Below the pieces are notes generated by a model. The model saw nothing but the letters and a program-made list of their open reading frames with translations, had not been told where the DNA came from and did no database searches. Both the position numbers and the translations under genes were made by a program. From Cymbidium sinense (taxonomy: Eukaryota; Streptophyta; Magnoliopsida; Asparagales; Orchidaceae): DNA of 64,000 nucleotides. Shown piece by piece: positions 1 to 64,000 of this stretch; position 1 is the first letter of the stretch; each line of letters opens with the position of its first letter. The stretch spans positions 124,001-188,000 of the forward strand of contig JAKCPB010000350.1 of assembly GCA_021442155.1 (NCBI GenBank), given 5' to 3'.

Positions 1-1944
1 GTTTAGGGTTTTAGGGATTATGACTTTAGGGTTTTGTGTTTAAGGAATAGGGTTTTTTAGGGTTTAGGGTTTAGGGTTTAGGGATGTAGGTTTAGGGTTT
101 ATGATTTAGGGTTTATTATTTTTTTAAAAAAAATTAAGTAAACTAGTAGGTTTAGGTTTATTTCATTTATTTAATTTAAGTTTTTTATTTTATTTTTTTT
201 ATTTTTATTTATATTTAGGTTTTTTATTTTAGTTTATTTTTTTTATTAACTTTAGGTTTAATTTTATTTTTTAGTTGGGCTTTATTTTTATTTTTTTAAA
301 TTTTAGGTTTTACTTTTAATTTTTAATTTATCTTTTTAGGTTTAGGTTTTTGGATTTTATTTTAGGTTTTCTTTGAGCTTTTATTTTTTAGTTTAGATTT
401 TATTTTAGGTTTTAATTAAGCTTTTATTTTATTTTATTTTATTTTATGTTTAGTTCATATTTTATTTAGGTTTTTTTATTCATAGGCATATTTTATTTTT
501 TAGTTTAGTTTTGGTTTTATTTTTATTTTATTTTTATTTTTTTAGGTTTAGGTTTTAATTTAGGTTTTATTTTATTTTATTTATTTCATTTATTTAGGTT
601 TAGGTTTTATTTATTTTATTTTTAATTTTATTTAGTTTTGGTTTAGGTTTTAGGTTTTAGTTTAGGGTTTTTTTAGATTTAGGTTTATTTACTTTAGGGT
701 TTAAGATTTTAGGGTTTTAGGGTTTAGGGTTTAATTTTAGGGTTTATGATTTGGTTTAGTGTTTAGGCTTTAGTTTAATCTTTTTTTAGGTTTAGGATTT
801 AGGTTTAAGGTTTTATGGTTTAGGATTTAGGTTTAGTGGTTTAGGATTTAGTTTTAGGGTTAGGTTTATTTATTTTGGGTTTATGGTTTTAGGTTTAGGG
901 TTTAGGTTTAAGGTTTAGTTTAGGTTTAGGGTTAAAGTTTAGGGTTTATGGTTTAGAGCTTAGGTTTTAGGGTTTAAGTTTAGGTTTAGGGTTAGTTTTA
1001 GGGTTAAGGGTTTATTTAGGGTTTTTTTAGGGTTATGATTTTAGGTTTAGGGTTTATGGTTAGGGGTTTAGGTTTTAGGTTTAGTTTTAGGGTTTAGGTT
1101 TTTTTAAATATTATTATGGTTTAGGTTTTTATTTAGTTTATTTTTTCTCATTTTAGTTTATTTTTTATTTATTTTTTAATTTATTTTTTTGTTTAATTTA
1201 GTTATTTTATGTTTATTTGTTTTAGGTTATTTGTTTTAGTTATTTTTAGGTTTAGGTTTAGGTTTATGTTTATTTTTTTTGTTTAGTTTTATTTTTTTAT
1301 TTTTTAGTTTAGGTTTATTTTTTTATTTTAGGTTTTTATAGGTTTCATTTTTTATTTTAGGATTAGTTTAAATTTTTTTAGGTTTAGATTTAGGTTTTTT
1401 GTTTAGGTTTATTTTTAGGTTTATTTTTTTAAGTTTAGGTTTATATTTTTAGTTTATTTTATTTATTTGTTAGGTTTCAATTTAGTTTATTTTAGGTTTT
1501 GGTTTAGGTTTTATTTATTTTAGTTTAGTTTATTTTGTTTATTTTATGTTTAGGTTTTTTTGTAGTTTAGGGTTTAGGTTTTATTTTTTATCTATTTTTA
1601 GGTTTTATTTTTTAGGTTTAAGTGTTTATTTAGTTTTTATTTTATTTATTTTTTATTTACTAGTTTTATTTTATTTTTTGGTTTAGTTTATATTTTTTAT
1701 TTATTTTATTTATTTACTTTATTTTTTTATTTTATTTTATTTTTTTAGGTTTAGGTTTTAGTTTAGTTTAGTTTTTTTTAATTATTTTTATTTTTAGGTT
1801 TTATTTAGTTTAGGTTTAGGTTTTTATGTTTTTAGGGTTTATGGTTTAGGGTATATGGTTTAGGGTTTAGGTTTTGGGGTTTAGGGTTTTGGGTTTAGAG
1901 TTGTAGGTTAGGGTTCAGGATTTCGTTTAAGGTTTAGGGTTTTT
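1..1944 (+). repeat. Telomere-like satellite block 1 (degenerate TTTAGGG)
   Basis: The block opens with TTTAGGG-type copies, changes at about 120-650 to a T-rich phase (TTTATTTT, TTTAGGTTTAGG), returns to TTTAGGG at about 660-1100, repeats the T-rich phase at about 1110-1800 and ends TTTAGGG-rich. The landmark AAATTAAGTAAACT occurs near 130. Copies are strongly diverged, so this is an interstitial or subtelomeric derivative rather than a working telomere. The G-rich strand is +. No coding potential is visible. Confidence 0.93.
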
Positions 1945-2024
1945 GGTTTTTTTTTTTAAAATAGAGAACAAATTCATATTCCACATTTTTTTTTTCTGTT
2001 TCATCAACCAAATAACAAACCAAG
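1945..2024 (-). pseudogene. Partial GRP retrocopy fragment (3' UTR end) fused to LTR-like repeat
   Basis: A T-run at 1947-1957 followed by AGAGAACAAATTC and TTTCATCAACC matches the 3' UTR/poly(A) end of the four larger GRP fragments at 13870, 47031, 50567 and 52376, in the same orientation. After about 80 bases the match stops and sequence of the LTR-like repeat begins (AAGGAAGTGAGTGACCTC). The shared ACCAAG at 2019-2024 could be microhomology at the breakpoint. Only UTR sequence remains, nothing coding. Confidence 0.7.
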
Positions 2025-3359
2025 GAAGTGAGTGACCTCATTGGGGCTAAAAAATTCATGTTCCGATGTCGACTATATATATTATTACCATTCAATCTTA
2101 TATAAATCAACACATGAATAGAGGAAAGAACCAAACATTCATACACTTAAGCTATAAGCACATGCTTTTCTTATGTATTTATAACTAGCATCATAACACA
2201 TATTGTTATTCATTTATAAGCCATGCATATATTAAATTAAGTGAACACATGCAAACTTACATAACAAAAATTCATTTTATTTTACTTGATTTTGATAAAA
2301 TGGATGCTGGATTCAAATGACACGCCAAATTTAACATGATTGGAAAGAGGGCAATCAAATATAAGCATGTGATTCATGTAACCAAACTAGTTCTTAAGGA
2401 CAATCAAATCAAATAAAGTTATTTAAAGGAAATCAAAGCTTCTTTATTAATTAAGTTTTGGATTTGATTTGATTTAAAGGGAGAGAAATCATCACTTACT
2501 ATTTTAAACCCATTCCACATTAGTGATTTGATTTGATTTAAGGAAATGTAATTAAGTTGATTTTATGGGTTAATTAAGTTGAAATTGATGAATTAATTAC
2601 ATTTACCTATGTCACCAAAGTAATTAACTAAATAATTATGAGCCAACATGATATGCATGGAAAATAAACTTACAATGATCCTATGAACTAAAAGTGACCA
2701 AAATATTGGCTCATGATTAATAGTTAATTAGATTAAGGGACATAATTAATTAATTATTCTTATGGTTTTCACACATGGACTAACCATAATTTCATTAAAC
2801 TCATTTAGGTTATTAAACACCTAAAGATCTACCCATGATTTAATTAATTAAGGTTTGATGTGATTCTGATTTCAGTTTGATTAAGTGATTTAATTAATTA
2901 GTTAAGTATTAATTAATTTCATTTTAAAATGGGTGAAATGAACATGGGAAAGGGTCAACCTATTCCTTCATTCACTAACTATTAAATAATGATTAACAAA
3001 CTTAATTAACCAATTTATTACTATTAATGGGATTAATTAATCATTAATTAACTTAAAAGAGTAGTTAAGATTTAATTAGTCAATTTTCCTAATTAAGTGA
3101 GCAATAAATCCCAAAAAAAGCATGGGAGGCAGAGGTCATCCCATTAAATTAACCCACAAAATTTGGGATTAATTTCTCAAGTAATTAAAGAGTAATTAAG
3201 CTAATAAATTCTGTAATTAAACTTTAATTAAATCTTAATTACTATTTAAAATTAGTTAAGATCATTTTTAATTCATTCTCTTCTGAAATACCTTTAAAAT
3301 GAGTTTTATTTGCATTTTTTATTTCTCTATGATTTTTTATGATTTTAGAAGTTTTATGA

Positions 3360-3700
3360 TTACTTAAGCCTCACTTTGGCGTAGCGCCTAATGTGACATG
3401 CTTTCACGTGAAGTGGGATTGGCTACTTAAAACTTACCCGGCTCAGTACCTATGTGGCAATGGCGGATGCGCTTTCTCTTTCGCCGTCCGATCTAAGATT
3501 GGTGGGCTACGATTAATCCCATAACTTAATAGGATTAAATCGGTCGATCCCATTTTGAACATGGAACATGGTATGATGTCAGTGAAGGAGAATGGAGTCA
3601 TGCGCCATTGCTCACTTGATCGATCTTACGAGCTTGTATCAACTCTAAAGGATCCACACCTTCCGACATTGATCGGAGGATCCAATGTCAAGATCACAGA
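3360..3700 (+). other. GC-richer conserved island in LTR-like copy A
   Basis: The AT-rich repeat is interrupted by a segment with GTGGC-type words and ATGCGCTTTCTC (near 3468), then CCATTTTG and ATGG words. The same order occurs in the copies at about 27690, 32420 and, weaker, 37240. It may be a promoter or leader part of the LTR; that is inference from conservation and base composition only. Confidence 0.5.
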
Positions 3701-4554
3701 GATGTAAGTTCTTCAAAAAGCTCCAACCCATTTTTGCCTAAGAATCAGTTTTGGAAGCATACCTCATCGGAGCTCAAAACTGGCAGCTCAAATGATTGAG
3801 AAAGCTTCTTCTAATGGAGATGAAGCCCTATTGAGCATCAATCGGATCAATTCCTCGACGTTCGCTCTAAAGGCCACGAACTAACAATTTGGAGCTCAAC
3901 TTTAATTGAAGTCCCACCTCCAATGCTCGGGAAGCTTAGGAAATGATTATTGTTGGTGTGAGGCCTACAGGTGTGAGCTAAGAATTTGACTTTTGATGGG
4001 AAGTTAGGTTGAAAATGGAGTGTCCTATTTGATGGACAATGGCATTTTCTAATCGAGGAATAAGATGAACTTAGGAATACTCTAGGGCATCTTGGGTAGT
4101 TGATGTGTAATTATTTTTGTCAGTGTTTGAGTGGAAATAAGGGGGTGAATACCCCCATTCATCTTGATCAAATGGTGGGATCGGGTTTGGCTTTTAGTGG
4201 CTGTCCAGCAATCTTAGGGATTCATGGGTGGCAGGGAGGAAGCGAGTTGGCTCGGCTTGGTTGGTTGAAGGTGTGGAGGTAGTTGCCAAGGAGGAATCTT
4301 GGGTGTCCTATGGGTTTTAAATGCTCCACCGGGGTGGGTGAGGTGATTTCACCTCCCATGGGTCATGGCCGACCCAACCACCCCTTGGGTCAAGTTGGGC
4401 AGTGTCCTAGGTGCCTAGGTTGACCATTGGGAGAGTACCAAGTGGCCAAGGAATCGAAATGACCACTTACATGGGTGATTTGTCTCATGTGATGCCCTTA
4501 ACCTAAGGGTAGAATGATCATTTGGCATTGGATTTGATTTAGGCAAATTTGAAA

Positions 4555-4990
4555 TGAGCTGAAAGTGGGTTAGCTCAAATTCCAAGTCAATTGGAGTAGA
4601 TTTGGTTAGGTTTGACTTAATTTAACTCATTTATGTCAAATTGGGTTAGGTTGGGTCAAATGAGCAGGTTGACTTAGTTTGACCCAATTTGTGATAATTG
4701 ATCAACCTAGGGTGATCAACAATCATGATGAGAGGTTTTGATGGGGTTGGTTCAATCCAATTTGGGTAGGACTTGGCTCAAATAGGTCAAATTATTGGGT
4801 CAAGTGGACCAATTGGGTTTAGTTGACTTGATTTTGTATTGAGTTTGATTTAGTTTTATATGGATTTGGGATTGATATGATTCAATTAATTGGGTTGGTT
4901 CAAATGGGTTTTTGGTTCATTTGAACATTTCAAGTCAATAGGGTTAAGTTGGGTTTAACTTGGGTTAATTTTGGTTTGGCTTGTTGATTG
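4555..4990 (+). repeat. GGTCAA/TTGACC-rich low-complexity segment
   Basis: Dense short words TTGGGTCAA, GGTCAAATTG and TTGACC recur on both strands, as they do at about 28800-29160, 33680-34540 and 38270-38600 in the other copies. TTGAC is the core of the W-box bound by WRKY factors, but the density here may simply reflect a simple repeat. Confidence 0.6.
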
Positions 4991-5029
4991 TAGATTTCAT
5001 TTATATTTGCGAATATGATTGAAGGTAAG

Positions 5030-5480
5030 ATTGCTTCATGAGAAAATCAATTGAATTTGGGTTTTGTAATGAAGGAATTTGGCTAAGTCCATGGAGTTGG
5101 GAGATGTGTCTTAGGTTTGGATTTTGATTTGATTTGATTTAATTTTAATGATTTAAATGTATATTTAATTTAAATTTATGAATATGATTGATTTTTGAGA
5201 ATATAAATTGAGTTTGACTTAATTTGGATTAAGATTTGGCTAAGTCCATGGGATGTCATATGGCTTAGGAAGGGTTTGATTTAATTTGATTTGATTTGAT
5301 CATTTGAATGTAGATTTTATTTATATTTAGGAAGTTGATTAAGATATAAATTTATTATGAGAAAATCAATTGATTTTATTGATTTGGATTAAGATTTGGC
5401 TAAGTCCATGGGATAGGTCATATGGCTTAGGAAGGGTTTCAAGTTTGTATTTGATCATGGGCTTCAATCATTTGGTTTTG
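5030..5480 (+). repeat. Tandem subrepeats of about 150-160 bp
   Basis: The phrases GAGAAAATCAATTGA and GGCTAAGTCCATGG recur at about 5088, 5237 and 5397, each followed by a GGCTTAGGAAGG or GTCTTAGG-like phrase. The same unit is repeated in copy B at about 25510-26110. These lie close to the end of the LTR-like repeat. Confidence 0.7.
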
Positions 5481-5734
5481 GAATTTAGGTTTGGATTTGG
5501 ATTTGAATTTGATGTTTGAATTGAACTTGAAGTTTGGTTTGACAAGGTGAACATGGATTTGATTTGGATTGTAGGGTAGGTAGATTATCCCCTCAGGGTA
5601 ATCATGGTTAATATTTTTAAGTATTTAGCTTGGGTTAATTGTTTACCTAATTGTTAGAAGTGTCTTATGGAGGAAGTAAGTCTAGAAGACTCCTAAGTCT
5701 AAGATGGGAGATTGAATACACTCCAAAAGTGAGG

Positions 5735-8700
5735 TCAATCCTTAGGCTCCATAGTGTTGCCCTTGAGATAAATGATTGGAAGATGAAGCCAAGCTTCACA
5801 TTATAGACTAAGATACATCTTTCAATGCTTTGCATGGGAAACCATGGATACATGAGAACAACATAGTTCCATCCTCTCTACATCAGTGTGTAAAGTTTGT
5901 GAGAGGTGGGATTGTCTATTATGTCAAAGGAGATCTTAAGTCATTTACTTCGAGGTTGCATATATGAGGATGCACTACTACCTCCCTCAAAATCAACAAG
6001 TCTATTCTCGTGAACTTGGCCAAAGTTTAAAATAAAAAGAAAAAGAAAAGAAAAAAAAGTAAAAGAAAAGAAAAGAGAAAAATGAAAAGAAGATCAAAGG
6101 GAGGCAATACTTGGAGAAGGAAGTGAGCATTAGATTCCACCCAGCTTTTGCTTCATTCAAACATATGGGTAGGACAACCCACCTCCACTGCAGAGAAAGA
6201 CGAGGTACCTGTGGGTGGAAAACCACCTTATTGGCCACCCAATAGAAGATATGTCCCACTACCAAGAGTACACCGCTATCCTTATAGACTTAGAATCTAG
6301 TTCATAGATGAGCCTTATATGGTTATAACACCAACTCTCTTCTCAAGAGTAGATTCCCTTGAGGTGACACTTGAGCTAGATAGCGATGAAGACTGGGCTC
6401 TATAGCAAAGCATAAGTGTATCCAAGTCTATATGTGAAACAAGCTAGGCATATTGGGATCCTTAGCTCCCCACTTTCCTCTCTAAAAAGAGGGTTTGGTA
6501 GTTAAGAAGCCCCTAAGTCATCCACAAGTGTGAATACTGTGAGGTTCTTTCTAGCATCATCCTCAAGTCAAGAAAACTTGAGGATGATTCATATAAAGAT
6601 TTAATAGAATTACCTTTTGATTGGTACTGCCTTGTGTTCAAAATTTAGCAAAGAAAGGGTTAATCCCACATACTTGGTCAAAGCACAAGTCGAATACTTC
6701 AAAAGAATTAGAAACAAATGCAAAAGCTCCAATCAAGACCAAAACTAGATTTGGTATAGTGGGTCCTCGATGATGATGACTAATGCTTAGTCATCACCAA
6801 TCCTTTGAATTGACAGGTTCTTTTCAAATCACATTAACTTATATGAGGAGTCGTGCTTAGAAACTTTGATCTAGATGATTTTTAAGTCAAAGATGCACTC
6901 AAGTTCAAGAAGAGATCAAGTCAACCATCGATGAGCTCAAGGAAATCAACATAGAACTTAAGAAGATCCACGCTCAACATACACTTTATGAATGAAATTA
7001 AAACCAATGACTTAGTTAGGCTATTGATTGAGTTTAAGGACTACTTTGCATGGTTTTATGGAGATACCTAGATTTACATAATGGTCCAAAACTAGTAATA
7101 GAGCCTACTACTAACTCTATCAAGCAAGCACCTAGAATGCATTAGATTATAATAACAAAGTCATTGAATTTTGAATGGCTTCATCCGAGAAGAAAAATGC
7201 CTACCGTTAGCCAAAGATCATCCTAGTTAAGAAAAAATGCCAAATTCACATATGCTTTGATTTTAAGGATTTAAATAAGGCATGTCCAAAACAAGAATTA
7301 CCACTATCAATCCCAAAGTTCATGGTGGACATTGCCTCATCTCATTCAATATTCACTTTTATGGATGGCTCATCTAGATATAACCAAATAAATATGGCCT
7401 CTAAAGATGAAAGAAACACTACTTTTAGAACCCCCGATCAGAATCTATTTCTATAAGGTCATGCCTTTCAGCCTTAAAATGTCGGTTATATAAAAGGCTA
7501 TGATGACCAACTCATTCATCATTTAGTTATGTCGATGATCTCATAAAAGTAGAAAAAGAAGACCATCTTTGACTTGAGAGTTTTGAACAAGACATTTTAA
7601 CGTCAAAATGAACCCTCAAGTGTGTATTCGAGTAGCAAGGAAATTCTTTGTTTGTCCAACACTGTGGAATCAAAATCATCGAGAAGATCAAGGCAACATT
7701 AGAAATGCTACCCCTAAAAGTTTAACTCAACTTAGATCATTCCAAGGGTATTGGAGTATCTAAGATGATTTATATCCAACTTATGGAAGATGTCACCATT
7801 CAAAGCACTTGTCAAAAGGATGCCAAGTTCAAGTCGATGAAGTGATGAAGACATCAAGCATTACCTGATGACTAGTTCTAGTAGCCCCTATCTGCATAAG
7901 CCACTCATACTTACACTTTTTAGATAATTCCATTGGTGCTTTGTTGGCCCATGCCAATGATGGAAGGAAAATGCACTCTATTACTCATATCATCTAATCT
8001 CTAGAGGCTAATTATCCACCAAAGAAGCATTGCCTATATCTAATTTTGATCCCAAAAGCTACAACACTACATGCTTTCCTCATAAGGTGAACTTAATCTC
8101 TAGGATCAATCCACTACAATATCTCATGACACTCCGATGCTATCCTATGGTTGGTATGATGGTCCGTAATCCTCTCACTTGAAATTATGATAAGTTAGAT
8201 TTCTTAGTACACCATTCTTGTTGACTCTTCTGCTAGTGATGATCTCCTAATGAACAAGTCATGAACTTAGGGCCTAACATTCACCGGGGAGATGTACTTT
8301 GATGGTGCACCTCTCAAAGAGGAGAAGAATCATAATTTACTATTCCAAGAAAAGTAGAAGTAGAAATAGTTCTCTTTACTCCAGACCATGATGTAATGAG
8401 ATTCTTATAACATATGTAACCCTTGCAATAATAATATGAAGCTAAATACAAGGCCACACTTACAAGCTCGTAACATCAACATCTTCTGGGATTCTCAGTT
8501 ATTAACCAAATCACAGGTCCTATAAGGTTATAAAGTTTAAGCTCCATCACTATCATAGTACACCATGGAGTTATTGCCCAAATCCTAGGTTACCATTTAT
8601 ATGATTACTCAAGGAGAGAACACCATATATGCTTTAGCCAAGAGTTGCCAGGATGAGTCCATATCAATAAAGGTCCAAAATAGATAAGTCTTATCCATTA

Positions 8701-9420
8701 TTAATATTGAACTCATCAAAAGTACTCTCTTGAAGGGGAGGTCATTGCCAAGAAGATGATGAGTTACATTGAGGCAACCATTCATGGATTACCTAAATGA
8801 AGGCAAAACCACCTCAAGAGAATCCCAAGCCCATCGATGAAAGATACTTATGCTCTTATGGATGGTGTCTATACAAAGTGGTCTTTCAATCATTTATGTT
8901 ATTTAGATAAGTACAAAGCTCATAAGATCATGACCAAGGTACACTCATGATTATGTGGAGCCAACTAATCTGGTATGAAGATGAAGATCAAGAGACTAGA
9001 ATACCGTCATTGATGATCAAAGATTGCATGGATATGAGATGCCACCAATGTCAAATACTGTGGTTACCAACCACCCAACATTCTACATCCTACATTGCTT
9101 CAAGGTCATTCGAAAGTGTTGGGTACCGAATGATCATTGTTTTGTCTTGGGTGTCCATCTTAACACCTACACACTTTTCCAAATGGGCAAAGGTGATTCC
9201 GTGAGAGAGGTCACAACCATGTGCTCCTATTTTTAAAACCTATATCATATAGTTTGAGTCTGAAATTATATTGATAATGGTACTACATTCAAGAGCACCG
9301 AGATCAACAATTTTTTGAGAAAGCATAGATTGGAGATATTCTATAATCAACTACTCAAGGTGTAAGCCTGAGCTTCAACAAATAAACTCACCAAATAATA
9401 AAACATATACAATAATATTT
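5735..9420 (+). pseudogene. Ty3/Gypsy (Tat-like) pol relic: protease end, RT, RNase H, archaeal-type RNase H, integrase
   Basis: This is a decayed retrotransposon polyprotein with many stops and frameshifts. In order: the end of the protease and the hinge, read as DTSFNALHGKPWIHE then VPSSLHQC (about 5795-5890); a Lys/Glu-rich linker (6025-6110); reverse transcriptase with FDFKDLNKACP and FMDGSSRYNQI (about 7257-7400) and the catalytic YVDD at 7528-7539; RNase H with SIGALLAHANDGRK (about 7930); a second RNase H starting MYFDGA (about 8290) with WDSQLL (about 8485), the extra domain typical of the Tat lineage; and an integrase with HFSKWAKVIP (about 9175) and DNGTTFKS (about 9277). The domain order pro-RT-RH-aRH-IN is the Ty3/Gypsy order. 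It starts directly at the end of the LTR-like repeat, in mid-protease, so gag and a normal leader are absent. It is not functional. The family call is secure; the exact lineage is less so. Confidence 0.88.
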
Positions 9421-9759
9421 TATAGTGCATGAGTTAGTAAACCTGTCCTATCACTATAGAACCCAACTAGTCTCTCTTCTCCTTGAGGATGTAGTTCAAG
9501 TCATTCTACCATTAAGGCCATATATGGGTAAGCTACCCATGTTGGCTTTTTTAAGAGGATGTGAGTCTACTATGCTTTCTTCTTGGATTAGCCTTCAATC
9601 GAGTATAAGGATAAATTTCCTAGTAGCTCCTTCCCTCCTGACTGCTTCAAGTCTAGGTCTAGTCCTTCCTCGGAGTTCTCTACTTAGTAGTCACTCTATG
9701 TCAAATAACATCTATCCCATTGACAACAGACTATCCTGATGATCAGTTCCACTTGGAAA
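9421..9759 (+). other. Unassigned stretch downstream of integrase relic
   Basis: This lies where the integrase C-terminus and the start of the element's 3' non-coding region would be. A 104-codon open frame (9425-9739) has no motif I recognise and a composition like the surrounding non-coding DNA. I treat it as element-derived and non-functional. Confidence 0.45.
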
Positions 9760-11060
9760 GTTGTAAGCCTACATGCTTTCTTTCCAGGTTGATTGTTGCA
9801 CACTGATGGGCATCTTAAGTTGGTTGGTTCTCACTATGTTGATGGATACACCACTCATGCTGATGAATACACCTTAGGTTGGTTGGTTCTCCCACCTTAG
9901 GATACACCACTAATGGAAAATATAAGTATGCTACACTTTCTCCTTGAGACAAACATCGTACACCTATAGGCTTACTTTTTTAGGGCTCAAGATAATGCCC
10001 TTAGAAGACCTCCCTATGCACTATATTTGGATCACATCTTTACCATTTAGACACTACTTGTTACTATCAAATTGGACAATTCTTTTCTAGTAACCACCCC
10101 TCTTGGAGAATCCATGTGGATGCGATTCTCCCTTTGGTCTAGTAAATCGAGATAGGTCAAGGCCGACATAGCCCCTTTCAATGTGGTCCCTCACACACCA
10201 ATAGTGTCCATGCAAACATATAGACAAAATATATTTTCACTTATGGATTAAGAGGAAAACCCTAGCGGTACCATTTCCCAAGCATGTATCCTTTCTTTAG
10301 GGGAGTGTCAACAGAACTCCTTATAGGAATCTTCTGACTGCTCTTGAGTTGATATAAATCCCCAGCAAAATTCACTTAATATTCACCCCTAAGTAGAGTT
10401 CATTTTGTTGTGCTACTAATAGGTCACCCTAGTGGTTATTCCCTACTTTAGAAGATGTAAGTCTGCTACGCCTTCTTCTTAGCACATCCATTGCACACCG
10501 AAAGGCAACCCCTTAAGTTGGCTAGCTCTACCCCAAGGCCAATAGACTATCCCTTTGGATTGGTAAATCTGAGATAGGGCAAGTCCGATATAACCCCTTC
10601 TCAGTGGGTCCATCGTACACCGACATGATCCATAAATTAAACCTATCAAATTTGACCGTGCTCACATCTCTAGTGGATATGCCCTCAATTCAAAATCAAA
10701 CTAAAATAAACAAACCATATCAAATCACATGAAATTAAGATAAAATTAATCCTGACTACTTTTGAGTTGACATAAGTCCTCAACGGCATTATCTCAATAG
10801 TCTCCCAAGTTCAGGTTTAATTTATTGTGCATCTAGCACGTCACCCAGTGGTTGTTCCTCGCTTTGAAAGATGTAAGACTGCTACACCATCTTCCTAGCA
10901 CACAGCCATTGCACATCAAAAGGCATCCCTTTTGGTTGGCTAGCTCTACCCCGCAGTTGGTAGACTATCCCTTTGGATTTGTAAACCTGAGGTAGGTCAT
11001 GGTCGATATAGCCGCTTCTCAGTGGGTCCATCGCACACCGGTAGGGTCCATATGTTAACT
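9760..11060 (+). repeat. Degenerate tandem repeat, period about 420-430 bp, in Gypsy 3' region
   Basis: Two clear copies share TTGGCTAGCTCTACCCC, GACTATCCCTTTGGAT and CTTCTCAGTGGGTCCATCG, at about 10515-10610 and 10935-11030. Weaker copies lie near 10130-10210 (CCCTTTCAATGTGGTCCC) and 9780-9900 (TTAAGTTGGTTGGTTCTC). Tandem repeats between integrase and the 3' LTR are known in Tat/Ogre elements, which fits the position downstream of the integrase relic. Confidence 0.75.
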
Positions 11061-11591
11061 CAAATTAAATTAAACCCAATCTAATTTTTCCTAGTGAAGT
11101 TATCATACCATTCTCCCTAGTGGAGCTCTAAATCATATAAAAACAAGTCAACCAAACCAATCAATTTCAAAACCAACCTCCTTAGTGGAGCCAAATTAAA
11201 CCAACTCCCCATGTACAGTCTAAATTAAAGAAATCCAACCAAACTCTTACCCCTAGTGGATACATCCCCAAATAATTCTATGAAATCAAACTCAAGTCCC
11301 AATCCCAAGTGGATAGCCCAAACTTGCTTCCCTTGTAGAAGGTTCATTTACCCAATCCCCAATGACTCAAGCCCATATCTCTAGCAGATATGCCTCCACA
11401 TTAATTAAAACAAAATAAATTAAAGTTGATTCAATCTTAATCCTCAGTGGATTATTGATTCTTATCCCAAACAGATCTTCTTAACATAAATCATGTAATC
11501 AAATTCAAACCTTATCCCTAGCCGATTTCCTTCTTCTATGCCCTCGACATAGAGCCCTGACAAGTCATGTCCAATGCATGTATGATCCGGT
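11061..11591 (+). repeat. Dispersed CCCTAGTGGA micro-repeats
   Basis: The short phrase CCCTAGTGGA or close variants (CCTAGTGAA, CTTAGTGGA, CCCAAGTGGA, CCTCAGTGGA) occurs near 11090, 11117, 11181, 11250, 11305 and 11443, and once earlier near 10668. It is embedded in A-rich sequence with no open frame. This is probably the last part of the Gypsy 3' non-coding region. It ends abruptly at telomere-like DNA near 11592 with no recognisable LTR. Confidence 0.6.
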
Positions 11592-13869
11592 AGAGTTTAG
11601 GGTTTAGGGTTTAGGATTTCAGGGTTTAGGGTTTAGGGTTAGGGTTTAGGGTTTAGAGTTTTAGAATTTTGGGTTTCAAGATTTAGGGTTTAGGGTTAGG
11701 GTTTAGGGTTTAGGGTTTATGCTTTAGGGTTTAGGGTTTAGGGTTTAGGGTTTAGAGTTTAGGGTTTAGGGTTTAGGATTTAAGGTTCAGGGTTAGTTTA
11801 AAGTTTAGGATATAGGGTTTAGGGTTTTATAGGGTTTAGGTTAGGTTTAGGTTTAGGTTTAGGGTTTAGTTTATTTATTTATTAGTATTATATTTTTTAT
11901 TTATTTTAGTTTATTTTATTTTTTATTTTAGTTTTTTTATTATTTATTTTTATTTAGATTTATTTTTTACTTTTATTTAGGTTAGTTTATTTAGTTTAGG
12001 TTTATTTATTTTAGTTTAAGTTTTTTTACTTTAGTTTATTTGTTAGGTTTAGGTTTAGGTTTATGCTTATTTTTTAGTTTAGTTTTATTTTTATTTTATT
12101 TTATTTTTAAGGTTTACGTTTTATTCTATATTTTTAGGTTTAGGTTTAGGTTTTATTTTTATTTTTTTAAGTTTAGGTTTTAGGCTTTTATTTTAGGTTT
12201 ATTTTTAGGTTTAATTTTTTAGTTTAGGTTAAGGTTTATTTTTAGTTTATTTTATTTTATTTAGTTTATAATTTAGGTTTAGTTTATTTTAAATTTAGGT
12301 TTAGATTTTATTTATTTTAGTTTAGTTTATTTTAGTTTAGGTTTAGGTTTATTTTATTTTGTTTATTTTAAGTTTAGGTTTTTTTCTTAGTTTATGGTTT
12401 CGGTTTTTATTTAGTTTTTATTTCATTTAATTTTAGCTTTATTTTATTTTTTATTTTACATTTAGTTTTTATTTTATTTATCTTTTTTATTCTTAGGTTT
12501 ATTTTATTTTTTAATTTCGTTTAGGTTTTTATTTATTTTATTTTAGTTTAGTTTTTATTTTTTCTTTTATTTTGTTTTTATTTTTAAGCTGAGGTTTAAG
12601 TTTAGGTTTTAGTTTAGATTTTTATTTTATTTTGTTTTATTTATTTATTTAGATTTAGGTTTTTTATTTATTTTATTTTTAGGATTTGTTTAGTTTAGGT
12701 TTAGATTTTTAGGTTTTTAGGTATTAGGGTTTAGGGTTTAGGGTTTGGGGTGTAGGGTTTAAGCTTTAGTGTTTATTATTTAGGGTTTAGGGTTTTAAGG
12801 ATTAGTGTTTAAGGGTTAGGGTTTAGAGTTTAAGGTTTAGGGTTTTGGTTTGTAGGTTTAGGGTTCAGGGATTCAGGTTATGGGTTAGTTTTAGGTTTTA
12901 GGTTTTAAGGTTAGGGTTTTATTTATTTATTTATTATTTAAAATTATGTATACTCGTAGGTTTAGGTTTATTTAGTTTATTAATTTTACTTTATTTTTAT
13001 TATTAGTATTTAGGTTTATTTATTTATTTAGTTAGTTTAGTTTATTTATTTTAGGTTTATTTATTATAATTTAAGTTTTCTATTTTAGTTTATTTTTTAG
13101 GTTTAGGTTTAGGTTTTGGTTTATTTTTTTGTTTAGTTTTAATTTTATTTTACTTTTAAGGTTTAGGTTTTATATTTTATTTTTAGGGTTAGGTTTTGGT
13201 TTTTATTATATTTTTGTAGGTTTTAAGTTTTTATTTTAGGTTTTATTTTTTAGTTTAGGTTTAGGTTTATTTTTAGTATTTAGGGTTTTGGTTTAGGTTT
13301 AGTTTATTTTAGGTTTAGGTTTAGGTTTTATTTATTTTGGTTTAGTTTATTTTAGTTTATGTTTAGGTTTATTTTGTTTTTATTTTTGGTTTAGGTTTTT
13401 TTTTTAGTTTAGGGTTTAGATTTTATTTTCTATTTATTTTTAGTTTTTAATTTTAGGTTAATTTTTTAGGAGTAGGTTTTTATTTAGTTTTTATTTTATT
13501 TTATTTTAATTTTAGGCTTAGTTTTTATTTTTTTTGTTAGTTTAGGTTTTTTTATTTATTTAGTTTTATTATTTTATTTTATTTTTTTTTAGGTTTAGGT
13601 TTAGGTTTAGGTTTTAGTTTAGGTTTTTATTTTATTATTTTTTATTTTATTTTGGTTGAGGTTTTTTTTATTTTATTTTTAGTTTTTATTTAGTTTAGGT
13701 TTAGGTTTTTGGCTTTTTAGGGTTTAAGGTTTAGTATTTAGGGTTTATGGTTTAGGGTTTAGGTTTTAAGGTTTATGTTTTAGGGTTTAGGGTTTTAGAG
13801 TTTAGGGTGTCAGTTTTAGGGTTTTTAGGGTTTAGGATTTAAGGTTTAGGGTTTCGGTTTTAGGGTTTA
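11592..13869 (+). repeat. Telomere-like satellite block 2a
   Basis: The block starts with a fairly regular TTTAGGG run (11595-11860), changes to the T-rich phase (11870-12700), returns to TTTAGGG (12710-12930), shows a degenerate landmark (AAAATTATGTATACTC near 12940), then a second T-rich phase (12960-13700) and a TTTAGGG-rich end. So it holds about two higher-order units. The G-rich strand is +. Confidence 0.92.
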
Positions 13870-14252
13870 TCTTCTTTTCGATTTCACCCACCAATTAACA
13901 TGCCAAGTTTTCTAAGACACAAGCGATGACATAGATCAAAAATGAGCACGCATAGAGCAAATCAAAATCCCAAGATAACTAGAACCATCTCTACTGTAAA
14001 GACATAGTTTTATAAGCAGTAGATTGGATTGGTTGTTCTTCAATTTCTCTAGTTTGAACCACGGTCCTCTTGAGTAGCAAGATCCACCATCATATCCCAA
14101 TCTCTCCCTTCCAATTTTACCTTCTTGGCTCCTCTACCATAACCACCTTTGCTCTTACCACCTCCATATCCACCGGCCTCCAGATCCCCTTTTTATTGCC
14201 TCATTTTCCTAGATCTAGACACGGTTTTGATGTTCCTTAAGGTTTTCCAGTC
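13870..14252 (-). pseudogene. GRP7/8-type glycine-rich RNA-binding protein fragment, copy 1
   Basis: Read on the minus strand, this begins near the end of the RRM (a decayed AACATCA...TCTAGATC stretch), continues into glycine-rich coding sequence (GGTGGATATGGAGGTGGT, GATATGATGGTGGATC) and then a 3' UTR with CATCGCTTGTGTCTTAGAAAAC. It aligns along its length with the copies at 47031, 50567 and 52376. The reading frame is broken in several places and the RRM is nearly all missing. It is an inert gene fragment inside the satellite. The A-rich 3' end seen in copies 2 and 3 is eroded here (TCTTCTTTTCG). Confidence 0.8.
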
Positions 14253-15520
14253 TTAGGGTTTAGGTTTAGGTTTAGGTTTATTCGATTTTAGCATTTAGGT
14301 TTATTTTTTAATTTATTCTGTTACTTTAGGGTTATGTTTAGGGTTTGGGGTATAAGGTTTAGGGTTTAGGGTGTAGCGTTTAGGGTTTAGGATTTAGGGT
14401 TTAGGGTTTAGGTTTTTAGGGTTTATGCTTTAGGGTTTAAAGTTTAGGATTAGGTTTTAAGGTTTAGAGTTTAATGTTTTTTAAGGTTTATATTTTAGGG
14501 TTTAGGTTTTAGGTTTGTAGGTTTAGTGTTGTAGGCTTATGGTTTAGAGTTTAGGGATTGCTTTAGGGTTTAGGGTTTAGGGTTTAGGATTTAGGGTTTA
14601 CAATTTTTTTTAAAAATTAAGTAAACTGGAAGGTTTAGGCTTATTTAGTTTACTTAATTTATTTATTTATTATTTTATTTTTTATTTTATTAGGTTTATT
14701 TTTATTTATTTTTATTTATTTTAGTTTATTTATTTTATTTTAATTTATTTTTTTTTTTGGGTTTATTTTTTAGGTTTAGGTTTAGGTTTATTTTTTGTTA
14801 AGTTTTATTTTTATTTTATATTTTATTTTTTATGTTTAGGTTTAAGTTTCATTTTATTTTAGGTTTGGTTTTAGGTTTTTTATTTTAGGTTTATTTAGGT
14901 TTTATTTTATTTTTTTTTTTGTTTAGGTTTAGATTTATTTTTTTGTATTTTTATTTTGTTTAGGTTCAGGTTTAGGTTTAGTTTATTTTAAGTTTATATT
15001 AAGGTTTTATTTATTTTAGTATCGGTTTAGGTTTATTTTATTTTTATTTTAGGTTTATGTTTTTTGTTAGTTTAGGGTTTAGGTCTTATTTTTTATTTAG
15101 TTTTTTAAAATTTATTTTTGGTTTATTTTATTTTTATTTTACATTTAGTTTTTATTTTATTTAGGTTTTTATTATTAGGTTTATTTTATTTTATTTACAT
15201 TAGGTTTTATTTATTTTATTTTGTTTAGTTTTTTATTTTATATTTAGGTTTATGTTTAGGCTTAGGTTTTCGTTTAGGTTTTCATTTTATTTTATTTTTT
15301 TATTTTAATTAGGTTTAGGTTTTATTTATTTATTTTATTTTTAGTTTTTATTTAGTTTAGGTTTAGGTTTTTAGGTTTTCAGGGTTTAGGGTTTAGGGTT
15401 TAAGATTTAGGTTTGTAAATTTTAGGTAATAGGGTTAAGGAATTAGGGTTTATGATTTTAGGGTTTAGGGTTTAGTGTTTAGGGCTTAGGGTTTTAGGGT
15501 TTAGGGTTTACGATTTAAGG
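14253..15520 (+). repeat. Telomere-like satellite block 2b
   Basis: Just after the GRP fragment comes a linker also found after the other copies (TTTATTTTTTAATTTATT...GTTACTTTAGG, about 14298-14330). Then follow TTTAGGG-rich sequence, the landmark AAAAATTAAGTAAACT (near 14610), a T-rich phase (14640-15360) and a TTTAGGG-rich end. The block is cut by the poly(T) end of an L1 fragment at 15521. Confidence 0.92.
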
Positions 15521-16840
15521 TTTTTTTTAGGGAAATTAGTTTAATGCTGAAAGTACAAAGTCTTTAGGTAAATCTATTGCTCAAAGAACTACAATAAATT
15601 AAGAGATAAATTTAACTATTTAAATTTTGAAGGAAATAAAGAAAACCAAAAATCAACAAAAAAAATCCATATGAGATCGACTTCATTTGGACCATCGATA
15701 TTAGATCCACTTGCAAGACTCTCCCAACCTATAAAAAAATATTTAAGAAAGGATGAGTACAATTAAGCAAGCATAAAAGTAAGAGCAAATAAAAGGAGTA
15801 AAGTAAAGGGGCTCACTTACAATCATCTCAAGGAGCAACACTATGTAAGCATCCAAACTTAGGGTTACAATTACATAGTTACCAAAAGAGAGTAGGTTAG
15901 CCGTACCTCATGTAGCCCATCATCCAAAGTTTATCATCTAAGGAGTCTACAAAATTCTCCAAATAGCAAACCTAACAGCCAACCACCAAGCCACTTGAAC
16001 AATCAAGCCTAATAAGGAAGATAATCAGCCAACCATTAGGGATGTCAGCAATACAGTAGGAGCACCACCAAAGCCACCACCAAAAAGGAATAACAAAATC
16101 AAACATAGCAAGCATCATGATAGGGGTAACAACGCAAACTAGAGACAAATAAGAGTAAAAAAGAAAAACACAAGTGCTTATATCCTCTACCAATAAAGAA
16201 GAAAAAAAAGTAAAACACTTATTTAACTACAAAGGTTAGCAAGTAGAAAAATGGGGGACAACTATAGCCAAGAGAGAAAAAACAAAGTAAGAGGAAACTA
16301 GAAATATATGTCATAGAAAGAACACCAGCAGGTTTCGAGAACATTCACCAAAGGAGCAAGAAAAAGTAGCTAAAATAATATTATCCAACCTTTATCAAAA
16401 CCACATATCCTCTAGCCAACCACCACACTAGTAAAGACGTTTGAGACCAATAGTAGTCATCAAGCCAAAGACGGTTAGGGAAGCGGTGAAGGTTTTTAAG
16501 ATAAAAGGTACAATGAGTAGACGGACTACAAGATGGGAATAAGCGCATTAAAGGCACCCAAAGAAGGGTTTATAAATAGCCTTAACCAAACAATCAGGTA
16601 ATACAAACCCAATGCAGGTTAGAGGAAGGTTTAGAGGAGGTCAAAACCATAACCAAAAGAAATAAAACAAAATCAATAAAACCAACCATCAAGCCCCAAT
16701 CAACAAAATAGAGAAAATAACAGTGAACCAACAATCTCCACCATGCCAAAATTAAGCAAGAGATAAACCACCAACAGCCCCCCAAAACTGTCACCAACAA
16801 AAAATGAAAAAATAGCCAAAATAGCAAAAAAAACCAACCA
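15521..16840 (-). mobile_element. L1-type LINE, 5'-truncated 3' end
   Basis: A T8 tract at 15521-15528, which is A8 on the minus strand, directly abuts the satellite and marks the 3' end of a minus-strand LINE. The remaining 1.3 kb resembles the 3' region of the larger L1 at 53776-54930: rich in TTGGTGG/TTTGGTT on the minus strand and without clear domains. Hydrophobic open frames (15972-16193, 16594-16827) follow from that T/G-rich composition and are not gene candidates. The 5' end is cut where the RTE fragment begins. The L1 assignment rests on the tail and the composition. Confidence 0.65.
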
Positions 16841-17606
16841 TTATAGGAAAATGTACCTTAGTGTATGCTTTTTGTTGATGACATTATTCTTGTTGATAAG
16901 ACTAGAGAGTGTGTCCAAGAGAAACTTGAATTATGGAGGTATATTAAGTTTAAAGGTTTTCATTTAAGTAGATCTAAAGCGAATATATGGGTGTAATTTT
17001 AGTTGTAGAAGTTTAGTGGTAGTTTGTGACATTAAAGTCATTAAGAAGAGTGAGTGATTTAGATATTTATTATTTGAAAATGTTGGTGAAATAGATTGAG
17101 ATGTTATTAGTAGAATTAAAGTTGGATGGTTGAAGTGGAGAAATGATTTATTGTGTGATAGAAAGATCCACTTAAACTTAAGGAAAATTTTATAAGATGG
17201 TGGTAAGGTTACAATGACTTATGGTGCGAATTTTGGCCAATAAAGAAGGATAAGGTGAGTTAAGTGTTTAGAGATGAGGATGCTTTAGACGGATGAGTGG
17301 CTTTAGAGATAAAATGTGAAATGAGTATGTTAGGGAAAAAAGTTGGAGTAGCTCTAGTGGAAGATAAGATTAGAGTTTAGATGGTTTGTCCACATAAAGT
17401 GTTTATCGATGAGTTTAGAGTAGATGAATTAGACTTTCCTTATGTTAAAAAAGGTAAAGGTAGACCTAAATAGACTTGGTTATGATATATAAAAAATGAC
17501 ATTAGTATACTTGAATTAAATGAGAATTTGACACATAATTGGAGACAAAGGATTCATGTAATTTAGTGGGATAAAGGCTTGTTGTTGTTGTTGTTGTTGT
17601 TGTTGT
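16841..17606 (+). mobile_element. RTE-clade LINE, 3' end (RT catalytic motif to (TTG)n tail)
   Basis: The sequence opens inside the reverse transcriptase with CMLFVDDIILVDKTREC (about 16862-16912). It has the catalytic VDD and the ILVDKTRE continuation typical of plant RTE LINEs. It continues through decayed C-terminal sequence with traces such as GWLKWRN and EFWPIKK (about 17127-17250). It ends in a (TTG)n run at 17579-17606, the usual RTE 3' terminus. Stops and frameshifts are frequent, so it is non-functional. It is 5' truncated and abuts the L1 fragment with no telomere-like DNA between them. Confidence 0.85.
17579..17606 (+). repeat. (TTG)n microsatellite tail of RTE LINE
   Basis: About nine TTG units follow GGGATAAAGGC directly. 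Trinucleotide tails of this kind close RTE-clade LINEs, so this marks the true 3' end of the fragment and hence an insertion junction with the satellite. Confidence 0.9.
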
Positions 17607-18466
17607 GTAAACCGTAGGTTTAGGGTTTTAGTTTATTTAGTTTATTTTATTTTTTATTTTTTTATTTAGGTTTATTTTTTATTTTAATATAGTTTATTTT
17701 ATTTAGTTTAGGTTTAGGATTATTTTATTTTGTTTATTTTAGGTTTAGAGTTTTTTTCTAGTTTAAGGTTTATGTTTTATTTTTTATTTATTTTTTAGTT
17801 TAAGTTTTTTTTAGTTTTTATTTTATTTTATTTTATTTTAGGTTTACTTTAATTTTATTTTTTGTTTAGTTTTCATTTTATTTTTTGTTTAGTTTTATTT
17901 ATTTCTTTTATTTTTAGGTTTATTTAGGTTTACCTTTTAGCTTTTTAGGGTTTAGGGTTTCGGGTTTAGGTTTAATGTTTTTATTTTAGGTTTAATTTTA
18001 GGTTTTATTTTTTAGTTTAGGTTTAGGTTTATTTTTAGTTTATTTTATTTTATTTAGTTTAGGGGTTAGGTTTAGATTTATGTTTTATTTATTTTAGTTT
18101 AATTTATTTTAGTTTAGGTTTAGGTTTATTTTATTTTGATTATTTTATTTTTATTTTAGGTTTAGTTTTTGGGTTTTAATTTTTATTTATTTTTAGGTTT
18201 ATTTTTTAGGTTTAGGTTTTTATTTTATTTTAGGTTTATTTTATTTTTATTTTATGTTTAGTTCTTATTTTATTTAGGTTTTTATTCTTAGATTTATTTT
18301 ATTTTTTTAGTATAGTTTAGGTTTTTATTTATTTAGTTTTAGTTTTTTTTATTATTTTATTTTGTTTTATTTTTTGGTTTAGGTTTAGGTTTTTATTTTA
18401 TTTTATTTTTCTATTTTATTTAGGTTTATGTTTTTTTATTTATTTTATATTTAGGTTGTTATGGTT
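17607..18466 (+). repeat. Telomere-like satellite block 3
   Basis: Mostly the T-rich phase, with a short TTTAGGG-rich part at about 17945-17980. It separates the RTE 3' fragment from the RTE 5' fragment. Orientation as in all other blocks. No open frame of interest. Confidence 0.9.
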
Positions 18467-18649
18467 TAACACTACCTTTGTCGGTCTAAAATGGAAAGTA
18501 TTTAGTTATGTAAAACTTGTGAAATAATCATGACATGAATCCTTTAAATCATTGTGTTAATCTTGGCATCCCACAGGTGGCGTTTGTATGGCTTGAATAC
18601 GTGAAAATGTGCAGGGCCTACATAGTGCAATGTTAAATAGGGTTATAGG

Positions 18650-19042
18650 ATGCGGGCAAAGAAGTTGGTCCATGAAACTAGAATTAGGTTAGGATCTTGG
18701 AATATAGGTTCTCTTATAGGTAAATTAATGGAATTAATAGATATTATGGTTCATAGAAAAATAAATATTTTATGTGTTCAAGAAACTAAATGGGTTGGGG
18801 AGAAGGCCAAGGAGATTGATAGTTTAGGTTTTAAACTATGGAATTCAGGTAGAAGGAGAACTAGAAGTGGTGTAGGTCTGATTATGGATAAAACTTTGAA
18901 GGATAATGTTATAAATACTAATAGATGTGGAGATAGAATTATAACTTTAAAGATTATTGTTGATACTAAGATTATCAATGTTATAAGTGTTTATGCTCCT
19001 CAAGTAGGTTTGGATGTATGCTCAACTTTAGGAATGAATTAG
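18650..19042 (+). pseudogene. RTE LINE AP-endonuclease, N-terminal half (open for 130 codons)
   Basis: This is the endonuclease that nicks target DNA for LINE insertion. The start ATG at 18650 follows the leader. Residues RLGSWNIGSL (about 12-21) hold the conserved Asn, CVQETKWVG (about 42-50) the catalytic Glu, and ISVYAPQVGLD (about 112-122) the YAPQ motif. It then shifts frame and stops at 19040-19042. The family protein continues well beyond this, so the ORF is about half an endonuclease. It resembles genes annotated as craniofacial development protein 2-like in plants, which are RTE LINE relics. Confidence 0.88.
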
Positions 19043-19078
19043 AGGATTAATATAGATACCTCTTGAAAAAAAGTATTT

Positions 19079-19420
19079 ATTGGAGGAGATTTAAATGGAC
19101 ATGTTGGTAGAGTGGTAGAAGATTTTAAATGTGTTCATGGTGGTTATGGATTTGGAGTGACTAATGAAGAAGGTTGGACTATATTAGATTTTGCCTTAGC
19201 TTATGATTTTGTAGTTGCTAATACTTTATTTAAGAAAAGAGATGAACAAATTATTACTTATCAAAATGAATCTAGTAAAATGCAAATTGATTATTTTTAT
19301 ATAAAAAAATAGATCGTTTAGATTGTAAAGATTGTAAGGTCATTCCAAGTGAAAGTTAAAGTACCCAACATCAATTGTTAGTTTTAGATTTTAAGATGAA
19401 AGATTGGAAGAGGAAAAATA
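19079..19420 (+). pseudogene. RTE LINE AP-endonuclease, C-terminal half after frameshift
   Basis: In a second frame the sequence reads GGDLNGHVGR (about 19083-19112), the GDFNGH-type motif with Phe changed to Leu. VHGGYGFG, LDFALAYDFVVANT and KKRDEQIITYQ then follow in a 66-codon open frame at 19112-19312. After its stop comes DCKDCKVIPS and STQHQLLV (about 19320-19390), where the catalytic His of the endonuclease lies. All catalytic landmarks can be found, but in separate frames, so no active enzyme is encoded. Confidence 0.83.
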
Positions 19421-20087
19421 AATCAAATTATTGTCCTAGGATTAGATGGGGACACTTAAAGAACACAAATAAAAAATTTTTTAAGAGCAACCTACAAGAG
19501 CTTGGAATTTGGGATGTTCATAGCTAATGTTATGTGGGAAAAGTAGCAAGTGAAATTAAGCAAGTTGCTAAAATTAGCTGAGAATCAAAGGAAAAGCTTC
19601 TTTTAATAAAATAGTTGGTGGTGGAGTCAGAGTGTGCAAGAAAAGATAAGAAATAAGAAGCATTATTCTAAAACTTGGTTTGGATGTAAAAACTTGGAAA
19701 ATTGGGAAAGATGTAAAGTGGCCTGTAGAGATTCTAAGAAAGTAATATATGATGCAAAATTTAGCTTTTAGTGATTTATACAATAGATTATATAGAAGGT
19801 GAAAGATGTTTGTATAAGTTTACCAAAGAGATAGGAGATGTAAAGACTGTTCATGAGGTGTAAGGATGAAGATAATAAAGTGATTTTCTTAGAAAAGGAT
19901 ATTGAAAAGTGATGGATGAGATATTTTGATAAACTTTTCAATGAAGGATCTGAATGTACGATCGATTTTAGCAACCTTAATACCCTAAAAAAATAGTGAA
20001 TTTTATTTTTATCGTCATATTACTAAATCTGAAGTTAGAGAAGCTTTAAAGAAAATGAAATGTGGAAAAGTAGTAGAACCTAATGAT

Positions 20088-20678
20088 AGGGTTTAGGGTT
20101 TTTTAGAGTTTAGGGTTTTTTAGGGTTTAGGGTTTAGGGTTTAGGATTTAGGGTTTGTTTAAGATTTTTTTTAAAATAAGTAAACTGATAGGTTTAGGTT
20201 TTATTTAGTTTATTTTTTATTCATTTTAGTTTATTTTATTTTTTATTTTTATTTAGGTTTATTTTATTTATTTAGTTTAGTTTATTTATTTTAGTTTAGG
20301 TTTTTTATTTTAGTTTATTTTTTAATTTTAGGTTTAATTTTATGTTTTTTGTTACTTTAGTTTTCATTTCATTTTATTTTTTTGGTTTAGATTTTTTTTT
20401 TAAGTTTAGGTTTAGGTTTTTATTTTATTTTTTTAGGTTTAGGTTTTAATCTTTTATGTTAGGTTTATTTATAGGTTTTTTTTTAAGTTTAGGTTTAGGT
20501 TTATTTTTAATTTAATTTATTTTATTTAGTTTAAGGTTTAATTTTAATTTATTTTTTGTTTTGGTTTAGGTTTTATTTATTTTAATTTAGGTTTATGTTT
20601 ATTTTAGATTTAGGTTTTTTTTAGGTTTTATTTTTAGGTTTAGGTTTTTATTTAGTTTTTATTTTATTTAGGGTTTTG
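20088..20678 (+). repeat. Telomere-like satellite block 4
   Basis: TTTAGGG-rich at 20088-20165, landmark AAAATAAGTAAACT near 20172, then T-rich phase to about 20678. It joins the RTE endonuclease fragment to a Gypsy gag relic, and both joins cut the neighbour in mid-gene. Confidence 0.92.
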
Positions 20679-21590
20679 TGCCACCATCTTTCAAGATCTT
20701 TGATTGCAATGGGAACCCATGATAACACATTGCACACTTTAGAGTATTTTGCAACACCATTTATGCTTTTTTTAATTAATATCAAGTGTTGCATTTGATT
20801 GGTATGCCGAACTATCCAATAATTTGGTGAAGACTTTTTGCTGAGTTGGAGCACCTCTTCATCAAGAGGTTTGCTGGAGCTCAACAGAGGGTGATTGTAG
20901 GCGACCTCATTATAGAAAAATAGAAACTCAACAAGTCCCTTGTTGACTACATTCTCTGGTGGCTCACCCTGAGCATGAACTGTGAACCATAACTTTTTGA
21001 ATAGCATGCCTTTGAGATTCTTCTCAAGAATATCCATGGCCTGGTCGCCTTCATGATTATGGGATTTACCATCAAAATATTAGAAATTCGACAAGGCTAG
21101 CCTAGAGGAAGCATATAATTGCCCTTCCGACCAATCATAGGCCCAAGTAGAAGGTGTTTGAAGAATTTAGGGATAGTTATTGTAAGTGGATGGAACCGGC
21201 CAAGAGTTAGTATGAGAGAGAACTCAACAACCTACTTTTCCACATCTTCTTTCACCACCTCGGCCATCATACTAGCCACCATGGCCACCACAACGATCAT
21301 TTCCCAACCTCAGCAACCTACCCACCAACGGTATTCATATCCATCGCTAGGTAATTACTTTCCACGTACTCTTGATGATAGATTGAATAATCCATATTCA
21401 TTCAAGAGGGAGGTAGTTAGGAAAATTTTTAAAAATCTCTTCAAGAAAGACTTTCGGTTAAGAGTGAGAGGCGAAGTGGGAAGCGATGATTTATGCCTAC
21501 CATGACATGTTAGGCCATGTCTTTGAGGATTGTAACACTTTTGGGACTAGCATTTTAGTTATGAGCCATAGTTATCCCTAAGGAACACTT
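20679..21590 (+). pseudogene. Ty3/Gypsy gag relic
   Basis: This is decayed capsid protein sequence. In the + frame one reads FKIFDCNGNP (about 20690-20719) and, after frame changes, RLFAELEHLFIKRFAGAQ (20838-20890), KLNKSLVDYI (about 20927-20955) and EILLKNIHG (about 21014-21040), the gag core of plant Gypsy elements. A knuckle-like YHDMLGHVFEDC at about 21500-21535 has lost the usual first Cys. The 5' end is cut by satellite. The 129-codon open frame on the other strand (20648-21037) is an antisense shadow of this gag. The protease continues downstream. Confidence 0.8.
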
Positions 21591-22555
21591 ATTATAACAA
21601 CCATCCAGTTATGTTAGAGTAATCATTGGGGATACCTATGATCCTCTTAAGACCAAAAAAAGTTAGGATATCTCCCTATCCCAAACCTCTCAAAAGATCA
21701 TCTCTAAGATCAAGAAGCTTTCCTTGTAGGTGCCTTAAGTAGCTCAAACCTCCAACACCAAGGAAGGTTTGCAAGCTACAAAGGACAATTAAGGGTGGAG
21801 GTTTAGTAGCAGTGATAGCGGCAGGAAAGTCTATTAGCTCCCACCAGGAGCAGTATGGCACTAAATCTCTTACTTCTCTTACTTTTCTTGATTTCTATCA
21901 TATACCTCCACCCAAAAAAAATTAATGAAGAAAGCTGATTCTACTTATATATTTTCTACTTTTGATGCTCTTGATTTTATTCCTATTGATAAGGGTAAGC
22001 ATGCCATTGGTTTCAGTAAGCAAATAGCCCCTCCATAGGATGCTCCACCCATGGATATTCTTGTGGAGAACCAAGCTAGAGTTGATTACAATTTCCTAGC
22101 TCACCTTAGAAAGTTTCCAGCTACGTTAAGCATATATGACACCATTATCTTATCCAAAGAGATGAGAAAATCAATAATCAAGGCCTTACTTGATCTATAG
22201 ATATGCTTAGCTCAGCTAACCACTACTAAAGAGGAGGCATGCCACTCGAAGGACATCTTAAGAGTTATATTCAGCGAAGAAGAGTTACTCTTAGAGATGA
22301 TCAAGCATAACCTCCTCTTTATATTATAGTGATTGTTGATAGATACAGGCTATACAAAGTTTTGGTTGAATCAAGTGTATCAATCAACAAAATTAGTCTA
22401 AGAACCCTTGCCTACTTGAGGATCGACATCTCTAAACTCCCAAAAAAATGATGATGTTAAGAGGATTCAATGAACAAGGCGAGAAGGCCCTGTGGTGTTC
22501 ACTTTTAGATGTATGGGGTCACCACTGCTAGAGGGGAGGGTACTCTTTAAGGTAT
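21591..22555 (+). pseudogene. Ty3/Gypsy protease relic and gag-protease linker
   Basis: Decayed protease-region sequence: VDYNFLAHLRKFPATLSIYD (about 22081-22140) matches the conserved stretch ahead of the protease in plant Gypsy elements. LLIDTG near 22332 corresponds to the active-site DTG/DPGS loop. RGFNEQGEKAL (about 22455-22490) is the conserved part after the active site. It stops near LFKV (about 22540), just short of the GRPWIH hinge, where the LTR-like repeat begins. No pol follows. Several in-frame stops make it non-functional. Confidence 0.75.
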
Positions 22556-25054
22556 GATGTATTATCTCAAAAGATAGAGGAATCACCTAATGGACCTAAT
22601 CATGTAATAAGGACTCTAAGACATGATAGGTCTTTGAATATTAGATCTTTCCACTACTTTGGATTAATAAAGTTTATATTAAAGGTCTTAAGTTCCCTAT
22701 GAGGCAAGACTCCATAGTTAATGACATCTTAGGGAAATTTTGAATACTCAATTAAAGAAGACAATTATCATCTCCAAAGATTTTAAGGTTAGACTATCAA
22801 AAGATTGGTTGTATTTGGAAAATCAATTAGGATAGTTCAAGGAGAAGAATTATTTTTTGGAATCCATATGAAATAAGTAGGAAATTGTCATGATACTAGG
22901 AAGCTTAAGTGAGCATTCCAATCTATTATGGTTGGCCTTTATAATTTTAAAGTTGAAGAGATTTATATTTTTTTTAAATTTAATTAGATTACTAGGCTTA
23001 TAATCCACCAACATAAGGTTGTGGGAATGCATAAGAGGTGAGGATTTATGCTCGTAGCCCGAAGGATATAGCTACCTCGGATCCTAAATCAAGGGAGCTT
23101 TAGTATGAGCTAAAGCATGACCTAAATCTAAGTAATAGGTGGATATAAGGGTTTACCTCTACAAGAGAGAATAAATTATCCGACTTCTTGGCTTATAACT
23201 TCCTGGAGTGGCCGGCAGTTAACTCCTCCTACAATTTTAAAACCATATAGTTAGGTCTTATTAATTGCAAGAAAGCTAGGGTAGTTATTTAATTAAAAAG
23301 AGACTAAAGTCCTAAACACACTCTTTAAGAGACTCTTTTAAAATTTTATTTCATTTTAGACACATCATTTTGATAGAGGTTTTATGATTTTTTATGCCTA
23401 AATACTTGATGAAATAGGTTATGGGTTAAATCAGCTAGAAGATGGTGTTCACACCCTGAGGGATGCCCTCACAGGTCAAACATTCCTTTATTGTGCAAGA
23501 ATGGAGATCCTTCATGTTCAAGATAGAAAGAATATTCATGCATGATGTGAAGCATACAACCATAAAGCTAAGGGATATCTAAATCTTTTGATTATCTTAT
23601 TTATGTCTTAGGCTTTATGATGAGTTTATGAGTTGTTTAAAATTTAGTTATGAGTGATTAATTGGGTAGAAAAGTTATTTGTATCCTAAGAGCCTAATCA
23701 TATCCAAGCCACACATTAAAGCATCAATCATTTAAAAAATTATGAAAAGCATGCCGTCTTAATGTACAATGTAAACATAACATCAAACAATTATATAAAC
23801 TATCATAAAAGAATAAAAGGCCAGTGCGGTCGGGTACCACTACACAACCCGAAGAGAGAAAAGATGTGTAGCCGAACTCTACCCTTATACAACCTAGAAT
23901 ATGAAAGAATAATTATAATTGTATTAAATGTTATGGGGGACTCCTTTCTTCATATCTTTATTTATAATTTGGTTCTTTCTTAGATTTGGATGGTGCTTCC
24001 TTCAAAGGCATCATAGGGCACTCTAGAATAAAGCCTTCTAGCCACTACTCATCCTAATCCCTCATAGCACTAATCCTAATTCTTATTGCAAAAAATACAT
24101 TTATGTGGGAAAAGTAAATCAAACTACACCTACAAAATAGGTTAGCTAAATATAAATATAATCCCAAGTAGTTGTATTTATATTTCAGACTTAACACCCT
24201 ACACTTGGGTAACTAAGCCCACCTGTCTAAACTTGGATTATGGTTAAGAATTTAAGCAACCTACCTAAAGAGAATTCACATTTATTTTTAATCATCCATT
24301 AAGCATAATCACATGCAGAAAACATGATTAGGCTAATATTATTTTAACATCTAGTCTACAAAGCATACACCCTAACATCCAATCTAAAATAATACATCAT
24401 AAAATAAAATATACATCACATCATACACTCTCCTAACTTAGAGCTAGAAGTGGTGACTTAATTCTAATGTGTGTATTAAGGCTTTTGTGGTAAGTCTTGT
24501 TAGGCATTAGTGTTGTATTTTCTAAGTGTAGAAGGAATCAATTTAACATGAACGGTTGATTTCACTTGAAGTAGTTTAATTGATTTGTGAATTTTAATTT
24601 TGGTTTCCTTTTATTTCATTTGATTACACTTAGCAACTAAGTGGTATAAAGAGAGGAAAATAGGATTGTCCTCTTTCATCCCTACTTTAAGTCACTTTCA
24701 AAAGTATATTAAGTTGATTTAGTTCTTTTTAATGAATGGCTTATTAAATGATTTAATTAATCCTAAGTTTAGGTTCACTTTAAATAATCCTATTCAAAAT
24801 GGAAGTCATCTTAAAATTAATTTAATTAAATTACTACCACATGACATCATTCCTTTCCATCACATGTAACATGCATATGATTTAATCTTAAGTGTATCTT
24901 TACATGCAACATATTTCAGCACAATTAAATGATGAATGAATGTGTATGTTTAGAATTTATATTTTATTTGATTAAATTATTTAAACATATTAATTTAAAA
25001 CTTTATCCAAATTGTTATACAAAAATGACATAAGAATGAAATTAAATAGACATG

Positions 25055-25440
25055 TGCCATTATTAAACCAGAGAAGTGAGGCAATCAAATGACCTCCTTG
25101 GAGCTAGCTAAAGCCTCATATTTTCAGGATGTCTAAACTTTATACTCATTTGCATTCAAACATATGTAAATTCATAAACATGAACATAGGAAGTTAGCTC
25201 CAAATCATATGGCTAATTAATTCAACCACTTAGTCAATTATGAATGCATGCAATTTTATTGTGAAATGGGATTTTCATTCACTAATCACATATACATATA
25301 CATGTATAAAGATATAGGTAAGTATGTGTCATTGTTAAACTAGGAAAGTGAGGTAATCAAATGACCTCCTTGGGGCTAACTAAAGCCTCATATTCTAGGG
25401 ATGGCTAGACTATAAACTTGGTTTTCTTGGACTCACATGG
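25055..25440 (+). repeat. Tandem subrepeats of about 265 bp in copy B
   Basis: GAAGTGAGGCAATCAAATG...CTCCTTGGAGCTAGC at about 25070 recurs as GAAAGTGAGGTAATCAAATG...CTCCTTGGGGCTAAC at about 25345. Each is followed by AAAGCCTCATATT. Equivalent copies occur at about 30500, 30765 and 31000 in copy C2 and, as one partial copy, at 2025 in copy A. Confidence 0.75.
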
Positions 25441-25509
25441 ATGTATACGTAAATGAGGGAAAGAAAACTATGCAAAGATTGTATATTTGTGAATAAAAAT
25501 GATGATATA

Positions 25510-26110
25510 AATGGGTTATGAGAAAATCACCTGAGTTTGGAGTGATTTGGAAGCAAATTTAACCAAGTTTAAGGATGTAAGTCAAATGGGCTAAAGTAGG
25601 GAATTGATTTGGTTTGATTTATTTTTCATCATTAGAGGGTATGTTTCATTTTTATTTGTGGATATAAATGAAGGAATAATTGATTTATAAAGAAATCAAT
25701 TGAATTTGGGTTGAGATTTGATTAAGCATATGGAGGTAAGTCCATATGGCTTAAGAAAGGTCTTGATTCAGTTTGATTTAGTTTGATTTAGTTTGTCATT
25801 TGAATTTGGATTTCATTTATATTTTTGAATATAAATAAAAAATGATTGATTTATAAAGAAATCAATCAAGTTTTATTTGGTTTAAAGGGGGTTTTGGCTA
25901 AGCATATGAGGGTGGTTCATGGAAGGGATTTTGGAATTTGAATTTGATTTTGGGTTCTATTCATTTGATTTGGAATTGATTTGAAATTTGATTTGAGATT
26001 GAATAGATATTTGATAAAATCAATTAAATTAGGGATGATTTGTTTTTAGTTAAGGCTAAGTCCATAAGATAAAATCAAAAGGGCTTAGAAAGGTTTTTTT
26101 AGTTAGAATT
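25510..26110 (+). repeat. Tandem subrepeats of about 155-170 bp in copy B
   Basis: Units are marked by AAAATCA..TGA(A/G)TTTGG, a GGCTAAG or GATTAAGCATATGG phrase, and GGCTTA(A/G)(G)AAAGG, near 25570, 25725, 25895 and 26047. This is the same unit as at 5030-5480 in copy A. Confidence 0.65.
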
Positions 26111-26403
26111 TGATTATGGGTTTCAATCATTTGATTTGGAATTGATTTATAATTTGTATTTGAATTGGTAGTTTGGTTTGAGGAAGGAAGCATGGATTGG
26201 GTCTAAGTATATAGAGTAGGCAAGTTTTCCTAAATTCCTAAGGCATGATATATTCTCGTTGCTAATCCTTCTAAGTCCATAACCTTAGGTTAAGTGTTCA
26301 CCTAATCACTAGAAGTGTGTTAACATGAAAGAACTCTTGGTGTCTATAAGAGTCCTAGATCTATGATGAGGAAGTTGAGAACTCACTCCAAAAGTGAGGT
26401 CAA

Positions 26404-26866
26404 TAGGGTTTTTTAGGGTTTAGCATTTAAGGTGTGGGGTTTAGTGTTAGTTTTACGGTTTAGGGTTTAGGATTAGGGTTTAGGATTTAGGGTTTAGGGT
26501 TTAGGGTTTAGTTTTTTTAAAATTAAGTAAACCGATAGGTTTATGTTTATGTAGTTTATTTAGATTATTTTTTACTTATTTTAGTTTATTTAATTTTTTA
26601 TTTTTATTTAGGTATATTTTTTTATTTAGTTTTATTTATTTATTTTAGTTTAGGTTTTTTATTTTAGTTTATTTTTTAGGTTTAGGTTTAAGTTTATGTT
26701 TATTTTTTAGTTTAGTTTTATTTTTATTTTATTTTTTAGGTTTAGGTTTTATTTTTTAGGTTTAGGTTTAGGTTATTATTTAATTTTTTTAGGTTTAGCT
26801 TTTAAGTTCTTATTTTAGGTTTATTTTTAGATTTTTATTTTTATTTTAGGTTTAGGTTTAGTATGA
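26404..26866 (+). repeat. Telomere-like satellite block 5 (short, between two LTR-like copies)
   Basis: About 460 bp: TTTAGGG-rich (26404-26510), landmark AAAATTAAGTAAACC (near 26518), then T-rich phase. It starts exactly after the terminal GAGGTCAA of copy B and ends inside copy C1. The phase order is the same as in the long blocks, so it is one partial satellite unit rather than random filler. Confidence 0.9.
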
Positions 26867-29162
26867 ATTAAGTGTGTTAATTACCCCTTACCTACACCAC
26901 CTTGGCATAGTTAACTAAATAATTATGAGCCAATGATATGACATAAAACCACACAAGGAATTTAAATAAGAAATGCACCTAAGAAGAAAAGGGCCAAATG
27001 TATTTGGCTCATGATTAATGATTAATTAAGCTAAGGGATTTAAGTTAAGAAATTTCATAACCTCTCTCACACATATGTGAATTTTTGATTTCCTTAATTG
27101 TACTTATGCTCTTGAACACCAAGAATTTACCCAAGATAGATAGTTAAGCTCTAGAAATTTTTAGAATTTTATGAAATTAATTAATGTGAATTAACCCTTA
27201 ATGTTGGATTAAAGAAGGTGGGTTTAAGGAATATCTTAAAGTATCCCAAAATTATTCCCTAAACCTCATATTCAGTTAATCAACTTAATTGACTCAATCA
27301 GAGGGTTAAACCACTAATTATACCCTTAATTAAGCTTAATTACATTAAGGGAGTGATTAAGGAATGAACTAGCAATTCCTCTAATTAATCCACCAATAAA
27401 TTCGAAGAAAATTAGGGGAGGTAGGAGTCATCCCACTAATTATGCAAAAGAACTTTGGGATTAACCAGTGGAGTAATTGGAGGGTAATTAGAAAAATAAT
27501 ATTCCAAATAAATCCCAAATCTAGAGAAAAATACTATTCAAAATCCATTGAAATTTTTTTAGAATATTCTATGATCAATTATCTATCCAGTGTAATTTAT
27601 TTAATTTTTTTATTTTTCTAGGCTTAGATATGAATTTAGAAAGTTTTCATGATTAATTAGGTGATTTAATAGCCTAATTAAATGTTTAATCCCATCGATG
27701 CCATGTGGGCCGCTGACGTGGCATGCGCTTTCCATGTGGCATGACTGGATTTGATATTAATGTTGTCACATTATAGCACTGCATAAGTAACGATGCTATG
27801 CGCTTTCTCCTCACTCGTCCAAACAAGGATAGGATGGCTAAGATTAAACTTGCGGTTCTAAAGGATAAATGTGTGGGATCTACGTGTCTTAATCACGACC
27901 GTCCATCCAAAATGCACGGATGGATGACCTATGATCCTTCCCTATCCGTCCATCTTCTAGCGGATGATCTAAGCTCGATTGAGCTCGGATTGATCCTAAA
28001 ACTTACCCACACTAGCTAAGCATAATGGAAAACATATCTAACAGCTAGAATCTCATGGGATTAAACTTTACTTCATAAAGTACCATACTATTTTGAAATT
28101 ATGCTCAGTTTAATGGCTAACCTCATCGGAGGTGATCACTGGTGCTCGATTCCCTTGGAGAAGCATCGTCTAGTGGAGATGAAGCTTTGTTGAGAGTTTG
28201 AGGTCTTGAGAATGGGTGGATCCTCCTATGGGCCAACTCCTCCTTGACTTGAGCTCAATTTTGATAAAGGTAGCACCTCCCTTGACTTTGGAGCTTGGGA
28301 AAAAGCTTGGGTGAGTTTGATTGAGCTCCCTGATGGAGCTTGCAAACGGAATTTGATTTATATTGAGTGTAGGCTAAGTTTGATTTTGAGTGGAGCTCTT
28401 CTATTTCCAAGCTATGAAAACCAAGAAAATGGAAAATGGGAATTGCTTGAGAGAGCTTGGGGAGGCTGGGAAATGATTTCTCTGGCTTCCTCTTGCTCAA
28501 TCGAGTTAAGGACTGATAGAATGAATTCAAATTAGGGGGAGTATATCTTACCCTTGAGCAATCGGATGGTCAATCTTCTCCCTTCCATTTTGATCCAATT
28601 GACCACCTTGAGTGGGTTTGTTAGGCTATTTAGGGTGTCCTTGCAATCGATTTGGCCAGAGGAGTGGAGTAGTGGACATTTCATTTGCTTAAATCAAGTG
28701 GAGGAGGGATTCCATGTGCTTAATTTCATGCAAGTGGTCAGTTTAGCCTTAGGCTAGATTGGGTGAACCACACCCCCTACTGTTCACTTGATCCACTAAG
28801 AGGGTGTCAGGTCATTATGGAGAGGATTTGACTAAATTCCAAGTAGATTTGACCAAAATTACCCTTTGACCTAAGGGTAAAAAGGTCATTTGGCTTAGAT
28901 TTCAACTTGAATATGTTAGATATGTTTAAAAAATGGGTTAGGCCAAGTTTTATTGAATTTGGAGTTGGTTTGATATGATTTGGCTCATGTTGACCCATTT
29001 AGGTCAAAATGGGTCAACTTTGGTCAAGTTGACCAATTATCAAATTGGGTCAAACTAAGGGTTGGGTCAAGTTCATCTGACCAATTGAAATGTTTTGGTT
29101 GCTTTGGTTTAATTCAATTTAGTTTATATTTGGTTTTGGTGGATCTGGTTCAATTTGATCCA
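26867..29162 (+). repeat. Long LTR-like repeat, copy C1 (both ends truncated)
   Basis: It begins in the AATTAA-rich middle part, with TAACTAAATAATTATGAGCC at about 26909-26928, as in copy A near 2622. It includes the GC-richer island (27690-28020) and runs to the GGTCAA-rich part (28800-29160). There it joins, without spacer, sequence belonging to the front part of the repeat (copy C2). ORFs within it (27798-28019, 28311-28535, 28554-28757, 28980-29174) have no recognisable domain and I do not call them genes. Confidence 0.6.
27690..28020 (+). other. GC-richer conserved island in copy C1 with short hairpin
   Basis: GTGGGCCGCTGACGTGGC, TGCGCTTTCTC (27797) and GACCGTCCATCC follow in the order seen in copies A and C2. 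TCCATCC (27902-27908) and GGATGGA (27918-27924) form a 7-bp inverted repeat with a 9-base loop. GACGTGG contains an ACGT core found in plant bZIP sites. Function is inferred only from conservation. Confidence 0.5.
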
Positions 29163-30469
29163 AGCCATACATAAAAACTTCAATCATTTAAGAAACTATG
29201 AAAAGCATGTTATACTAATGCACAATGTAAACATAACATAAAATAATTATAGAAACTATCATAAAAGAAGAAAAATTGTCATGTACTATCAACTAGAGAG
29301 GGATAGGTAGCCGACTCCCCAAATATGAAAGAATAATTATAATTGTATTAAATGCTATGGGGCTCTTCTTTCTTCATATCTCCAATTTTGATTTGGTTTT
29401 TTCTTTGATTTGGATGGTGCTTGCTTCAAAGGCATCACAGGGCACCCCAGGACAAAGCCTTATGGCCACTGCTCATCCTAATTCCCCATAGCATTAATCC
29501 TAATTCTTATTACAAAAATTACGTTTATGTGGGAAAAGTAAATCTAACTACACCTACAAAGTAAAGGTTAGCTAAATACACATATAATCCCAAGCAGTTG
29601 TATTTATAATTTGGACTTGACAGCCTACACATGGGTAACTAAGCCTAGCTATCCTAACATGGATTATGCTTAAGGATTTAGGAAACCTGTAAAAATAGCA
29701 TTCACATTTATTTTTAAGCATCCCTTAAGCATAATCCCCTGTAGAAAACATGATTTATTAATATTAGCCTATCATCCAATCTATGAAGCATACACCCTAA
29801 CATCCAATCTAAAATAATACATCATAAAAAAAAATATACATCACATCATACACCGTCCTAACTTAGAGCTAGAAGTGGTGACTTAATTCGAATGTGTGTT
29901 TTAAGGCATGTGTGATAAGTCTTGTTAGGCATTAGTGTTGTATTTTCTAAGTATAGAAGGATTCAATTTAAATGAAAGGTTTATTTCACTTGAAGTAGTT
30001 TAATTGATTTGAGGATTTTAATTTGTGTTTTCTTCTATTTCATTTGATTACACTTAGCAACTAAGTGTTATAAAGAGAGGAAAATAGGATTGCCCTCTTT
30101 CATCCCTATTTTAAGTCACTTTCTAAAGTATATTAATTTGATTTAGTTCTCTTTAGTGAATGGCTTATTAAATGATTTAATTAATCTATGTTTAGGTTCA
30201 CTTTAAATAATCCTATTCAAAATGAAAGGCATCTTAAGATTAATTTAATTAAATTACTACCACTTGACATATATTAAATCATTCCTTTCCATCACATGTA
30301 ACATGCATATGATTTAATGCTAAGTGTGTCTATACATGCAAGATATTTTAGCATACTTAAATGATGAATGTATGTGTATGTTTAGAATTTATATTTTATT
30401 TTATTGAATTATTTAAACATATTAATTTAAAACTTTATCCAAATTATTATACAAAAAGTACATAAGAAT

Positions 30470-31080
30470 GAAATTAAATAGGCATGTGCTATTGTTAAAC
30501 TAGGAAAGTGAGGTAATCAAATGACTTCCTTGCTAGCTAAAGCTCCTTATTCTGGATATCAAGAATATATACCCATTTGCATTCAAACATATTGTATACA
30601 TGAACATGAAGTAAGCTCTAAATCATTTGGCTAATTAATTCAACCACTTAGTCAATTATGAATGCATGCAATTTTAATGTAAAATGGGATTTTCATTCAC
30701 TAATCACATATACATATACATGTACAAAGATATAGGAAAATATGTGTTGTTGTTAAACCAAGGAAATGAGGTAATCAAATTACCTCCTTGGGGCTAACTA
30801 AAGCCTTGTATTCTCAGGATGTCCATATTATATACTTGGTTTTATTGGACACACATAGATGTATACATAAATGAGGGAAAAGAAAACCATGCAAAAATTG
30901 TATATAAATTTTTTGCTTGAATTAATATATATGAATTAAAGCTTTATCCAAATTCTAATGTTGAAATACATAAGAATCAAATGGGTATGTCATTGTTGGT
31001 AATCAAATGACCTCCTTGGGGCTAGCTAAATCCTCGTATTCCCAGAATGTCTAGACTATATACCCATTACCATTCAATCT
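30470..31080 (+). repeat. Tandem subrepeats of about 250-265 bp in copy C2
   Basis: Three units carry AATCAAATGACTTCCTTG-like phrases: GAAAGTGAGGTAATC (about 30503), GAAATGAGGTAATC (about 30764) and a shorter GGTAATCAAATGACC (about 31000). They are followed by GCTAGCTAAA or GCTAACTAAA. Same family as at 25055-25440. Confidence 0.7.
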
Positions 31081-32419
31081 TATATAAATCAACACATAAA
31101 TAGAAGAATGAGAACTCAACATTCATATACTTAAGCTATAAGCACATATATTTCTTATGTATTTATAACTAGCATCATAACACATATTATTATTCATTTA
31201 TAAGCTTTTGAAAAATACATTTGGATTTAATAATGATAATATCCATGCATATATTAAATTAAATCAACACATGCAAGCTTACATAAAGGAAATCCATTTT
31301 ATTTTACTTGATTTTGAAAACATGGATGCATGAATTCAAATGACATACCAAATTTAACATGATTGGAAAGAAGACAATCAAATATAAGCATGTGATTCAT
31401 TGAACCAAACTAGTTCTTAAGGATAATCAAATCAAAGATGATTATTTAAAGCAAACCAAAGCTTATTTATTAAATAGAGTTTAGATTTGTTTTGATTTAA
31501 AGAGGAGAAGAGAAATCATCACTTGTTGTTTTAAACCCATTCCCACCTTAGTGATTTGATTTAATTTAAGGAAATGTAACTAAGTTGAATTTATGGGTTA
31601 ATTAAGTTAAACTCTTAATTACATGAATTAATTACCCTTGCCATGTCAAAGTAATTAACTAAATAATTATGAGCCAACATGATATGCATGGAAAATAATC
31701 TTGTAATGATCCTAAGAAATAAAAGGAGCCTAATGCAATTGGCTCATGATTAATAGTTAATTAGATTAAGAGACTTAATTAATTACCCTTATGGTTTTCC
31801 CATACATGTGGACTAACCATAATTTCATTATACTCCTTTAGGTTACTAAACACCTAAAGATATATCCCATGATTTAATTAATTAAGGTCTGGTGTGATTA
31901 TAATTTCAATTTGATTAAGTGATTTAATTAATTAGTTAAATCTTAATTATTTCCTTTTAAAATGGGTGAAATGAACCTAGGGAAAGGGAAAACCTATTCC
32001 TTAGTTCACTTACTATTGAACAATGATTAATAAACTTAATTAACCAACTTATTACTATTCATGGGATTAATTAATTACTAATTAACTTTAAAAAGTAGTT
32101 AAGGTTTAATTAGTCAATTTTCCTAATTAAGTGAGCAATATATCCCAAGAAAATCATGGGAGGCAGAGGTCATCCCTTTAAATTAACCCACAAAATTTGA
32201 TATTAATCGCTCAAGTAATTAAGGAGTAATTAAGCTAATTAATTTTTTAATTAAACCTTATTTAAACATTAATTATTATTCAAAATTAGTTAAGATCATT
32301 TTTAATTAATTCTCCTCTAAAATACCTTTAAAATGAGTATTTATTTGCATTTTTTATTTCTCTATGATTTTTTATAACTTTTAGAAGTTTTAACCATTAA
32401 TAATGATTAATTTAGCCTA

Positions 32420-32790
32420 ATCTTATTGGTGCCGTGGCACACCAACGCGGCGCCTTTCCACATGGCACACAAGATTGGCTTCTTAAAACTTATCGGACTC
32501 AGTGCCTACATGGCTACAGCAGATGCGCTTTCTCGTCTGCCGTCCAATCTAAGATCAAACGACTATGATTAATCTCACAGCTTAGTCAAATTAAATTAGA
32601 TCAATCTAGTAGATCTAATCACGACCGTCCATTTTGATCATGCAAAATAGATGGTGCATGATCTAACATCACATCAATGTGGGAGAATGGATTTTGTTCA
32701 TCGTTGCTCACTTGATTCGAGGTTACCCGAGCTCAGATCAACTCCAAAAGGATCCCACACGTTCATGACATTGGTTGGAGGGGATCTAAC
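32420..32790 (+). other. GC-richer conserved island in copy C2
   Basis: GTGGCACACCAACGCGGCGCC (about 32430-32450), ATGCGCTTTCTC (about 32523) and GACCGTCCATTTTG (about 32623), followed by CAAAATAGATGG. ATTTTG (32631-32636) and CAAAAT (32643-32648) form a short inverted repeat at the place where copy C1 has its hairpin, although the bases differ. This suggests the fold may have been kept while the sequence changed. Confidence 0.45.
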
Positions 32791-34546
32791 CATCAAGATC
32801 ACACATGATGCAAGTTTTCTTCAAAAAGCTTCAACCCATTTTTGCCTAAGGATTAGTTTTGGAAGCATACCTCACTAGAGCTCAAGATCGGTTCCCCGAA
32901 TGATTAAAGAAGCTTTATCTTGTGGAGATGAAGCCTTTTTGAGCAATAATTGGATCAATTCTTCAATATTCACTTAGAAGGCCATGAACCAAAGATTTGG
33001 ATCTCATCTTTGATCAAAGTCCCACCTCCAGTGCTAGAGAATCTTGGGAATGATTTGTTCTTGCTCAACAAGGCCTAAGGAAGGTGCGTTCAAAGTTAAT
33101 TTGAGTTTGATGGAGAAATGGGAAATTTAGGTTAGAAATGGGAGTGTCCTATTTCGGGATGGATGGGAATGGCATTTTTCAATCGAGGAATGAGCTTGGG
33201 AGAACTTAGGAAATGGCTTTAGTGGCTCATATTGAGTAGCTAGGGCTCTGAAGAATGATTTTTGTGTGTGTTTGAGTGGAAACGAGGGGGTGTATACCAC
33301 CTTCATCTTGATCAGATGGTTAGATCGGGTTTGGCTTTTAGTGGCAGTCTAACTATCTTAGGGATTCATGGGTGGCAGGTAGGAGGTGAGTTAGCTTGGC
33401 TTGGTTAGCTAAAGGTATGGAGGTGGCTGCCAAGGAGGAATCATGGGTGTCTTTTGGGTTTCAAATGCTCCAATGGGGAGGGTAAGCATTTCACCTCCTC
33501 ATGGATGACCCAACCACCCATTGGGTCAAGTTGAGTGTTCTAGGTGCTTAGGTGGACCATTGGGAGAGTACAAGTGGCCAAGAAATGGAAAAGACCACTT
33601 ACATGGGTGATTTATCTCATGTGATGCCCTTTAACCAAGGGTAGAATGATCATTTGGCATTGGATTTGATTTAGATTTGAAATGAGCCAAAAGTGTGTTA
33701 GCCCAAATTTCAAGTCAATTGTAGTTGATTTGGTTAGGTTTGACTCAATTTGACTAATTTAGGTCAAAGGGTTAGTTGGGTCAAGTTGACCAATTGGTCA
33801 AATTGGGTCAAACTAAGGGTTGGTCAAGTTCATATGATCATTTGGGATGTTTTGGTTCAATTGGTTTGGTTTATTTTGGCTTAAATTTGATTTTGGCTCA
33901 TTTGAATTCATTTGGGTCAAATGGGTTAAGTTGACCAATTTGACCAAATTGGCCAAATTGGTTATTGGGTGTTGGTTTGGGTTTAGTTGATTGATGAAGA
34001 TGATTGTAGACTTTGGTTTCAATTAAATTAGATTTGGTTTTGATTTAGGCGAACTTGAACCTTTAGGTCAATTTGGGCTAAGTAGGTCAATTGGGTTCAA
34101 TTGGGTCCAATCATGGCTTTGGTCAATTTCAACAATCAATTTGGAATGAACTTGAGCCATTAGTTGGAATCAATTTGGTTTATATTTTGATTCGACCAAA
34201 TTTGATCTTTTAGGTCATTTCTGGTCAACTTGGGTCAAGAAGGCCAATTGGGTTTGGTCTGACTTAATTCAAGGTCAAGTCATATTCAAATATTGATTTT
34301 GATTTGGTATGAATCATTGGTTTCAAGGGATTTGGCTTAGGTTATAATTTGGCTAGTTTAAGTTCATATGGGTTAAGGGGTTGACTTAGTCAAATGACCA
34401 AGTTGACTTGGTTTGACCTAATTTATGATAATTGATCAACCTAGGGTGATCAATAATCATGATGGGAGGTTCTGATGGGCTTGGTTCAATTCAATTTGGG
34501 TAGGATTAGAGCTTAGCTCAAATAGCTCAAATTGGTCACTTTGGGT

Positions 34547-37500
34547 TGTTGGTGTTTTCTTTGGAAAAGAGAAAAGAAATGACACCACATAGAGTTTAGG
34601 AAAATTTTATTTAGATGACCAAATATGACATTAAGGAATAAACATATTATCTTGAAAGATAAACATGTTCTCCTGTAATGAATTCAATCATTTCAATAAA
34701 AGACTCCTAAGGCTAATGGGTCTTTCATGTGCAGTATTTTCCACGAACTACATGGAAAAGTAGGCGGGATTTATTTTATCACGGGATCATGGTTCCCTAT
34801 AAAGGCAAGCCTCTATAGTTAATTACATCTTAGGAAGGGGTCTCTTCCTAAGAATACTCTCTCAACTAAAGAAATAAGTGGTTATTCTAAAGACTACTAA
34901 GGTAGCTTTCAAAGGATTGACTTTTTGAAATTCAATTGGGAGGTCCAAATTGGAGAGTTATTTTCAAGAATCAAATGGGAAAAAGTAGGAAATGTCTATT
35001 GATACTTTGGGATACCCAGTAAACATTTCAACTATCCTATGATTGGGCTTCAAATTTGGGATTTAATTTTAGATTTCAAGTTATCATTTTCTTAGAAATC
35101 AAGATTAGATTCACAAAGGCTATAGAAATGCCTCCTTCTTCAGGACATCCATCAGGCTCCATAGGGGACCACCGCACCATCTCCTTGTTGGGTCAACTCC
35201 TGCTAATCTTAGACCCATAGATTATAACCTAATTCTAAGCTCAAATTTACATTTAAAATTCAAAAAAAAATCATAAGCCCTACAAAATAGATGTTAGGAA
35301 ATACATACAGCACACAAAGCAGTTTATATTTCACAAACATATGAGCTTAGCATTAGTTTCTTTCCAAGCCCAGCTATCATATAGACTATGCTAAGGGATT
35401 TTCAGCACCTACAAGAAAATAATAGTTTTATGATTTATTTATTACAGTGATCCCTTTAACACAGTCCCCTACAAAAAATAGTGTTAATTCTAAAAAGAAT
35501 GCCTAACTTCTGTCTAATGAACAAACAAGCCTAGGAATCCAGTCTAAATCAATACACCACACAAACATGTGAAGCACAACACAGAAGATTAAAGAAAATC
35601 ATAGAATGATCTAACCTAGATCTAGAGTCCATGACCTAAATGATCTAGTGTGTGTAAAAGAGGGGTTTGTGTGGTAAGGCTTTGCTAAGCTCCTTTAAGT
35701 TCAAGTTTAAGTTTGAAGTTTGAATTTGTTTAATTTTACCATTGGTTGGTTTCAGTTCAAATGGTTTAGTGATTTAATTCCCATTTTTATGTTCATTTTA
35801 TTTGGTTAAAGTTGTATAGGTTTTCAAGAATGAAGAATGGAATGATTCTATTTTTTTGATGGAGCTCTTTCCATTCAACATCCTAATTCTAATGAAGTTT
35901 CCAAAAGTCTAAGTAAGATCCTTAAGTATCTTAATTAATCTTTTGGATTGGTTTTGATTTAGTTCAGTTAATTTATTGAATTTAGATTAAAGTTTGATTT
36001 CATTCAATTGAACTTAAGTTATTAAATCATGGATTTGTAGGCTTAAGGTTTAAATAAATTAATACTTTTGGTTTGTTTATGGATTATGCTTAGCCTAAAG
36101 CACTTGAGTTAATTATTTAATCTCAATTAATTAACCTAAGTTTTAGATTCATTCATTAAATTTATTAGGGATGAGTGGTTTTAGATAATTTTATTTATTC
36201 AAAGTTTAATGTTTAAGTTAATTAATAGTTTTTTAAACCTAATGTTTTATTTCATTATCCTAGATTGAACTTTTTTACTTTGATTGACTTAGGATATTTA
36301 GATAAGTTTCTAAATAGTTTTCTAATGTTTGATTGTGATTGGTTTGAATTACCATTTTATTTAATGGATTAATTAATTCTCTTAACCTAAAATTTGATTA
36401 ACATTGACCTAAGGATTTAGAAATTTTAGAACTCTTAATCTAGAAATCAATTGAACCTAAAATATTTCTGGCAAATAGGGTTGCATGCCAATTTTATATC
36501 CTGAAAGTTTTAGCTTGATTTGAGATGTAATTAGGATGTAATTAAGGTTTTTATTATGTCCTTAAAACTTAAATTAAGCCTAATTTCTTTAGATTCTATT
36601 AAAGGTTTTATTTTTTCACTTATTTTTCACTGAATTACCTTTCCAATGAAGGTTTATTCATAATTTTTGGCTAACTAGTTGATTTAGTATGATTTAATTA
36701 AGTTTAGGTTATTTAATTGAATTATTTAATTTATTTAAATTACCTAATTAAGTCAATTTAGGGATTATTAGGTTTAGATAGGTTTAATTAAGTTTAATTA
36801 GTATTTTGATGCTCATTAATGTTTATTATGATGATTTAAGGTTGTTTGATTAAACTTTTCTAATTATTTGACTAAGGGTTAATTAATTTAATTAATTAAA
36901 AGGTTAAGCATATGAAATTACAATTTTTCTTGAATTCAAAAAAATAAATCTCCAAAAATTCACCCAAGGTGTATTTTATGCTTAATTTCATTTACCCAAA
37001 GTTTCAAATTAATTGGATTATTAATTTGAGAGTAATTAGGTTTAATATTTTTAATTAAACTAAAATTAAGGGGAAAATACCCAATAGAAATTGGAGATTT
37101 TATTTTCTATGAATTCTTCTCATCAAGATGAATCCATAAAGCTTTTATTTATAATTTTTATTCATATTTGATTTTATATGATTTTAGAAGTTTTTTGCAT
37201 TTTTAATTAATTAAAAGTTATTTAACGATTTTAATGGTCTTTTAAGTGGCGGTCCCACTGGGATGGCATCTTTGTGCTATGGCGTGGCGCGCCAGTATGC
37301 GCACATGGGTTGGTCTATGTGGCGTCCATGTGGCGCCACGTTACTAAAGTTCAAAATTTGTGATCTCTTATGGGTCTAGATCGATCTCGTGGTTCCTAAA
37401 GGGTGAAAATTGATCGGTTACATGCGTCGATCCAAATACATGGATTAGATGGTAGAGATCATCTCCTTGATTCTTGCGGGAGAATGGTTGATAGTATTTT

Positions 37501-39110
37501 GCTAATTGTGATGATCTAGCATGAAATCAAGTGATTTCAATTGCTACATGATCATGGATGAATATCTATATTCTATATGGTTTGATCATATTGTAGATTA
37601 CATTTCCTATTAAACCTACAATCAAATTCTCTAAGGAAAAGCTTGAGGTCAACAATGGCATACCTCGATTAGTTGGGCGATTGGCCTTGCAATTGATCCT
37701 AAAGCTTGAACCAAACTTGCTTGCCAAAGGAATTAGGTTAATTCCTTATGGATTGCTCCTTAGGCCAACCCTTGATTGCTCTTTTTTGCTTTGATGGTTT
37801 ATAGTGGTTAAGGACTCTTGGGGGGGGGGAAATTTTGTTTAGGTTCGGTTTTGATGTGTGAAGGTGTGTGTGTGTGTTCAATTTTCCTTCGGGAAGTCTC
37901 TCCTCTTGTTTTCTATATGAGAGCCTTTAAGCTTTTCCTAGCTATTCCTTGGTTAGTTTTGGTGATGGAGGACCTTGGAAGCTAGTGCTCTCCTTTTCCA
38001 TCCACAATTGTCTATGTGAAGGGGTGGGAAGAAGGGAATTTGACTTCTCCAATTCCTTTGCATTGGTTTTCCTCATTTGGATTTTATTCAATAATGTAAG
38101 AGAAAATTAAATGTCTTAATTAGGGATTTAAAACTTCATTAGAAGGGTTTAAGGAAGTGTCACCCCCATCCCATGTGATTTGGTTGGAAGTGGTTTAGCA
38201 TTTCCTTATTTCTTTTGTCTTGCTTAACTCACTTAAATTGAGTTAAGTGAATTAAACATAATTTCTTATGGGTCAAATGACCCATTTGACCTACAATAGG
38301 GAGTTGGGTTATGTCCCATCACCATCCCTATGATTTAGGACAATCAATTTAGATTTATTTTGATTTTTTTTGGATTTGAGTTCAATGTGGCTTATTTAGG
38401 TTATTTTGATTTAAGAATTTAATTTACCTAATCTAGGCCTCCATGGACTCAAATTTCTTTGTAATTATGATCACACACATTCATTTGATAATTTGAAATA
38501 TTTTTGGTGATTTAATTTAGTCAAATTTTTATGGGTTGACTTTTTTGACTAGGTGGGTCGACTTAAGTCAATCCTAGGTTGACTAGAGTTGACTTTAGAT
38601 TTGACTTTGAATTTTCATTTTATTTATAATGATTCACTTGATTTAATTTATGTTGGATATTTGACTTGATTTTACATCAAACTAAGTAGATGGATTTAGC
38701 ACAAAATGCATTTCCTAAGTCATTAAGCATAGTGACTTTAATAGTGAATTAGAAATCCCTATTTGAACTTGATATCATTTCATTGCTAAAATGACCTCTT
38801 CAAAAAATGAGGTCAACAAATGGACCCCAATATGTGTAGTGGATTAGTCGAATACACATATTAGTGTTGACATGATGATCAACATACAAGTATAAACTCG
38901 GGGTTCCAATTCATGATTTTGATTTTTTGACTTAGAATTTTGTTTTGATTTTGATTGTGAAAGATAGGTACATGTATACCTATCTTTTCTTTGGAGTGTG
39001 ATTCATTCCTAGAAACTTAACTTTCATTAAGTTCTAGGATGAAGAGGAATGCTATTTGGAGTAGTCCCAAAGAATGGTCTAACCCTAATGTAATCATGCT
39101 CAAGGAAGAT
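34547..39110. repeat. Long LTR-like repeat, copy D, beside the minus-strand Gypsy pol
   Basis: It begins TGTTGGTGTTTTC at 34547, and its front part matches copy B from about 22560. The GC-richer island is at 37240-37500 and the GGTCAA/GACTT-rich part at 38270-38600. Inward termini TGTTGG (34547) and TCAACA (38813-38818) look like LTR ends. However, sequence resembling the terminal part of copies A and B seems to continue to about 39060-39110, so the right end is uncertain. It lies at the 3' side of the minus-strand pol and would be its 3' LTR, read on the minus strand. All copies have the same direction on +. A (GT)n run is at 37865-37880 and a G9 at 37802-37810. Confidence 0.55.
38792..38815. 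other. Short hairpin-forming inverted repeat
   Basis: TGACCTC (38792-38798) and GAGGTCA (38809-38815) are exact inverted complements with a 10-base loop. The right arm resembles the terminal GTGAGGTCAA of copies A and B. It may mark an LTR end or be a chance echo of it. Confidence 0.5.
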
Positions 39111-40500
39111 GCCTTGGGACTTACTCTTACTTGAGAATAGTGGTGATCCATGTGTTTAGCTAATAAGATGTTAAGGGCATGATCCATCTAGTTAGCTAAG
39201 AGAGGAGAGGGTCTTTAAAGACATGATCCAATCCTCAAAAGTTATGCTAGGGAGAAGAGTCTTGAAATGCTTGATCCTAATCCGTAGTACTTTTACTACT
39301 TAACAGGGGTCACATGGACTTAATCCTATTTAAGTAGTACAAAGAAATGGGGCCTTCAATACATTGATGCCATTTCTTAATTCTTTGGATAGGAAGCCAA
39401 CTGGGGACTTACTCGGGTAGGATGCCGTGAGGGACTTATTCTAGATGATTAGAAAGAATGTGGGACTTATATCTTTTTTAGCTATTAAAATGGGTCATAA
39501 TAACTTGGTCCAATGTAACTCTCCTGTGTAACATAAAAGGGGCCTTGATGGCATAACCCAATCATGTACACAAAAATAGGATGATGAATGGGGACATACT
39601 CCTTGATGATTGGAAAGAATGTCGACTGGGAACTTATATCTTTGTGGCTATTAGAAAGGGGTCATAAAGACTTGATCTAATCTAACTCGCATGTGTACAT
39701 GAAAGGGGCCTTGATGTCATAATCCAGTCATGTACACAAAGGTAGGATGCCGATTGGGAACTTACTCCTAGATGATTAGAAAGAATGTCGGGGACTAATA
39801 TCTTTTGGCTATTAGAAAGGGGTCATAAAGACTTGATCAATCTAACTTGCTTGTGTAACATGAAAGGGCCTTGATCCAATCATGTACACAAAAGTAGGAT
39901 GCCGGGACTTACTCTAGATGATTAGAAAGAATCGACTATGGACTTATATCTTTGGCTATTAGAAAGGGGTCATAAAGACTTGATCCAATCTAACTTGCAC
40001 ATGTAACATGAAAGGGACCTTGATGGCTTAATCTAATCATGTACACAAAGGTAGGATGCCAACTGGGGACTTACTCCTAGATGATTAGAAAGAATGCCGA
40101 TTGTGGACTTATATCTTTCTAGATATTAAAAAGGGGTCATAAAGACTTGATCCAATCTAACTCGCCTATTTAACATGAAAGGACCCTTGATAGCTTGATC
40201 AAATCATGTACACAAAAGTAGGAATGGTGCCATGAAGGGCTTGCTCCAAACCTATGGGAATGGTGCATGATGGCTTACTCCAAACCTCGAAGGGTATGAG
40301 AAAGGTGCCATAGAGGGCTTACTCCCATCTCAAGTCATGCATTGGAAAGGTGCCACAAAGGGCTTGATCCTATCCTACAAGTGATATGGATGAGGAAAAG
40401 GTGTTAAAATAACTTAATTCTTAATGCTCAAAAGTTTTGACTAATAAGCAAGAGTCTAATGAACTCAATGCTTACTTAATTAGTCTAACATGAAGGGTGA
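39111..40500 (-). repeat. Hierarchical tandem repeat: about 158-bp units built of about 40-bp monomers
   Basis: Between 39400 and 40220 a unit recurs with starts near 39417, 39588, 39742, 39896 and 40053. It is marked in order by AGGATGCC...GGACTTACTCC, AGAAAGAATG...GGACTTATATC, AGAAAGGGGTCATAAAGAC and AAAGGGGCCTTGATGGC. These four sub-blocks of about 40 bases resemble each other. On both sides (39111-39400 and 40220-40390) only shorter units with GGTGCCA...GGGCTTGATCC remain. It lies between the integrase end and the LTR-like repeat of the minus-strand element, as tandem repeats do in Tat/Ogre 3' regions. Confidence 0.82.
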
Positions 40501-40629
40501 TAAAAAGTTCATTTTCAAATACATTTGCGAATGAGTTTACAACATTCCAAATAAATGATACAAATTGAAGCTAAAGCAATAAAGAGAAATAATCCTTTTT
40601 TTATTGATCTTTATTTGGCAACATGTTAC

Positions 40630-43600
40630 AAGTCACACATAATATTTCTTTAGGTAATGACCATTGATAGTTGGTATTGGACAATCACCATCACAGGTAA
40701 TATGTTAGTAAGAACCTCCTTCATAAGCTTTTTCCACTACAAATGGTCCTTCCCATGTTGGCTCGAATTTGTTGTCGATTCTTCGATGAGCTAGGATTGG
40801 TCATCTAAGAACCAAGACCAAGTCTCCTACTTGGAAAGTTCTAGGATGAACCAATCTATCATGTGCCTGAACCATACATGATTGGTACAATTCAAGGTCT
40901 TGTTGAGCTTTCAATCATTTTCCTTCAAGATTATCTAGTTCTTCCAAGCGAATCTTATGATTTTGATCTACCATAACATTATTATTAACGAATACTCTTA
41001 ATGAAGGAAGTTGCACTTCTAATGGAAGAACCACTTCAGTCCTAAAAACTAAAGCATATGGTGAAGACTAAGTTGGTTTCCTATATGTGGTCCGATATCC
41101 ATAAGGCTTTAACCAACTTTTCATGCCATTGGCACTTATTTTCATCAAGTATCTTTTTCAAAATTCTTACCAATGTTTTATTAAATGCCTCGACCAATCC
41201 ATTTACCCTAGGGTAATAGATTCAGTATCTCAATTTTATGTTTAGCTACAAAGTGATTTATTTTCGTGGATCTAAAGGATGAACCATTATCGGATATGAT
41301 TCGATGAGGAATGCCAAATCGATATACGATATTTTCCTGAAAAAATTTCAACACATGATATGCTTTAACTTATTTCAGTGTTATTGCTTCAGCCCATTTG
41401 GAAAAATAATCTATTGCAGCTAAAATAAAATGATGTCCTTTTGATGAAGGAGGATCAATAGGTCCTATGATGTTGGTACCCCAACTCTCAAAAGGCCAGG
41501 AGGAAAGTAGGGTATAATACATTGGGTGGTTGATATAATACCACACCATGTACTTAGCACTAATGATAATAACATGCACCCTCCATGCAGTCATTTAGTA
41601 TCAATGGACAATAATACCCAAGTCTCTTAATTTTTAATTTCATTTTTTGGGCATTGGTGTGCTCCACACAATCGAGTGTATCTCGGTCTCAACCTTATGG
41701 GCTTCGGTTTGTCTAAACAATGGAGCCACATTTGATCGAATGACCTATGATATAAAGCATTATTGATTAATGCATAAGATAAAAACATTTCTTTATTTGA
41801 TTTGCTAATGACTTATTTTGAAGCCTCCCCTTACTTAAATAGTCAATAAATGATTGCCTCAATCACATTCTATTTGACCTTTAGCAAGAGTGGCTATCCT
41901 TTGTATTTATTCTTATTTATTAATGTAGCCTAAATCTATAGGAGATAAAACCTGTTGATTTTGAACTTCTATAGAAATTGATTCTTTTTCTAGGCATATG
42001 ATTTCTTTGGCTAATTTAACCAAAGCATCTGCTATTGAATTCTCTTGGTGAGATATTCTACACAACATTACATATGGAATCTTTTCAAGTAATTTCATTG
42101 TATATTGATGATAATTGAAGAGCTTTGGATGCAAAACCTTATAGATTCTGATAACTAGCTAGGAATCCCCAAAAAATTTATATTTTAATTTCCATAAAGC
42201 CAACTCTAAACCCAGTAATAAGAGCTTCATATTCAACTTCATTATTTGTACAAGGCTGACCAAATGATATGAATATCTCATCATTCCTTTTCTAGGGTTA
42301 TAAAGATTAACCCAATTCTGCCTTCCACAGGATAGATGAGTTTGATTCTTTATGTCTTCTTGATGATGAAGCACCATCAAAGTATAATTCCGGTGGCACT
42401 TGGTTCACCTTCTAATGCTATGATTATTCATAGGAGATCATCATTTAAAGGAGACCCTTCAAGTATAGGGTGTCTTCTAGAAATCACTATTTATCCTTTT
42501 ATAATACGAAGAGGAATATAAGTGATCTCAAATTATAATGAAATAATTGACCATCATGCTAAACACCTAAATAGTGTTGGACAGGTCATGAGATATTGCA
42601 AAGGATTCACCCTTGAAATCGGGTTGACCTTATGAGAAAGCATATAATGCCTCGTTTTAGCAAAAACTAGGCTAAGAAATGTTTCTTAATAGGAGGATAA
42701 TTCTTTTTTTCCATTGGGATAAGCCTGTGACTTAGATAATAAAGGGCATTTTCCTTCCCTTCTTCATTTGTTTGAGCTAATAAAGCCCCAAGAGATTCAT
42801 CCATAGCCGTAGTATAAAGAGTTAATGGCTTTCCCGAAATCAGAGAAGCCAAAATAGATGGATTCATTAAATATTACTTTAGGTTTTCAAAGACACCTTA
42901 GCAATTTTCATCCCAAATAAATTTGGAATCTTTCTTCAGTAATGTTACAAAGGGCTGACTCCTTCGGATAAATTTGATATAAATCTCCTTAGGTATGCAA
43001 GCCTTCCTTAGAATGATCTTGTAAGACTTCTAGGTGGCAATTTCTTTATAATAGCTTTTATCTTCTGGTCAATTTCTATCCCATGATGCCACCTATGAAC
43101 CAGAATTTCCACGAAGTCACTCCAAAGGCACACTTGGAGGATTCATCTTTAAGTTATAGTGGCAATCTGAAAAATGACCCATAAATCATAAAATGATCTT
43201 ATTTTATTTTGTTTTAATGACTAAATCATCGATATAACATTTAACTTGATTATGAATCAAGTCATCGAATATTCTAGTCATAGCTCTTTGATAAGTAGCT
43301 CATTTTGAGACCAAATGGCATGATCGTGTAAGAAAATCCCTATTGGAGTTACGATTATTATTCTTTTCATCTTAGGGCATCTTAATTTGATTATAACTAT
43401 ATGATCCATCCATAAATGAAAAGATCTCATGCGAGGCTATATGACCATGAGTTTGGGTATAGGCAAAGGGAACTCATCTTTGGGACAAGCTTATTTGTCT
43501 CTAAAGTCAGCATATCGTATTTGACCATTTTTCTTCTTTTCTAGAACTATGTTGGCTACCAAGTCAGGGTATTCTTCTCATATAATAGCTTCAATTAGTT

Positions 43601-44793
43601 TCTTTATTTCAATGATCACTTGTAGTTCTACTTCTAGCATCCACCTAGAAGCACTTCTTAGGATAGCATCAGATTTAATTCTTAGTTTATGTACAACCAC
43701 ATCAGGATAAACGCATTTCATCATAACTCCAAAAAATAATCTTTATACTCAAAGAGTAAAGTGATTAACTCTTGAGAATCTTAGACCCAAGAGCTAATAA
43801 AAGTAAATTTTGGGTTCTCAGGAGTTCCTAGGTTAACCTCCTTTAATTCATCTATAGTAGATTTTATCTCTTCCTCATATTAAGGAGGTGCATTCTGAAG
43901 TGAATCATCTTTGGATTCCTCCATGGTTTTATGAATGAGTCTTACGGAAGAGTAGAAGAGACTTCAAAGAGTTGATCTATTTGATGATTACTTATCATTA
44001 AACAATGATATCATCAAATGATTCAATGGTACCAAACCAAATGCTAGCTTTGGGTGGAAATTTCTATGTTTTTGATTCCATAAGCTCTCCATGCATTGGG
44101 CTTTATCTTTAGGCCAAACATTTGTGATAAAACCATGTTTCACATAATTCTTTACACAAGTTGAATACCAGTCAAAAGGAAGTTCTATTATTTCATTGAA
44201 AGATGGTTCTTCAAGCTTTACATCTCCTTCTGAGCTTGAAGGATCGGGTAAAGAATAAAATTTTGCTAACCTCCCACTTCTCTTGATAAGTTAGAGCTAC
44301 TTTGACCTAATTGAGATATTTTATTTTGATTTAGAGTCAAAGTTAAAGTGTCCACATATTTTTTAATTTTTCATATGTGGATAGCTCAGACTCTTCCTTT
44401 AATGTTTTAATTTCTTCCTCATCAGAGTTTGATTCTAAGGAAATCTCAAACTTTATTGAAGCATTTCTATGATGGGATACTTCATTTGAGCTGGATTCCA
44501 AATCAATATGAATTATTGGAGGTTCTTTTTCTTTTTCTTTTTCCTCCTTTTCTTTCTTTTCATCTTTCTTGATTATTGTACTTTGTGCTTCAACAATGAT
44601 GGATTTCATAGAATCAAATCTAGGTTTCTTAGGCATGTAGTAAATAGCATCTTCATAGAGCTCAATCACATGAATAGTGAATGGTTGTATATCTCCTTTT
44701 ATGACATATTCTACTCCATCCCTAATGTACTTAATACACTAGTGGAGTGAAGATGGAACCATTCTATACTCATGGATCCAAGGTCTGCCAGCT
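40630..44793 (-). pseudogene. Ty3/Gypsy (Tat-like) pol relic, minus strand: hinge, RT, RNase H, archaeal-type RNase H, integrase
   Basis: Reading the minus strand: the hinge GRPWIHE then MVPSSLH (44789 to about 44735); YEDAIYYMPKK and a charged KEKEEKEKEKE linker (open frame 44669-44343); RT with ACPKDEFPLPIPKLM (near 43500) and the catalytic YIDD at 43236-43225; RNase H with DESLGALLAQTNEEGKE (open frame 42867-42667); archaeal-type RNase H with EVEYEALLLGLELAL and FFGDS (near 42240-42170); integrase with SWPFESWG and IDYFSKWAEA (open frame 41594-41370); C-terminus KFEPTWEGPFVVEKAYEGG (about 40770-40715) and NGHYLKKYYV just before the end. Better preserved than the + relic at 5735 but still full of stops and frameshifts. 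The 5' end is cut exactly at the hinge, where satellite begins; gag and protease are absent. Confidence 0.92.
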
Positions 44794-47030
44794 TTAGGTT
44801 TAGGTTTTTATTTAATTTTTATTTTATTTTATTTTAAGTTTATTTTACTCTTATTTTATGTTTAATTTTATTTTATTTAGGTTTTTTATTCTAGGTTTAT
44901 ATTATTTTTTAGTTTAGTTTAAGTTTTTATTTATTTTATTTTACTTTATTTTTAATTTTTATTTTATTTTATATTTAGGTTTAGGTTTAGTTTTAGTTTT
45001 ATTTTATTTTATTTTATTTTATTTAGGTTTAGGTTTTTTATTTATTTTATTATTAGGATTTTAGGTTTTTAAGGTTTAGGGTTTAGGGTTTAGGGTTTAG
45101 GGTTTTAGGTTTAGGGTTTAGGGTTTAGGGTTAGGGTTTAGGGTTTATAGTTTTAGGTTTAGTGTTTAGGCTTTAGGGTTTAGGGTTGGTTTAGGGTTTA
45201 GTTTTGGTTTAGGGTTAGGTTTTAGTTTTTTAGTTTTAGGGTTAGTTTAGGATTTAGGGTTTAGGGTTTATGGTTAGGGTTAGGGTTTAAGGTTTAAGGT
45301 TTAGGGTTTAGGGTTTAGTGTTTTTTTAATAGTTTAGGGTTTAGGTTTAGAAATTAGGATTTGGGGTTTAGGGTTTAGGTTTTAAGGTAAGTTTGTAGGT
45401 TTAGGTTTATTTTATTTATATTTTTTAGTTTTATTTAGTATAGTTTATTTATTTTAGGTTTATTTATTTTAGTTTAGGTTTTATTTTAGTTTATTTTTTT
45501 GGTTTAGGTTTAGGTTTATGTTTATTTTTTAGTTTAGTTTTGTTTTTATTTTATTTTTTAGGTTTAAGTTTTATTTTTTATTTTTAGGTTTAGGTTTAGG
45601 TTTTTATTTTATTTTTTTAGGTATAGGTTTTAGGTTTTTATTTTAGGTTTTATTTCTTAGTCTAGGTTTAGGTTTATTTTTCATCTATTTTATTTTATTT
45701 AGTTTAGGGTTTAGGTTTAAGTTTATTTTATTTTGTTTATTTTAGGTTTAAGTTTTAGTTTATTTTCTTTTATTTTATATTTTTATGTTTTAGTTTAGGT
45801 TTTTATTTTATTTTATTTTTTATTTTATTTAGGTTTAGGTTTTTAGGTTTTTAGGGTTTATGGTTTAGGGTTTAGGGTTTGGGTTTAAGGTTTAGGGTTT
45901 AGGGTTTAGGGTTTAGGTTTGTAGGTTTTAGGGTTTAGGGTTTAGGGTTTAGGGTTTAGCTTTTAGTTTAGGGTTTTAGGGTTTAGGGTTTACGATTTAC
46001 GGTTTAGGGTGTAGGGTGTAGGGTTTAGGGTTTTAAGGTTTAGGGTTTAGGGTTTAGGATTGTAGGTTTAGGGTTAAGGGTTTAGGGTTTAGGGTTTAAG
46101 TTTAGGGTTTAGGTTAGGGTTATTTTATTTTTAATTTATTTTATTTATTTATTTTTTAATTAAGTAAACTCATAGGTTTAGGTTTATTTTATTTATTTAG
46201 TTTATTTTATTTTTTTATTTTATTTAGGTTTATTTTTATTTTTTGTCGATTTAGTTTATTTATTTTAGGTTTATTTATTTTAGTTTAGGTTTTTTTATTT
46301 TAGTTTATTTTTTATGTTTAGGTTTAGGTTTATTTTTTATTTTAGTTATATTATTATTGTATTTTTTAAGGTTTAGGTTTTATTTTTTATTTGTAGGTTT
46401 ATGTTTAGGTTTTTAATTTATTTTTTAGGTTTAGGTTTAGGTTTTATTTTAGGTTTATTTTAGGTTTATTTTTTAGTTTGGTTTAGGTTTAGGTTTTATT
46501 TATTTTAGTTTCATTTATTTTAGTTTAGGTTTAGGTTTATTTTATTTTTATTTTAGGTTTAGTTTTTTTTTTAATTTAGGATTTAAGTTTTTTTTTTATT
46601 TGTAGGTTTATTATTTAGGTTTAAGCTTTTATTTAGTTTCTATTTTATTTAATTTTAGGCTTATTTTATTTTTATTTTAGGTTTGTTTTTAATTTATTTA
46701 GATTTTTTATTTTTTATGGTTTTGTTTAGATTATTATTTATTTTATTTTATTTTGGCATTTATTTTTTAATTTTATTTTTTTAAGTTTAGGCTTAAGTTT
46801 TGGTTTAGGTTGATGTTTATGTTTTTTTTGCATTAGGTTTTTTATTTTATATATTTTTAAGTTTTATTTTGCTTAGGTTTATTTTTTTGGTTTTTAGGGT
46901 TTAGGGTTTAGGGTCATTTCAGGTTTTAAGGTTTAGGGTTTAATATTTTAGGGGTTAGGGTTTAGGGTATAGTGTTTAAGGTTTAGGTTTTAGGCTCAAT
47001 GTTTAGGTTTTAGTTTAGGGTTTTGGGATT
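44794..47030 (+). repeat. Telomere-like satellite block 6a
   Basis: T-rich phase (44794-45060), a regular TTTAGGG run (45070-45370), a short degenerate landmark (AAGGTAAGTTTG near 45385), T-rich phase (45410-45840), TTTAGGG-rich (45850-46110), landmark AATTAAGTAAACTC (46157), T-rich phase (46180-46890) and a TTTAGGG-rich end. This is about two and a half higher-order units. Confidence 0.93.
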
Positions 47031-47492
47031 ATTATTTTTTTAATAAAGAACAAATTCAGATTCAACATTTCTTTTGTTCAATTTCATCAACCAAGTAACA
47101 CAACAAGTTTTTTAATACACAAGCGATGACATAGATAAAAAATGAGTATGTATAGAACAAATCAAAAACCCTAGATAACTAAAACTAACTCTACTGTAAA
47201 GATACATTTTCATAAGCGGCCGGATCATCGTTGTTCTTATTCTCTCCATCGAACCACCGACCTCTCTCGTGTAATGGGATCCACCATCATATCCCCAATC
47301 TCTCCCTTTGCCACCACCATGGATGTTACCTCGGTTGCTCCTCCTGCCTCCATAACCACCACTGCTCTGACCACCACCTCCATATCCACCACCCACCGAG
47401 ATCTCCCACCCTTTGTGATGTCCTCTCTGCCATTACCATGATCTAGACTAAGCAGTTGGGTGATGTTCCCAGTCAAGGTTCTACCCATTCTT
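47031..47492 (-). pseudogene. GRP7/8-type glycine-rich RNA-binding protein fragment, copy 2 (best preserved)
   Basis: On the minus strand it starts AATGGGTAGAACCTTGACTG (47490 down), which with one stop and one frameshift corresponds to the RRM end NGQNLDGRNIT..., and continues towards SRS. Then comes a glycine-rich tail reading GGGYGGGGQSSGGYGG and GRDWGYDGGSHYTR within an open frame at 47396-47112. The real protein should end soon after a NNDDP-like stretch that is read in another frame; the ORF runs on into 3' UTR. The UTR carries TCTTTACAGTAGAG and CATCGCTTGTGTATTAAAAAA, and ends in TTCTTTATTAAAAAAA, an A-rich end. Clock-regulated GRP7/8 proteins bind RNA through an N-terminal RRM, which is lost here, so this is a 5'-truncated retrocopy or captured last exon. 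Confidence 0.87.
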
Positions 47493-50400
47493 AGGGTTTA
47501 GGTTTATTAGGTTTTGGGTTTCAATTTATTTTTTTAATTTATTTAGTTACTTTAGGTTGGGTTAGGTTTGGGTTTAGGGTTAGTTTAGGGTTTAGGTTTA
47601 GGTTTAGGGTTTATTCTTTTAGTGTTTAGGTTTAGGGATATAGTTTAGGTTTAGGTTTTAGGGTTTAGGGTTTAGGGTTTAGGGTTTAGGGTTTAGGGTT
47701 TAGTGTTTATTTAGGGTTTAGGTTTTGAGTTTAGGGTTTAGGGTTTAGTAAGGTTAGCTTAGGGTTAGTTTAGGGTTTAGCTTTAGGTTTAGGTTTTAGG
47801 GTTTAGTTTTAGGTTAGTTTAGGGTTTAGGATTTAGGGTTTAAGGTTTAGGGTTTAAATTTTAGGGTTAAAATTAGGTTTAAGTTTAGAGTTTAGGGTTT
47901 AGGGTTGTAGGTTTAAGGTTTAGGGTTTAGGGTTTAAGGTTTAGGTTTAGGATTTAGGGTTTAGGGCTTAAGGTGTGGGTTTTAAAAAAAAAAATTAAGA
48001 AAACTAGTAGATTTAGGTTTATTTAGTTTATTTAGTTTATTTTTTATTCATTTTAGTTTATTTTATTTTTAAATTTTTCTTTAGGTTTATGTTTTATTAT
48101 TATTTAGTTTAGTGTATTTATTTTAGTTTTGGTTTTTTTGTTTTAGTTTATTTTTTAAGTTTAGGTTTAGGTTTATGTTTAATTTTTAGTTTAGTTTTAT
48201 TTTTATTTTATTTTTTTAATTTTAGGTTTTATTTTGTATTTTTAGGTTTAGGTTTAGGTTTTATTTTATTTTTTTTAGGTTTATGTCTTAGGTCTTTATT
48301 TTAGGTTTACTTTTAGCTTTTATTTTTTTAGTTTAGGTTTAGATTTATTTTTAGTTTATTTTATTTTATTTAGTTTAGGTTTAAGTTTAGGTTTATTTAT
48401 TTTATTTTAGTTTATTTTAGTTTAGGTTTTTTTAGTTTAGGGTTTAGGTTTTATATTTTATTTATTTTTAGGTTTAAGTTTTTATTTAATTTTTATTTTA
48501 TTTAATTTTAGGTTTATTTTTTTTATTTTTTGGTTTAGATTTTATTTTATTTAGGTTTATTTTTTTTTTTAAGTTTAGGTTCTTATTTATTTTATTTTAG
48601 TTTAGTTGTTATTTTTATTATTATATTTTTAGGTTAATGTTTAGGTTTAGGTTTTATTTTATTTAGGTTAAGTTTTTTATTTATTTTATTTTTAAGTTTT
48701 ATTTAGTTAGAGTTTTAGGTTTTTAGGGTGTAAGGTTTAGGGTTTAGGGTTTGGGGTTTAGGGTTTAAGGTTTAGGGTTTAGGGTTTAAGGTTTAGGGTT
48801 TAGTGTTTAGGGTTTAGGGCTTAGGGTTTTAAGGTTTAGGGTTTAGGGTTGTAGGTTTAGTTCAGTTGAAGGTTTAGGGTTTAGGGTTAGTTTTAGGGTT
48901 TAAGTCTAGTTTTTTTTAGGTTATATTTATTTTATTTTAGTTTATTTTAGTTTAAGTTTAGGTTTATTTTATTTTTATTTTAGTGCTTAAGTTTTATTTT
49001 TTATTTATTTTTAGGTTTTATTTTAGGTTTATTTTAAGCTTTAGGTTTTATTTAGTTTTATTTTATTTTATTTTGATTTTTTTAGTTTACATTAGTTTTA
49101 TTTTATTTAGGTTTTTTTTGTTGTTAGGTTTATTTTATTTTTTAGTTTAGTTTTTTTATTTATTTTATTTTATTTTTTATTTATTTATTTTTTTTTAGGT
49201 TTAGATTTAGGTTTAAGTTTAGGTTTTAGTTTAGGTTTTTATTTTATTTTATTTTTTTATTTTATTTAGGTTAAGTTATTTAGTTATTTTATTTTTAGGT
49301 TTTATTTAATCTAGGATTATTTTTTTAGGTTTTTATGTTTTTAGGGTTTATTGTTTATGGTTTAGAGTTTTAGGGTTTTAGGGTTTTAGGGTTTAGGGTT
49401 TTGAGCTTAGGGTTTAGGCTTTAAGGTTTAGGGTTTAGAGTTGTAGGTTTAGGTTGGGTTGGTTTGGGGTTTAGTTTAGGTTTTTTTTAAGATTTTTTTT
49501 AAAATTTTTTTATTTTTATATTTTTTAATTAAGTAAACTCATAGGTTTAGGTTTATTTAGTTTATTTATTATTTAGTTTAGTTTATTTTTTATTTTTACT
49601 TAGGTTGATTTTTATTTATATTTAGTTTAATTTATTTATTTTAGGTTTATTTATTTGCATTTAGGTTATTTATTTATTTTATTTAGGTTTAGGTTTAGGT
49701 TTATTTTTTTAGTTTATTTTTTATTATATATTTTTTGTTTAGTTTATTTTTTATTTTTTAGATTTAGGTTTAGGTTTTAGGTTTTATTTTAGGATTATTT
49801 TTTGGGTTTTATTTTAGTTTATTTTAGGTTTATTTTTTAGTTCATTTTATTTTATTTAGGGTTTTGGTTTAGGTTTAGGTCAGTTTATTTTAGGTTTAGT
49901 TTTAGGGTTTTATTTATTTTAGTTTAGTTTATTTTAGTTTAGGCTTAGGTTTATTTTATTTTTATTTTAGGTTTAGGTATTTTTTTAGGGTTTAAGTTTA
50001 TTTTTATTTATTTTTGTTTTATTTTGTTATTTTTTAGGTTTAGGTTTTATTTAGTTTTATTTTATTTTATTTTTTGTTTATTTTATTTTTTTCATTTAGT
50101 TTTTATTTTATTGAGGTTTTTTATTTTTTTAGTTTATCTTAGGTTTTTATTTATTTTATTTTAGATTATATTTTTATTTTTTATTTTATTTTATTTTTAG
50201 GTTTAGGTTAAAGTTTTAGTTTATGTTTTTATTCTATTGTATTTTCATAATTTGTTTAGGTTTAGGTTTTTTTATTTATTTTTATTTTTAGAATTTATTT
50301 AGTTTTGGTTTAGGTTATTAGGTTTTTAAGATTCAGGGATTACAGTTCAAGGTTTAGGATTTAGTGTTTGGGGTTTAGGGTTTATAGTTTTAGGGTTGTT

Positions 50401-50566
50401 GGTTTAGGGTTTTGGGTTTAGAGTTTATGGTTAGTTTTAGGGTTTAGGGTTTAAGACTAAGGTTTTTTTATTTTATTTTTTATTTTTTTATTTTTAGGGT
50501 TTAGGGTTTAGGGTTTAAGTTTTAGGTTTAGGGTTCAGGTTTTAGTTTAGGATTTAAGATTTTTGG
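47493..50566 (+). repeat. Telomere-like satellite block 6b
   Basis: It begins with the linker shared by all GRP copies (TTTATTTTTTTAATTTATTT...GTTACTTTAGG, about 47525-47556), then long TTTAGGG-rich DNA (47560-47980), landmark AAATTAAGAAAACT (47990), T-rich phase, TTTAGGG (48720-48900), T-rich, TTTAGGG (49330-49480), landmark AATTAAGTAAACTC (49528), T-rich, TTTAGGG (50330-50560). About three units. Confidence 0.93.
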
Positions 50567-51010
50567 TTTTTTTTAATAAAGAATAAATTTAGATTCAATA
50601 TTTCTTTTTTTTTAATTTCATCAACCAAGTAACACACCAAGTTTTCTAAGACACAGCGATGACATGGATAAAAGTGAGCACGTATAAAGCAAATCAAAAA
50701 CCCATCTAGAATCATCTCTGTAAAGGCAGTTCCATAAGCGGAGATTAGATTGTTTTAATTTCTCTAGTTCCCATCAAAACAACCCCACCTCTATAGCATG
50801 ATCCACCATCATATCTCGATCTCTCCCTCCATAACCATGGTTTAACCTCCGTCTACTCCCACCTCCATAACCACCACCTTTCGACCACCATCTCTCCATA
50901 TCACCACCTCAGATCCACCACCACCCTGATAATCGCCTCCTCCTTCTCCAACGTTAGATCTAGGCGAGCACGGTTGGTGTGATGTTCTCATCAAGGTTTT
51001 ACCCATTCTT
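50567..51010 (-). pseudogene. GRP7/8-type glycine-rich RNA-binding protein fragment, copy 3
   Basis: Same start (AAGAATGGGTAAAACCTTGA on minus), same glycine-rich tail (GGTGGTTATGGAGGTGGGAG; GGGAGAGATCGAGATATG) and same 3' UTR (CATCGCTGTGTCTTAGAAAAC, GTTACTTGGTTGATGAAATT) as copy 2. It ends in TTCTTTATTAAAAAAAACC. Several frameshifts; no useful reading frame remains. The A-rich end is at the low-coordinate side, directly in contact with satellite. Confidence 0.85.
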
Positions 51011-52375
51011 TGGGTTTAGGTTTAGGTTTATATTTATTAGGTTTTAGGGTTTAGGTTTATTTTTTAATCTATTTAGTTACTTAGGTTTAGATTTAGGGTT
51101 TGGGGTTTAGGGTTTAGGGTTACATGTTTAGGTTTAGGGTTTAGGGTTTAGGGTTTAGAGTTTAGGGTTTTAAGGTTTATGCTTTTAGGGTTTAGGGTTA
51201 GGGTTTACAGTTTAGGGTTTAGGGTTTAGGGTTGTAGGTTTAGTGTTGTAAGTTTAGGGTTAGTTTTAGGGTTTAGGGTTTAGGGTTTATGGTTTCTGGT
51301 TTAGGATATAGGGTTTATGTTTACGTTTATTTAGTTTTATTTATTTATTTTAGTTTATTTTATTTTTTTGTTTTTATTTAGGTTTATTTTTTGTTTTTAT
51401 TTAATTTAGTTTATTTATTTTAGTTTAGTTTTTTTTATTTTAATTTATTTTTTAGGTTTAGGTATACATTTAGGTTTTTTTTAGTTGAGTTTTATTTTTA
51501 TTTTATTTTTTAGGTTTAAGTTTTTAGGTTTTAGGGTTTAGGGTTTAGGGTTTATGGTTTAGGGTTTTAAGGTTTAGGATTTTAGGGTTTAGGGTTTAAG
51601 GTTAGGGTTTAGGGTTTAGAGTTTAGGGTTTAGTTTTAGGCTTTAGGGTTTAGGGTTTTAGGGTTTAGGGTTTAGGGTTTAGGTTTGTAGGTTTAGTGTT
51701 GTAGGTTTAGGTTTAGGGTTAGCTTTAGGGTTTTAGGTTTAGGGTTTAGGGTTTAGGATTTAGGGTTTATAGTTTTTTTTTAAATTAAGTAATCCCTTAG
51801 GTCTAGGTTTATTTAATTTACTTAGTTTATTTTTTATTTATTTATTTTATTTTATTTTTTATTTATATTTAGGTTTATTTTTTATTTTTATTTATTTTAT
51901 TTATTTATTTTAGGTTTATTTATTTTAGTTTGGGATTTTAATTTTAATTTAATTTTTAGGATTAGGTTTTGGTTTAGGTTTATTTTTTAGTTGAGTTTTA
52001 TTTTTATTTTATTTTTTAAGTTTTTAGGATTTTAGGATTTAGGGATTAGGGTTTAGGATTTTAGGGTTTAGGGTTTAGTTAGGTTGGTTTAGGGTTTAGT
52101 TTAGGGTTTAGGGTTTAGGGTTTAGGGTTTTGGGTTTTGGGTTTTGGGTTTAGGGTTTTGGGTTTTACGGTTTTTTGATTTTAGCATTTAGGGTTTAGGG
52201 TTTAGGGTCTAGGGTTATATTTAGTGTTTAGGGTTTATTTATTTATTTTTTAAAAATTTTATTTATTTATTTATTATTATTATTATTATTTTTATTTTTA
52301 GGGTTTAGAGTTTAGGGTTTAGGTTTTAGGTTTTAGGTTTAGGTTTCAAGTTTTTGTTTAGGGTTTTTTGGTTTG
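51011..52375 (+). repeat. Telomere-like satellite block 6c
   Basis: The shared post-GRP linker is at about 51056-51086. Then come TTTAGGG-rich DNA (51090-51310), a short T-rich insert (51320-51510), TTTAGGG-rich DNA (51520-51770), a landmark variant AAATTAAGTAATCC (51783), T-rich phase (51800-52020) and TTTAGGG-rich DNA with a (TTA)n-like patch near 52260-52290. Confidence 0.92.
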
Positions 52376-52750
52376 GTTTTCTTTAGAGTCAAATTGATTC
52401 AAGATTTCTTCTATTGATTTCATCAACCAAGTAACACCATGTTTTTAAGACATAGTGACAACATTGATAAAAAATGCACATAGAAAATAAAACCCTAGAT
52501 AATTAGAAGTGTCTATAGACACTTTCCATAGTATCTCGGATTCTTGGTGTCTCCCAGTTCCCATTATAACCACCTCGACCTCTCGGTAGCGATCACCATC
52601 ATAGATCTCTCCTCACCACCATTGTAACCATCGCCTCTCCACCACCACTCACCACCACCTCTAGATCCCCACCACCATTGATGCAGCACCTCCTTCAACT
52701 CCATCCTTGACTCTAAACTGGTTGAGTGATGTTCCCAGGTTGCCCATTCT
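52376..52750 (-). pseudogene. GRP7/8-type glycine-rich RNA-binding protein fragment, copy 4 (most eroded)
   Basis: It is shorter than copies 2 and 3 through internal deletions, but has the same borders: AAGAATGGGCAACC at the high end, then GGGAACATCACTCAACCAG (minus strand), glycine codons (GGTGGTGGTGAG...GGTGGTGGAGAGG) and the UTR phrases CATAGTATC and TTGGTTGATGAAATC. The A-rich end is nearly lost (AAAGAAAACC). Confidence 0.78.
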
Positions 52751-53775
52751 TAGAGTTTAGGTTTAGGTTTTGGTTTTTTAGGTTTTAAGGTTTAGGTTTA
52801 TTTTTTCTAGTTTATTTAGTTACTTTAGGTTTAGGTTTAGGGTTTTGAGTTAGGGTTCAGGGTTTAGGCTTACGGCTTAGTGTTTAGGATTTAGGATTTA
52901 GGGTTTAGGGTTTAAGGTTTAGGGTTTTAATATTTATGCTTTGAGGGTTTAGGGTTTAAGGTTAAGGTTTATGGTTTAGGGTTTGGGGTTTCTGGTTTCT
53001 TAGGGTTTAGGGTTTAAGGTTTAGGGTTGTAGGTTTAGTGTTGGAGGTTTAGGGTTTAAGGTTTAGGGTTTAGGGTTTAGGGTTTAGGATTTAGGGTTTA
53101 AGGTTTCTTTAAAAAAAAATTAATAAACTGGAAGGTTTAGGTTTATTTAGTTTATTTTTTATTTATTTTAGCTTATTTTATATTTTATTTTTATTTAGGT
53201 TTATTTTTTAGGTTTCGGTTTAGTTTTTAGTTGAGTTTTATTTTTATTTTATTTTTTAGGTTTAGGTTTTAGGTTTTTATTTTAGGTTTATTTTTAACTT
53301 GTATTTTTTAGTTTATGTTTAGGTTTATTTTATTTAGTGTAGGTTTAGGTTAAGGTTTAGTTTCTTTTAGGTTTAGTTTTTGGTTTTATTTATTTTAGTT
53401 TAGTTTATTTTGGTTTAGGTTCAGGTTTATTTTATTTTATTTTTATTTTAGGTTTAGGTTTTATTTTTTAGTTTTATTTTTAGTTTTATTTTTTAGGTTT
53501 AGGTTTTTATTTAGTTTTTATTTTATTTTATTTTATTTAACATTTAGTTCTTATCTTATTTAGGTTTTATATTCTTAGGTTTATTTTATATTTTTAGTTT
53601 AGTTTAGGTTTTTATTTATTTTATTTTAGTTTATATTTATTTTTTATTTTATTTTAATTTTAGGTTTAGGTTTAGGTTTTCGTTTAGGTTTATAGTTTAG
53701 GGTTTAACGTTTTAGGGTTTAGGGTTTATGGTTTAGTGTTTAGGCTTTCGACTTTAGGGTTTTTAGGGTATAGGA
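52751..53775 (+). repeat. Telomere-like satellite block 6d
   Basis: Shared post-GRP linker (about 52797-52828), TTTAGGG-rich DNA (52830-53110), landmark AAATTAATAAACTGG (53117), T-rich phase to about 53690 and a TTTAGGG-rich end cut by the poly(A) end of the L1. Confidence 0.92.
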
Positions 53776-54930
53776 TTTTTTTTGTTAAAAAGAGAATTTT
53801 TATTACCAAAAGAAAAGGATACAACATCCTTAAAGGGGATAAATCTCAAAGACTATTACTCAAAACTCTGGAAAGACATAAAGAAAAATCCCTAACTAAT
53901 AAAGAAAACAAAACAAAAGGAAAACTAAGAAAATAACAACAACAACCGAATCCACTGAGCGGTCGAGATACCACTGAAGAGACCAAGAGCAAACAAAGGA
54001 AACTGCAAGAAAAACTAAAGCAGAGATAAACACAATTAAAAGAAAATAAATAGAGATAAAGAAGGAAGAAAAGCAAAAGAAAAGGCTCTCAATCCAAACA
54101 TTAGAAGGGGCAACAAAACTTTTGCGACGACAAAATCGAAAGGAGGTTCTGATCACAAAAAAGCTACAACCAATAGAAAAGAGTAAACATCCTAGCCATC
54201 ATAACCAACGAACCTCACAAAGGCACCCAAGCACACACCAATAACTAGCAAAGATCTAGAACCACCAAAAAAAAGAAGAACAACAATGAGCCACCAAAGG
54301 GGCAACAATCGGAAAAATTGAGATAACAAAAAAATATTCCAAAGATACGACCATCCAACCACCCAAAAGTAGTTGGAGTAAGAAAAGTCACTAACCAATG
54401 AAGAGGAAATACCGAAATAGAAGAGGTGAAGAGAAGCAACCAACAAGCTCATCAACTCAGGCAGACTAAAAGCAACCAAGAAAGACCTGACCACCAACCA
54501 AAAAAGTAATAACAGAACCACCAAAGCCATAAAGGAAAGCATACACCAAAAAACCAAATAACCAACTAGCTAAAAGGAAATAAAGGAAGAAAGCACAATA
54601 AACATCACATCTAGAAGGCACACAAAACCAGGAAGCTCAAGGAACCACAAAGCCACCAAAGAAAGCCAATCAACCAACAAAACCAAATAAATAAACCACA
54701 AGAGATACCACTATAAAAGTAGGACAATTGACAAAGACAACCAAAACAGAAGCATTCCAACTTGTAAAATATAAGAATAAAAGAACAAAATGGAAGAACA
54801 GAGAACCAATAGTAAGAACAAACCAAAACCACGAAGCTCTAAATAGAAGCCCCAAGAAAACCACCAACAGAAAAGAAAGATTAAAAAACTAAGAAAATCT
54901 AACATAAGGAAAATCAAATTTATCTAAATT
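53776..54930 (-). other. 3' UTR of the L1 element
   Basis: T/G-rich on the minus strand, with TTGGTGG and TTTTGG words, ending in the poly(A) tail. Several hydrophobic open frames (53846-54076, 53896-54156, 54192-54557, 54611-54917) arise from this composition. They look like membrane proteins, but they overlap one another in different frames and show no family motif. The 3' fragment at 15521-16840 has the same character. Confidence 0.65.
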
Positions 54931-55079
54931 AGATAACCCTCTTAATTGCTTACGAATATTTTCATTGGTAAAAAAAATGTAAAATCAGAGATTACACCAG
55001 AACCTAAGAAATCTCATAAGCATTACTACTCTTAAAATATGATTAATTTTAAAAGAAAGTTTTGAGATAATAGGTTTAT

Positions 55080-58000
55080 TTTTCTAATTAAATAAAAAAG
55101 CTCACCATTACCCTTATGGTTAGAATTGATCATAACAACAACCATTTCAGCATCAAATTCCAACCAAATAGTATGAAAATTTCCATCCAAACAAAGCTTA
55201 AGAGCATGATAACAATCATCAATTCAGCAAAAATAACAAAATTAGTAGAGAGGGGTGGAAAAAAACCAAGATAATATTCCCAAGATTATTTATAAAAAAA
55301 ATCCCACCACATACTTGTTCTTTTTGCAATAGAGCCATCGATTAATTTTAATACAATAATTAAGAGGCTTAATCAATGAATAATTTTATAATGGAGATGA
55401 GTCACAATAAGGAAAACCAATACCCAATTTAGAGGCAAAAACTTTACAACCTTTAAAATTAGTACCAGAAGAGCGAATATAAAAAAATCATATCTTTAGT
55501 CCTACCAATAATCCTCTTATGATTCATAGGCACATTGATGCTTAGCATCATTTATGTCAACCAAATAAACCAATTCAAAGTAACAACCACCACAATTTTG
55601 ATATGCCCTTTAATATATTAAGAAAATAAAGTCAAGAAGTTGCATTAAGTTAAATTGCCATTAAAACAACTTAATTTAAATAAATCCTCATACCAACCCC
55701 AAACTAGAGGCAATGGACACTATTAATAAAAACATGACTAATATTCTCAATATGAAAGCAACACATGCATTTAGAGGGTAGATAAAATCCTTTGTCCAAA
55801 GTAAAGAATCAACAATAATATAATCCCTTAAAATTCTCCACAAAATAATAGAATAAGAAATATGAATAATATTATTCCAAATTTTAAAGAAAATAGGAGA
55901 AGAGGATTTTTTTAACTCTAATATAGTGCCAAGTATCTTTAAAAGATAAATTCTCCATTACTAGAAATTTTGAAAAGAATTTGATCTAGAAAATAACCAT
56001 CAATAGGAATATTGATGATGTTATTACTAATAAAATCAGGAATCAAATCATTTAAAAGAGAGAAATTCCATTCACCATTATAAATAAAATGACTAACTGT
56101 CAAAGAAGAAGTAGAGTGAGTATTAAGCAAAGAATCAATGGAAAAAATCCCCATCCGGTTATCTTGCCAAAAGAAGAAGATCCATTATTAATACCCCAAA
56201 AATGAGAGGTTTCACTTTCCATTTAATATCCGTTTCCAAACAATTAAGTCACCATGTTTATGATTGCAAATTAAAGGATGCTTACCTTTGCAATATTTAA
56301 ATTTCATGAATTTTGCTCAGAGACTTTCATTTTTTTGAAAATTTCACCAAAGTTTTTAAGAAAAAACATTGGTGGAATCCATCATAGATATGCACCCAAT
56401 ACCACCTTCATAAATAGTACCACACATATTAGACCAAGAATCTAATGAGCCTTTTGGCCAATTCCTAGAGCCCCAAATAAACTTATTAAAGTCTTTCAAT
56501 CGATAAAACATGAGAAGTAGGAACAATATTAAGTAAAAGGAAGAGAGTAATGAATACTTTTAATAATAATTAATCTACCAAAAAGATAAAAATGAAATTC
56601 AAACGTAGAAATTTTACTTTGAATATTATGAATTACCTCATCAAAGAGATGGGATCTCTTATGGCCACAATATAAAGGGGAGCCTAAATATTAATTGGAA
56701 GATTTTGATGTGAAAAACTAGTGATATCATTTATTTTATTAATTCTATGAAAACAAATAGAAGTAGAAGTGATTAAAAAACTTTTATGAGAACTAATCAA
56801 TAGGCCACTTTCCTTTTTAAATTTATTTAAAAAATCCTTAAGCTTTTTAACATAATGTAATGAGCCATTACAAAAAATTATGAAATCATCAGCAAAGCTT
56901 AAGTGAGAGATAGCCAAACCACCAAGATTCTTGAAATACATACTAGAATTCTTCTAAAAAATGATTAAGCCAATGAGACAAATATTCAAATGCAATAATA
57001 AAAGTGATGGAGAGGGCCACCTTGTCTTATACCTTGAGAGAATTAAAGAAACCAAAGTTTTCACCATTGATAACTAATGAAAACCAAACATTTCTAATTA
57101 TATTGTTAACCAAAGAAACAAAATGATTAGAAAAAACCAAATAAAGTAAGAATGCTATTAAGAAAATCCCAAGAAATGTTATCATAAGCTTTGGTGATGT
57201 CAAGCTTAAAAGTAAATTTCCACCTCTAATTTTAACATTCAAATCATGAATCAATTCTTGAGTAAGCATGTTATCAAATAGTTCTACCTTTCTCAAAGCT
57301 AGTTTGATTGGAGAGATAATCTTAGGAAGAAAATTACTATGCCTATTAGTCAAAATTTTAGAAATCAATTTATTAAAAAAAGTCAAAGACTAATAGGTCT
57401 AAAGTCATTCAAAAGTTAGATTATCTTTCTTAGAATAAGAACAATAGAAGTGCTAGTAAAATATTTAGAATAGAATTCCCTTGAAGAAAATCCTTAACAA
57501 CATTAACAAGATCAATTTTAATAATAAACCAAGATTTTGATAGAATAAAGTAGTGTAACCATCCGGCCTTGCAACAGAATCATCATTCATACCATTAAGA
57601 GTATTAAAAATTTCCTCATCAAAGGAGGAGCAACCAAGCCTTAGTAGACATAATAGAAGGGATGATAGAGGTTGGATAAGTGCTCAAGTTGATAATTTTT
57701 TAAAAGATCTTTAAAATAATTAGAGCAGAAGAAAATATATCCTCTTTTTCGGTAAGCCAAGAACCATCAAAGTTCTTGATTTTATGAATGTGAACTATTC
57801 TTTTCATTACCAAAGTATAAAAATATTTAGTGTTTCTTTCCCCATAGAAAGATGTTTAGAGGTAGTTTTTGTCTCCAATAAGTCTCCTCCATATCACGAA
57901 ACTTAATGAGATTATCTTTTGCTTGACAATATTAGAATAGAAAAAGACTTAGTAATAACAAGTTCTTCCAAATCTTTCACCTTTTGTTCCATATTCTTGA

Positions 58001-58860
58001 TATTATCAAATAGAATTTTAAATAGTTTTTGTTCCACCAAGTGATAGTACGCTTAAGCCTTTTAAGCTTAAGCCAAAATCTCATCATGCCAAATGTAGAA
58101 TCATCTGGAGAAAGAGGAGCACACCAATTATAAGCAATAACATCAAGAAAACTTTTATCTTGTAACCACATATTTTGAAAACAAAAAATTTTAATGACAT
58201 TATTATTATGAATAGCATCCTTAATAGAAATCAAAAGGAGCATGATCCAAGAGAGTTCTACTAAGATGCTCCACTGAAGTTGAAGGCCAATAATTTAACA
58301 AATAATTATTAAATAAAGCATGATCCAACCGTTGCCATAATTTATGATTATTCCAAGTAAATTAAGAACCAATGAAACCAACATCATGAAGATTACAATC
58401 CAAAATCATATTTGCAAAATCTTCCATTGAATGTAAATTTGGCAAAGAACCCCTTTCCTTTCATTCAAAGAAAGGATCATATCGAAATCCCCACCAGCAA
58501 TCCAAGAATCATTAATAACAGAAGCAAAATTAGAAAATTGATCCCAAGGAATTATCCTCTCCAACTTGTTACAAGTAGAATAAACAAAAGAGTCAAAACC
58601 ATGATAATCACCAAATGAAATATCCACATTAATAACTTGATGAAAATCATTAACAACATTAATAGAAATAGAATTATTCCAAAATAACCAAATCTTATTA
58701 TTGCTATTGAAATAAAAATCAATCATCCCGGACATATGCATTATTTTAGAATAAAAAAATAAGAGATTCAAGAATAACCAAGAAACCAACATTATAAATT
58801 CTATGAAGATTCTTAATTCAATTTCTAATAGCAAGAGTACTAATGCCCCTCACATTTTAA
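55080..58860 (-). pseudogene. L1 ORF2 relic: endonuclease, reverse transcriptase, zf-RVT region, RNase H
   Basis: From the 5' side (minus strand): an endonuclease start resembling NVRGIST (about 58850), WIAGGDFDMILSLNERKG (58510-58440), FTWNNHKLWQRLDHALFNN (about 58350-58300) and LLDHAPF (about 58240); the linker FQNMWLQDKSFLDV and LKRLKRTITWWNK (58243-57977); RT with ISKILTNRHSNFLPKIISP and FDNMLTQELIHDLN (57386-57230) and the catalytic FADD in LSFADDFIIFC (near 56885); zf-RVT-type sequence around MGIFSIDSLL (56154-55939); RNase H with EFDAEMVVVMINSNHKG (about 55175-55120). All the domains expected of plant L1 ORF2 are present in order but in shifting frames, so no active protein is made. 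Confidence 0.87.
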
Positions 58861-58869
58861 ATAAGAAAG

Positions 58870-60400
58870 TTAAACATTAATTTTTATTAGGCAAAGAAGA
58901 TGAAGAAGATCGAGTGGATCTAGAAGCTTTAGAAGGATAATTTTTAAACTTTTTTTTTCCTTTTCACAAAAATAGTTTGAAAACTGGTCTCATTCTCCAT
59001 GGATTCATCCTCAAAAAAAATTTTGCATCACTATTAATAATAGATTTAGGAGAAGATCCCATTTGACAAGAAGATAAATCCTTTTTCTCCATTAAATGAG
59101 AATTATCACTAAGTAAAATACCATCTAGAATAACAGTTAAGGAAGGGGCAGAAACATATTTATTAAGCAAACAAACACATGGCTGCACATTATCAATAAG
59201 CTCCATACCATCATTCTTGCCCAAATTCAATAAAGATAAAACAAGATTTTCTTTTAAAGATTTTTGAGGCTAAATAATAGAGACATTTTCTATAAGAATT
59301 TCAGTAATTTATCACAAATCTCCTTAGAATCATAAACTAAAATAGGAAAATTATCCACTTACAAATTTTTAGGAATAACATAAATAATAGCAGTCGAAAC
59401 CTGATTACTCTACAAAATAGTTTTAGAAGCATTTTTAACAAGCTTATCACTACCACTTACATTGGGAATAGCATTAGAAACATTAGGAACAACATTAGAA
59501 AAATCAACAATTTCATTCACAACACCATTATCCTATTCATTTAAAGCAGAATTTCTTTTATGACTTTTTAAATCTCCAATTTTGCCAACAACCTTAAGAT
59601 CTTTAACCACTTTATTTCAAAGATGTTGATGAGTAACAAAACATTCAGACACATCATCGCCATGAGTTTTACAATGATTGTAGAAAATAATGAAGTTTTC
59701 AAACTTGACCTTCTAGAATATCCATATTTCTTAGATCCAATCCACACCTCCTTAGGAAATTTCTTTGTTACATCAATTTCAATAAGGATCCAAGCAACCG
59801 ATGACCTGGATTTGGCTGCGATTGCTTGATCAATTTACAAAGGTCTACCAAGAATAGAACCCACAACATGCAAGAATTGATAATTAACAAAGTGAACCCA
59901 AAGATTAGGTAAAGATAACTAAACCGATGCTATAAGAGATTCCTCTTTAATGTTAAAAAAATGGAGTCCATTTAAGAATATGTATTTGATTGTTTTTAAC
60001 ATAACAAGATCGATGAACCAAGATATGACTATAATCAATGTCATTAGATAATTTGATCAGCACATGTCTACCATCCAAGAAACCAATAAAAAGAACACCA
60101 GAAAGTTACAAGTCATGGAAGAAAAACTAAATTTCTTCTTTACTAGGATGCTGAAAAGAAAATTTTCCAATCAAAGTATATGCATAAGGCTAGTTTTTGT
60201 ATCAAGTCGAGCACATATTGGAACACCTTTGGAGGTCATATGAACCAAGTTTAAAGAAAGATCAAAAGAAGTTGAAGAATCCTTACCAGATAAGGCATCT
60301 TTGTAGGACTTAGAGGTAAAAGGTTTAGCTATACCCAAAGAATCAGAAGCCTAAGTTGGAGCAGTTAGGGAATTTGGTTTTCCCTAAGTATTCACAGAAC
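58870..60400 (-). pseudogene. L1 ORF1 relic (DUF4283-type, CCHC knuckle)
   Basis: This is the nucleic-acid-binding protein of plant L1 elements. Minus-strand frames give SKGVPICARLDTK (about 60235-60195), VHFVNYQFLHVVGSILGRPL (about 59900-59840), SVAWILIEIDVTKKFPKEVWIGSKKYGY (about 59800-59715) and a knuckle-like CKTHGDDVSEC (about 59680-59645). This matches the DUF4283 then zinc-knuckle order. A charged tail with SRSTRSSSSS (about 58920-58890) ends just before ORF2. Frames are interrupted repeatedly. The window 58964-59230 is the longest open part and has no domain of its own. Confidence 0.8.
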
Positions 60401-60594
60401 CTAATGCCTTGTCAAATGGAGCCACTTAAAAATTGAATAAGGATTGGCTAAAGGCTGAAGATTCGGAGCTGAACCAGAATAAATTTTTGGAAAACCAACC
60501 CATAAATAAGGGTTATTAGTTTTTAGTTATTATGGAGTTTTAATTTTATTTTTTATTATTTTAGTTTATGGGTTTTAGATTTTTTTTATTAGTT

Positions 60595-60611
60595 TGGGGG
60601 GGGGGGGGGTT
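60595..60611 (+). repeat. Homopolymer G-run 1
   Basis: An uninterrupted run of about 15 G in T-rich DNA (after TTAGTTTG). It may be real slippage expansion of a TTTAGGG-like unit or a sequencing or assembly error. Confidence 0.8.
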
Positions 60612-60756
60612 TAAGGATTAGCTTTTTTTATAGTTTTATTAAGTTAGGTTTTTTGTGTTTTATTTAGTTTTTTTATTAGTTTTTATTTTTTATTATTTAT
60701 TTTTAATAATTTAGTAATTTTAGTTTTTTAGGGTTTGCCTTTAGGTTTAGTTTTAA

Positions 60757-60783
60757 GAGGGTGGGGGGGGGGGGTGGGGGGGT
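60757..60783 (+). repeat. Homopolymer G-run 2 (interrupted)
   Basis: GGGTGGG, then about 13 G, one T and a further G7. Four or more G-tracts within 30 bases satisfy the usual G-quadruplex pattern. Same caution about homopolymer error as for run 1. Confidence 0.8.
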
Positions 60784-63700
60784 TATGTTTTAATATTGGG
60801 TTTAGGTTTTGTTTTTTAGTTTTTCTATTTTGGTTTATTTTTTAGGGTTTACGTTTTATTAATATTTTATTAGGGTTTTAATTTAGTTTTAGTCTATAGT
60901 TATTTAGTTTTAGTTTTAGTTTTATTATTTTTTAGGTTTTAGTTTTAGTTGGGAGGGTGGGTTAGTTTATTTTTTAGTTTTTATGTTTGGGGGTTTAGGG
61001 TTTTAGGTTTAGGGTTGTAGGTTTAGGGTTTGTTTTAGGGTTTAGGATTTAGTGTTTAGGGTTTAATTTTTTTTTTAAATTACATAAAATGATATGATTA
61101 GGTTTATTTAGCTTATTTAGTTAATTTTATATTTTTATTTAGGGTTAAATTTCATTTTTATTTATTTTAATTTATTTATTTTACATTTATTTATTTTAGT
61201 TTATGTTTTTTATTTTAGTTTATTTTTTAGGTTTAGGTTTAGGTTTAGGTTTATGTTTATTTTCTAGTTTAGTTTTATTTTTATATTACTTTTTAGGTTT
61301 AGGTTTTATTTTTAATTATTAGGTTTAGGGTTTAGGTTTTATTTAGGTATAGGTTTAGGTTTTCATTTTATTTTTTTAGGTTTATGTTTTAAGTTTTTAT
61401 TTTAGGTTTATTTTTAGGTTTTATTTTTTTAGTTTAGGTTTAGGTATATTTTTAGTTTATTTTATTTTATTTAGTTTAGGGTTTAGGTTTAGTTTTATTT
61501 AGGTTTAGGAGGTTTTATTTAATTTATTTTAGGTTTAGGTTTATTTTATTATGTGTATTTTAGGTTTAGGTTTTTTTTAAGATTGAGTTTAGGTTTTATT
61601 TTTTAAAATATTTTTAGGTTTTATTTTTAAGTTTATTTTTTTACATTTAGTTTTTTATTTTGTTTTATTTAATTTAATTTTTGGTTTATTTAATTTTAAT
61701 TTTACCTTTTGGTTTGATTTTATTTAGGTTTTTTATTTTTAGGTTTATTTTATTTTTTAGTTTAGTTTAGTTTTCTATTTCCTTTTTTATTTTAGTTTTT
61801 ATTTTTTATTTTATTTTATTTTTAGGTTAAGGTTTAGGTTTTAGTTTAGGTTTTTATTTTATTTTATTTTATTTAGGTTTAAATTTTTTAATTTATTTTA
61901 TTTTAGGTTTGATTTAGTTTAGGTTTAGGTTTTATTTAGTTTTAGTGTAGGTTTTTAGTTTTTTAGGGTTTAAGTTTAAGGTTTAGGGTTTAGGGTTTGG
62001 GGTTTAGGGTTTAGGGTAGTAGGTTTTAGGGTTTAGGGTTTAAGGCCTAGGGAATGTGGTTTAGGGTTTAGGTTTGTAGGTTTTAGGTGTCAGGTTTTAG
62101 GGTTTAGTGTTTAGTGTTTAGGGTTTATGATTTTGGGTTTTAGGATTCAGGTTTGTAGGTTTATGGTTTATGGTTTATGGTTTAAGGTTTAGGGCTAGTT
62201 TTAGGGCTTACGGTTCATGGTTATGGTTTATTTTAATTTATTTTTTTATATTTTTTAAATTAAGTAAATTGGTAGGTTTCTATTTATTTAGTTTATTTTT
62301 GATTTATTTTAGTTTATTTTACTTTAATTTTCATTTAATTTTTTTGATTTTTTTTATTTTAATTTTTTTATTTTACCTTTATTTATTTTCGTTTAGGTAA
62401 TTTATTTTAGTTTATTTTTAGGTTTAGGTTTAGGTTTAGGTTTATTTTTTAGTTTAGTTTTATATTTATTTTATTTGTTAGGCTTAGGTTTTATTTTTTA
62501 TTTTTAGGTTTAGGTTTAGGTTTTTATTTTAGTTTTATATGATTAGGTTTTAGGTTTTTATTTTAGGTTTATTTTTAGGTTTTATTTTTTAGTTTAGGTT
62601 TAGGTTTATCTTTAGTTTATTTTGTTTTATGTAGTTTAGGTTTAGGTTTAGGTTTAGTTTATTTTAGGTTTAGGTTTAAGTTTATTTTATTTTAGTTCAT
62701 TTTATTTTAATTAGGTTTAGATTCATTTTATTTTTATTTTATTTATATTTTAGGTTTAGGTTTTTTTTAGTTTAGGGTTTAGGTATTTATTTATTTATTT
62801 TTAGGTATATTTTTTAAGTTTAAGTTTTTATTTAATTTTATTTTATTATGTTTTAGCTTAATTTTATTTTTTTATTTTAGGTTTAGTTTTTATTTTATTT
62901 AAGTTTTTTATTCTTAGGTTTATTATATTTATTAGTTTAGCTTAGGTTTTTATTTATTTATTTTTAGTTTATTTTTATTTTTTTCCTTTATTTTTTTTTT
63001 TAGGTTTAGGTTATAGTTTTGGTTTTCACTTTATTTTATTATTTTATTTTATTTAGGCTTAGGTTTTTTTATTTATTTTATTTTTAAGTTTTATTTAGTT
63101 TAGGTTTAGGTTTTTGGATTTTTTGAGTTGAGAGTTTAGGTTTAGGGTTTAGGGTGTAGGGTTTAGGGTTTAGAGTTTAAGGTTTTAGGGTTTAGGGTTT
63201 TAAGGTGTAGGTTTACAATTTAGGGTTTAGGGTTCAATGTTTAGGCTTTAGGGTTTAGGTTTTTAAGGTTTAGGGTTTAAGGTTAGCTTATGGTTTAAGG
63301 TTTAGAGTTTTATGATTTATGGTTTAGAGTTTAGGGTCTAGGGTTAGGGTTATGGTTTACAGTTTAGGGTTTAGGTTTTAGGGTTTAGGGTTTATGATTT
63401 AGGGTTTAGGGTTAGTTTAGGGTTTAAGGTTAATTTTAGGGTTTAGGGTTTAGGATTTAGTGTTTAGGTTTAAGGGATTAGGGATTAGGGTTTTCTTTTT
63501 TTTTAAAAAAAAATATGTAAATCGGTAGGCTTAGGTTTATTTATTTTATTTAGTTTTTTTTTATATTTTTCTTTTGGTTTATTCATTATTTTTTACTTAG
63601 TTTAGTTTATTTATTTTATATTTATATATTTTAGTTAAGGTTTTTTATTTTACTCTATTTTTAAGGTTTCTATTTAAGTTTATGTTTACTTTTTAGTTCA

Positions 63701-64000
63701 GTTTTCTTTTTATTTTTATTTTTTAGGTTTATATTTTATCTTTTATTTTGAGGTTTAGGTTTAGGTTTTTATATTATTTTTTTTAGGTTTAATTCTAGGT
63801 TTTTATTTTAGGTTTATTTTTTTGTTTATTTTAGGTTTCTATTTTTAGGTTTGTTTATTTTAGTTTAGTTTAGTTTATATTTAGGTTTACTTTATCTTGT
63901 TAGATTTGGGTTTAGGTTTTTTTTGAAAAAAAAATTTAAGGTTTAGGTTTTATTTTTTATTTATTAGGTTTAGGTTTTTATTTAATTTATTTTAGTTTAG

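Follow-up and report, generated by a model that had tools for sequence, protein, structure and literature searches.

The window, a stretch of 64,000 nucleotides from the orchid Cymbidium sinense, contains a degenerate plus-strand TTTAGGG satellite holding four long copies and one short copy of the 3′ part of a gene for a glycine-rich RNA-binding protein (GRP) of the GRP7/8 type, which probably go back to one mRNA retrocopy. All five copies have the same orientation. The four long ones have a common 5′ border, and each of them adjoins a linker that occurs at no other site in the window (Table 1).

Table 1. Positions of the GRP copies, their linkers, the junction motif and the satellite stretches in the window.
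Feature	Position	Strand	Basis and remarks
GRP copy c2	1952..2024	-	nhmmer 22.5 bits, E 1e-6; only 3′UTR end; 11-A tract
GRP copy c13	13860..14257	-	nhmmer 316 bits; 5′ border shared; no A-tract
GRP copy c47	47035..47495	-	nhmmer 382 bits; longest; 7-A tract; frameshifts, in-frame stop
GRP copy c50	50567..51013	-	nhmmer 377 bits; 8-A tract; frameshifts, in-frame stops
GRP copy c52	52377..52753	-	nhmmer 296 bits; most diverged; several deletions; broken A-tract
Linker at c13	14297..14330	+	linker HMM E 1.8e-5 (training sequence)
Linker at c47	47523..47556	+	linker HMM E 1.5e-4 (training sequence)
Linker at c50	51053..51085	+	linker HMM E 2.6e-5 (training sequence)
Linker at c52	52799..52829	+	linker HMM E 1e-4 (training sequence)
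Junction motif TTTTTTTAAAAATTAAGTAAACTGGAAGGTTTAGG	14605..14641	+	motif HMM; at or near border of TTTAGGG block and AT block
Junction motif, other starts	123, 12935, 20165, 26512, 46149, 47991, 49520, 51774, 53107, 62254, 63501		
Satellite stretch	1..1955	+	segmentation and block map; TTTAGGG blocks alternating with AT blocks
Satellite stretch around c13	11592..15529	+	segmentation and block map
Satellite stretch, AT block	17611..18465	+	segmentation and block map
Satellite stretch	20086..20674	+	segmentation and block map
Satellite stretch	26403..26859	+	segmentation and block map
Satellite stretch with c47, c50, c52	44790..53780	+	segmentation and block map
Satellite stretch without GRP copy	60507..63997	+	segmentation and block map, nhmmer

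The long copies begin near the Met-Asn-Gly that precedes the last strand of the RRM, so that only the last part of this domain is present, and they continue through the glycine-rich tail and the stop region into about 200 nt of presumed 3′UTR, mostly with an A-rich tract at the end. The original prediction had described four copies with a common border, orientation and linker, and all of these are present; an nhmmer model built from the four long copies and run on the window returned these same training copies with 296–382 bits. An A-rich 3′ end, which had been claimed for three of the four, is indeed found if the broken tract of c52 is counted along with those of c47 and c50. The spacing is about 3.5 kb between c47 and c50 and about 1.8 kb between c50 and c52. 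A fifth copy, c2, had been overlooked; its A-tract corresponds to the T run at 1947–1957, the remainder of the module is absent and other DNA begins at about position 2025. The motif TTTTTGG, picked out post hoc and occurring 19 times in the satellite, lies directly at or up to six bases from the A-tract of c2, c50 and c52.

That the copies stem from the 3′ portion of a plant gene of the GRP7/8 type was confirmed at the sequence level by frameshift-aware alignment. With P0092, the best-ranked of 120 proteins in a ranking done on c47 and c50, the scores of c13, c47, c50 and c52 were 107, 179, 167 and 98, as compared with maxima of 60, 66, 60 and 69 for 20 base shuffles per copy and 24–30 for the opposite strand. 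Since the reversed sequence also scores well (81, 119, 92 and 75, in the same order of copies), much of the GRP score reflects glycine composition, though the order of residues contributes. Without selection of a best protein, the true order scored higher than the reversed one for 119, 119, 117 and 115 of the 120 proteins, with medians of 98, 142, 137 and 98 versus 77, 117, 91 and 80. In c47 and c50 the alignment to GRPs extends from MNGQ-LDG to GYDGGSRYSRG...DGNWRN, and the non-glycine ends, i.e. LDG-NIT..QSR and GYDGGSRYSRG..DGNWRN, follow each other in order; the alignment is partial in c52 and covers the tail only in c13, as seen against two displayed proteins. One might suspect that the resemblance to GRPs is a coincidence due to glycine-rich or simple sequence, because the reversed sequence scores high too, glycine codons being common, and because the 106-aa ORF of c47 gave neither a Pfam match at E 0.1 nor a protein match at E 0.01 among 11 candidates. 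This reading is largely contradicted by the ordered non-glycine ends of c47 and c50 and by the preference for the true order in every copy, which leaves coincidence extremely improbable.

Relatives of the GRP sequence were also sought in viral and prokaryote DNA. In viral contigs none of 205 pattern matches was confirmed, and a word from the GRP 3′UTR had a single match, in a phage-like contig, that was taken as chance. The prokaryote genomes gave 123 confirmed relatives, 80 of which were kept; their titles are those of bacterial or MAG records, and they were left aside.

Judged by their reading frames and divergence, the GRP copies are old and non-coding. Frameshifts in all four long copies, together with in-frame stops in c47 and c50, rule out a coding function, and pairwise identities of 58–75% among the long copies rule out a duplication made by the assembly. 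The motif [LM]DG[RK]xIT is present in 120 of the 120 listed GRPs, and c47, c50 and c52 align with one residue missing at this place. We considered a single arginine codon lost in common as proof of one origin and rejected this: counted against the expected codon pattern, the LDGR-codon stretch is shortened in all four long copies, by net 2 (c47), 3 (c50), 7 (c13) and 9 (c52) bases. Because these lengths differ, there is no clean shared deletion, and the shortening remains at most suggestive. The tree of the copies is weakly resolved (2:2 sites 15, 10 and 8).

The linker HMM recovered its four training sites at E 2e-5 to 2e-4, and the next two matches had E values of 6.2 and 8. A linker pattern allowing up to three mismatches, for which no site was expected by chance, found three sites and missed that of c52. 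In the first 100 bp of the linker-side flank, nine of the 12 ordered pairs of copies were equalled by at most 0.003 of the background placements, and the other three by 0.047–0.098. When whole linker-side flanks were compared, the best match was another GRP copy in four of four cases at 300 bp (one tied) and in one of four each for flanks of 600 and of 1000 bp. The A-tract side gave values of 0.05 or lower for 3 of 20 ordered pairs at 0–100 bp and for 6 of 20 at 100–200 bp, and for whole flanks of 300, 600 and 1000 bp the best match was another GRP copy in none of five cases at each length. For the A-tract-side flanks of c50 and c52, 0 of 3401 background windows scored as high at 100 bp in both directions, and 10 and 0 of 3131 at 200 bp. 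On the linker side the flanks stay in register for about 100–300 bp, and beyond the A-tract the register is only weak, which counts against a clean repeat unit. The idea that the module was propagated within a satellite repeat unit, with related satellite flanking the copies, is therefore supported near the linker, whereas on the A-tract side the flanks are neither clearly related nor clearly unrelated. Longer alignments, of some 4 kb and running across the GRP copies, were not taken to demonstrate a unit, since satellite placed out of register aligns equally well or better.

The TTTAGGG arrays of the window are interrupted by other DNA. The motif HMM found the junction motif at 12 sites with E < 0.005, six of which are training sequences. 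A higher-order repeat deduced from presence or absence of this motif was rejected, since some of the junctions without a match look like decayed motifs. No terminal repeats were detected at E 1e-5 when, for each of six inserted stretches, the two ends were compared with each other over at most 2500 bases or one half of its length. Pfam assigned no family above the cut-off to ten ORFs, and neither Rfam at gathering scores nor a tRNA scan gave a match. An Exo_endo_phos match at 18641–19042 lies below the Pfam cut-off. Of the LINE relatives, five are assigned to a named organism, in each case an orchid.

The best explanation of the arrangement, and in our judgement a probable one, is an mRNA retrocopy that was inserted once into the satellite and later amplified. 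The 5′ border common to the four long copies and the linker exclusive to the GRP copies argue for one capture followed by multiplication with the satellite, and the 5′ truncation, 3′UTR and A-tract favour a retrocopy. A GRP7/8-type mRNA would have been reverse-transcribed from its poly(A) tail, with LINE machinery of the plant itself as the likely agent. The cDNA, whose 5′ truncation falls near the end of the RRM, would have entered a TTTAGGG block in one insertion, such that its first strand formed a continuation of the TTTAGGG strand. The satellite monomer with its own AT linker may then have been duplicated several times, by the recombination typical of tandem repeats (unequal crossing over or circle reinsertion), and the array would later have been cut up by other DNA while the copies decayed through mutation. 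Processed pseudogenes and other LINE-mediated retrocopies are characterised by 5′ truncation, a 3′UTR, an A-tract and decay. The GRP copies share these features; they differ in that they probably multiplied later with the satellite and in that a target-site duplication is not recognisable, since telomere-like repeats lie on both sides. The orientation of the copies would also fit the capture of an mRNA by an active telomere; on this version, to which we give little credence, the array would be a fossil telomere, later internalised and amplified. Here the poly(A) tail would anneal to a ...TTTAGGGTTT-3′ overhang, the LINE reverse transcriptase would extend it in an endonuclease-free retrotransposition, and telomerase would resume TTTAGGG synthesis on the truncated cDNA.

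It had been proposed that one fragment was acquired by retrocopying or by capture of a last exon; the single capture is supported, and the two routes are inseparable on the window alone. In the latter case a genomic GRP last exon, with its 3′UTR and a downstream A-rich stretch, would have been moved by double-strand-break repair or by a Helitron-like element and then amplified. The fragment may sit wholly in the last exon, of the features tested only the A-tract calls for an RNA intermediate, and this tract is short (7–11 A). Hints at intron positions conflict, P0003 pointing to an intron after LDGRNIT and P0012, which has an odd second half, to one before RSRGFGF. However, the 3′ border lies at the A-tract after a 3′UTR-like stretch and the 5′ border within the coding sequence, which is the usual shape of 5′-truncated retrocopies, and we consider exon capture unlikely, if conceivable. 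The register, better kept in the 5′ (linker) flank than beyond the A-tract, could point instead to a composite retroposon akin to the SVA type, in which telomere repeat, linker, GRP tail and poly(A) were transcribed together, using the GRP polyadenylation signal, and re-inserted repeatedly into TTTAGGG blocks; the 3′ end would then be constant and the outer flank unrelated. Linker-side similarity fades past about 300 bp, as variable 5′ truncation would give, and the A-tracts differ in length. Yet c50 and c52 share their A-tract-side flank, TTTTTGG at the A-tract is common to c2, c50 and c52, and all five copies lie within the satellite in one orientation, so that repeated retroposition appears quite improbable. 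By origin the module is probably a retrocopy amplified after a single insertion; it has no role as a protein gene and appears to be a passenger.

Known seeds of satellites consist mainly of simple repeats, rDNA or pieces of transposons. TTTAGGG-type repeats of Pinus resemble the present satellite in being mixed with AT-rich sequence and presumably in lying away from telomeres, and the available text of the review describing such repeats mentions no amplified gene-derived module, unlike the GRP module found here. In Lathyrus, satellites are described as born from tandem repeats derived from retrotransposons (PMC7004042). As in our case, non-satellite sequence joins an expanding tandem array, but the source described there is LTR-retrotransposon DNA and not, as proposed here, a host mRNA fragment. 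Cycas has megabase blocks of telomeric variants (PMC9827991), which place telomere variants at non-telomeric sites, as is presumed for the satellite of the window; as described, they consist of repeats and variants only, without a gene module.

Fixed within a satellite of telomere-like repeats, the 3′ end of a host gene provides a datable, non-repetitive marker within otherwise featureless repeats, which would allow the duplication, homogenisation and break-up of the array to be traced. It also cautions annotators that a GRP-like match in an array of this kind may be a degraded passenger. By this route, dead gene copies can turn into building blocks of chromosome repeats.

All four copies of the glycine-rich RNA-binding protein (GRP) gene fragment claimed in the original prediction (c13, c47, c50 and c52) are present, and a fifth, partial copy of 73 bases (c2) comprises the end of the 3′UTR only. 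In all five, the minus strand is the sense strand. For comparison, a plant GRP set was compiled with Arabidopsis GRP7 as query: of 7987 candidates scored, 2480 proteins matched at E 1e-25, and the best 120 of these were used. The fragments in c47 and c50 start with Met-Asn-Gly ahead of the last RRM strand and end in a GYDGGSRYSRG...DGNWRN-like C-terminus; c52 matches the GRP alignment in part and c13 in the tail only. Against the best-ranked protein, c13, c47, c50 and c52 scored 107, 179, 167 and 98, versus maxima of 60, 66, 60 and 69 for 20 base shuffles each and 81, 119, 92 and 75 for the reversed sequences. Since the reversed scores are high, yet the true order was preferred by 119, 119, 117 and 115 of the 120 GRPs, respectively, glycine composition accounts for much, but not all, of the score. 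A presumed 3′UTR of about 200 nt lies 3′ of the stop region and is followed by an A-tract, which comprises 11 A in c2, 8 in c50 and 7 in c47, is broken in c52 and is missing from c13.

The surrounding telomere-like satellite makes up about 29% of the window (18,635 of 64,000 bases) according to a composition segmentation trained on hand-picked plus-strand stretches. It falls into 11 stretches, each GRP copy counted as a break, that are separated by non-satellite DNA. Across the whole window, the plus strand carries TTTAGGG 329 times and the minus strand 3 times, so the satellite has a single orientation. TTTAGGG blocks (66-490 bp) take turns with AT blocks (88-1009 bp) of the TTTAGG/TTTATTTTA type. 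At or near the borders from TTTAGGG to AT blocks there is a second conserved non-telomeric module, approximately TTTTAAAATTAAGTAAACTGGTAGGTTTAGG; a motif HMM detected it at or near 12 block borders (E below 0.005), six of these sites being its training sequences. The AT block after it often opens with an ordered sequence that is similar from site to site. Two G runs, of 14 and 12, stand in a GRP-free array and are odd for such AT-rich surroundings. A distinct tandem array with a period of 167 bp (five copies, 80% matches) lies outside the telomere-like satellite.

Positions of features in the window
Feature	Position	Strand	Remark
c13	13860-14257	minus	full GRP copy
c47	47035-47495	minus	full GRP copy
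c50	50567-51013	minus	full GRP copy
c52	52377-52753	minus	full GRP copy
c2	1952-2024	minus	partial GRP copy
Junction motif	123-158, 12935-12968, 14605-14641, 20165-20200, 26512-26545, 46149-46184, 47991-48019, 49520-49553, 51774-51809, 53107-53143, 62254-62279, 63501-63537		motif HMM
(TTG)9 stretch	17579-17606		beside satellite
LINE-like ORF	18641-19042		some relatives with exonuclease-endonuclease domain
Insertion	53781-60506		eight T at border with satellite
G runs	60596-60609, 60763-60774		
167-bp tandem array	39417-40223		

One origin of the four full copies is supported by their identical 5′ border and by the linker that adjoins each of them, a short AT module that carries AGTTAC (TGTTAC in c13) and occurs nowhere else in the window. 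As the linker HMM was trained on these four sites, the independent evidence is that its next-best matches in the window reach only E 6.2 and 8, and that the linker pattern count yields three sites (c52 is missed) versus none expected. All four are also shorter around the LDGR codons than the GRP codon pattern, by net 2, 3, 7 and 9 bases in c47, c50, c13 and c52, which is no more than suggestive of one origin. Pairwise K2P distances over the GRP body are 0.31-0.63, the closest pair being c13 and c47, 33 kb apart, and the quartet tree is weakly resolved (15, 10 and 8 sites).

The background for the flank comparisons consisted of other satellite windows (2,591-3,595 per test). On the linker side, over 0-100 bp, the background fraction is 0.003 or less for 9 of 12 ordered pairs and 0.047-0.098 for the other three, and in whole-flank placement another GRP copy is the best match for all four copies at 300 bp (one tied) and for one of four each at 600 and 1000 bp. 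Of the 20 ordered pairs on the A-tract side, 3 attain a fraction of 0.05 over 0-100 bp and 6 over 100-200 bp; whole-flank placement there gave another GRP copy as best match for none of the five at 300, 600 or 1000 bp. c50 and c52 have a left flank in common over 100-200 bp, and TTTTTGG, spotted after the fact, stands next to the A-tract in c2, c50 and c52 (3 of its 19 satellite occurrences). From these flank patterns we read that a single GRP-bearing monomer would have been duplicated within the array, followed by turnover of the simple repeats. Less probably, the whole unit of telomere repeat, linker, GRP tail and poly(A) was transcribed and re-inserted several times as a composite retroposon.

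As for the fragment itself, 5′ truncation, a 3′UTR and an A-tract are the shape of a LINE-made retrocopy, and by our analysis the GRP fragment has this shape. Published work mentions an intron in GRP7, and two odd database proteins hint at differing GRP intron positions. In the orientation of the copies, first-strand cDNA synthesis would have carried the TTTAGGG strand onward from a TTTAGGGTTT end. This orientation fits both ordinary target-primed insertion and chromosome-end priming, and does not discriminate between them if the copies all trace to one event. Nearby insertions, represented by the ORF at 18641-19042 and the (TTG)9 stretch beside the satellite, are LINE-like. The insertion at 53781-60506 also looks LINE-like, which is an impression, since a search for Pfam matches to three of its ORFs gave none; with its eight-T border, a minus-strand element would share the orientation of the GRP copies.

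The LINE-like ORF has 65 relatives at E ≤ 1e-20, and the five with an organism name are all orchid proteins (Dendrobium, Apostasia; 66-77% identity), which hints at an orchid host but does not identify it. Arabidopsis-type telomeres are given for the orchids Dendrobium and Phalaenopsis in a review (PMC9498494); a Vanilla genome paper used ATTAGGG (PMC13340410), which speaks against a general rule for orchids.

In the open-access literature we found no paper joining a telomere-like satellite with a glycine-rich RNA-binding protein. Likewise, none of the matches listed there on satellites and telomeric repeats described, by title and opening of the abstract, the amplification of a gene-derived piece inside a telomere-like satellite. 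Retrocopies are already known, as are interstitial telomeric repeats and satellites with foreign seeds, and the GRP-bearing satellite of C. sinense is therefore a variation on known phenomena.
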